Assembly: GCA_025362495.1 (NCBI GenBank)
Contig: JANYGI010000192.1
Coordinates: forward strand, 1 to 40,961
Source: Byssovorax sp.
GTDB lineage: Bacteria > Myxococcota_A > Polyangia > Polyangiales > Polyangiaceae
Length of the DNA: 40,961 nt
Direction: 5' to 3'
The notes under the pieces were generated by a model. The model searched no databases and had not been told where the DNA came from. It saw only the letters and a list, made by a program, of their open reading frames with translations. Made by a program: the position numbers and the translations under genes. The first letter of the stretch is position 1. The number at the start of each line of letters is the position of its first letter. This document shows positions 1 through 40,961 of this stretch, one piece after another.

Positions 1-364
1 GCTCGCTCTCCCCGCGGCCAGCTTCGATCGCATCATCTGCACCGAGGTGCTCGAGCACACCGTCGATCCCTCGGCCATCCTCGCCGAGATCGCCCGCCTG
101 CTCCGCCCGGACGGCGTCGCCGTCATCACCGTTCCCAACGATCCCCTCATCAATCGTTTGAAGGGCCTCGTCCGCCGCACGCCGGTGGGCTGGGCGATGG
201 GGAGCCGCATCCAGTGGGGCGGTGACATCTACCATCTGCACCAGTGGAAGCCGGCCGAGTTCGAGCAGCTCCTCGGGGCGCATTTTCGTGTGTCTTCAAG
301 GGACTTCGCGCCTCACGACACCTTGCCCATCCGCGCCTGTTACCGCTGCGTGCTCCCCCGATGA
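1..364 (+). CDS. Class I SAM-dependent methyltransferase, C-terminal part (truncated by window edge)
   Basis: The reading frame is already open at base 2, so the gene starts upstream of the window. The visible part reads EVLEHTVDPSAILAEIARLL then RPDG, which is the usual post-motif region of small Methyltransf_11-type methyltransferases (EVLEH, then a helix, then RPGG-like). It continues with a strand VAVITVP. The SAM-binding glycine motif would lie outside the window. Its TGA stop overlaps the ATG of the next gene in an ATGA arrangement (361-364), so the two are probably translationally coupled. The coupling to a glycosyltransferase suggests methylation of a sugar or lipid-linked intermediate; that is inference from context, and the substrate cannot be read from the sequence. 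Confidence 0.8.
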   Translation, partial: LALPAASFDRIICTEVLEHTVDPSAILAEIARLLRPDGVAVITVPNDPLINRLKGLVRRTPVGWAMGSRIQWGGDIYHLHQWKPAEFEQLLGAHFRVSSRDFAPHDTLPIRACYRCVLPR

Positions 365-2598
365 TCGACCTCGACAAGCCCGCTCCGACTCCGCCCGTCC
401 CGGTGGAGCTCTCCGTCATCGTTCCTTGCCTGAACGAGGAGCTCAACATCCCCGAGCTCAGCGAGCGCATCCTCGGCGTCTTCGCCGAAGGCGCCCTGCG
501 CGGCGAGCTGATCCTCGTCGACGACGGCTCGACCGACGGCACGGCCAGCGTGATCCGCGGGCTCGCCGCGGCGCACCCCGACGTGGTGATTGGCTGTTTC
601 CACCCGCAGAACCGCGGCATCGCGGGGGCCTGGCGCACCGGCGCGGCCTCGGCGCGCGGCAAGCTCGTCGCCACCATCGACGCCGATCTCCAGTACCAGC
701 CGGAAGACTTGCTCCGCCTGCGCCGCGAGCTCTACGAGCACAGCGTCGATATCGTCCAGGGGTTTCGCAGCGCCGTCGGCCGCCGCCAGGACCAGCGGTA
801 TCACCTCAGCCGCGGGTTCAACAGCTTCCTCAACGCCACCTTCGGCATGTCGCTCCGCGACAACAAGAGCGGCTTCGTCATGTGCGCCCGCGAGGTCTTT
901 CAAGACCTGCTAACGTACCGCGGCAGCTACTTCTACTGGCAGTCGTTCATCATGGTCGCGGCCCACGTGAAGGGCTACTCGTACAAGGAGATCGAGTCGC
1001 TCTTCGAGCAGCGCCGCCAGGGCACCTCGTTCCTCGAGAAGACGGCCCAGATCGCCGCCGTCAAATCGCTCGTCGACGTCGGCAAGGCCGCGTGGGAGTA
1101 CCGCGTCAGCCAGCCTCCGGCCGACGTGGCGACCCAGTTCCTCCGGCGAAACCCGGTGATCGATCGCTCTACCTCGCGCGATCCCCTGGCAATGATGCGC
1201 TGGCGCGCCTACCTCGCGGCCTTCAACCAGACCCACTGGATGATCACGCGCGACGTCGAGCACTACTACGAGACCCTGCGCAAGACGCAGTGGCTCTCTC
1301 CTTCCGATACGCGCGAGCTCCAGGACGAGAAGCTCCGCCGCCTCCTCCGGCACTGCTACCGCAACGTGCCTTATTATCGCTCGGCGATGCAGGCGCTCAA
1401 GCTGCGCCCGGAGGACATCCGCGGCCAGGCTGATCTCCACAAGCTGCCGTATCTCTCCAAGGCCGACATCCGCCGTCACCTCTACTTCGACATCATGTCG
1501 GAGAACCACGACAAGGCCCAGATCCTCAAGATCACCACCAGCGGCTCCACCGGCGAGCCCTTCGTCTGCTACGCCGATCGCGCGCAGCTCGAGTTTCGCT
1601 GGGCCGCCACGCTCCGCGCCCAGGAGTGGACGGGATACCGCTTCGGCGATCCCACGGTGCGCCTCTGGCACCAGACCATCGGGATGACGAAGAGCCAGGC
1701 CGCGCGCGAGCGCCTCGACGCCGCGCTCTCCAATCGATCCTTCATCCCCGTCTTCGAGCTCTCCGAGAGCAACATGCAGGCGATGGTGCAGACGATCGCC
1801 GCCGCCTCGCCCGTGCTGATGGATGGATACGCCGAGGCGCTGAACTTCCTCGCCGGTTATCTCAAGAGCACAGGCACCCTCGCGGTGCGCCCGCGAGCGC
1901 TGATGTCGAGCGCGCAGACCCTGCCCGCGTCGAGCCGCAAGCTGATCGAAGAGGCCTTTGGCTGCAAGGTCTTCGACAAGTACGGGAGCCGCGAGTTCTC
2001 GGGCATCGCCTACGAGTGCGAGGCGCACGACGGCCACCACGTCGTCGCCGAGGGCTACATCGTGGAGGTCTTGCGCGACGGCAAGCCCGCCTTGCCCGGC
2101 GAGATCGGCGAGGTGGTCATCACCGATCTCAACAACACCTGCATGCCCTTCGTCCGCTACCGGATCGGCGATCTGGCCGAGGCCATGGCCGACGTGCCTT
2201 GCACCTGCGGCCGCGGCGCCGCGCGGATCGGCGCCATTCAGGGGCGCGTTCAATCGATCATCCAGGGGACGGACGGGCGGTATCTGCCAGGCACCTTCTT
2301 CGCCCATTTTCTCAAGGAGTACGACTACGCTTTCAAGCGCTTCCAGGTGCTGCAAGACGAGCGCGACGCGATGACGTTCCGGGTCGTCAAGGGCGGTCGC
2401 TTCTCGGACGGCGTGCTCGAAGAGGTCCTGGCCACGTTCCGTCAGTACCTGGGCGAGCGGATGCGGATAACCGTCGAGTTCGTCGACGAGATAGCGCTCA
2501 TCCGTACCGGCAAGCACCTCGCCAGCGTCTCGCGGCTCAACGTCGATTTCCAGCGCACCGCGCCCTCGGTTATCACCGCCGGCGCGAACGGGAGATAG
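361..2598 (+). CDS. Fusion protein: family 2 glycosyltransferase plus phenylacetate-CoA ligase/CapK-like adenylating domain
   Basis: A 745-residue protein with two unrelated catalytic domains. Residues about 15-245 are a GT-A family 2 glycosyltransferase of the dolichol-phosphate-mannose-synthase type: LSVIVPCLNEE, VDDGSTDGT at about 53-61, and the metal-binding DAD at 107-109 followed by LQYQPEDL. Residues about 290-735 resemble the PaaK/CapK (coenzyme F390 synthetase) branch of adenylate-forming enzymes: RNVPYYR, the nucleotide-binding TTSGSTGEP near 390, KYGSREF at about 540, FVRYRIGD at 597 and a CxCGRG turn near 613. The first domain should transfer a sugar to a lipid phosphate; the second should activate a carboxylic acid as AMP or thioester. 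Start chosen at the ATGA overlap with the methyltransferase; an upstream in-frame extension to 244 would overlap that gene by 121 bases. Domain calls are firm; the substrates are unknown. Confidence 0.9.
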   Translation: MIDLDKPAPTPPVPVELSVIVPCLNEELNIPELSERILGVFAEGALRGELILVDDGSTDGTASVIRGLAAAHPDVVIGCFHPQNRGIAGAWRTGAASARGKLVATIDADLQYQPEDLLRLRRELYEHSVDIVQGFRSAVGRRQDQRYHLSRGFNSFLNATFGMSLRDNKSGFVMCAREVFQDLLTYRGSYFYWQSFIMVAAHVKGYSYKEIESLFEQRRQGTSFLEKTAQIAAVKSLVDVGKAAWEYRVSQPPADVATQFLRRNPVIDRSTSRDPLAMMRWRAYLAAFNQTHWMITRDVEHYYETLRKTQWLSPSDTRELQDEKLRRLLRHCYRNVPYYRSAMQALKLRPEDIRGQADLHKLPYLSKADIRRHLYFDIMSENHDKAQILKITTSGSTGEPFVCYADRAQLEFRWAATLRAQEWTGYRFGDPTVRLWHQTIGMTKSQAARERLDAALSNRSFIPVFELSESNMQAMVQTIAAASPVLMDGYAEALNFLAGYLKSTGTLAVRPRALMSSAQTLPASSRKLIEEAFGCKVFDKYGSREFSGIAYECEAHDGHHVVAEGYIVEVLRDGKPALPGEIGEVVITDLNNTCMPFVRYRIGDLAEAMADVPCTCGRGAARIGAIQGRVQSIIQGTDGRYLPGTFFAHFLKEYDYAFKRFQVLQDERDAMTFRVVKGGRFSDGVLEEVLATFRQYLGERMRITVEFVDEIALIRTGKHLASVSRLNVDFQRTAPSVITAGANGR

Positions 2599-2608
2599 GC
2601 ACTCTCGC

Positions 2609-4057
2609 ATGGCCGTCCACCCGGAGCGGGTCGTCACCGTCGCGAGGCCTGGCCTGGGCTACGCGCTCACGGCTCCCTACGACGCTCCGAACCCCGTTTA
2701 CGAGGCCGTCGAGGCCATGTTCCGCCGCCTCGGGCTCGACGCCGGGCGCGCCGGAACGCCGGAGTGGAACCCGCTCGGCGATCTGATCTCCCCCGGCGAT
2801 CGGGTGGTGATCAAGCCCAACCTGGTCTCCTCGAAGAACCTCGAACAGAAGATCACCGGCGACAGGCTGGCTGCGTCGAGCACGCATGGATCGCTCCTGC
2901 GCCCGGTGCTCGATTATGCCCTCCGCGCCGCCGGGTCTCGCGGGCAGATCCGCGTCATCGACTCTCCCGTCGAAGGGTGCGAGATCGAGAAGGTCGCCGG
3001 CCCGCTCGGCATTTTCGCCGTCATCGATCACCTGAAGAGCCGCGGCCACGACGTCGAGTTCATCGATCTGCGGTATTTCCGCGTCGCCCCGGTGTTCGCG
3101 CTCGACGACGTGCAGCGATTCGGCCGCTCGTGGAACCTCGGCCTGCTGCTGAGGCGGCGCTTGCCCGGCGATCCACGCGGCTACCGCGTCGTCGATCTCG
3201 GGCGCAGCAGCTCGTTCGCCGACGCGAGCGCTCCTTCTCTACGCGCGCTCCGCTTTCATCGCAGCCACTACGCGACGCCGGTTCCCCATCACACCGAGCA
3301 GCGCAACGAGTACAGCATCCCGAGGACGCTCCTCGAGGCCGACGTGGTCATCAACATCCCCAAGATGAAGACCCACAAGAAGACAGGGGTGACGCTCGCC
3401 CTCAAGAGCGTCATTGGACTGACCAACGAGAAGTACTGGTTACCTCACTTCACCGAGGGTGATCCGTCGGTGGGCGGCGACGAGTTCGACCGGCCTCAAC
3501 ACCTCTCCGAGGAGGTCGAGAACAAGCTCAGCCGCTTCCCGCTGCCGGGCGATCACTCGCTGGTGGCCCGCGCGCCGCGCCTCGGCCGGCCCTCGAAGAT
3601 CATCGACGGGAGCTGGGAGGGCAACAACACCCTCTGGCGGACGATCCTCGATCTCAACCGCGTGCTCTTCTTCGCCGATCGCGAGGGCCAGATCCGGGGC
3701 GAGCCGCAGCGGCGGTATCTCACGCTCGTCGATGGCATCGTCGCGGGCGAGGGCGAAGGGCCGCTCGGGGCGACTCCGGTCCACGCCGGACTGCTGGTCG
3801 GCGGGTTCGATCCCAGCCTCGTCGACGCGGTCTGTGCCGGCGTGATGGGCCTCGATCCCGCGCAGATCCCGCTCATCCGCGAGGCGCTGGGCGGGGTGCT
3901 CCTGCCGAGCGGGGATATCGCCAGGGTCGAGCACCTCGTCGATGGGCCGCCGCCGACTCACCGCTTCAAGCCGCCGCGGAGCTGGCCTTCGCTCCTCAGC
4001 GTGGCGGCGAGAGTGCCTCTCGCTGCCACGTCGCCTGGGCCTTCAACCCCTCGGTGA
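2609..4057 (+). CDS. DUF362 domain protein
   Basis: A 482-residue soluble protein of the DUF362 (COG2006) family. The hallmarks are DRVVIKPNLV in the N-terminal third and DVVINIPKMKTHKKTG followed by TLALKSVIGL in the middle. A late segment (LVDGIVAGEGEGPLG) is also typical. No ferredoxin-type cysteine clusters are visible, unlike DUF362 proteins fused to 4Fe-4S domains. The start lies 10 bases after the stop of the fusion gene, with GGGAGA upstream, so it is probably in the same transcript. The biochemical role of the family is not established; context suggests a step in glycoconjugate assembly. Its 3-prime end runs 62 bases into the convergent epimerase gene, encoding a basic, proline-rich tail that may not be conserved. 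Confidence 0.85.
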   Translation: MAVHPERVVTVARPGLGYALTAPYDAPNPVYEAVEAMFRRLGLDAGRAGTPEWNPLGDLISPGDRVVIKPNLVSSKNLEQKITGDRLAASSTHGSLLRPVLDYALRAAGSRGQIRVIDSPVEGCEIEKVAGPLGIFAVIDHLKSRGHDVEFIDLRYFRVAPVFALDDVQRFGRSWNLGLLLRRRLPGDPRGYRVVDLGRSSSFADASAPSLRALRFHRSHYATPVPHHTEQRNEYSIPRTLLEADVVINIPKMKTHKKTGVTLALKSVIGLTNEKYWLPHFTEGDPSVGGDEFDRPQHLSEEVENKLSRFPLPGDHSLVARAPRLGRPSKIIDGSWEGNNTLWRTILDLNRVLFFADREGQIRGEPQRRYLTLVDGIVAGEGEGPLGATPVHAGLLVGGFDPSLVDAVCAGVMGLDPAQIPLIREALGGVLLPSGDIARVEHLVDGPPPTHRFKPPRSWPSLLSVAARVPLAATSPGPSTPR

Positions 4058-4943
4058 GCGAGACCTTCGGCGCGTAGCCGAGAGCCTCCCGCGCCCGCGT
4101 CGTGTCGGCCCAGGTGTGGCGCACGTCGCCGGGTTGCTCGGCGCGCGGCTCGACGCGGACGGCGCCCGCGACCTCGCCCAGCGTGTGGAGCACCTGATTG
4201 ACGGTCACGCGCGAGCCGCCGCCGATGTTGAAGACGCCCACCGCGCTGGAGCTCATCGCCAGGATATTGGCGGCAACTGCATCTGTCACGAAAGTGAAGT
4301 CGCGCGTCTGCTCGCCGTCGCCGTAGAGGGGGATCGCCTCGCCGGCGAAGATCGCCTGGATGAAGCGGTGAAACCCCATGTCCGGCCGCTGCCGCGGGCC
4401 GTAGACGGTGAAGTAGCGGAGGGCGATCGTCGGCAATCCGAAGTTCTGGCGGTAGAGATCGCAGAGGTGCTCGCCCGAGAGCTTGGTGACGCCGTAGGGC
4501 GAGTAGGGCGCCGTCGGGCTCTCCTCGCGCATCGGCATCTCGTGCGTCTGGCCGTACACCGACGACGACGAAGAATAGATGATCTTGCGCGCCGAGCCCC
4601 GCTGCTTCACGGCCTCGAGCAGGCGCTGGGTCGCGAGCACGTTGTCGTGGAGATAGGTCCCGAAGCGATCACCCCAGCTCGCGCGCACGCCGGCCTGCGC
4701 AGCGAGGTGAAACACGAGCTCGGCGCCGTCGACCAGGGGCTCGAGCGCGGCTGTCGCGAGGTCGGTCTCCGAGAGCGAGAAGCCGGGCGCGTCGCGCAGC
4801 CGCGCGAGGTTCTTCTCCTTCACCGGGCGCGGATAATGGTCCGCGAAGCGGTCGACTCCGACCACCTCGTGCCCGAGATCGATCAACCGCTCTGCCAGGT
4901 GCGAGCCGATGAAGCCCGCCACGCCCGTCACCAGACAACGCAT
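3996..4943 (-). CDS. NAD-dependent nucleotide-sugar epimerase/dehydratase
   Basis: A 315-residue extended short-chain dehydrogenase. It has the NAD-binding glycine motif GVAGFIG at residues 7-13, the family segment LVFHLAAQAGVR, a Ser-rich catalytic stretch SSSSSVYG, the YxxxK dyad in SPYGVTKLSGEH, and the substrate-loop motif LRYFTVYGPRQRPDM. The last resembles UDP-glucuronate or UDP-glucose 4-epimerases and UDP-xylose synthases. It most likely interconverts or modifies a UDP-sugar feeding the neighbouring glycosyltransferases; the exact substrate cannot be settled from sequence. An AAGAGGA ribosome site precedes the ATG. The C-terminus overlaps the end of the convergent DUF362 gene by 62 bases. 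The flippase-like gene lies upstream on the same strand-direction set, with about 95 bases between. Confidence 0.88.
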   Translation of the reverse strand: MRCLVTGVAGFIGSHLAERLIDLGHEVVGVDRFADHYPRPVKEKNLARLRDAPGFSLSETDLATAALEPLVDGAELVFHLAAQAGVRASWGDRFGTYLHDNVLATQRLLEAVKQRGSARKIIYSSSSSVYGQTHEMPMREESPTAPYSPYGVTKLSGEHLCDLYRQNFGLPTIALRYFTVYGPRQRPDMGFHRFIQAIFAGEAIPLYGDGEQTRDFTFVTDAVAANILAMSSSAVGVFNIGGGSRVTVNQVLHTLGEVAGAVRVEPRAEQPGDVRHTWADTTRAREALGYAPKVSLTEGLKAQATWQREALSPPR

Positions 4944-5037
4944 CGTTCCTCTTCGTCCTCGCTCCGCCCGGATCGGGCCCGCCCAGCCTGGGCGCGAAGG
5001 CGGCGGGAGTCTACGCGATGCTGATCCCGGGGCAACT

Positions 5038-6027
5038 TCAGTCCTCGCCGACCGGGTTCTTCTCGGTGACGCTCTCCGGGACCGGGACGAGATAGGCGAT
5101 CCCGCACGCGAGGCAGGCGATGGCCGTCACGGCGCGCACCAGCATGGTGACCGCCGCGCCGTGCAGGGCGCCGACCATGCTGAAGAGCTTCTCGGCGACC
5201 ACGTCGGCCACGCCGAGCCCGAGAGGGGTTATCGGTACGCTGCTGGTCAAGGTCACCAGCGGTGTTATCGCGCAGGCCTCGACGAGCGAGACGGGAGCCC
5301 CGATGGCGAGGAAGCCCAGATACATCGAGGCGCAGCTCCCGAAATGGGCCACGCAGGAGAGGGTGAGCGCCGTGACGAGGACCGACCACCGCCCGCGGAA
5401 CGCCTCGAGCGAGCGGAAAAGCGCCGTCATCGCCGCGGAGCGCTCGATCAGCCCCCGGAGGCTCTTCGGCTTGGCCCGGAGCAGAAAGACCGTGATCCCG
5501 CCGAGCACCACGAGCAGCGCCACCACGAGATAGAGGATGTGGATCACCACGGGTGATCCGGTATGAATCAAGAGCAGCACCCCCGAGGTCAGGGCGAGCA
5601 CGCAGAGGCCGACGAGTCCGATGAAGCGGTCGAGGACCAGCGTTGCCAGGATGTCCGGTCCGCGGCCGGGGCTCACGCGAGACGCGTAATAGAGACGCAC
5701 CGCCTCCTGCCCGCCCGTGGCCGGGAGAATCAGGACCGCAAAGTAGCTGATCAGGCCTATCTGCACGATCTGGCGCGCAGTGAGCTCGATCTCGCGCGCT
5801 TTGAGGAGAAAGCTCCAGCGGAGGATCGGCACGAGGAGCACGACGGCCTGTCCCGCGACCACGCCGAGCAGCGCATACCCGACGTGAATGCGCGCGATCT
5901 CGTGAAAATCGAGCCGACCCGACCTCCACAGCCAGGCCACGAGTCCGGCGGCGAGCGCGAGCTTCGCGGCGAGCACCGCGCCACGGCGAAGGGCGCCATG
6001 CGCGCGGACCGCCGACTTTTCAGCCAT
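5038..6027 (-). CDS. Lysylphosphatidylglycerol synthase TM-region/UPF0104-type membrane protein (flippase-like)
   Basis: A 329-residue integral membrane protein with about eight hydrophobic helices. It carries the recognisable family pieces: W.SGRLDF after the first helix, LRWSFLLKARE, a conserved LPATGGQEAVRLYY stretch, LVLDRFIGL, and TPLGLGVADVV near the C-terminus. The family (PF03706) includes MprF-type flippase domains and many uncharacterised proteins in lipid-linked glycan clusters. Here it probably moves or helps make a lipid-linked intermediate; that is inference from context. The frame stays open upstream to 6396, but those codons give a basic, low-complexity peptide antisense to the next gene, so the ATG at 6027 (MAEKSAV) is preferred. 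Confidence 0.85.
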   Translation of the reverse strand: MAEKSAVRAHGALRRGAVLAAKLALAAGLVAWLWRSGRLDFHEIARIHVGYALLGVVAGQAVVLLVPILRWSFLLKAREIELTARQIVQIGLISYFAVLILPATGGQEAVRLYYASRVSPGRGPDILATLVLDRFIGLVGLCVLALTSGVLLLIHTGSPVVIHILYLVVALLVVLGGITVFLLRAKPKSLRGLIERSAAMTALFRSLEAFRGRWSVLVTALTLSCVAHFGSCASMYLGFLAIGAPVSLVEACAITPLVTLTSSVPITPLGLGVADVVAEKLFSMVGALHGAAVTMLVRAVTAIACLACGIAYLVPVPESVTEKNPVGED

Positions 6028-6106
6028 TTTGCGCACGCTAGCACGCTCCCGTCGGAGTCGTGAAGAGGATTGCGGGAGACCCGGGCGCGCGCTAAGTCGT
6101 CGCGCT

Positions 6107-7375
6107 GTGATCGCGGGACAGCCGGAAATCACGTGGGAGCGGGTGGCGCCGGGGATGACGGCGCCACCGGGCGGCCAGTCGGTCGTGGATCCGGATCGAG
6201 GCGCCGCGATCCTCCGCGCCGCATGGGCCGCGGCCCCGCGCGAGCTCGTCGCCGCGTTCGCGGAAGAGCAGATCGTGCTCGTCGTCAACGATCCTTGCCG
6301 GAGCACGCGCACCTCCGAGGCCCTCTCGGCGCTGTCGTCGTTTGCCGCGGAGAGCGGCCGCCGGCCGCGGTTTCGCGCGCTGGTGGCGACGGGCACGCAC
6401 CGCTTCTCCGCGAGCGAGCGCCGAGCATTCGAGTCCTCGACCTTCGCCGGCTCCGGCCTCTCGATAGACTCGGTCTCATGGCACGACGCGACCGACGACG
6501 AGAGCCTGCGTCCCCTGGGCGGAGCGTCAATCCACGAGCTGGTGGCGTCGGCGCGGGCGCTCGTTGCTGTCGGCAGCGTCGAGCCCCACTATTTCGCGGG
6601 CGCGACGGGAGCGCACAAGACACTCACCATTGGCTGCCTCGCCTACCGGGACATCGAGGAGAACCACCGCGGCGCGCTCGAGCCTTCCTCGGACGTGCTC
6701 CGGCTCGACGGCAACCCCGTTCACGAGGGGATTGTCCGCCTCGTCACGGCGCTGCGCCGGGGTCGCGTCGTCGTCGCGATGAACCAGGTGCTCTGCGGCG
6801 AGGCGGTCGTCGCTGCCCGCGTCGGCGATCCGATTGACACGCTCCACGCGCTGCTCCCGGATGCCCGGCGAGTCTACGCGCACGCGCTCGATCACGCGGC
6901 CGACGTCCTCCACCTGCGGGTGCCGTTGCCGCTGGGAAAGAGCTTCTATCAGGCCGACAAGGCGCTGAAGAACAACCACCGAGCCGTCGCCGACGGCGGG
7001 GGTATTCTCCTCGAAGCCGCGTGTCCGGACGGGATTGGACAGGACGCGTTCGTCCGGCTCCTCCGCTCCGCGAGCAGCTACGCGGAGGCGTGCAATCAGG
7101 TGACGCAGGAGGGCTATCGCCTCGGGGATCACAAGGCGGTCAAGCTCCGACACCTCACCGATCCGGCGGCGCGGGGCGTTCATGTCGCGCTGCTCGGCGC
7201 ACCCATCTCGCCGGACGCGTGCCGCCTGCTCGGCGTCCACGCCGTAACGTCGGTCGACGAGGGCCTCTCGTGGCTCGCCGCGCGCGTCGGTCGGCCGCTC
7301 TTGCGCGGCGTGTGCGTCGAGGATGCAGGGATGGTCTGCGTCACCGCGCCGGATGCCGGCGCTGCGCGGCGCTGA
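6107..7375 (+). CDS. LarA-type (DUF2088) nickel-pincer-dependent racemase/epimerase homologue
   Basis: A protein of about 422 residues related to lactate racemase LarA. It has GTHR (His98), EPHYFAG (His161), Lys171 and His187. The spacings His161-Lys171 (+10) and Lys171-His187 (+16) equal those I recall between His174, Lys184 and His200 of characterised LarA. There the Lys carries the nickel-pincer nucleotide, the last His binds nickel and the first two His act in catalysis. It should therefore bind that cofactor and shift a hydrogen on a 2-hydroxy acid or sugar acid. The maturation genes larB, larC and larE are absent from the window. The GTG at 6107 is chosen over an ATG at 6155 because the intervening residues (PEITWERVAPG) look coding; the true start is uncertain. 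It diverges from the flippase-like gene and converges on a glycosyltransferase 6 bases away. Confidence 0.85.
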   Translation: MIAGQPEITWERVAPGMTAPPGGQSVVDPDRGAAILRAAWAAAPRELVAAFAEEQIVLVVNDPCRSTRTSEALSALSSFAAESGRRPRFRALVATGTHRFSASERRAFESSTFAGSGLSIDSVSWHDATDDESLRPLGGASIHELVASARALVAVGSVEPHYFAGATGAHKTLTIGCLAYRDIEENHRGALEPSSDVLRLDGNPVHEGIVRLVTALRRGRVVVAMNQVLCGEAVVAARVGDPIDTLHALLPDARRVYAHALDHAADVLHLRVPLPLGKSFYQADKALKNNHRAVADGGGILLEAACPDGIGQDAFVRLLRSASSYAEACNQVTQEGYRLGDHKAVKLRHLTDPAARGVHVALLGAPISPDACRLLGVHAVTSVDEGLSWLAARVGRPLLRGVCVEDAGMVCVTAPDAGAARR

Positions 7376-7381
7376 GCCGTC

Positions 7382-8128
7382 CTACCGCTGGTCGCGCTGG
7401 TCGCGCCGGAGCTCAATCCAGAGACGAGTCATGTCCTCCAGCGCGCGGCGGATATTGCGATAGTTCGCCGAGGACGGCTTGCCGGTGAGGCGGCGGTGAT
7501 ATTCAACCTCCACCTCGACGACGCGCATCCCGCGGCGGTGGGCCCGGATGATCTTCTCCGGCGTGATGAAGGATGTGGCGTCGGAGATCGTCGGCAGATC
7601 GTGGAGCACGTGACGCCGGTAGATCTGGATGAAGTTGTAGTCACGGACCGGCGCGCCGAACATGGCGTGAAGGAGAGAGCGGTTCACGAAGGAGACGAAC
7701 TGCCGGGGCAGGGTGATCCCGGGGTAGGTCCGGCGAGCTGCCACCACGATGTCGGCGTCCGGGAGGCGCGACAAGAGGGCGGGGAGATCCTCGAAATCAA
7801 ACGGGTAGTCGACTGCGTTGTGAGTCACGAAGGGGAGTGTTGCAATCTCGAAGCCGAGCTTCAGGCACCCACCTTGACGGAGGTTCTTCGCGTTGTGGAC
7901 GACGCGGATCTCGGGGTAGCGCTGGGCCAGCTCGTCGGCGATGGCGCCGGTGCGATCCACGCTGCAATCGTCGATGATGATGACCTCGAAGCGACCGACC
8001 ATCCGGCGCAGCGTCGCGACCGCGCACGGCAGCGTTCGCTGGAGATTCGACTCCTCGTTGTAGGCGGGGAAGATGACGCTCAGGCCGACGTCCGGAAAGC
8101 GTGGAGTCTCGGTCTCGATCTCGGTCAC
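7382..8128 (-). CDS. Family 2 glycosyltransferase (polyprenyl-phosphate glycosyltransferase type)
   Basis: A 248-residue GT-A glycosyltransferase without membrane helices. It shows [14 protein letters not shown] at the N-terminus, [13 protein letters not shown], and a later [13 protein letters not shown] where dolichol-phosphate-mannose-synthase-like enzymes usually carry DxD plus DPxDL. The basic C-terminal helix ([12 protein letters not shown]) could contact the membrane. The likely role is transfer of one sugar to a polyprenyl phosphate or to a growing glycan. The start is a GTG whose last two bases form the TGA of the upstream acetyltransferase (GTGA, 8125-8128), indicating translational coupling. 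It is the last gene of a three-gene minus-strand set and ends 6 bases from the convergent LarA-like gene. Confidence 0.88.
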
Positions 8129-8805
8129 AGCAGGCGCTCCCAGTCCGTTGCGTCGTCGACCGCGCGGATCACGCGCGCGGGTACGCCGTACGCCACCGTG
8201 CGAGGGGGGATGTCTCGGGTGACGACCGCGCCCGCGCCGACGATCGCCCCCTCGCCCACGCGCACCCGCGGCGCGAGGGTGACGCCGGTGGCGATGAAGG
8301 CGCCGCGCCCGACGTGCACGCGCCCGCCCATGCGCGCGCCGGGGCTCACCGAGCTCCCGTCCTCCAGCACGCAGTCGTGCTCGACGACGGCCCCGGTGTT
8401 GACGATGACGTGGGCTCCGACCCGAGCGCTGGTGTGGACGACCGTCGCGGCGAGCACCACCGTGCCCGGACCGATCTCGGCCGACGGCGAGATCACGGCC
8501 GAAGGGTGGATGACGCGCCCCCAGACGACTCCCATGCTGGTGAGGCGCTCGGCGAGCTCGAGCCGGAGGGGGCATTTCCCGATCGCCAGGACAACCGAGC
8601 TCCCTGGCGTCGACGCCAGGGCGAGGGGGCCAATCACCGGGGCGCCGAGCACGGAGGTGCCTCGTGCCCGGGGCGCGTCGTCGAGAAAGGCAATCTCCCT
8701 CCCCGGGCTCTGCGCCCGAGCGGCCTCGAGGACGACGCGACCCTGCGCGCCCGCCCCCACGACAAACAAACGACCCTCTGCGGCCAAGCCGACGGGGCCG
8801 CTCAT
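8125..8805 (-). CDS. PglD/NeuD-type sugar O/N-acetyltransferase
   Basis: A 226-residue acyltransferase. The N-terminal half is a Rossmann-like PglD_N domain ([18 protein letters not shown], later [11 protein letters not shown]). The C-terminal half is a left-handed beta-helix of hexapeptide repeats ([56 protein letters not shown]). The [10 protein letters not shown] segment contains the His expected to act as base in PglD. Such enzymes acetylate an amino group put on the sugar by a DegT aminotransferase, and such an aminotransferase is the gene just upstream. The ATG at 8805 is preferred because GGAAGAGG stands at the right distance (8808-8815). A GTG at 8847 overlapping the upstream stop is the alternative. 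Confidence 0.88.
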
Positions 8806-8843
8806 CGCCTCTTCCGGGCGGGGCCCCCAGCGGTCCCGCCCGA

Positions 8844-9998
8844 TCACGACAGCAGGCTGCGCTCGAGCGCGGTGATCACCACGCGCTGCTGCGAGGCGAG
8901 CAGCCCGGGGAAGATCGGGAGAAACATCGTCTCTTGCGCGGCCGCCTCGGTCTCGGGGAGGTGCAGTCCGGCCATCTCCTCCTTGAACACCGGCTCGAAG
9001 TGGAGCGGTGGTATGCCGCGGCGGCAGGACACGTTGCGCTCGGCCATGCGTCGAACCACCTCTTCCGCAGGCACCTTGGCCGAGGGGGTGAGGCGGATGC
9101 AATACGAGGAGTAGGCGTGGGCCGCGTACGCGGGCACATGCGGCGGGCGGACCTCGTCGAAGCGGGCGAGGAGCTCGCCGTAGAGGCTCGCCTGCTCCGC
9201 GCGCTGCTCGAGCATGCGGTCGAGCTTCGTGAGCTGCACGACGCCGACGGCGGCCTGGAGGTCCGTCATCCGGTAGTTGTAGCCCGACTCGAAATACTGC
9301 TGAAACAGAGCACCCTTGGCCTGGTGGCGACGGAGATCCGACACCGAGGCGCCGGTGGATCGCAGCGTCCTCGCGCGCTCTGCCCACGCCTCGTTGTCGG
9401 TGACCAGCATCCCGCCTTCGCCGGTGGTGATCATCTTGCGCGGGTGGAAGCTGTAGCAGGTGGGGACGCCGTGACCGCCGACGTAGCGCCCCTTGTATTT
9501 CCCGCCGAAGGCCGTCGCCGCGTCGTCGATGAGGAGCAGGCCGTGCCGGTCGGCCACGGCGCGGAGGGCGTCCAGATCGGCCGGGAGGCCGATCTGATCG
9601 ACCATCATGATCGCTCGCGTGCGCGGGGTGATCCGCCGCTCGACGTCGGCTGGATCGAGGTTCAGCGTGTCGCGCTCGATGTCGACGAAGCGGGGCACGC
9701 CGCCGGCGATGAGCACCGCGTTGGCGTTGGCCATGCAGGTGAACGAGGGGAGCAGCACCTCGTCGCCGCGCTCGAGGCCCATCGTCTGCATCGCGAGGTG
9801 GAGGGCGCTCGTGGCCGAGTTGGTCGCCACGGCGTGCTTCGCGCCGACGAGCGCGGCGATCTTCTGCTCGAGCTCCGCGACCTTGGGGCCGAGGCTGATC
9901 CAGCCGGATGCGAGCACGTCGCGCACCGCGTTGCCCTCTTCTTCGCCCAACCACGGCCGCATCAGTGGGATGTGCTCGGAGAAGAGATCTTCGTTCAT
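8844..9998 (-). CDS. DegT/DnrJ/EryC1/StrS sugar aminotransferase
   Basis: A 384-residue PLP-dependent sugar aminotransferase. It begins [16 protein letters not shown], then has [26 protein letters not shown], and the PLP lysine at 188 in [14 protein letters not shown]. The later [17 protein letters not shown] matches the family. The residue after DDAA is Thr rather than the common Gln or His. It should add an amino group to a keto-sugar nucleotide. With the adjacent PglD/NeuD acetyltransferase it forms a pair like PglE/PglD, which makes 4-acetamido sugars; the 4,6-dehydratase of that pathway is not in this window. First gene of its set, transcribed divergently from the wbp-like operon across a 198-base spacer. 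Confidence 0.92.
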
Positions 9999-10109
9999 CT
10001 GGGTCGTTTACCGCGCGGCGCGCCGCGCGTCGCGGCGAAAGGACGCGGAGCCTAACACGCGGCCCGCGCGCGTCCACACCTTCGCCGGGCGGATCGCGGA
10101 ACCCGCGCA

Positions 10110-10138
10110 TTGAAACGAGGCCGACCTTGGGGTACTGG
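10110..10138 (+). promoter_or_regulatory. Possible sigma-70-type promoter for the wbp-like operon
   Basis: TTGAAA (10110-10115) and TACTGG (10133-10138) are separated by 17 bases, about 60 bases before the wbpD start. The -10 box is poor. The 198-base divergent spacer must hold promoters for both flanking operons; this is the best candidate I see for the plus strand. It also contains a GC-rich inverted segment near 10015-10030. Confidence 0.3.
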
Positions 10139-10196
10139 TAGCGCGTTCGCAGGGCCTGCTGCCCTTGCGCGACGAGCAACGCAGCGAGGTTCCCCG

Positions 10197-10691
10197 ATGA
10201 TTGCCGACGACGTCAAGCTCGGTCAGCACGTCAAGATATATCAGCCTACCCTGGTCAACCTCTACGGCTGCGAGATCGGCGACGGCTCGAGTATCGGCGC
10301 CTTCGTGGAGATCCGGCGGGGCGTGAAGCTCGGCAAGAACGTCAAGGTGCAGGCCTTCGCCTTCATCCCCGAGGGCGTCACCATCGAGGACGGCGTGTTC
10401 ATCGGGCCGCACGCTTGCTTCACCAACGACCTCTATCCGCGCGCCACCCGCCCGGACGGCTCGCTCCAGACAGCAGCGGACTGGAAGCAGGTCTCCACCA
10501 CGGTCAAGACCGGGGCGAGCATCGGCGCCAACGCCACCATCGTGTGCGGAGTCACCATCGGCGAGCACGCGATGGTCGCCGCAGGAGCCGTGGTCACGCG
10601 CGACGTGCCGCCTTACGCGCTGGTGATGGGGGTGCCTGCCCGCGTCACCGGCGACACCCGAACGCTCGACGAGGACCACGGCAAACAATGA
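10197..10691 (+). CDS. wbpD: WbpD-type UDP-sugar 3-N-acetyltransferase
   Basis: A 164-residue left-handed beta-helix acetyltransferase made almost wholly of hexapeptide turns: [39 protein letters not shown] then [42 protein letters not shown]. The FTNDLYPR signature is characteristic of the WbpD/WlbB family, which acetylates the 3-amino group of UDP-GlcNAc(3NH2)A. The next two genes encode the matching dehydrogenase and aminotransferase, which strengthens the call. GCGAGG precedes the ATG. Its stop overlaps the ATG of the dehydrogenase gene (ATGA, 10688-10691). Confidence 0.88.
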
Positions 10692-11707
10692 TTGGAATCG
10701 GCGTCATCGGTTACGGGTACTGGGGCCCCAACCTGGTTCGAAACATGATGGAGACGCCTGGCGTGGTGGTCCGGTCCATCTGCGACGCGAGCCCGGCGCA
10801 GCGCGCGCGCGCGGCGGCCCGGTGCCCCTCGGCGCGGACCCTTGCCGATCCGCAGGAGCTCATCGCGGATCCCTCGATTGACGCGGTCGTCATCGCCACT
10901 CCGGTGACCACCCACTTCGAGCTCGCGGCGAAGGCGCTCGAGGCGGGCAAGCACGTCCTGGTCTCGAAGCCGATGACCGCGACCGTGGACGAGGCGTCGC
11001 GGCTCGTGGATCTCGCGGCGGCCCGGGGCAAGGTCCTGCTCGTCGATCACACCTTCGTTTACACCGGCGCGGTCCGTAAAATGAAGGAAATCATCGACAG
11101 CGGCTCGCTCGGGGAAGTGCTCTATTACGACTCGGTGCGGGTGAACCTCGGCCTGTTCCAGCGCGACGTGAACGTCATCTGGGATCTCGCCCCCCACGAC
11201 GCCTCGATCATCGAATACCTGGTCCCGAGTCAGCCCGTCGCCGTCTCAGCTCACGGCGTGAGCCACGTCCGTGGCCAGCCGGAGAACATCGCGTACGTCA
11301 CGCTCTTTTACCCGAACAACCTCATCGCCCACCTCCACGTCAACTGGCTCGCTCCGGTCAAGATCCGCCAGACGCTGATCGGCGGTACGCGGAAGATGAT
11401 CGTCTACAACGATCTCGAGACGAGCGAGAAGATCAAGGTCTACGACCGCGGCGTCGAGCTCACCGAGGTCGAGTCGACGCCCGAGAAGATTTATCCGCTC
11501 CTCGTCGCCTACCGCGCCGGCGACATGTTCGCGCCCAAGGTCGCGGACGCCGAAGCGCTCCGCGTCGAGGCCGCGCACTTCGTCGACTGCATCGAGCGGG
11601 GGACGCGCCCGCTCACCGATGGAGAGTCCGGCCTGCGCGTGGTGCGCATCCTCGAGGCCGCAACCGAGTCCATGGCCACTGGCAAGCTCGTAGAGCTCAA
11701 GCACTGA
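10688..11707 (+). CDS. wbpB: WbpB-type Gfo/Idh/MocA sugar-nucleotide dehydrogenase
   Basis: A 339-residue NAD(P)-dependent oxidoreductase of the Gfo/Idh/MocA family. The N-terminal Rossmann fold reads IGVIGYGYWGPNLVRN, followed by VVIATPVTTHFELAAKAL. The usual EKP motif appears as LVSKPMTATVDEAS: the Lys is kept and the Glu is replaced by Ser. The C-terminal alpha/beta domain includes NVIWDLAPHDASI. In the WbpB/WlbA pathway this enzyme oxidises C3 of UDP-GlcNAcA to the 3-keto sugar, which the WbpE aminotransferase then uses. Order wbpD-wbpB-wbpE with a 4-base overlap and a 14-base gap supports one transcript. Confidence 0.88.
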   Translation: MIGIGVIGYGYWGPNLVRNMMETPGVVVRSICDASPAQRARAAARCPSARTLADPQELIADPSIDAVVIATPVTTHFELAAKALEAGKHVLVSKPMTATVDEASRLVDLAAARGKVLLVDHTFVYTGAVRKMKEIIDSGSLGEVLYYDSVRVNLGLFQRDVNVIWDLAPHDASIIEYLVPSQPVAVSAHGVSHVRGQPENIAYVTLFYPNNLIAHLHVNWLAPVKIRQTLIGGTRKMIVYNDLETSEKIKVYDRGVELTEVESTPEKIYPLLVAYRAGDMFAPKVADAEALRVEAAHFVDCIERGTRPLTDGESGLRVVRILEAATESMATGKLVELKH

Positions 11708-11721
11708 GAAGGCATTCGAGC

Positions 11722-12834
11722 ATGATCCCGTTTGTCGATTTGAAGGCGCAGTATCACAGCATCAAACCCGAGATCGACGCGGCCATCGCGCGCGTCCTCG
11801 AGACCACGCAGTTCGTCCTCGGCAGCGAGGTCGCGGCCTTCGAAAAGGAGTTCGCACGCTACTGCGAGACCGATCAGGCGATCGGGGTCAACACCGGGAC
11901 GAGCGCCCTCCACCTCGCCCTCCTCGCCGCCGGCGTGTGCCCGGGCGACGAGGTGTTGACCACGCCGTTCACCTTCGTGGCGACGGTCGCGGCGATCGGC
12001 TACGCCGGCGCTCGCGCGACGTACGTCGACATCGATCCGAGGTCGTTCACGATCGATCCTGCGAAGATCGAGGAGGCGATCACCCCCCGCACCAGGGTGA
12101 TCATGCCCGTTCATCTCTACGGCCAGGCCGCGGACATGGATCCGATCCTCGAGATCGCGCGGCGCCGTGGTCTCGTGGTGATCGAGGACGCTGCCCAGGC
12201 CCACGCGGCGCGCTACAAGGGCAAGCGGCTCGGGAGCCTGGGAGATCTCGGCTGCTTCAGCTTCTACCCCGGGAAGAACCTCGGCGCCTACGGCGAGGGC
12301 GGCGCGGTGGTGACCAGCAACCCGGAATACACGGAGAAGATTCGCCTGCTCCGCGACTGGGGTGCTCCGGTCCGTTATCAGCACAAGCTCAAGGGGTACA
12401 ATTACCGACTCGAGGGCATGCAGGGCGCCATCCTGAACGTGAAGCTCCCGCGGCTAGACGCCTGGACGAACGCGCGTCGCGCTCACGCGGCCGAGTACAC
12501 CGCGGCGCTCGCCGGCAGCGGCGTCGAGACGCCGGCCGTGTGCGCGTACGGCGAGCACGTGTTTCACATCTACGCAGTGCGCACCCGGCAGCGCGCGGCG
12601 CTCCAGACGTTCCTCTCCGAGCGGCAGATCCAGACCGGGATTCATTACCCGATCCCGGTTCACCTCCAGGAGGCTTATGCGGATCCGGCCTACCCCCCGG
12701 GGAGCTTCCCGCACACGGAGGCGGCGGCGAGCGAGGTGCTGTCGCTCCCGATGTTCGCCGAGCTCACCTCCGAGCAAATTCGCGAGGTAGCCTCCGCGAT
12801 TCACGAGTTCGGGCGCACGAGCCGCGGAGCGTAA
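11722..12834 (+). CDS. wbpE: WbpE-type sugar 3-aminotransferase (DegT family)
   Basis: A 370-residue DegT/DnrJ/EryC1/StrS aminotransferase. It begins IPFVDLKAQYHSIKPEID, a start typical of the WbpE/WlbC group. It then shows TSALHLALLAAGV, VIEDAAQAHAARYKGKRLGS (the canonical DAAQ), the PLP lysine at 185 in SFYPGKNLGAYGEGG, and GYNYRLEGMQGAIL. The C-terminal IQTGIHYPIPVHLQEAY is also typical. It should aminate UDP-3-keto-GlcNAcA using glutamate. Its place directly after WbpB and close to WbpD argues for a UDP-2,3-diacetamido uronic acid product. Confidence 0.92.
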   Translation: MIPFVDLKAQYHSIKPEIDAAIARVLETTQFVLGSEVAAFEKEFARYCETDQAIGVNTGTSALHLALLAAGVCPGDEVLTTPFTFVATVAAIGYAGARATYVDIDPRSFTIDPAKIEEAITPRTRVIMPVHLYGQAADMDPILEIARRRGLVVIEDAAQAHAARYKGKRLGSLGDLGCFSFYPGKNLGAYGEGGAVVTSNPEYTEKIRLLRDWGAPVRYQHKLKGYNYRLEGMQGAILNVKLPRLDAWTNARRAHAAEYTAALAGSGVETPAVCAYGEHVFHIYAVRTRQRAALQTFLSERQIQTGIHYPIPVHLQEAYADPAYPPGSFPHTEAAASEVLSLPMFAELTSEQIREVASAIHEFGRTSRGA

Positions 12835-12838
12835 TCCC

Positions 12839-13816
12839 ATGAAGTCAATTGATCTCCGAGGTTGTCGCGCGCTCGTCACGGGGGGCGCCGGCCTGGTCGG
12901 CTCGCACATCGTCGATCAGCTCGTCGAGGCGGGCGCCGGCGACATCGTCGTGCTCGACAGCTTCGTCCGCGGTACCCGGAGCAACCTGGAGAAGGCGCTC
13001 ACTCACCCCGAGGTGCGCGTCGTCGAAGGGGACATCCGCGACACGGCGCTCCTGGCGCAACAGATGGAGGGAGTCGACATCCTCTTTCACCAGGCCGCGA
13101 TCCGAATCACCCAGTGCGCCGAGGAGCCGCGCCTGGCCGTCGACGTGCTGGTGAACGGGACGTTCAACGTGATTGAGGCCGCTGCCCGGGCGAACGTCAA
13201 GAAGGTGGTCGCGGCCTCCTCGGCCTCTGTCTACGGGCTCGCGTCGCAGTTCCCCACCGACGAGGATCATCACCCGTACGCGAATCGTACGCTCTACGGC
13301 GCGGCCAAGACCTTCAATGAAGGCCTGCTCCGCAGCTTCAACGAGATGTACGGGCTCGACTACGTCGCTCTCCGCTACTTCAACGTCTATGGCCCGCGGA
13401 TGGACATGCACGGTGTCTACACCGAGGTGCTGATCCGCTGGATGATGCGGATCATTGAGGGGAAAGCCCCGATCATCTTCGGCGACGGATTGCAGACGAT
13501 GGACTTCGTCTACATCGAGGACATCGCCCGGGCGAACCTCCTGGCCGCGCAGGCGGACGTCACCGATCGCGTCTTCAACGTCGCCAGCGGCCACGAGACC
13601 AGCCTGGGCGATCTCGCCCGGTCGCTGATGCGCGTGATGGGGGCCGATCTCCCGATCGAGTACGGGCCCGAGCGCAAGGCGAACCCGGTCCCGCGGCGGC
13701 TCGCCGATACCCGCGACGCCGAGAAAATGCTGGGTTTCCGCGCCACGGCCTCGCTCGACGAGGGGCTCGAGCGGCTGGTCACCTGGTGGAAGAAGGAGAG
13801 GAGTCGCACCTCGTGA
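12839..13816 (+). CDS. NAD-dependent nucleotide-sugar epimerase
   Basis: A 325-residue extended SDR enzyme. It has the NAD motif VTGGAGLVGSHIVDQL, then RGTRSNLEKAL, DILFHQAAIRITQCAEEPRL, the catalytic ASSASVYG, the YxxxK dyad in LYGAAKTFNEGLLR, and LRYFNVYGPRMDMHGVYTEV. It resembles UDP-glucose or UDP-GlcNAc 4-epimerases. It could set the gluco/galacto configuration of the amino sugar made by the wbp-like genes or of a separate building block. The ATG sits 5 bases after the wbpE stop. Its own stop overlaps the GTG of the next gene (GTGA, 13813-13816). Confidence 0.88.
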   Translation: MKSIDLRGCRALVTGGAGLVGSHIVDQLVEAGAGDIVVLDSFVRGTRSNLEKALTHPEVRVVEGDIRDTALLAQQMEGVDILFHQAAIRITQCAEEPRLAVDVLVNGTFNVIEAAARANVKKVVAASSASVYGLASQFPTDEDHHPYANRTLYGAAKTFNEGLLRSFNEMYGLDYVALRYFNVYGPRMDMHGVYTEVLIRWMMRIIEGKAPIIFGDGLQTMDFVYIEDIARANLLAAQADVTDRVFNVASGHETSLGDLARSLMRVMGADLPIEYGPERKANPVPRRLADTRDAEKMLGFRATASLDEGLERLVTWWKKERSRTS

Positions 13817-14997
13817 TCCCGATCATCAGGCCTCTGCTGGGGACCGAAGAGTCCGACGCCGTGACTGCCGTCCTCCAGTCGGGCTGGCTGACGCAGGGGA
13901 AGAAGGTCGCCGAATTCGAGCGAGATTTTGCGGCGGCCGTGGGCGCGCCCCACGCGTGCGCCGTCTCCAACTGCACGACCGCGCTCCACCTCGCGCTGAT
14001 GGTCGCCGGCGTCGGCCCCGGCGACGAGGTGATCACGGCGAGCCACTCGTTCATCGCCACGGCGAACGTGATCCGGTATTGCGGCGCTCTCCCGGTGTTC
14101 GTCGACGTCCAGCCGGGCACGTTCAACCTCGATCCCGCCCTCGTCGCCGCGGCGATCTCGCCCCGAACCAGAGCGATCCTCGTCGTTCATCAGATGGGCA
14201 TGCCCTCCGATTTGCATGCCCTCCTCGACCTCGCCGCCGCGCGCGGTGTCCCAGTGATCGAGGACGCAGCCTGCGCCGCGGGCAGCGAGATTGAGTGGCA
14301 AGGACGCTGGGAGCGGATCGGCAAGCCTCATGGCGTGATCGCCTGCTTCTCCTTTCATCCGCGGAAGATCCTCACGACCGGCGACGGCGGGATGATCACC
14401 ACCAGCAACCCGGACTACGACCGTCAGTTCCGCCTGCTCCGGCAACATGGCATGAGCGTCCCGGACTCGGTGCGGCATGGATCTCCTCAGGTGCTGTTCG
14501 AGGACTACCCGGTCGTCGGCTACAACTACCGGATGACGGACATTCAGGCCGCGGTGGGCGTCGAGCAGCTCCGACGCTTGCCGGCGCTGGTGGCGAGGCG
14601 GAGGGAGATCGCCGCGCGCTATCGAGCGCTCCTGGCCAACGTCCCTGGGCTGATCCTCCCCGTCGAGCCCGCCTGGGCGCGTACCAACTGGCAGAGCTTC
14701 TGTGTTCGCCTCCCCGACGGCCTCGGTCAGCGCGCGACGATGCAAGCCATGCTCGACGACGGGATCGCCACCCGGCGCGGCATCATGTGCACGCACCGCG
14801 AGCCGTCTTATCCGCGGACCACGTGGCTTTGCGGTGCCTGCCGGTCCACCGACGGCCAGGCGTGCGCGTGCCTCCGCGAGGGCGAGCGCGCCCAGGAGCA
14901 CTGCATCATTCTCCCGGTCTATCACCAGATGACCGACGCGGAGCAGGACCAGGTGGTCGATTCGTTGCTCCGGGCGTGCGGGGCTTCGAGAGGGTGA
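13813..14997 (+). CDS. DegT-family sugar aminotransferase with a cysteine-rich C-terminal insertion
   Basis: A 394-residue PLP aminotransferase: IPIIRPLLGTEESDAV, NCTTALHLALMVAGVGPGDE, VIEDAACAAGSEIEWQG, the PLP lysine at 185 in SFHPRKILTTGDGG, and [18 protein letters not shown]. Residues about 324-362 form an insertion holding six cysteines (CTHREPSY, WLCGAC, QACAC, EHC). It sits before the final helix at the place where the active-site entrance usually lies; the pattern could bind a metal. The GTG start at 13813 overlaps the epimerase stop and has GGAGAGGAG upstream; a GTG at 13786 is the alternative. The substrate is probably another keto-sugar nucleotide or sugar, distinct from the WbpE substrate. 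Confidence 0.88.
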   Translation: MIPIIRPLLGTEESDAVTAVLQSGWLTQGKKVAEFERDFAAAVGAPHACAVSNCTTALHLALMVAGVGPGDEVITASHSFIATANVIRYCGALPVFVDVQPGTFNLDPALVAAAISPRTRAILVVHQMGMPSDLHALLDLAAARGVPVIEDAACAAGSEIEWQGRWERIGKPHGVIACFSFHPRKILTTGDGGMITTSNPDYDRQFRLLRQHGMSVPDSVRHGSPQVLFEDYPVVGYNYRMTDIQAAVGVEQLRRLPALVARRREIAARYRALLANVPGLILPVEPAWARTNWQSFCVRLPDGLGQRATMQAMLDDGIATRRGIMCTHREPSYPRTTWLCGACRSTDGQACACLREGERAQEHCIILPVYHQMTDAEQDQVVDSLLRACGASRG

Positions 14998-15019
14998 GTC
15001 GGCCCCGAAGGCGCGCGCG

Positions 15020-17440
15020 ATGAGCCTCGCCACCAGGATCAAGGCCCTCTGGCAGGGGCCCACGATCGAGCGGATCCGGCGCGTCCTTTTGCCCCTCTCG
15101 TTCGTGGTGGCGACGCTCTACATGGGGGCGATCGTCCACAAGCACTACCCGCTTCAGAAGTGGCTCTTCCTTCGCTACGCCGGCTACTGGCTCGCGGGCG
15201 GGGTGTGGACGCTCGCGTGCCTCGGGGCGGGTCACCGGGCGCTCCGCGCGCTCGGGGCGCCGCGCGAGGGGCTGCGAGAGCAGGTCATCCTGAGCTTCGG
15301 TCTCGGTGTGCTCCTGTTCTTCCTCGGCGCGTTCGTCGCCGGGCTGCTCGGCCTCCTGCGCTGGCCGCTCTTCTTCGCGTTACCGCTGCTGCTCCTCGCC
15401 ATCGGGGGAAAGGCGCTCTTCCAGCTCGGTCGTCGCTGCCTGCGCGTCGCGCGGTTCGTCGTTCAGCGGCGCCATGCCTCCTCGCTCGGTGAGCGGCTCC
15501 TCGGCGCTGCGGTGGGCGTGCTCGCCGTGGTGGCGATCACCCTCGTCTACGCCAGCGTCATCCCGCCCGAGAACGCCTCCTTCGACGCCCGCTGGTATCA
15601 CCTCGGCATCGCCGAGCACTACGTGGCTCATGGTGGCATTCGCCCCTTCGCTGAGGGCTGGTACATGGGGGCCTTCCCCCACCTGGCGAGCGTCCTTTAC
15701 GCCTGGGCCTTCCTCGTGCCGACGGGGCGCCTCTTCGATCAGGTCGCCCTCTCGGCGCACCTGGAGTTCATCCTCTTTCTCTGGACGCTCGCCGGGGTAT
15801 CGGTCCTGACACGACGCCTGGTCCCGCGGGCGAGGCCGCGCTTCGCGTTCGCGGTGATGCTGCTCTTCCCGGGGCTCTACCTCTACGACTCGAGCCTCGC
15901 CCTCGGCGCCGATCACGTCGCGGCGTTCTGGGCTCCTCTGGTGTTCCTCACCTTCCTGCGCGCCTACCGGGATTTCACGCCCCGGAGCTTCGCGCTCGCC
16001 GCCGCCGCGCTCTCTGGACCGCTGCTGACCAAATACACTGCGGCCTCGCTCGTCGTCTTCCCCGTCCTCGGCCTCGGCTTCGGCCTGATGGTGAGGCTCG
16101 TCCGATCGGCTCGGGCGCGATCATTCGACCGCTCGCTGTGGCTCGGCCCGGTGACTGGCCTCCTGACCGGCCTGGTGATCACCGCGCCGCACTGGCTGAA
16201 AAACTGGCTATGGTACGGCAATCCCATCTACCCCATGGCCTCCGAGCACTTCCGGACTCGGCCCTGGTCGGCCTCGATCGCCGAGCTCTACAAGCTCCGT
16301 GGCGCCTCCGGCTGGGCGCCCAAGGGCCCGGCTTCGAGCAAGATCGCGGAGACGTTGGCGGCGGTCGTCACGTTCTCCTTCAAGCCCCATGACTGGCCGA
16401 AGTTCCACGGATCGGTGCCGGTGTTCGGCTCGCTCTTCACGCTGAGCATGGTGGCGTTGCCCTTCGCGCGCGGTACCCGACGGCTCTGGGCGCTGGCGAT
16501 CGCCGCGCACGTCGCCGTCTTCTTCTGGTACTGGACGCAGCACGAAGATCGGTATCTCCAGGCCGTCGTACCGTGGATGGCGGCCGTCACCGCCGCCGTC
16601 GTCACGCTGGCATGGCGGACCAGCGTCGCCAGCAGAGTGGCCGTCGGTAGCCTCCTCGTCCTCCAGCTGGTGTGGGGCGCCGACGTCTACTTCTTCCCTG
16701 CGCACGCGATGCTGGGCAGGGCGCCAATCAACCTGATGATCGATCTCATGGCCTCTGGCTACAAGCGCCAGTACGATGAGCGGCTCGAGGTGTTCGCGGA
16801 AGGAGCATCGATTGGAAAGGGCCTGCCGCCGGGCGCCAAGGTGCTCGTTCACGAGGCCAACAATCCACGCCTCGGGATCGGCGCCGAGGTCGTGACCGAC
16901 GTCGTCGGGTTCCAGGGCGGGCTGGACTACGGCCGACTCGATGGGCCACAGCAGGTCTTCGCGAAGCTGCACGGGATGGGGGTGACTCACGTCGCCTGGA
17001 AGGATCGGACCAGCCGGGGCACCGACAGCTACGCCGGCGATCTCGTCTTTCACGATTTTATCGCGCGCAACACGATCCGATCGAAGCCCCACGGCGGCTG
17101 GTCGGTCGCCGAGATCGTCGACGCGCGCGCCGATCCCGGCCTCTCGGATGACGTGCTCTTCCTCGGGTGCCAAACGACGTACGCTTGGGGGCTGTACGCG
17201 CGACACGACATGGTCGTCCCCGAGGTCGGATCCCACGCGAAATCGGAGTATCCGAGGCCGCGCTCTCCGATCGCTACCGAGGCCGAGGCCGGTCCGCTCG
17301 TCGCGCGCGCGCGCTACGTGGTGTTCGATGCGAAATGCGCGGGTCAGCTACCCGCTGGCGTGCAAGCGAGCTTCACCAACCTAGCTCAGCGCGGGGGCGC
17401 GCAGTTCTGGGGGCGCACCCCCGAGAAGCACTCCAGGTGA
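15020..17440 (+). CDS. Large GT-C-like multi-pass membrane protein
   Basis: An 806-residue protein with about 12 hydrophobic helices in residues 20-570, followed by a soluble C-terminal domain of about 230 residues. The first loop contains ENASFDARWYHLGIAEHYV, an acidic motif positioned as in GT-C (PMT/ArnT-like, family 39) glycosyltransferases that use polyprenyl-phosphate sugars. A later loop has WLKNWLWYGNPIYPM, another common GT-C feature. It probably transfers a lipid-linked sugar on the periplasmic side; a polymerase role is the alternative. It ends the plus-strand operon, 22 bases after the aminotransferase. The C-terminal domain (VLVHEANNPRLGIGAEVVTD and on) is not one I can assign. 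Confidence 0.75.
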   Translation: MSLATRIKALWQGPTIERIRRVLLPLSFVVATLYMGAIVHKHYPLQKWLFLRYAGYWLAGGVWTLACLGAGHRALRALGAPREGLREQVILSFGLGVLLFFLGAFVAGLLGLLRWPLFFALPLLLLAIGGKALFQLGRRCLRVARFVVQRRHASSLGERLLGAAVGVLAVVAITLVYASVIPPENASFDARWYHLGIAEHYVAHGGIRPFAEGWYMGAFPHLASVLYAWAFLVPTGRLFDQVALSAHLEFILFLWTLAGVSVLTRRLVPRARPRFAFAVMLLFPGLYLYDSSLALGADHVAAFWAPLVFLTFLRAYRDFTPRSFALAAAALSGPLLTKYTAASLVVFPVLGLGFGLMVRLVRSARARSFDRSLWLGPVTGLLTGLVITAPHWLKNWLWYGNPIYPMASEHFRTRPWSASIAELYKLRGASGWAPKGPASSKIAETLAAVVTFSFKPHDWPKFHGSVPVFGSLFTLSMVALPFARGTRRLWALAIAAHVAVFFWYWTQHEDRYLQAVVPWMAAVTAAVVTLAWRTSVASRVAVGSLLVLQLVWGADVYFFPAHAMLGRAPINLMIDLMASGYKRQYDERLEVFAEGASIGKGLPPGAKVLVHEANNPRLGIGAEVVTDVVGFQGGLDYGRLDGPQQVFAKLHGMGVTHVAWKDRTSRGTDSYAGDLVFHDFIARNTIRSKPHGGWSVAEIVDARADPGLSDDVLFLGCQTTYAWGLYARHDMVVPEVGSHAKSEYPRPRSPIATEAEAGPLVARARYVVFDAKCAGQLPAGVQASFTNLAQRGGAQFWGRTPEKHSR

Positions 17441-17473
17441 GCTGGCTGCCCGCGGTCAGCTTCTCATTCACAC

Positions 17474-17495
17474 GGCGAGGGCACGCGCCCTCGCC
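17474..17495. terminator. Perfect 9-bp hairpin between convergent genes
   Basis: GGCGAGGGC (17474-17482) and GCCCTCGCC (17487-17495) pair perfectly around an ACGC loop. The hairpin lies in the 162-base gap between the GT-C-like gene and the convergent sulfatase-like gene, so it could end both transcripts. There is no T tract on either side, so classical Rho-independent termination is not proven. Confidence 0.5.
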
Positions 17496-17602
17496 ATCCC
17501 GCACGCTTTGCCGTCGGGGCCCCACCACTCTGCGCACCGAAATGGCTAATTTGAGCCAAGTCCAGCTTTGGCACAGGCGGGCAAGATTCTCTGTCGCCTG
17601 TA

Positions 17603-19636
17603 TCAGGGTCGATAAGGCGGGACGTAGCCGAGGCGCTTCAGCGTGTGGGCCTTGAAGAAGGCGTCGAGCACCTGCAGCCGCGCCTGCCCGGCCTCACCCA
17701 GCTCATCGACGAGGTTCTTGCGCTCTCCGGGGTCCGTTGCGAGATTGTAGATCTCGACCGTCTGCTTGCGGGAATCGCGGATCACCTTGAGCTTGTCCGG
17801 GAAAATCAGCGCCTTCTTCAGGCGCCCCTCGGCGAGGATCGGCCGGGTCAGCGGAGCGCTCTGGCCTCGGAGCAAGGGTGCCAGACTCTGCCCCATGTAC
17901 GTCGCCGGGGTGCTCGCGCCCATGAGATCGAGGACGGTAGGCCCGATATCCATCAGTGATACCGGCGTGCTCACCGCGCGCGACGCCACGCCGGGAGCCT
18001 TGATCATCAACGGGACGTGAATGAGCTCCTCGTAGAGGCTCACCGAGTGCTCCGTCGTGCCGTGCTCGCCGAAGGCCTCGCCGTGATCGGCGGAGACGAT
18101 CACCGTGGTCCGATCCGAGAGGCCTCGGGCCTCGACGGTCTGGAGAACGCGATCAATCTCATGACCGACGAGCCCGATCTGCCGCAGATAGCGTGCGAAC
18201 GGCTTGCCTTTGCCCTCGCCGTATGGAGAGTGGGTGTCGAGGAAATGCACGAACAGAAACATCGGCCCGTCGCCCTGGCGCTCGAGACGGGCAATGATGG
18301 CGTCAGCGATCTCCGTTGCAGAAGGTGATTTGACGCGCGTCGTCTCTGGATCGAGCAAGGTCTCCTCGTTGAAGCCCCGGACGACGCCAAAATCGTTGAT
18401 GAGCCACAGCTTGCTGGCGAAGGTAACCGTCGGAACACCGATGTTGGCGAGGACCGCCGGAAACCGGAGTGACTGGTCTTGGTGGGCCCAGAGGCCGCCT
18501 GTCGCGCGCGTGCTCCAGTACATCTCCGAGAAATATTTCGCCGCGAAGAACGCCGTCAGCGAGTACACCGTCTGTGATCCGGGGGTCCGCGCCTCGGTGA
18601 AGTAGACAGACTGCCGCTTGAGCGCCGCCAGCTCGGGAAAAGAAGCGTCGTTCGCGGGGGTGGCGAAGACGTCCGCGCGCAGGGAGTCGGCCAGAAGCAC
18701 CAGCACAATCCGGTTCATCGGGGGCGGCGCCGGAGCGGAGGGAGGGATTGCCGGTAGAGACACCCTGTCCGAGAGCCAGGGCCTGAACTCGGGAGCGATC
18801 TGCGCCGACTGGCTCGCTTCCAGCTCGCTGTGGATGCGCGCGAGGAAAGGCACGCTCACGGCGCCGGGGACGTCATAGAGGCTGAGGACCACTTCAGCAT
18901 TCGGCCAGACGACGATCGTGTAAGCAGCGACGAGCGCGACGACACCTCTCGCCACAATGGCGGCTCGCCGCCCCGCGCGGGACATGATCGTCAGGGGTAC
19001 CGGGAGCTCAAGAGTGGCTATCGAAGCCCCGCCGCACACGGCCGCTGCCCAGGCCAGGTAGAAGTGCGCGCCGGGGTAGTCATGGACCAGGATCCATTCA
19101 TTGACGAGCCCCGCGCCGAGGGCGCTCGCGACGCCGATCCAGCGCAGCCAGAGGCGATCGAGGAGCCTGCCCACCGCAGCTGCGGCGGGGATACCGAGCG
19201 CGACGGCGGCGATCAGCAGCGGTAACAGGACGGCGGAGGGGGCGACTTCGTCCTCGCCGCCCAGGCGAGCGGCGAGGTTCCCGAGATCGTCAGCGAGGAT
19301 GAAATGGCCGACGATCTGCGCCGCGATGGCGACAGCGGCGATGTCGAGGACCGGCCCGCGCAGGAAGGCGCGGAGTCGCGACGCGGATGCACGTGGCTTC
19401 GGGCGAAGGCGGCAATAGGCCATGACGGCCGCGGAGGAGAGGAGCCCGAGAGCGAGCATTTGGCCGGCGTCGTCGAGGTGATGCGCCGCGCGAAGGCCGA
19501 GCTGGCCCGGCGGTACCCGGATGGTGACCGCGATGGTGACGGCGTTGATCACCCCGAGCGCCGCCCACGCGATGAGCTGTCCATCCGCTGCCCCGACAGT
19601 CGAGCGCGGAAGGGAGGACGCGTCCGGAGCCGTCAC
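17603..19636 (-). CDS. Membrane-anchored sulfatase-fold protein (probable phospho-group transferase)
   Basis: A 677-residue protein with about seven N-terminal helices (residues 20-265) and a C-terminal alkaline-phosphatase-superfamily domain (about 305-665). The domain shows LLADSLRAD (metal-binding Asp), TPGSQTVYSL with Thr356 at the nucleophile position, FLFVHFLDTHSPY, VSADHGEAFGEHG and IYNLATDPGERKNL. The Cys/Ser-x-Pro-x-Arg signature of true sulfatases is missing. A Thr nucleophile plus an N-terminal membrane bundle is the layout of LtaS, OpgB and EptA, which move phosphoglycerol or phosphoethanolamine onto glycans. Modification of the surface glycan is therefore the best guess. The start is a GTG (19636) with no clear ribosome site; a strong promoter lies about 90 bases upstream. 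Confidence 0.8.
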   Translation of the reverse strand: MTAPDASSLPRSTVGAADGQLIAWAALGVINAVTIAVTIRVPPGQLGLRAAHHLDDAGQMLALGLLSSAAVMAYCRLRPKPRASASRLRAFLRGPVLDIAAVAIAAQIVGHFILADDLGNLAARLGGEDEVAPSAVLLPLLIAAVALGIPAAAAVGRLLDRLWLRWIGVASALGAGLVNEWILVHDYPGAHFYLAWAAAVCGGASIATLELPVPLTIMSRAGRRAAIVARGVVALVAAYTIVVWPNAEVVLSLYDVPGAVSVPFLARIHSELEASQSAQIAPEFRPWLSDRVSLPAIPPSAPAPPPMNRIVLVLLADSLRADVFATPANDASFPELAALKRQSVYFTEARTPGSQTVYSLTAFFAAKYFSEMYWSTRATGGLWAHQDQSLRFPAVLANIGVPTVTFASKLWLINDFGVVRGFNEETLLDPETTRVKSPSATEIADAIIARLERQGDGPMFLFVHFLDTHSPYGEGKGKPFARYLRQIGLVGHEIDRVLQTVEARGLSDRTTVIVSADHGEAFGEHGTTEHSVSLYEELIHVPLMIKAPGVASRAVSTPVSLMDIGPTVLDLMGASTPATYMGQSLAPLLRGQSAPLTRPILAEGRLKKALIFPDKLKVIRDSRKQTVEIYNLATDPGERKNLVDELGEAGQARLQVLDAFFKAHTLKRLGYVPPYRP

Positions 19637-19724
19637 TGGGGACGTTTTGCTGACAGGGCCATCGGCGGGGATCGTCTACGCGGGACTGGAGCGCCCTCGG
19701 TGGGTTGCGGGGAAAAAGCTCGGC

Positions 19725-19754
19725 ACAATATCCATTGACGGGGCGATTTGTCAA
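19725..19754 (-). promoter_or_regulatory. Sigma-70-type promoter for the sulfatase-fold gene
   Basis: On the minus strand TTGACA (19749-19754, a perfect -35) is followed after 18 bases by TATTGT (19725-19730). It would start transcription near 19718, giving a leader of about 80 bases before the GTG at 19636. It lies in the 256-base divergent spacer shared with the ammonium transporter gene, in a locally AT-richer patch. Confidence 0.55.
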
Positions 19755-19892
19755 CGAATCTCCATAGTTCTGTTGCCGACGGGGTGGGCCGAGCTACCTG
19801 AGCCGTCGTGAGCTCCTGAAATTTACGCGATGCGCCATCCCGACGCCTCCACGAAACCAGGGCGAAACACGCGCCGCGCTATCTCACGGGGC

Positions 19893-21107
19893 ATGACGGT
19901 GGATAGCGGTGATACGGCCTGGCTGCTCGTCTCGTGTGCCCTGGTGCTCTTCATGACGCCCGGGCTGGCCCTGTTCTACGGCGGCATGGTCCGCCGGAAG
20001 AACGTGCTGGCGACGCTGATGCACTCGTTCGCGGCGCTGCCGCTCGTGACGATCCAGTGGGTGCTGATCGGATACACGCTCTCCTTCGGGACGAGCCATG
20101 GAGGCCTGATCGGAGGGCTCGATTTCATCGGCCTCCGCGGCGTTGCGTTCGAGGCCAAGGGGAGCGTTCCTCACCTGGTGTTCTGTGCCTTCCAGATGAT
20201 GTTCGCGGTGATCACGCCCGCGCTCATCGCCGGCGCCTTCGCGGAGCGGATGAAGTTTTCGGCTTACGTGGCCTTCGTGCTGCTCTGGTCGACGCTCGTG
20301 TACGATCCGGTGGCGCACTGGGTCTGGGCCGAGAAGGGCTGGCTCGCGCAGCGCGGAGCCCTCGATTTCGCGGGTGGAACGGTCGTTCACCTCGCCGCGG
20401 GCGCGTCCGCTCTCGTGTGCGCCCTCGTGCTCGGGAAGCGCACCGGGTATCCGCACGAGAGGCACCAGCCGCACAACCTGACGATGACGCTCACCGGCGC
20501 AGGTATCCTGTGGTTCGGCTGGTTCGGCTTCAACGCGGGCAGCGCCCTCGGCGCCAACAACGTCGCTGCGCTGGCGCTGGTCGATACCCATGTTGCCGCG
20601 GCGGCCGGGGCGGCCTCGTGGATCGCCGTCGAGTGGATTCATCGCGGCAAGCCGACGGCGCTCGGGATCGCCTCGGGCCTCGTGGCGGGTCTCGTCGGGA
20701 TCACCCCGGCGGCGGGCTTCGTGGCGCCGTGGGCCGCGATCGTGATTGGCGCTCTCGCCGGCGTGGTCTGCTACGGGGCCGTCGTCTCCAAGGAGCGCCT
20801 CGGCTACGACGACTCGCTCGACGCCTTCGGCGTGCACGGCGTCGGCGGCATCCTCGGAGCGCTGCTCACGGGCGTCTTCGCGAGCAAGGCCTTCAACAAG
20901 GCCGGCGCCGACGGGGCGCTCTATGGCAACGTCGCGCAGCTCGGGACGCAGGCCCTTGGCGTCGCGGCCGTCGGCCTCTACTCGGTCGTGGTGACGTACG
21001 TTCTGCTCAAGATCCTCGACAAGGTGATCGGGCTCCGCGTCCCCGTGCCCGACGAGCGAGAAGGCCTCGACTCGACCGAGCACGGTGAAACGGGGTATGC
21101 GCTGTAA
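19893..21107 (+). CDS. amt: Ammonium transporter Amt/AmtB
   Basis: A 404-residue channel of the Amt/Mep/Rh family with about 11 membrane helices. It contains LFYGGMVRRKNVLATLMHSF near the N-terminus, and DFAGGTVVHLAAGASALVCA holding the Asp and pore His equivalent to E. coli AmtB Asp160 and His168. FGWFGFNAGSALGAN and GVHGVGGILGALLTGVFA (the second pore His) complete the signature. It carries ammonium across the inner membrane. No glnK gene, its usual partner, lies beside it. The ATG at 19893 (MTVDSGDTAWLL) is preferred to one at 19830, which would add a basic leader. It ends one base before the stop codon of the convergent cysK. Confidence 0.95.
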   Translation: MTVDSGDTAWLLVSCALVLFMTPGLALFYGGMVRRKNVLATLMHSFAALPLVTIQWVLIGYTLSFGTSHGGLIGGLDFIGLRGVAFEAKGSVPHLVFCAFQMMFAVITPALIAGAFAERMKFSAYVAFVLLWSTLVYDPVAHWVWAEKGWLAQRGALDFAGGTVVHLAAGASALVCALVLGKRTGYPHERHQPHNLTMTLTGAGILWFGWFGFNAGSALGANNVAALALVDTHVAAAAGAASWIAVEWIHRGKPTALGIASGLVAGLVGITPAAGFVAPWAAIVIGALAGVVCYGAVVSKERLGYDDSLDAFGVHGVGGILGALLTGVFASKAFNKAGADGALYGNVAQLGTQALGVAAVGLYSVVVTYVLLKILDKVIGLRVPVPDEREGLDSTEHGETGYAL

Positions 21108-22064
21108 CTAGCGCTTCGCCGGGCGGCGGCGGTCCGCGATCAGCTCCTGGAAGAGGGGAGTCGTCACGTACCGTTCGCCGCCGTCGCAGAGGATCACCAC
21201 GATCATCCTGTCCTTCATCGACTCTCGCGCGGCGACCGTGAGCGCCGCGCTGAGGGCCGCGCCGGCCGAGATCCCGACGAGGATGCCTTCCTCGGCGGCC
21301 AGGCGCCGCGCGCACGCAAACGCATCATCCTCGCCGACGGGGAGCACCTCGTCGATCACGGCGCGGTTCAAGATCTTCGGCACGAACCCGGCGCCGATAC
21401 CCTGCATCAGGTGAGGTCCGGCGCGGCCGCCGCTCAAGACGGCGGCGTTCTTCGGCTCGACGGCGATCATCTGCACCGAGGGCTTGCGCTCCTTCAAGGC
21501 CTCTCCGACGCCGGTGATCGTGCCGCCGGTGCCCACGCCGGCGACCACGCAATCCACCGCTCCGCCGCTGTCTTCCCAGATCTCGACGGCCGTCGTCTCG
21601 CGGTGCGCCGCGGGGTTGGCCGGGTTCTCGAACTGCTGGAGCATCACCGCGCCAGGCGTCTCGCTCACCAGCTTGCGGGCGCGCTCCACGGCCTCCACCA
21701 TCAATGTCCCCGGCGTGAGGACGATCTCCGCGCCATAGGCCTTGAGGAGGGCGACGCGCTCGGCGCTCATCGACTCGGGCATCGTCAAGATCAGGCGATA
21801 TCCGCGCGCCGCGGCGACCATGGCCAGGGCGATGCCGGTGTTGCCGCTCGTGGGCTCGACCAGCACGGCGCCGGGCTTCAAGAGGCCTTTCTTCTCGGCG
21901 TCGACGATCATCGCGAGGCCGATGCGATCCTTGACGCTGCCGCCGGGATTGCGGCTCTCGAGCTTGCCCACGAGCTGCCCGGGGAGCCCGCGAGAGAGCC
22001 GGCGGAGGTGGATGAGGGGAGTGCGCCCGATGGCGCCGGAGATGTCTTCGAATATCGCGGTCAT
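21108..22064 (-). CDS. cysK: Cysteine synthase (O-acetylserine sulfhydrylase)
   Basis: A 318-residue PLP enzyme of the CysK/CysM family. It has IGRTPLIHLRRLS, the PLP lysine 45 in NPGGSVKDRIGLAM, the substrate loop TSGNTGIALAMVAAARG, the phosphate-binding GVGTGGTITGVGEALKE and a late GISAGAALSAAL. It makes cysteine from O-acetylserine and sulfide in the cytoplasm. Length and motifs fit the CysK subfamily. It is the next gene downstream of an S9 peptidase on the same strand (13-base gap), with a CysA-type ATPase further upstream. Its 3-prime end abuts the ammonium transporter gene with no spacer. Confidence 0.94.
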   Translation of the reverse strand: MTAIFEDISGAIGRTPLIHLRRLSRGLPGQLVGKLESRNPGGSVKDRIGLAMIVDAEKKGLLKPGAVLVEPTSGNTGIALAMVAAARGYRLILTMPESMSAERVALLKAYGAEIVLTPGTLMVEAVERARKLVSETPGAVMLQQFENPANPAAHRETTAVEIWEDSGGAVDCVVAGVGTGGTITGVGEALKERKPSVQMIAVEPKNAAVLSGGRAGPHLMQGIGAGFVPKILNRAVIDEVLPVGEDDAFACARRLAAEEGILVGISAGAALSAALTVAARESMKDRMIVVILCDGGERYVTTPLFQELIADRRRPAKR

Positions 22065-22077
22065 GGTGCCTCCGCGC

Positions 22078-24132
22078 TCACTGCGCCTTCTTGCCCTGGA
22101 GGTGCTCTTGAAAGAAGCGGATCGAGTGCCCGAGCATCAGCGCCTGGTTCTCGCGCTTCTGCGCGCCGTGGCCCTCGTCGGCGAAGACATAGAGCTTCGC
22201 CGCGAGCTTCTTGGCCTCGAGCGCGCGGTAGATCTGCACCGCCTCGCCCACGGGGACGCGGGGATCGTTCGCGCCCTGCATCAGCAGCATCGGGGCGCGG
22301 ACGCGGTCGATGTACGTGATGGGAGAGAGCTTGAGCAGCGCCTCCCGGTCCTTGTCGGGATCGCCGTACTCGGAGACCCGCAGCGGCCGGCGGTACGGCG
22401 CGGTGTTCTGGAGGAACGTCACGATGTTGCTGAAGCCGACGATCTCCACGCCGGCGTCGTACGCGCCCGCGAACATCGTCATGCCGACGAGGCTCGAATA
22501 GCCGCCGTAGCTGCCTCCGTAAATGCCAATCTTCGGCGCCTTGCCGGCGTCGCCCCAGCTCGCGCGGATGTACTTCGAGGCGTCCTCGATGTCGGTGATC
22601 ACGGCGAGGCGCTTCGGCCCGTCGTCGGCGTGGAGCCACGTTTTGCCGTAGCCGTCGCTGCCGCGGACGTTGGGCTCGACGTAGATGAAGCCGGCCTCGA
22701 CGAAGGCCTGCGCGCCGGGGTTGAAGCCCGCGGTGGACTGCCCCTCGGGCCCGCCGTGGAAGTCGACGATGACCGGACAGGGCTTGTCGCAGGCGGCGGG
22801 CCTGCGGACGAACATCGGTATCTGCGTGCCGTCGCGCGCCGGGAACGACTCCAGCGTTTGCCGGGCGAAGCGCGTGGCGTCGATCTCCGGCGAGCTGCCC
22901 GCGTGCCAGGCCACGAGCTTGCGTGTCTTCCAGTCGGTCGAGTAGCTCTGGAGCGGGCCTTTGCCGGTGTCGACGGCGAAGGTGGTGAATTGCCCGTTGC
23001 GCGTGGTCGCGCCGATGTAGACGTTGTCGGCGCCGGCGGGGAAGTCGGGGAGCTTGATCTCCTTGTAGGTCTTCGGGTCGAGGCCGTGGACCTTGAAATA
23101 CCCACCCTCGTTGAGCTGGTAGAGGATCCGCTGCTTTTGCCGGTCGATCGTGAACATCTCCACGTCGTGCTTCACGTCCGGGGTGATCGGGGTGAGCTTC
23201 CCGGCCTTCCACGAGTACACGCGGCGGAACTCGCCGAGCTTCGGCGTCTTGACGAGGATCTCGCCCTCGGCGGCGCCGTACACGGCCTGGTAGTCCTCAC
23301 GCTCGCCCTGGCCGAAGAGGGGAGTCAGCGTCTTCGTGGCCGGCGCGTACTCGAAGTACTCGGCCATGTTGCTGCCGACCTCCTTGCTCAGGAGCAGGCG
23401 GCCGTCGCTCTTCCAGTCGTCGACCGACCAGATACCCTCTTTGTCGAAGACGAGCTCGCGCTTCTTGTCGGCGAGATCGTAGCGGTAAATGGCGTACGAA
23501 TCGTTCTTGATATCGTTGGCGCGGTAATAGAGCGACTTCGAGTCGTCGGTCACGAGCTGGAGCGAGGTCTGCACTCCGGCCTTGTGCTGCACCTCGACGA
23601 GGGGGCCTCCGGCCGTGTCCTGGAGGTAGAGCCCCGGGTTCTCTTCGCCCTTGCGATCACGGGAGAGCACGAGATACCGCCCGTCCGGAGTCACCGTCGC
23701 GAGCGCCGTCGAGTCCTCTCCTCCCGTCACCTGGACTGGAAAGCGCTGCGGCCCGTCGAGGCGCCAGATCTGGCGGCTGCCGCTGATCGACCACGAGAAG
23801 AAGAGCGTCTTGCCGGCCTCGGTCAGGCGGCCCGAGCCGGGCGCGCGGACATCGAGCATCGATTGAATGCGCCGGCTCACGTCGGCGGGGAGCTTGGCCG
23901 GCGCGAACTCGGCCAGGATCTCCGGCGAGACGCTGGAGAGGCCATGTCCCGAGTACGGCGTGGCCGGGGGCGCGGCCGCGGCGACGACGGTGGGCGCGGC
24001 GGGTGGGCAGCTGGGCGGCGGCGCCGCGATCCGGGGCTGCTCCGGCGTGGCGGCGTTCTTCTCGATCTCGCAGCCCAGACCAGCGAGCGAGCCCAGGAGC
24101 GCGAGGACGCCGAGACGATGAGTGGAGCGCAT
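22078..24132 (-). CDS. S9 family prolyl oligopeptidase, predicted lipoprotein
   Basis: A 684-residue secreted serine peptidase. The leader MRSTHRLGVLALLGSLAGLG then C gives a lipobox (LAGLGC), so it is probably anchored to a membrane. Residues about 80-420 look like a beta-propeller (repeats such as LATVTPDGRYLVLSRDRKGE). The C-terminal alpha/beta hydrolase has the nucleophile Ser541 in GIYGGSYGGYSS, Asp623 in QGANDPRVPVGE and His655 in DEGHGAQKRENQ, all at the family spacing. It should cleave short peptides (dipeptidyl- or acylaminoacyl-peptidase type). It lies between cysA and cysK on the same strand, though no functional link is evident. Confidence 0.92.
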   Translation of the reverse strand: MRSTHRLGVLALLGSLAGLGCEIEKNAATPEQPRIAAPPPSCPPAAPTVVAAAAPPATPYSGHGLSSVSPEILAEFAPAKLPADVSRRIQSMLDVRAPGSGRLTEAGKTLFFSWSISGSRQIWRLDGPQRFPVQVTGGEDSTALATVTPDGRYLVLSRDRKGEENPGLYLQDTAGGPLVEVQHKAGVQTSLQLVTDDSKSLYYRANDIKNDSYAIYRYDLADKKRELVFDKEGIWSVDDWKSDGRLLLSKEVGSNMAEYFEYAPATKTLTPLFGQGEREDYQAVYGAAEGEILVKTPKLGEFRRVYSWKAGKLTPITPDVKHDVEMFTIDRQKQRILYQLNEGGYFKVHGLDPKTYKEIKLPDFPAGADNVYIGATTRNGQFTTFAVDTGKGPLQSYSTDWKTRKLVAWHAGSSPEIDATRFARQTLESFPARDGTQIPMFVRRPAACDKPCPVIVDFHGGPEGQSTAGFNPGAQAFVEAGFIYVEPNVRGSDGYGKTWLHADDGPKRLAVITDIEDASKYIRASWGDAGKAPKIGIYGGSYGGYSSLVGMTMFAGAYDAGVEIVGFSNIVTFLQNTAPYRRPLRVSEYGDPDKDREALLKLSPITYIDRVRAPMLLMQGANDPRVPVGEAVQIYRALEAKKLAAKLYVFADEGHGAQKRENQALMLGHSIRFFQEHLQGKKAQ

Positions 24133-24174
24133 GCGCGCGCTTATATCACGCGGAGCGCGGCGCTCCCGGGCCGA

Positions 24175-25290
24175 TCAGATCGCGTAGTCCTGGACGAAGA
24201 CCTTGGCGTCGCGGAGGTTCACGAGGACGCGATCGCCTTCGTGGAGGCCGAGCTCGGCGACGCGATCCTTGGTGAGCTCGACGGCGAGCGGCTGCCCATC
24301 GGCGAGCCGCAGCTCCATCTTCACCATGAAGCCGACGCGCGAGATCCGCTCGATTTCCGCGGTGGCGACGGCAGGGCGCGAGTCGGCGAGGGGGCTGTCG
24401 CCGCCCCCGTCGGTGTCGACGCGGCCGCGCAGCTCGATGTCGTGCGGCCGCACGAACGCGTGGAGTCGCGCGCCGTCGCTCGTGCCGGGCGGCGCGTGGA
24501 CGGCGAGCGTGCCGAGCGCGGCGCGCCCGCCGAAGGCCTGCCCCTTGAGCAGGTTGATCGATCCGACGAAGCTCGCCACGAACTCGGTCGCGGGGCGATC
24601 GTAGATCTCTTCCGGCGTGCCGATCTGCTCGACGCGGCCTTTTTGCAGGACGATCACGCGATCGGCGAGATCGAACGCCTCTTCCTGATCGTGGGTGACG
24701 AAGACGCTGGTGATGCCGCGCTCCTTGTGAAGACGGCGGATCCACTCGCGGAGCTCGACGCGGACCTTGGCGTCGAGGGCGCCGAACGGCTCGTCGAGGA
24801 GCAGCAGCGAGGGCTTCGGCGCGAGCGCGCGCGCGAGGGCGACGCGCTGCCGCTGCCCGCCGGACAGCTCGGCGGGGAAGCGGTTGCCGAGCGCGTCGAG
24901 CTGCACGAGGCCGAGCAGCTCGTCGACGGTGGCGTCGATCTCTTTCTGCGGGCGCTTCCGGATCTCGAGGCCGAAGGCGATGTTCTTGCGCACCGTCATG
25001 TGACGGAAGAGCGCGTAGTGCTGGAAGACGAAGCCGACGGCGCGGTCCTGCACCCGCTGGCCATTGGCGTTCACGCCGTCGAGGAGCACGTCGCCGCGAT
25101 CGGCTTCTTCCAGGCCGGCGATGATGCGAAGCACGGTGCTCTTCCCGCCGCCGCTCGGGCCGAGGAGGGCGACGAGCTCGCCGCGCGGGACCTCGAACGA
25201 GACGTTGTCGACGACCTTCGTCGCCCCGAACGACTTCTCGAGGCCACGGACGACGATGCCAAGGGGTGCGGAAGAATCAGTCGAGCTCAA
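24175..25290 (-). CDS. cysA: CysA-type ABC transporter ATP-binding protein
   Basis: A 371-residue ATPase. Walker [10 protein letters not shown] is at residues 44-52, followed by the Q loop [13 protein letters not shown], signature [16 protein letters not shown], Walker [17 protein letters not shown] and the switch [10 protein letters not shown]. The phrase [10 protein letters not shown] and the segment [20 protein letters not shown]-like region match sulfate/thiosulfate importer CysA, and a C-terminal TOBE-like regulatory region follows. The permeases CysT and CysW and a sulfate-binding protein are not beside it, so it must pair with components elsewhere or serve another importer. The nearby cysK is compatible with a sulfur role. 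It starts at the ATG at 25290. Confidence 0.85.
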
Positions 25291-25414
25291 CGACGCGGAA
25301 GATTACGCAGGATCGGGCTCAGGGCAACCTCTTCGTTGGATTGTCCCATCGGAGAGGTGCGCCAATCACGTTCTCCGTGCGTTTCCTGGGGCGCTCCGGC
25401 ACCCTGCGCGGTCG

Positions 25415-25738
25415 ATGGCGACCTTCATCGCGACGATGACGTACGAGCTGACTCCGGCGACCGCGCCGGACTCGCGCAAGCTGCTCCGCGCCGAGCTCGT
25501 TGGGCGGCGCTGGCAGGACCGCTGCGAGGGCGCGTTGATGCCGGCGAACACCGTGTGGATCAAGCGCGCGGCCGAGCCCGAGCACACCACGGACGACGTC
25601 CACGAGGCCTGCGCGCGCGATCTCTTCGCCGCCGTCGCGGCCGTCGCGAAGATGGGGCGCGAGATCGCCGTGGTGCGCGCCTGGGTGCAAGTCAGCGGCG
25701 CCGGCACGTACGGCCTCGTGCCGATGCCCAGGGGGTGA
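25415..25738 (+). CDS. Hypothetical protein, 107 residues
   Basis: I do not recognise this family. The product starts MATFIATMTYELTPATAPDS and contains KLLRAELVGRRWQDRCEGAL, a mid-section DDVHEACARDLFAAVAAVAK and a C-terminal strand AVVRAWVQVSGAGTYGLVPM. Amino-acid composition and codon pattern look genuine, unlike the opposite strand. No signal peptide or membrane segment is visible; it is probably a small cytoplasmic alpha/beta protein. It is transcribed divergently from cysA across a 124-base spacer and followed by a small lipoprotein gene. Confidence 0.6.
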   Translation: MATFIATMTYELTPATAPDSRKLLRAELVGRRWQDRCEGALMPANTVWIKRAAEPEHTTDDVHEACARDLFAAVAAVAKMGREIAVVRAWVQVSGAGTYGLVPMPRG

Positions 25739-25759
25739 ACGGGTCCATGGCGCGCCTTG

Positions 25760-25773
25760 TTTACACACGTAAA
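25760..25773. promoter_or_regulatory. Small inverted repeat before the Cys-rich lipoprotein gene
   Basis: TTTAC (25760-25764) and GTAAA (25769-25773) form a dyad around ACAC in an AT-richer patch, about 57 bases before the ATG at 25830. It overlaps a weak promoter-like pair (TTGTTT, 16 bases, TATCCA). It could be an operator or promoter element; the short length leaves chance possible. Confidence 0.25.
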
Positions 25774-25829
25774 TCCTCTATCCAGCGCGGCCCATTCGAG
25801 TAATGTCCCGCCGCTAAACGGAGGCCCTG

Positions 25830-26111
25830 ATGTTTCGATCGTTCGCCGCGGCGGCAGTTCTCGTGTTCTCTTCGATGGCAGCCATGGGCTGCGGCTCGGG
25901 CCTCTCGGCGGACGACGCCGCGATCCGCTGCGACCAGGAGAAGTCCGCGAAGGGCCAGCTCTTCGGCAAGGACACCTACGCCGCGTGCCTGAGCTGCTTC
26001 GAGCAGTGCGGCGACACCTGCCAGGCGATCTCCTCGAGCCCGCCCACGTACAGCTGCCCCGACGACAGCAGCTCGTCGACGACCGCGGCGAGCAGCAGCA
26101 CCGGCATGTGA
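25830..26111 (+). CDS. Small cysteine-rich lipoprotein
   Basis: A 93-residue predicted lipoprotein. The leader MFRSFAAAAVLVFSSMAAMG is followed by the lipobox Cys. The mature part has six further cysteines (IRC, AACLSC, EQCGDTC, TYSC), enough for three disulfides, then a Ser/Thr tail ending SSTAASSSTGM-like. The pattern recalls other short myxobacterial surface proteins of unknown function; I cannot name a family. GGAGG stands 5 bases before the ATG. It converges on the MalG-type permease gene, with hairpins between them. Confidence 0.75.
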   Translation: MFRSFAAAAVLVFSSMAAMGCGSGLSADDAAIRCDQEKSAKGQLFGKDTYAACLSCFEQCGDTCQAISSSPPTYSCPDDSSSSTTAASSSTGM

Positions 26112-26126
26112 GCTCCGTCGTTCAGT

Positions 26127-26185
26127 CCGCTGATGTCGAGTGACACCAGCGGCTGAGCCGTCGGTGAAACGCGCCAGGCTCAGCC
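26127..26185. terminator. Two overlapping hairpins between convergent genes
   Basis: First hairpin: CCGCTG (26127-26132) with CAGCGG (26147-26152), extended inside by four more pairs around a GAGT loop with one A-C mismatch. Second hairpin: GGCTGAGCC (26151-26159) with GGCTCAGCC (26177-26185), a perfect 9-bp stem that runs over the stop codon of the MalG-type gene. They share bases 26151-26152. They sit between two converging genes and may terminate both; no T tract is present. Confidence 0.5.
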
Positions 26186-27049
26186 CTTCACGCCACCTGC
26201 CGTAAGCCCGGCGACGAGGTGTCGCTGGGCCACGTAGAACAGAGCCATCACCGGCACCGAGACCAGGATCGCGCCCGCGGCGAAGAGGTCGTTTCGAGTG
26301 TCGTACTGGTTGATGTAGCTCTGCAGCACGATCGGCAGCGTGAACATCTCGGCCTTGCTCAGCAGCGTCGCGGCGAGGATGAACTCGTTGTAGGCGCTCA
26401 TGAACGCGAAGAGCGCCGTCACGGCGATCGCGGGGCGCGCCGCCGGCAACACGACGCGCAGGAACGCTTCGAAGCGCGTGGCGCCGTCGACCATCGCGGC
26501 CTCTTCGAGATCGACGGGGATGGCCTCGAACGCCGCGCGGAGCTGGAAGATCGCGAACGGGACCGACGTCGCCGCGTAGCAGACGACGAGGCCAGTCCGC
26601 GAGTCGAGCAGGTGCAGCCGATCGAGCAGCAGGTAGAGCGGGATCAAGCTCGCGACCGTGGGGAACATCTGCGTCGCGAGCAGCGCGCGCACGCCGCGCT
26701 CTTTTCCGAGGAACTTGAACCGCGCGAGCGCGTACGCCGTCGGCACGGCGATGATGATGCCGACCGCGGCCGTCGCGATCGAGACGACGAGCGAGTTCAC
26801 GAGCTGGCGCGCGAAGAGCCAGATCGATCCATCGGGCGTGGCCTTGGTCGTCGACACGACCTCCTGGAAGTGCGCGAGCGTCGCGTCGTGCGGCAGCGGC
26901 ACCATCTCGGCGACGGGCGGGCGCGAGCCCGAGAACGCGAGCGCGATCACCCACAGGACCGGGTAGAGCGCGAAGATGACGGCGAGGATCAAGACGACGT
27001 GCGCGCCGATCGACTCGAGCAACGAAGGCTGATCCGGCTCGCGCGTCAC
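26180..27049 (-). CDS. malG: MalG-type ABC sugar transporter permease
   Basis: A 289-residue inner-membrane permease with about six helices. The N-terminal helix is HVVLILAVIFALYPVLWVIA. The cytoplasmic EAA loop reads LEEAAMVDGATRFEAFLRVV then LPAARPAI at residues about 181-208, the contact site for the MalK ATPase. The C-terminus (HLVAGLTAGGVKG) is typical of MalG-type proteins. It should form the channel together with the MalF-type half in the upstream gene. Its start overlaps the stop of that gene by 4 bases (27046-27049), consistent with coupled translation in the maltodextrin operon. Confidence 0.92.
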   Translation of the reverse strand: MTREPDQPSLLESIGAHVVLILAVIFALYPVLWVIALAFSGSRPPVAEMVPLPHDATLAHFQEVVSTTKATPDGSIWLFARQLVNSLVVSIATAAVGIIIAVPTAYALARFKFLGKERGVRALLATQMFPTVASLIPLYLLLDRLHLLDSRTGLVVCYAATSVPFAIFQLRAAFEAIPVDLEEAAMVDGATRFEAFLRVVLPAARPAIAVTALFAFMSAYNEFILAATLLSKAEMFTLPIVLQSYINQYDTRNDLFAAGAILVSVPVMALFYVAQRHLVAGLTAGGVKG

Positions 27050-29241
27050 ACGACCTCCGCGGGCGACGGCGGGGTCGCGGCGATCTTCTTCGCGCCGCGC
27101 GATCGCGTCGTGAGGAAGAGCATCAGGAAGATCAGCACCGCGTACGCGGCCGCATAGCCGTACTGGTTTTCGCGCGTGAAGGCCCAGCGGTAGGCCTCGG
27201 AGACGAGGATGTCCGTCGTGCCGTCAGGGTCGCCGCCCGAGACGAGGAAGACGACGTTGAACATGTTGAACGTCCAGATCGCGCCGAGCGTGACGGCCGG
27301 GGCGAGCGTCGGTCGGATGATCGGGAGCGTCACCAGGCGGAGCCGCTGCCAGCGCGTGGCGCCGTCGACGCGCGCCGCCTCGAGCACGTCGTCAGGCACG
27401 CCCGTGAGCGCGCCCAGCGTCACCACCATCATGAACGGGAAGCCGAGCCAGATGTTGGTCGTGAGGTTGGCGACGAAGGCCGTGGAGAAGCGCGAGAACC
27501 AGGCGATGGGCTCGACGCTGGTACCGAAGAGGCGGTTGATGCCGAGGATGAGGCCGGTGATCGCCCCGACCTCGCGGTGGAACATGCCCTTCCACGCGAG
27601 GGCGGTGACGTAGCTCGGCACGGCCCACGGGATGATCAGGAGCACGCGGTACGTCGCGCGAAACCGCAGCGTGGGCCGCGAGAGCAGGAGCGCCAGCGCG
27701 GCGCCGATCCCGACATGGAACACGATGTTGCACGCCGTCCACAGCAGGGTCACGAGGAGGACGAGGTAGAACGATCCGCTCGCGAGCAGCGGCCCGCCGC
27801 GCGCCGTGAGGATGCTGATGAAGTTGGCGAAGCCGACGTAGCGGAGGTTCTCGTCGTTGCCCGCGGTGAGCGAGGTCGTCGCGCCGATCACGAGAGGCAC
27901 GATCACCAGCAGGCCGACGGCGAGCACCGCGTGGAGCACGTAGCGGTACGACGACCACGACTGCCTGAGCTGCGTGCTCCAGTCTTCTTCGCGCGAGCGC
28001 TTGACCCACTGGAACGCGAGCACGAGGCCGATCACGCCGACGGCGAGGAGCGCGGGGACCGGCGACGCGCGCGGCGGCAGCGGGCGGTGCACGTCGTCGA
28101 AGCGGTGCTTGCCCTCGGAGAGCGCGACGTCGGCCGTCGCGTTGCGGCGGAGGAACTTGGCGATGGCGCGATCGGCCGGATCCCACACCGCGTGCATCGT
28201 CGGCGACGACGACATGGGGATCGCCGTCTTCGCCTGGAGCGCGAAGACCTGCACCGGCGCGTCGCCGGCGCCGATCGTCACGTCGACGCGCGCGCTCGGC
28301 GTGGGGCCGAAGCGCGCGCGGATCTGCGCGGCCTCGGCGCTCGCGAGGAGGCGAGCCAGGGCGCGCGCCTCGGCCTTCTCGGCGCCCTTCGGCGAGAGCA
28401 TCACCGACTCGACCGTGAGCAGCGGACGCATCGGCTGCCCGGTGGCGCGCAGCTTCGGCAGCGGCACAACGCGCCATTTCACCGGAGATTTATCGCCGAG
28501 ATCCGCCGCGAGCCAGGGGCCGCTCACCGCGTACGCGGCCTGCCCCGATTTGAAGAAGCTGGTGACGAGGGCGCCGTCGGCGTCGTCCGGGATGACGTGA
28601 CGATCGATGAGGTCGCGCGCGAACGCCAGCGTCTGCTCGGCGGGCGGTCCGAAGAAGCCGTAGCTGTCGTTCGCGTCGAGGAGGGTGCCTCCGAACGAGG
28701 AGAAGAGCGCGGCCATGCCGTAGACGTGCTTGACCTCGTAGACCAGCGGATAGGTGCCTGGCGGGAGCTTGCCAATCAGGCCCGCCAGGTCTTCGAGGGT
28801 GTCGGGAGCCTCTTTGGCGAGGTCGGTGTTGATGTAGAGCGCCAGGCACTTCTGCGAGAGCGGGACGGCCCACGGGACGCCGTCGAGCGTCACCGCGGCG
28901 AGCGCCGGAGCCGAGAAAACGCCTGGTTCCAGCGCGTCGCCGGCCGGGCCGACGATCTTGCGCGCGCGGAGCTCGCCGAGGCGCTCGTGCGAGTCGATGT
29001 AGACGTCCGGCCCTTCGCCGACCGGGATCGCCGCGGCGAGCTTGGTCAGGTAGGCATCGTACGGGACAGCGAGCGTCTCGACGGGGGAGCCCTTCCAGCT
29101 CGCGAGGATGGCTTCGAGGGCCTTCTCCTCGTCGCCCCGGTAACCGTGCCAGAGGCGGATCGGCGCGGCGAACGCCGGCGATCCGAGCAGCATGAGAAGC
29201 GTCAGCAGCAGCGTCGCGAAAAGAGCGCTCTTGGCTTTCAT
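27046..29241 (-). CDS. Fused sugar-binding protein and MalF-type permease
   Basis: A 731-residue protein that joins two normally separate ABC importer parts. Residues 1-25 are a signal peptide (LLTLLMLLGSPAFAAP). Residues about 26-385 are a MalE-like extracellular binding protein: IRLWHGYRGDEEKALEAILA, GPDVYIDSHERLGEL, GVPWAVPLSQKCLALYINTD, FFKSGQAAYAVSGPWLA. A helix at about 391-409 leads into a MalF-type permease with the EAA loop LEAARVDGATRWQRLRLVTL at about 616-640. The binding domain is thus tethered outside the inner membrane, as expected from natural MalF topology. The start at 29241 overlaps the upstream ATPase stop (ATGA, 29238-29241). The frame is open further upstream, but there it is antisense-free shadow inside the ATPase gene. 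Confidence 0.92.
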   Translation of the reverse strand: MKAKSALFATLLLTLLMLLGSPAFAAPIRLWHGYRGDEEKALEAILASWKGSPVETLAVPYDAYLTKLAAAIPVGEGPDVYIDSHERLGELRARKIVGPAGDALEPGVFSAPALAAVTLDGVPWAVPLSQKCLALYINTDLAKEAPDTLEDLAGLIGKLPPGTYPLVYEVKHVYGMAALFSSFGGTLLDANDSYGFFGPPAEQTLAFARDLIDRHVIPDDADGALVTSFFKSGQAAYAVSGPWLAADLGDKSPVKWRVVPLPKLRATGQPMRPLLTVESVMLSPKGAEKAEARALARLLASAEAAQIRARFGPTPSARVDVTIGAGDAPVQVFALQAKTAIPMSSSPTMHAVWDPADRAIAKFLRRNATADVALSEGKHRFDDVHRPLPPRASPVPALLAVGVIGLVLAFQWVKRSREEDWSTQLRQSWSSYRYVLHAVLAVGLLVIVPLVIGATTSLTAGNDENLRYVGFANFISILTARGGPLLASGSFYLVLLVTLLWTACNIVFHVGIGAALALLLSRPTLRFRATYRVLLIIPWAVPSYVTALAWKGMFHREVGAITGLILGINRLFGTSVEPIAWFSRFSTAFVANLTTNIWLGFPFMMVVTLGALTGVPDDVLEAARVDGATRWQRLRLVTLPIIRPTLAPAVTLGAIWTFNMFNVVFLVSGGDPDGTTDILVSEAYRWAFTRENQYGYAAAYAVLIFLMLFLTTRSRGAKKIAATPPSPAEVV

Positions 29242-30314
29242 GGCGCGCGGAGGGAGACGCCGGTTTGCTTGTCGAAGAGGTGCATCTCGGCGAAGGAGAT
29301 CTCGAGGCGATCGTTCTTCTTCACGGGGGTGCTGGCCTCGACGCGGGCCACGAAGGGCGATCCGGCGATGGTGCCATGAGCGTACGATTCGGCGCCGAGC
29401 GCCTCGACGATCGAGACCTGAAACGGCGCTCCGCCGGGGGTGACGTGGATGTCGTGCGGGCGAACTCCCACGCTGACTTCGCGCCCCGCGGTGAGCTCGC
29501 CGGCGAATCGATCGGGATGGACCGGCATGGTGAATCCATCCTTCGCGACGGCCTGGAAACCCTCGTCCTTGCGCTCCAGGTGCGCGTCGAAGAAGTTCAT
29601 CGCCGGGCTGCCGAGGAAGCCGGCGACGAAGCGCGTGGCCGGTCGCGAGAAGATCTCGAGCGGTGGGCCGGACTGCTCGACGACGCCCTTGTTGAGGACG
29701 AAGAGCACGTCGGCCAGCGTCATCGCTTCCACCTGATCGTGAGTGACATACACGCTGGTGGTGCCGAGTCGGTCGTGGAGCTTCCTGATCTCCACGCGGA
29801 CCTCGGCTCGGAGGGCCGCGTCGAGGTTCGACAGGGGCTCGTCGAAGAGGAAGAGCGAGGAGCGGCGCACGATGGCGCGCCCCATGGCGACGCGCTGCCT
29901 CTGGCCGCCGGAGAGCGCGCGAGGGAGCCTGTCGAGCAAGGCGTCGAGCCCGAGCATCTTCGAGGCCTCGGCGACGGCCTTGGCGATATCGGCCGCAGGC
30001 GTCTTGCGGAGCTTGAGGCCGAACGCCAGGTTCTCGCGCACCGTGAGGTGGGGATAGAGGGCGTACGACTGGAACACCATCGAGATGTCGCGATCGCGCG
30101 GCTCGAGCCTCGTGACGTCGCGCGAGCCGAAATGGATGGTGCCCTGATCGGCGATCTCGAGGCCGGCGAGGAGCCGGAGGAGCGTGGATTTGCCGCAGCC
30201 GCTCGGCCCGACGAGCACCGCGAAGGCGCCCTCGGGGATGGAGAGGCTGACGCCCTTCAGGACCTCGGTCTGACCGAATCGCTTGAGGAGCTTCGCTACG
30301 GTGACAGAGGCCAT
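29238..30314 (-). CDS. malK: MalK/UgpC/MsmX-type ABC transporter ATPase
   Basis: A 358-residue ATPase of carbohydrate ABC importers (CUT1). Walker A GPSGCGKST is at residues 36-44, then MVFQSYALYPHLTVRENLAF, signature [17 protein letters not shown], Walker B LFLFDEPLSNLDAALR and YVTHDQVEAMTLAD. The C-terminal TOBE region includes VGVRPHDIHV. The phrase SYALYPHLTV separates it from the CysA-type ATPase at 24175. It should energise the permease pair encoded directly downstream and may also bind regulators as E. coli MalK does. It follows the hairpin-rich spacer after the amylase gene. Confidence 0.92.
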   Translation of the reverse strand: MASVTVAKLLKRFGQTEVLKGVSLSIPEGAFAVLVGPSGCGKSTLLRLLAGLEIADQGTIHFGSRDVTRLEPRDRDISMVFQSYALYPHLTVRENLAFGLKLRKTPAADIAKAVAEASKMLGLDALLDRLPRALSGGQRQRVAMGRAIVRRSSLFLFDEPLSNLDAALRAEVRVEIRKLHDRLGTTSVYVTHDQVEAMTLADVLFVLNKGVVEQSGPPLEIFSRPATRFVAGFLGSPAMNFFDAHLERKDEGFQAVAKDGFTMPVHPDRFAGELTAGREVSVGVRPHDIHVTPGGAPFQVSIVEALGAESYAHGTIAGSPFVARVEASTPVKKNDRLEISFAEMHLFDKQTGVSLRAP

Positions 30315-30401
30315 ATCGGCTAGTTCCGCCCGCCAAAAATCCTGGCAGACTTTTGAGCCGCTGCGCGGCCGCTTCGCGCGTGCGAAACGAGCGCTGTTTC
30401 G

Positions 30402-30476
30402 ATGGGGCTACGCCCCATGCCCCGCGCCCGCTGCGCGTCCGCGCCAGTGCGGACCGTACTTCGTCCGGTCCGCACT
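30402..30476. repeat. Hairpin-rich intergenic segment between amylase and malK
   Basis: Two strong hairpins occupy the 160-base gap: ATGGGGC (30402-30408) with GCCCCAT (30412-30418) around TAC, and AGTGCGGACCG (30446-30456) with CGGTCCGCACT (30466-30476), an 11-bp perfect stem with a 9-base loop that overlaps the amylase stop codon. Further short dyads lie at 30350-30400. It may be a terminator or attenuator, an mRNA-stability element or a copy of a dispersed genomic repeat. No T tract follows. Confidence 0.55.
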
Positions 30477-32331
30477 AGTTGCCCCCGACCTGGCCTTCGG
30501 GGACGAGCACCGCGCCGCTGAGCGCAGCGAGCTTGATCGTGAGGCCGCCGTCGGCCGCGACAGTGTATTTGGTGTTGGTGAGCACGTCGACGAGGACCGT
30601 GCCCGGGGCCACGGCGACCTTCATCGGCATGCCGTTGAACGAAGGAGAGCTATCGTGGTTGGGGTTCGAGTTGATCACCACCACCGAGTAGGCTCCTCCG
30701 GCGTCACCGCGCTCGAAGGCGAACATGCCGGCGTCGGGCTCGTCGCCGGAGCGCGTCGTCGCCCAGACCACCTTCTGCGCCCCGCGGCGGAGCGAGCCGT
30801 ACTTCTTCCGCATCGCCGTGAGCTTCTGGATCCACTGGAACGTGGCGCCGTCGGTCCTGTAGCTCGTCTCCCAGAGGTCTTCGCGGTTGGCGGGATCGTT
30901 ACCGCCCTTGAGGTCTTGCTCCGTACCGTAATACACGCACGGAATGCCGTTCTCGGTGAAGATGAAAAGCAGAGCGTTGTGGAGCGCCGTCGTGCCTTTG
31001 CCGCTGTAGAGGAAGCGCGGCACGTCGTGGTTGTCGAGGAAGTTCACCAGCGTCTCTTGCGGGGAGACGCCGGTGCCGCCCTTCTGCGGCTCGGTGCCGT
31101 AGTTGACGGGGCGCTGCCCCCAGAGATCGGCGATGCCCTGGGTGCCTTGCGCGAGCTGGAAGACGTCGCGGATCGCCGTGAAATACTGGGGAAAGTAGAA
31201 CACGCCGTCGAGCTGATCGCCGGTGATGTTCACCCCGTCGGTGACACAGGCGTTCTCGGCCTTGAGCTCGACGTCGGTGGGAACGTCGTTCTTGGTGAAC
31301 GTGCCACAGAGCTGGTCGCGGCCGTCGAAGGCCTCGCCGAACATGAAGAAGTTGTCCTTGTGCTGGGCGTGGAGCCTCTGGCGGACCTTCTGGCTGAAGT
31401 AGCGCCAGAACTCGCGCTCCACGTGCTTCACCGTGTCGATGCGGAAGCCGTCGAGATCCGTCAATTCCACCCAGCGAGCGTAGGAGTCGACCATGGCCTG
31501 CTTGACGTCGCACCGGGTGGTGTTCACGTCCTTGAGGCCGCCGGGGAAGTCTCCGTGGACGAGCTGATCGGGATCGTCGAAGTTGAAGGTGCGGCCCTTG
31601 CGGTTGTAGGCGTTCTGGTGCTGGAAGACCTCGGGCATGGGCGGGATGTGGTTGCTCGCCGGATCGTAGGAGAAGATCACCGGCGCAGGCCCGGATTCCC
31701 CGAGCGATGTGCGGGCCTGGACGCCGCGAGGATCGAAGTCGGGATCGTACTCGTTGACGTGGGTGACGCTCGACGTGGTGCCGCTCCCGGCGACGTTCTC
31801 GTCGGGCTGGCCGTTCTCGTTGATGTCGTAATAGAAGATCTGACCCATGTGATTCGTGACGATGTCGAGAATCACCTTGATGTTCTTCTTGTGGGCGGCG
31901 TCGACCATGTGGCGCAGCGCCGGCAGATCCCCGAAATGCGGGTTCGGCTGCGTCAGATCCTGGGCCCAGTAGCCGTGGTAGCCGTCGAATCCAGCGTCGG
32001 TGTCGACGTTCTTCACGACCGGGGAAATCCAGAGCGTGGTGACGCCGAGCGACTCGATGTAATCGAGGTGGTCTTCAACGCCCTTCCAGTCGCCGCCGTG
32101 CCACTTGCCCGGAGCGGCGGTGTTGACGCGGTAGTTGTTGCCCGGATCGCCGTCGGCGAAGCGGTCGACGAGGAGCTGATAGATGACCTCGTCGCGCCAG
32201 TCCTTGACGTTGGTCTGGAGCGTGAGATCGCCCTCCAGGCCGTCGTCGAACTTCATGCAGGCGGGGCCCGCGGCGACGGAGAGGCAGAGGGCGGCGCCGA
32301 GCGCGAGCTTGTGGTGAATACGGCTCATCAT
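30475..32331 (-). CDS. Alpha-amylase family (GH13) lipoprotein
   Basis: A 618-residue secreted glycoside hydrolase. The leader ends SVAAGPAC, a lipobox-like site, so the enzyme is probably surface- or membrane-anchored. The GH13 barrel shows VIYQLLVDRFADGDPGNN, DIVTNHMG, the nucleophile Asp299 in DGFRIDTVKH, the acid/base Glu333 in FGEAFDG and Asp436 in LDNHDVPRFL. A C-terminal beta domain follows. It should cut alpha-1,4 links in starch or maltodextrins, supplying sugars for the adjacent importer. The ATG at 32331 is chosen because AAGGAGAT (32336-32343) stands at the right distance. The gap to the porin-like gene is 11 bases. Confidence 0.93.
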   Translation of the reverse strand: MMSRIHHKLALGAALCLSVAAGPACMKFDDGLEGDLTLQTNVKDWRDEVIYQLLVDRFADGDPGNNYRVNTAAPGKWHGGDWKGVEDHLDYIESLGVTTLWISPVVKNVDTDAGFDGYHGYWAQDLTQPNPHFGDLPALRHMVDAAHKKNIKVILDIVTNHMGQIFYYDINENGQPDENVAGSGTTSSVTHVNEYDPDFDPRGVQARTSLGESGPAPVIFSYDPASNHIPPMPEVFQHQNAYNRKGRTFNFDDPDQLVHGDFPGGLKDVNTTRCDVKQAMVDSYARWVELTDLDGFRIDTVKHVEREFWRYFSQKVRQRLHAQHKDNFFMFGEAFDGRDQLCGTFTKNDVPTDVELKAENACVTDGVNITGDQLDGVFYFPQYFTAIRDVFQLAQGTQGIADLWGQRPVNYGTEPQKGGTGVSPQETLVNFLDNHDVPRFLYSGKGTTALHNALLFIFTENGIPCVYYGTEQDLKGGNDPANREDLWETSYRTDGATFQWIQKLTAMRKKYGSLRRGAQKVVWATTRSGDEPDAGMFAFERGDAGGAYSVVVINSNPNHDSSPSFNGMPMKVAVAPGTVLVDVLTNTKYTVAADGGLTIKLAALSGAVLVPEGQVGGN

Positions 32332-32342
32332 GTCGATCTCCT

Positions 32343-33953
32343 TCAGCCGCCGTAGCTCGACGAGTTGAACCACCACTCGGCGCCGAGGCCGAAGAAATGC
32401 TCGGTCTTCCGCAGCGAGAACACGTCGTCGACCGGGTAGAGGTTCATGGCGCCCTGGTTGCGCGCGGTGAGCGCGTAGATGAGGCGAAACTGCGGGCGGC
32501 TGTAGTCGCCGCGCCCCGCGGGCGAGAGGAAAGGCATGACGCCGAAGCGCCAGAGCGACGCCGAGAAGGGCCCTGTCGTGGAGGCGGGCTGTCCGGCGGC
32601 CGCGTCGGCCTGGGTGACGACGCCCCGCTGCTGAGCCTGGAACGAGCCCTCGAGGGCGAGCCCGGCGCTCTCGCCGAAGAACACGTGAGGCCGCAGGGCA
32701 AAGATGCCTTCGTCGACGTCGCCGAAGTCGAGCCCGGTGCTGGCGTTGCGGAAGGAGCGGAAATACCCGCCCGCCATCAGGCCAAAAGGCCCCTTCTCCC
32801 AGTTTCCGCCGAGGGCGAGGACCAGCTCGTGGGCGCCCGAGGCCGTCTGATCGAGGCCGAGCTGATTGGGTGTCGCGAAGTCGCCGTAGGCCGCGAGTCC
32901 GGCGGCGTAGCGGACGAAGAGGTTGACGTGCCCGTCGCGATCACCGGTGAAGGCGCCGAGCTGCGCGCCGACGACGAAGCCGGTGTTGGCCTCCAGGCGC
33001 TCGAACACGCGCGGCTGCGTCTCGCGCTGGCCGGCGGAGAGCTGGTGGGCCTCGGCGTACACCACGGCCTTGATGCCCGCGCCGTCGCCGATGGGGATGA
33101 TGTGGCTGACCTTGGCGCTGCCGATGAAGCGCTGTCGGTCGAGCACGTTGATGCCGATCGCGCCGATCTGGTTGAGCGGGTTGGGGCGCTCGACCTGCTG
33201 CAGATAAAAGGGCGTGTTGGGCTCGTTGAACCCCATCTGCAGCGCAGCGTAGGTGTTCTTGGAGAAGTCGTAGCGCGTGCCCGCGCCCATGGTGTTGAGG
33301 TTGTCGAGCGGCCAGAAATCCAGGAGATAGATGTCGTCGCCGCGGTACATGCGCGAGCCGGCCCACACCGAGAGGCCTTTGACGCCGAGATCGCGCTCCT
33401 CGATGTAGAGGTTGCGGATGGCCATCTTGACGTCGAAATTGCCCGTGTAGTGGAAGATGGGGTTGGCGACGGCGAGGGTGGCGACGAGGCGCGTGGTGCT
33501 GTCGGTCTTCTTCCAGTAATCGTCGCGGCGTAGCTCGAGCTCGACGTAGTTGGACTCGTCGAGGCGTGAGCCGTGAGCGACGATGTCCGCGTCGCGGCCC
33601 GGGGCGCCCTTGAAGTCGGTCCCGGCGATCATCCGGCCGTACGATCCGAAGGCGAAACCGCTCTGCGGCGGCGGCGGAGCTGTGACGGGGAGAGGCGGTT
33701 TGACCTCCGGCTCGGGGGCCGTTCGCGGCGCCTCGACCTTCGGTGCCTCGACCGCGGGGGGCGGCGCGACCTTCGGTATTTCGACGGGAATCGCCGGTTT
33801 TTCAGGGGGCGGCGCGTCGGTCGCGCCGTCGGGCGGCGTCGGCGCGGGGGCCGGCTGCGCGTGAGCGGCGGTCGCGCTCAACCCGACGAGCACGCCGAGC
33901 ACCGCCGCGACGCCTGCGCGACGGGAGGCTCTTCGATCGATCTGCACCGACAT
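32343..33953 (-). CDS. Maltoporin-like (LamB family) outer-membrane channel
   Basis: A 536-residue outer-membrane protein. A signal peptide (VLGVLVGLSATAAHAQ) is followed by a Pro/Ala/Glu-rich linker to about residue 95. The barrel then begins FAFGSYGRMIAG. It has the LamB-like stretch VELELRRDDYW and SVWAGSRMYRGDDIYLLDFW, comparable with the WAGKRFYQRHDVHMIDF region of E. coli LamB, and it ends in strand HFFGLGAEWWFNSSSYGG. It should admit maltodextrins through the outer membrane. The proline-rich linker replaces the coiled-coil seen before some porins. The ATG at 33953 is favoured over a GTG at 33989. First gene of the maltodextrin operon; I could not see a convincing promoter in the 123-base spacer. 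Confidence 0.82.
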   Translation of the reverse strand: MSVQIDRRASRRAGVAAVLGVLVGLSATAAHAQPAPAPTPPDGATDAPPPEKPAIPVEIPKVAPPPAVEAPKVEAPRTAPEPEVKPPLPVTAPPPPQSGFAFGSYGRMIAGTDFKGAPGRDADIVAHGSRLDESNYVELELRRDDYWKKTDSTTRLVATLAVANPIFHYTGNFDVKMAIRNLYIEERDLGVKGLSVWAGSRMYRGDDIYLLDFWPLDNLNTMGAGTRYDFSKNTYAALQMGFNEPNTPFYLQQVERPNPLNQIGAIGINVLDRQRFIGSAKVSHIIPIGDGAGIKAVVYAEAHQLSAGQRETQPRVFERLEANTGFVVGAQLGAFTGDRDGHVNLFVRYAAGLAAYGDFATPNQLGLDQTASGAHELVLALGGNWEKGPFGLMAGGYFRSFRNASTGLDFGDVDEGIFALRPHVFFGESAGLALEGSFQAQQRGVVTQADAAAGQPASTTGPFSASLWRFGVMPFLSPAGRGDYSRPQFRLIYALTARNQGAMNLYPVDDVFSLRKTEHFFGLGAEWWFNSSSYGG

Positions 33954-34076
33954 CTCTGCTTCGCGCCTCCGGCGGCTCTGCGCTCGCACGCCCGAACGCT
34001 ACACCAATCCCGGGCGACTTCGCCAGAAGCCCGCGGCCGTAGCCGCACCGGCCGCTTGCGTGTAGAAGATCGAGGG

Positions 34077-35486
34077 ATGTTGCCGCGATCGTTCTTCGCG
34101 ATGGGCCGCGCGAGCGTCGGCCCCCGGGTCCTGTCTCTGGCTCTGATCACCGCGGGCGCCGCCACTTCCACGATCGCTCCGACGAGCTGCGCGGCGGGCA
34201 ACGAGCTCGGCACCGGCGGCACGACGAGCGCCGAAGAGTCGTCGGCGAGCGTGACCTCGGGAGCGGCCTCGACGACGGGCGTGGGCGGCGATCCCGGCTC
34301 GTCGACGAGCGCCACGACGAGCAGCGCGGGCAGCGGCGGCGCCGGCGGCTCCAGCGGCGCGGGATCGACCACGGCGTCGAGCAGCACCGCGGCGTCGAGC
34401 AGCGCGGCGTCGAGCGGTGGATCGGGATCGGGATCGGGCTCGAGCAGCAGCAGCTCCGGATCGGGCGGCGCGCCTCCGACTGGCACTGTCCTCCTGCTCG
34501 CGGGCGGCGGCCCCAAGGTGCTCGCGGCCGAGTTTCACCCCGGCGCCGCGTGGTCGACGACCCAGCTCTCGTCCACGACCGACAAGGCCCCTGGGATCGC
34601 GATCACCGGCGCAAACACGGCGGTTGGCGTCATCCGCAATACCACCTTCGGCAACGAGGTCGCGTACACGACCTGGGCCCCGGGCAGCTTCCAGGCCTTC
34701 ACCTCGATCGCCAACGCGGTGACGACGCAGGCCGCGCCGGCGATCGTGGCCTCGGGCGCGCGCGCTGACGTGGTGTTTCTCGGCGACAACAACAAGCACT
34801 ATTATGCGGCTCACGTCGCGACGTGGAGCCCCACCGCCGAGGCCGTCGCCGTCGGGATGGTCCAGAGCTCGGGCCCGACGCCGGCTGGCGTTACCGCGAT
34901 CGGGAGCGACACCATCGTCGCGTTCGCCGGCGACAACGGCGAGCTCTACGATCAGACGCGCACCGGCGGCGGGTGGCTCGCTGCGAACGCGCACAACCTC
35001 GGCAACGTCGTCACGCTCTCGCCCGCGCTCATCGCGCCGACGACGGGTCCGGCGCTGATGATCGTCTATGTGCGGAACACCGACTCGAAGATGCTCTTCA
35101 CGACACGGACCGGCAACGTGTGGACGGCGCCCACGCCCATCGACGCCAGCTCGTTCACCGCCGACCCCGTGGCTCTCGTCGCGCTCCCGGGCGGCGAGGC
35201 GATCCTCGCGTTTCGCGGCCTGAATCAGGCCATTTACTCCTCTCGCTACAACCCCGCCGGCGCGCCGCTGTGGTCGCCGCCGCAGCCGCTCGCGACACCC
35301 AACGTGACGACGCCATCGCGCCCCGCGCTCGCCGCGGGGGTGGGCGGCGTCGACGCCGAGATCGCCTTCGTGAACGCCGTCGACAGCAAGGCCTATCACG
35401 CGCGCTTGACGGGCATGACGTGGAGCGCGCCCGCGCTCGTCGGCGGCACGTTGCTGACCACGATCTCGCTCGCCAGCGCGCCCTGA
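34077..35486 (+). CDS. Surface protein with Ser/Gly-rich linker and lectin-like beta-propeller
   Basis: A 469-residue exported protein. The leader (PRVLSLALITAGAATSTIAP then TSC) suggests a lipoprotein, though the lipobox is atypical. Residues about 45-135 are low-complexity Ser/Gly/Ala/Thr. Residues about 140-465 repeat a unit of roughly 50 residues (for example AAPAIVASGARADVVFLGDN, KAPGIAITGANTAVGVIRN, RPALAAGVGGVDAEIAFVN, each followed by a W.S/A-P element). This is like fucose-binding-lectin or PLL-type propellers that bind sugars. Sugar binding is inferred. The gene is divergent from the maltodextrin operon, and ends 4 bases before the convergent regulator gene. The linker is encoded by imperfect repeats including GGATCG three times at 34420-34437. 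Confidence 0.75.
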   Translation: MLPRSFFAMGRASVGPRVLSLALITAGAATSTIAPTSCAAGNELGTGGTTSAEESSASVTSGAASTTGVGGDPGSSTSATTSSAGSGGAGGSSGAGSTTASSSTAASSSAASSGGSGSGSGSSSSSSGSGGAPPTGTVLLLAGGGPKVLAAEFHPGAAWSTTQLSSTTDKAPGIAITGANTAVGVIRNTTFGNEVAYTTWAPGSFQAFTSIANAVTTQAAPAIVASGARADVVFLGDNNKHYYAAHVATWSPTAEAVAVGMVQSSGPTPAGVTAIGSDTIVAFAGDNGELYDQTRTGGGWLAANAHNLGNVVTLSPALIAPTTGPALMIVYVRNTDSKMLFTTRTGNVWTAPTPIDASSFTADPVALVALPGGEAILAFRGLNQAIYSSRYNPAGAPLWSPPQPLATPNVTTPSRPALAAGVGGVDAEIAFVNAVDSKAYHARLTGMTWSAPALVGGTLLTTISLASAP

Positions 35487-35490
35487 GCGG

Positions 35491-36816
<1,326 letters not shown>

Positions 36817-36955
36817 CGCTTCGTTTTACCTGGTTTCGCGATCGCGATCACGCCTCACGTCGGCGGCGGCGACGCGGCGAGGGCGCTCCCGTACGCCGCG
36901 CAGATCCTCTGCACCTCGACCGCGTCCACCGCGATCTCGCCCGCTGGACGGCGCT

Positions 36956-38221
36956 TTACTTCGGGATCTCGATCTCCAGCACCGCCCCGCCGCCCTGCCG
37001 GTTGCTCGCCGTGATCGTCCCTCCGTGCAGCTCCACCACGCGCCTCGCGACGGTGAGGCCGAGCCCGACGCCGCGGGTCTTCGTGGTGTGAAACGGCTCG
37101 AAAATCCGCTCCGTTTCGCCGGCGGGGATCCCCGCGCCGCGGTCGCTCACGGTGAAGATCAGGCGATCGTGATCGACGCGCACTGCCGCCGTGACCTCGC
37201 CGGGAGAGGCCTGCTCCGCGTTGCGCAGGAGGTTCTCCAGCACCTGACGCAGGCGCACGGCGTCGAGCGACCACGACGCCGGCGCGGCGTCGAGATCGAG
37301 CGCGGCGCGCGGGGACGCGTCGTCGGCGGCCACGCGGAGCAGCTCGGCGGGATCGAGCGGCGCGCGCTCGAGGCCGCCGCTGCGCGCGAAATCGAGGAGG
37401 TTGTCGACGAGCCCTTGCAGGCGCAGCGCCGAGCTGATGACGCGATCGGCCTGCGCCCGCGGGCGCGTCCCCTCGTCGAGGCCCTCCACGAGCAGCTGCG
37501 CGTTGCCCTTCAGCGCGGCGAGCGGGTTCTTGATCTCGTGCGCGAGCACGGCCGACATCGTGCCGAGCGCGGCGAGCCGTTCGCTCTGCGCGAGGCGCTT
37601 GATCAGATCGTCGGCGCGCCGCGCGCGTCGCGCGAAGATCGCCGCGGCACCCACGAGCAACACCGCCGCGAGGGTGCTGGCGAACAGCGTCCGCGTCGCG
37701 CGCGTTCGCAGCTCGCCGGCGAGGCTCGGCTCGAACTCCAGGACCATGCGCGGCGGCCCGGATCCCGGCGGCGGAGGTGGCCTCCAGTCGTCGTCGAACG
37801 ACGGTGGTGGAGGCGGCGGCGCGCCGGAGACGCTCACGCGCATGCGATCGCCGAGGCGACGAAACTCGCGCCCGGGGCCGAGCTCCGCGTCCGCGAGCGG
37901 GACGGGCGAGAGCTCGCCCGCCGACGCGATCACGCGACCCGAAGGATCGAGCAGCGCGACGGCGCGAAGCCCATCGCCGGCGTGATCGGTGATCAGTGAC
38001 GCCAGCGACGCGCGGGACGGCCGCTCGCCGCGGTGCGGCCCCTCGACGCGCACGATCTCGAGCAGGCGCTCGGCCTGCCCCTGGCTCACCGTCTCGGCGA
38101 GCGCCTCGGCGCCGCGGTACGTCGTCCACGCCGTGGCGACGAGCCCAAGGCCGAGCAGCGCGGCCGTGATGAAGAGCCCTCGCCGGGCGAGCCGGCTCGA
38201 CACGGTGGGGGCGCGCGACAT
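36956..38221 (-). CDS. Membrane sensor histidine kinase
   Basis: A 421-residue kinase. Helix 1 is at about 13-35 ([20 protein letters not shown]) and helix 2 at about 176-197, enclosing a periplasmic domain of about 140 residues. Near residues 133-155 that domain holds two runs of prolines (six and five) around SFDDDWR. The cytoplasmic part has the phosphoacceptor His228 in [14 protein letters not shown], then N box [12 protein letters not shown]1 DRGAGIP, F box [16 protein letters not shown] and G2. There is no HAMP domain visible between helix 2 and the H box. It should phosphorylate the NtrC-type regulator downstream. Twenty-six bases separate it from the lipoprotein gene upstream. Confidence 0.93.
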
Positions 38222-38247
38222 CGGCCCATCGAGCGTAGCCGAAGGCT

Positions 38248-39096
38248 TCACCCGTCGGTGAGCGACCACAGCGTCACCTTCGCCTCGGCGTGCAGCGCCA
38301 GGTTCTCGAGCACCGTCCCGGCGAGCTCCGCCTCGGTCGCGGTCGCGAGATCGATCCCGTCGAAGAGCGTTCCGAGGCTTCGTTTCACGGCGATCTGCGC
38401 GATCCTCGCCTCGCCGTCGTCCGGCGTGGAGGCCTGGAGATCGACGAGGTAGCCCTGCGGCCACCACGTCGTCACCGCGAGATCGTGGCGCGCGCCGTCG
38501 CGCTCCCACGTCCCCGCGAGCACCAGGCTCAGCCCCTGCAGATCGATCCCGTCCGGCGAATCGAGGCGCGGATCACCGCGCCCCGCGAGCCAGTGAATTC
38601 GGCAATAGCCCGCCGCCGCGAACGCCGCCGACCAGGGCCCGTGCGGCTCGAGGTTTCCCGTGAGGTCCTCGGCGTGCTGGAGATCGATCGTCGACGCGTT
38701 GCCGTCCTCGTGCGCGTACGCGGACCGCACGCCGAAGACGCCCCCGAGCGCGCCCCCGGCTCCGCCCTGTCCCGCGGTGTCGCAGAGGCCGAGGCTCACG
38801 CTGTAGTCCACGAGCCAGCCCGAGGTGACGTGGACGCGATACCCACGATCGGTGTCCACCGACCAGCCGACCTCGTCGTTGCGAGTGACCCTCTCCGTAT
38901 CCCAGGTGAGCGTCCACGTCGCCCCGCGGATCAGCGCGCCCGCGGCGCTGGATCCCCCCGATCCCCCGGATCCCCCGGAGCCGAGGGATCCCGTGGATCC
39001 GCTCGATCCCGGCGCGCCGCGCTCGCCCGCGCAGCTCGGCGTGAGCAGCAGAGCGAGGGCAAAGGCGATCAACGTGGCGGCCCATCGGCCCTTCAC
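38248..39096 (-). CDS. Predicted lipoprotein with Gly/Ser linker, unknown function
   Basis: A 282-residue exported protein of no family I recognise. The leader is AATLIAFALALLLTPSC, with the Cys at a lipoprotein-like position. A Gly/Ser-rich linker (residues about 28-55, with the DNA carrying repeated GGATCC-like units) leads to a domain that starts ATWTLTWDTERVTRNDEVGW and includes DRGYRVHVTSGWLVDYSVSL. It also has three His positions (YAHEDGN, LQHAEDL, IHWLAG). The GTG start overlaps the stop of the YHYH gene (GTGA, 39093-39096), so the two are coupled and may work together. The kinase gene follows after 26 bases. Confidence 0.75.
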   Translation of the reverse strand: MKGRWAATLIAFALALLLTPSCAGERGAPGSSGSTGSLGSGGSGGSGGSSAAGALIRGATWTLTWDTERVTRNDEVGWSVDTDRGYRVHVTSGWLVDYSVSLGLCDTAGQGGAGGALGGVFGVRSAYAHEDGNASTIDLQHAEDLTGNLEPHGPWSAAFAAAGYCRIHWLAGRGDPRLDSPDGIDLQGLSLVLAGTWERDGARHDLAVTTWWPQGYLVDLQASTPDDGEARIAQIAVKRSLGTLFDGIDLATATEAELAGTVLENLALHAEAKVTLWSLTDG

Positions 39097-40265
39097 GGCG
39101 CGCACACGCCGTTCTGGCACGTCAGCGTCTGGCCGCCCATTCCGGCCGGGCAATCGGCGTTCTTGGTGCACGTCGGGATGCAGAGCTTGCCCATCGGCGT
39201 CGTCCCACAGGTGCAGCCGACCGAGCCGGGCGGACAGGCTCCCACGCAGTCGGCCTCTGCCGTGCAGGTCTTGGGGCCCATGGTCCCCGTACCGCTGCTG
39301 GCGCCGCTGCCGGTCCCCATCATCATCCCGCCCGCGCCCGTGGGCGTGCCGCGGTAACAACCGATGAGGTACGGGAACCCCGACGTCGCGTGATAATGAT
39401 AGTCACCCTTCGGCCCCGCGTGGCCGTTGCAGGCGTCGAGGTAGGTCGCGTCGCTCGCGTGCGCCTTCCAGGTGTATGCCTTCCAGACGTACGTCTTCGG
39501 ATCACCCGTCTTCTCGTACCCGCTTTGCATCACCACGACCTTGGAGCAGGCGGCGTCCTCGCACTCCTGCGCTCCGTAGATCGGGAATCCATCCAGCGCC
39601 CAGGCGATGATCGGTGAGGCCTCGGTGGTGGGTGGATCGGCGTCCATCCACGGCTTGGCCACGAGGCCGCTCGCGATCAGGCATTTCACCGAGAGCGAGT
39701 GATAATGGTACTCGTTCGCGGTGTGCCCGAAGCACGGATCCATGAGCCCGTTGTAGACCGGATCGCCATAGGCCTCGTCGGCGGGCTGCGCCGCCTCGTT
39801 GGGCCCGTTGAACGGCATCCCGTTGACCGCGAAGCCCGCCACGCCGAGCAGCGGCACCTCGGTGGTCGCGGCCGCCTTCGCCGGGTAACGCGGGATTTCC
39901 CAGTGATCCGTCTGCTCTTTCAGCGCGTTGGGCGTGGTCTGAACGAAGGTGTAGGTCGGCATTCCATTGCTCTCGACGACGAAGGCCGTGTCGGTGCAGC
40001 TCGAAGTGAGCGTGGGCTTGGCGTAGCCGTCGCCCGCGCCGGGGGCCTTCGAGACATCGAGCATCGTCGCGGCCTGCGCGCAGCTCGCCGCCCCGCCGGC
40101 GCCGGTCGCCGTCGACGATCCGCCGGTCCCTGTCGCCGCGGTGACATCGGTGGACGTCGACGATCCGCCTCCCGACCCGGTGGCGTCGGTCGAGGAGCAG
40201 CCAATCGCACCGGCGAGGACGAGGATCGGAGTGAGCGCGAGCGCGGAGGGGCGGGGGAAGGGCAT
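39093..40265 (-). CDS. YHYH-domain lipoprotein
   Basis: A 390-residue predicted lipoprotein. The leader ends ILVLAGAIGC (lipobox), followed by a Ser/Thr/Gly linker to about residue 60. The central YHYH domain (PF14240) has its two hallmark motifs, NEYHYHSLSVKC near 183 and GDYHYHAT near 289, with WALDGFPIYGAQ between. The C-terminal 60 residues are Cys-rich (CTAEADCVGACPPG, CIPTCTKNADCP), like small disulfide modules of myxobacterial surface proteins. The domain's function is not established; paired histidines suggest metal binding, which is inference. GGAG precedes the ATG, and a sigma-54-like promoter lies 45-60 bases upstream. It heads the run lipoprotein, kinase, regulator. Confidence 0.9.
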   Translation of the reverse strand: MPFPRPSALALTPILVLAGAIGCSSTDATGSGGGSSTSTDVTAATGTGGSSTATGAGGAASCAQAATMLDVSKAPGAGDGYAKPTLTSSCTDTAFVVESNGMPTYTFVQTTPNALKEQTDHWEIPRYPAKAAATTEVPLLGVAGFAVNGMPFNGPNEAAQPADEAYGDPVYNGLMDPCFGHTANEYHYHSLSVKCLIASGLVAKPWMDADPPTTEASPIIAWALDGFPIYGAQECEDAACSKVVVMQSGYEKTGDPKTYVWKAYTWKAHASDATYLDACNGHAGPKGDYHYHATSGFPYLIGCYRGTPTGAGGMMMGTGSGASSGTGTMGPKTCTAEADCVGACPPGSVGCTCGTTPMGKLCIPTCTKNADCPAGMGGQTLTCQNGVCAP

Positions 40266-40585
40266 CGAGGTCTCCAGGGTGGTGGCGAGAGCGCCGTTTT
40301 GCACCCTGAGCAGCGTTCGTGCCGCGCTTCGTTCTCCAGTCATTTTGCTATTATTTGCCGGCTCACTGCGCGCCGCACTGCGGATGTCGCAGCTTCGAAG
40401 TGCGAAATCTGCAGGCCCCAACGTTCCCCTGCGGTCATTGATCAAGCCCGCTTGGATGAAGCGCCACGAAGCTGAGCCTGCAACGCAGGAGGTACCCGAC
40501 ATCGAGAATGCCGCCAGCGTCGCTCTTCCTTAAGATTCATCGGTTGCCGTCCTTTTACTGAGCACGCGTTTACGTAGCAGCACGT
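40266..40585. other. 320-base gap without a convincing gene
   Basis: This stretch holds the promoter region of the YHYH operon at its left side and changes from GC-rich to clearly more AT-rich sequence toward 40500. Frames open across it on both strands lack any family motif, and the minus-strand one would simply extend the YHYH gene past its good ribosome site. No tRNA or hairpin terminator was seen. Confidence 0.5.
40308..40325 (-). promoter_or_regulatory. Sigma-54-like promoter before the YHYH operon
   Basis: On the minus strand GCGGCACGAACGCTGCTC matches the -24/-12 consensus TGGCACG-N4-TTGCW at 10 of 12 positions, with the invariant GG and GC ten bases apart. Transcription would begin near 40298, giving a leader of about 33 bases. 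The operon it would drive ends in an NtrC-type sigma-54 activator. Enhancer sites were not identified. A poorer sigma-70 alternative is AATAAT at 40350-40355. Confidence 0.45.
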
Positions 40586-40807
40586 CTACTCCACCCAGTT
40601 TCCCTCTGCAACGTAGAGGTCGACGTCAATAGATGCTCCCAAGCAACCGAGTTTCTCGACTACTGACGATGGAAAATGAATCGAAGGCACGTCCGAAGAG
40701 TAAACGGCGCATGCGAGTTGCACCTGGTCACACCCTAGCGCGCGAATTTTTTTAGCGATAGGATCTAAACGACACAACAGGACATACACCTGTTCTTCGA
40801 GGGACAT
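40586..40807 (-). CDS. Short DUF4279-like protein or remnant
   Basis: A 73-residue frame whose sequence (MSLEEQVYVLLCRLDPIAKK, LACAVYSS, VVEKLGCLGASIDVDLYVAE) resembles the C-terminal half of DUF4279 proteins. These normally have about 130-140 residues and end with a LGASLDIDIY-like strand. The frame stays open only to 40852 upstream, adding about 15 residues, so the N-terminal half is missing. It is either a shortened gene or a truncated remnant. The base composition is markedly more AT-rich than everything to the left, which suggests acquisition from elsewhere. The ATG is weakly supported (AGCGAG upstream). Confidence 0.5.
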   Translation of the reverse strand: MSLEEQVYVLLCRLDPIAKKIRALGCDQVQLACAVYSSDVPSIHFPSSVVEKLGCLGASIDVDLYVAEGNWVE

Positions 40808-40839
40808 CTCGCTAGGTTGGTCAGACTCGTGTTTCGCCC

Positions 40840-40961
40840 TTATGCGGCCATCTCACGCTCGGGTTCGACGCGTAGCGCCGACCGCCGGGCGGGTTTCTGC
40901 AAGTGCTTGATATCATTGCTCGGATCAAGAATGTCGAAGCCGACCATCGCGCGCTGGGCGG
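40840..40961 (-). CDS. C-terminal end of an unidentified protein (truncated by window edge)
   Basis: A minus-strand frame enters from the right edge and ends at a TAA (40840-40842). The visible tail reads RAMVGFDILDPSNDIKHLQK then PARRSALRVEPEREMAA. I cannot assign a family. Its stop lies 32 bases before the ATG of the DUF4279-like frame, so the two could be one transcript. The call depends on sequence beyond the window. Confidence 0.35.
   Translation of the reverse strand, partial: AQRAMVGFDILDPSNDIKHLQKPARRSALRVEPEREMAA

Follow-up and report, generated by a model that had tools for sequence, protein, structure and literature searches.

The closest described counterparts of the gene analysed here are enzymes of the LarA (nickel-pincer nucleotide, NPN) superfamily, namely the lactate racemase LarA of L. 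plantarum (PDB 5huq, 6c1w), the malate racemases Mar1 (LarAH5) and Mar2 (LarAH6; PDB 6d6z, 7s91) and the gluconate 2-epimerases GntE1 and GntE2. The accessible text of PMC7583248 distinguishes 25 LarA-like groups (e.g. group 4, with a GHK motif) and, with that of PMC11770544, supplies the LarA residue roles against which we made our comparison. The same portions of these two papers give His or Gln together with Lys, at the positions of LarA W358 and T359, as the mark of malate racemases. For the four positions that govern selectivity, the available part of PMC11770544 gives the rule F, F, W and E/Q for lactate racemases and E, V, A and H for gluconate 2-epimerases. A further set of LarA-like proteins, described in PMC12611868, has a single catalytic histidine and genomic contexts that hint at carbohydrate metabolism.

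We analysed a larA-like gene at 6107..7375 (+) in a stretch of 40,961 nucleotides (hereafter the window), which is the whole of contig C103 of a 10.8 Mb genome. The gene lies among glycan genes, and an earlier note had suggested that its product epimerises a sugar acid or a hydroxy-acid substituent of the glycan. Our joint reading, to which we assign a probability of roughly 0.6, is that the product is a malate-like 2-hydroxy-acid NPN enzyme that would belong to general hydroxy-acid metabolism, with the glycan setting being incidental.

Family assignment and key residues

The gene encodes 422 aa from a GTG start, with an alternative in-frame TTG at 6029. Its frame (6107-7375, +) is open throughout, and the G+C content of the three codon positions (0.75/0.53/0.86) resembles that of the adjacent genes. 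The protein matched Pfam Lar_N at 67.4 bits (cut-off 23.3; E 1.3e-18) and LarA_C at 27 bits (cut-off 25; E 4.8e-6). When solved structures were searched by sequence, the best match was the malate racemase Mar2 (E 3.4e-21), followed by lactate racemases from 2e-18 (L. plantarum LarA, 3.8e-18); a broad-spectrum LarA was also among the matches (E 1.9e-11). Judged from its sequence, the product of 6107-7375 is a member of the LarA superfamily.

In the alignment with L. plantarum LarA, the catalytic residues D72, H108, H174 and K298 correspond to D62, H98, H161 and K285 of the window protein, the NPN-binding residues R75, K184 and H200 to R65, K171 and H187, and Y294 and Q295 to Y281 and Q282, so that all of these LarA residues are matched. 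The earlier note had placed LarA-type residues at His98, His161, Lys171 and His187; the alignment puts them at exactly these positions, and the spacings of +10 and +16 that it reported equal those of LarA 174/184/200.

We compared 16 sites across 38 sequences, all of which had been retrieved for their similarity to the window protein. D62, R65, H98, H161, K171 and H187 were constant in all 38, and K285 in 37. The protein might nevertheless have a LarA fold without using the cofactor, or might bind it for another purpose; residues have been lost in some LarA-like groups (accessible portion of PMC7583248) and in a paralogue on contig C42 of the same genome. Every catalytic and cofactor residue is kept in the window protein and in all ten of its close relatives, which argues against such a loss, and we regard it as highly improbable. 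The proteins described in the available part of PMC12611868 share the LarA family and are without the second catalytic histidine, whereas the window protein keeps both. Going by its family, it is a believable nickel-cofactor enzyme that would act on a 2-hydroxy acid.

Pocket residues and probable substrate class

At the four selectivity positions the window protein has Y162, F163, H342 and K343, the last two lying at the positions of LarA W358 and T359. H342 and K343 agree with the malate-racemase mark (H/Q and K), whereas the four residues depart from the lactate-racemase signature (F, F, W, E/Q), and no lactate genes were identified in the window. The domains, the catalytic and NPN residues and the His-Lys side-chain positions are shared with Mar1 and Mar2. 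Mar2 differs in having Gln before the catalytic Lys, where the window protein has Asp, and Tyr-Lys after the second catalytic His, where the window protein has Tyr-Phe.

By the published residue rules, the protein is thus classed as malate-racemase-like. The best NCBIfam models were likewise those of the malate racemases, LarAH6 (144.8 bits against an equivalog cut-off of 500) and LarAH5 (137.9 against 462); the lactate racemase model gave 94 bits against a cut-off of 460. Since the protein scores far below all NCBIfam equivalog cut-offs, including those of Mar1/LarAH5 and Mar2/LarAH6, malate as the substrate is not established.

The H342-K343 pair was present in 24 of the 38 sequences; it was absent from 13 proteins of relatives (L012-L024) and from L038. 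Asp precedes the catalytic Lys in 17 of the 24 sequences with the pair (the window protein, its ten close relatives, L076 and L082-L086) and Glu in another five (L077-L081); L036 has Leu at this place, and L037 has Gln, as does Mar2. The intact key residues and an acidic residue that stays constant next to the catalytic Lys point to a branch of putative nickel-pincer enzymes that has no NCBIfam name.

A sugar-acid substrate was one of the two suggested by the earlier note. An epimerase of a free sugar acid (of the gluconate or uronate type) serving the glycan would suit the sugar-nucleotide genes that lie all round, and gluconate 2-epimerases do occur within the LarA superfamily (accessible text of PMC7583248). 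The window protein shares this superfamily and its cofactor chemistry with GntE1 and GntE2, but has Y162, F163, H342 and K343 in place of the E, V, A and H of the gluconate-epimerase pocket. Moreover, the sugars used in glycan pathways are nucleotide-bound and thus are not free 2-hydroxy acids. Sugar-acid epimerisation is therefore disfavoured, and we consider it very unlikely. Because the pocket carries the malate-racemase mark and not that of the gluconate epimerases, a hydroxy-acid racemase is the likelier of the two.

From the family we infer how such an enzyme would be loaded and would act. NPN would be held on Lys171, with His187 as a nickel ligand and Arg65 binding the phosphate. By analogy with the LarA mechanism (as given in the available part of PMC11770544), a 2-hydroxy acid would be inverted at C2 by proton-coupled hydride transfer; His98 and His161 would take turns as acid and base, and the hydride would pass to the pincer ring and then back to the other face of the substrate. 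The substrate would probably be a dicarboxylic 2-hydroxy acid of the malate kind (malate itself, tartrate, 2-hydroxyglutarate or 4-hydroxy-2-oxoglutarate), and His342-Lys343 would hold its second carboxylate. Asp284, which lies just before the catalytic Lys285 and is constant in the near relatives, probably tunes the side chain.

Gene neighbourhood in the window and in relatives

On the 5′ side of the larA-like gene, the window carries a single 784-aa frame that joins a GT2 glycosyltransferase domain to a PaaK-like AMP/CoA ligase domain (244..2598, +), a DUF362 protein (2609..4057, +), an NAD-dependent epimerase/dehydratase (3996..4943, −) and a flippase-like LPG_synthase_TM protein (5038..6027, −). 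On the 3′ side there follow a GT2 glycosyltransferase (7382..8128, −), an acyltransferase resembling PglD and perosamine N-acetyltransferase (8125..8805, −) and a DegT sugar aminotransferase resembling ArnB and perosamine synthetase (8844..9998, −). Beyond these lies a run of plus-strand genes: a hexapeptide acyltransferase (10197..10691, +), whose best solved-structure match, 3mqg, is a lipopolysaccharide biosynthesis acetyltransferase; a Gfo/Idh/MocA dehydrogenase (10688..11707, +), for which the best NCBIfam model was UDP-GlcNAc 3-dehydrogenase at 162.8 bits against a cut-off of 450; a WbpE/QdtB-like DegT aminotransferase (11722..12834, +); an NAD-dependent sugar epimerase/dehydratase (12839..13816, +); and a further DegT aminotransferase, with PseC as its best NCBIfam match, below cut-off (13786..14997, +). 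The surroundings are thus as the earlier note had described them (i.e. glycosyltransferases, a flippase-like protein and sugar aminotransferases), with several of the genes on the minus strand.

The plus-strand ORFs at 3942-5024, 4909-5556, 5563-6063, 7496-8875 and 8664-10055 were rejected as genes, as they have no family match and clear minus-strand genes occupy the same regions. Farther along the window (24175-33989, −) are sugar-type ABC transporter genes, an alpha-amylase and a LamB porin, which together look like a maltodextrin uptake cluster.

The larA-like gene is the lone plus-strand gene between the flippase-like gene (start 6027, −) and the GT2 gene (end 7382, −). It is divergent from the former and convergent with the latter, and so has no operon in common with either.

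The setting raises the alternative that the enzyme supplies a 2-hydroxy dicarboxylic acid in its D (or L) form; after activation, the acid would be joined through an amide bond to an amino sugar, itself a product of the neighbouring genes. The WbpE-like aminotransferase, the hexapeptide acyltransferase and the Gfo/Idh protein, which is nearest to a 3-dehydrogenase model, lie in one run, a second pairing of DegT and PglD-like acyltransferase genes is present, and activation of an acid could fall to the PaaK-like domain. We take the WbpE-like, hexapeptide acyltransferase and Gfo/Idh set to be of the kind that builds amino sugars of the diamino-glucuronic-acid type. In the accessible part of PMC3210612, amide-linked D-malic acid is described on 2,3-diamino-2,3-dideoxyglucuronic acid in polysaccharides, as are polysaccharides with R-malic or R-2-hydroxyglutaric acid; the available text of PMC9912281 describes amide-linked lactyl and glyceric groups in glycans.

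The amino-sugar gene set, the PaaK-like domain and these known acid-bearing glycans make a supply role chemically sensible. If it were true, the nickel-pincer cofactor would have a biosynthetic role at the cell surface, and this would explain where certain bacterial surface glycans obtain D-malic acid or unusual D-hydroxy acids. The orientation of the larA-like gene, shared with neither neighbour, speaks against a supply role, and the acyltransferases of the window could equally use plain acetyl groups. Our literature search, with most subscription papers outside its scope, found nothing tying LarA, nickel-pincer enzymes or DUF2088 to glycosyltransferases or polysaccharide.

The contexts of related larA-like genes bear on the same question. 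Among the identified direct neighbours of the ten nearest relatives there was no glycan gene, some neighbours having no family or lying beyond the contig end. When 14 window neighbours were compared by tblastn with 23 larA-like loci (L026-L035, L039, L040 and L087-L097), matches were found in L035 only (DegT and epimerase), at 4-7 kb from the larA-like gene. In L035, the one locus of the ten with distant glycan genes, a GT2/methyltransferase, DegT and epimerase lie 4-9 kb upstream. L040, the locus of the 39% identical relative L037, has two GT2 genes ∼2.7 kb from the larA-like gene, beyond FAD-oxidase and iron-sulfur genes; they are too dissimilar to those of the window for a tblastn match. 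With the genes of the other loci scanned in part, L035 and L040 were the two loci with glycan genes at a distance.

These two loci count in favour of the acid-supply role, and the direct neighbours of the ten nearest relatives count against it. We judge that role unlikely overall. Spelled out as a pathway in which L-malate (or a similar acid) is converted to the D form, activated by the PaaK-like domain and attached by an N-acyltransferase to the amino-sugar product of the Gfo/Idh and WbpE-like proteins, we hold it to be quite unlikely. A conserved glycan neighbourhood was not found in the close relatives, and the proposal of a glycan role as a property of the larA-like enzyme is not supported by the contexts of the ten nearest of them. 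The earlier note had itself named missing larB, larC and larE, replaced residues or homologues scattered in unrelated contexts as evidence against its view; the catalytic residues are kept and the three genes are present, but the contexts are indeed scattered, so that this objection applies in part.

The most repeated context contains a KDPG/KHG aldolase, which lies directly upstream of the larA-like gene in four of the ten close relatives (L026, L028, L030 and L033); eda-type models match the aldolases of L026 and L033. In all four loci the larA-like gene is followed, in order, by ferritin, threonine-aldolase-like and S9 peptidase genes. (Pfam searches covered L026 and parts of L028 and L033; the remaining genes were joined by similarity.) The aldolase link represents two lineages, one of which comprises three similar loci that are 71-76% identical.

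The adjacency and the shared downstream order (ferritin, then threonine-aldolase-like) would suit a racemase of 4-hydroxy-2-oxoglutarate or a related acid that enables cleavage by an eda-type aldolase. The arrangement occurs in four of ten loci, from two lineages, and is absent from the window, and eda-type aldolases act in other pathways too; we therefore consider this role rather unlikely for the window protein. No literature tying 4-hydroxy-2-oxoglutarate aldolase to lactate racemase was found, most subscription papers again being outside the scope of the search.

Apart from the aldolase loci, the contexts of the close relatives are unlike one another. In L035 (6672-11236), CbiM, one family-less gene, CbiQ and an ECF ATPase lie directly upstream of the larA-like gene on the same strand; a cobalt/nickel-type ECF uptake system in this place fits nickel. 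The neighbours in L029 are DUF4114 and an alpha/beta hydrolase, and those in L032 an NTPase and BNR repeats. L031 has an L,D-transpeptidase-like gene upstream, with a small family-less ORF and then an AIR-synthase-like gene downstream. In L027 there is a family-less protein and then a cadherin-like giant, with the contig ending just downstream, and L034 has a carboxypeptidase downstream and no family match upstream.

Oxidases of the hydroxy-acid type lie next to several more distant relatives: L077 and L079 (loci L088 and L090), with Glu before the catalytic Lys, adjoin an FAD-linked oxidase and a hydantoinase/oxoprolinase, and L037 (locus L040) adjoins an FAD-linked oxidase and an iron-sulfur protein. 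The aldolase, ECF transporter and FAD-linked oxidase contexts suggest concrete candidate substrates. The most likely role of the window enzyme would be one in general hydroxy-acid metabolism; that its gene lies among glycan genes is probably incidental.

Distribution of the gene and cofactor genes of the host

The relatives search matched 15 of 97 genomes at E 0.001, including the host's own, with a next-best identity of 36%. In a sample of the host phylum, four of 377 genomes matched at E 1e-20, again including its own; the others were 41, 39 and 29% identical. A scan of a contig collection for close relatives gave 24 candidate stretches, ten of which were confirmed, at 48-55% identity. These ten closest relatives found are all titled Planctomycetota or Phycisphaerae/Phycisphaerales. 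In a Planctomycetota sample, 12 of 392 genomes matched at E 1e-40, the eleven beyond that of L026 itself at 39-46%. One larA-like match, L082 in genome G620, has a single internal TGA.

The window protein grouped with its ten close relatives at 83/100 in a 38-row tree, at an open fork; the bootstrap is unsettled, with the very long branch of L038 inside the group. Transfer of the larA-like gene between phyla may fairly be inferred. The composition of the gene is that of its host. A recent arrival by composition was rejected, as a larger deviation than that of the larA-like gene was seen in 25 of 133 window segments of equal length. The window as a foreign contig was likewise rejected: its tetranucleotide profile correlates at 0.983 with four further stretches from this genome, as against 0.44-0.91 for nine loci of Planctomycetota genomes.

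Profile searches of the genome returned larB (272.7 bits), larC (188.7 bits) and larE (291 bits), each over its cut-off; C195 carries larC and larB at a short distance from each other, and C176 carries larE. All three genes that the earlier note had proposed to look for are thus present and, with the catalytic and cofactor residues kept, they uphold its assignment of the protein to the nickel-pincer type.

Two further proteins of the genome, on C42 and C132, matched Lar_N. The C42 protein has Lys and His at the places of K184 and H200 but is without the second catalytic His and the YQxxK motif; the missing His led us to reject it as an equivalent of the larA-like protein. The C132 protein belongs to DUF362 (71.5 bits), lies below the Lar_N cut-off and was likewise rejected as an equivalent.

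Eight of nine sampled Lar_N proteins of relatives resemble the C42 type (the ninth, L050, is in the wrong frame). We found larC in 80 of the 97 genomes of the relatives search, and a close larA-like copy in the window's own genome only. Where the Lar_N match reached at least 69 bits, larC was present in 54 of 55 genomes, as compared with 26 of the other 42 (kinship uncorrected); it was also present in nine of the ten genomes that carry a close relative of the larA-like gene. Because larC is common in relatives without a close larA-like copy, larBCE of the host may mainly serve another Lar_N protein, e.g. one of the C42 type.

A LarA-like protein at L041:6684-9044 is likewise without the second catalytic His. 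DUF362 belongs to the same Pfam clan as Lar_N, according to the accessible part of PMC11770544. In two DUF362 proteins of this genome, at window 2609-4057 (+) and L042:6452-7711, a His is followed by a Lys at exactly +10, like H174-K184 of LarA, and the one on C132 also has a His at +16, like H200.
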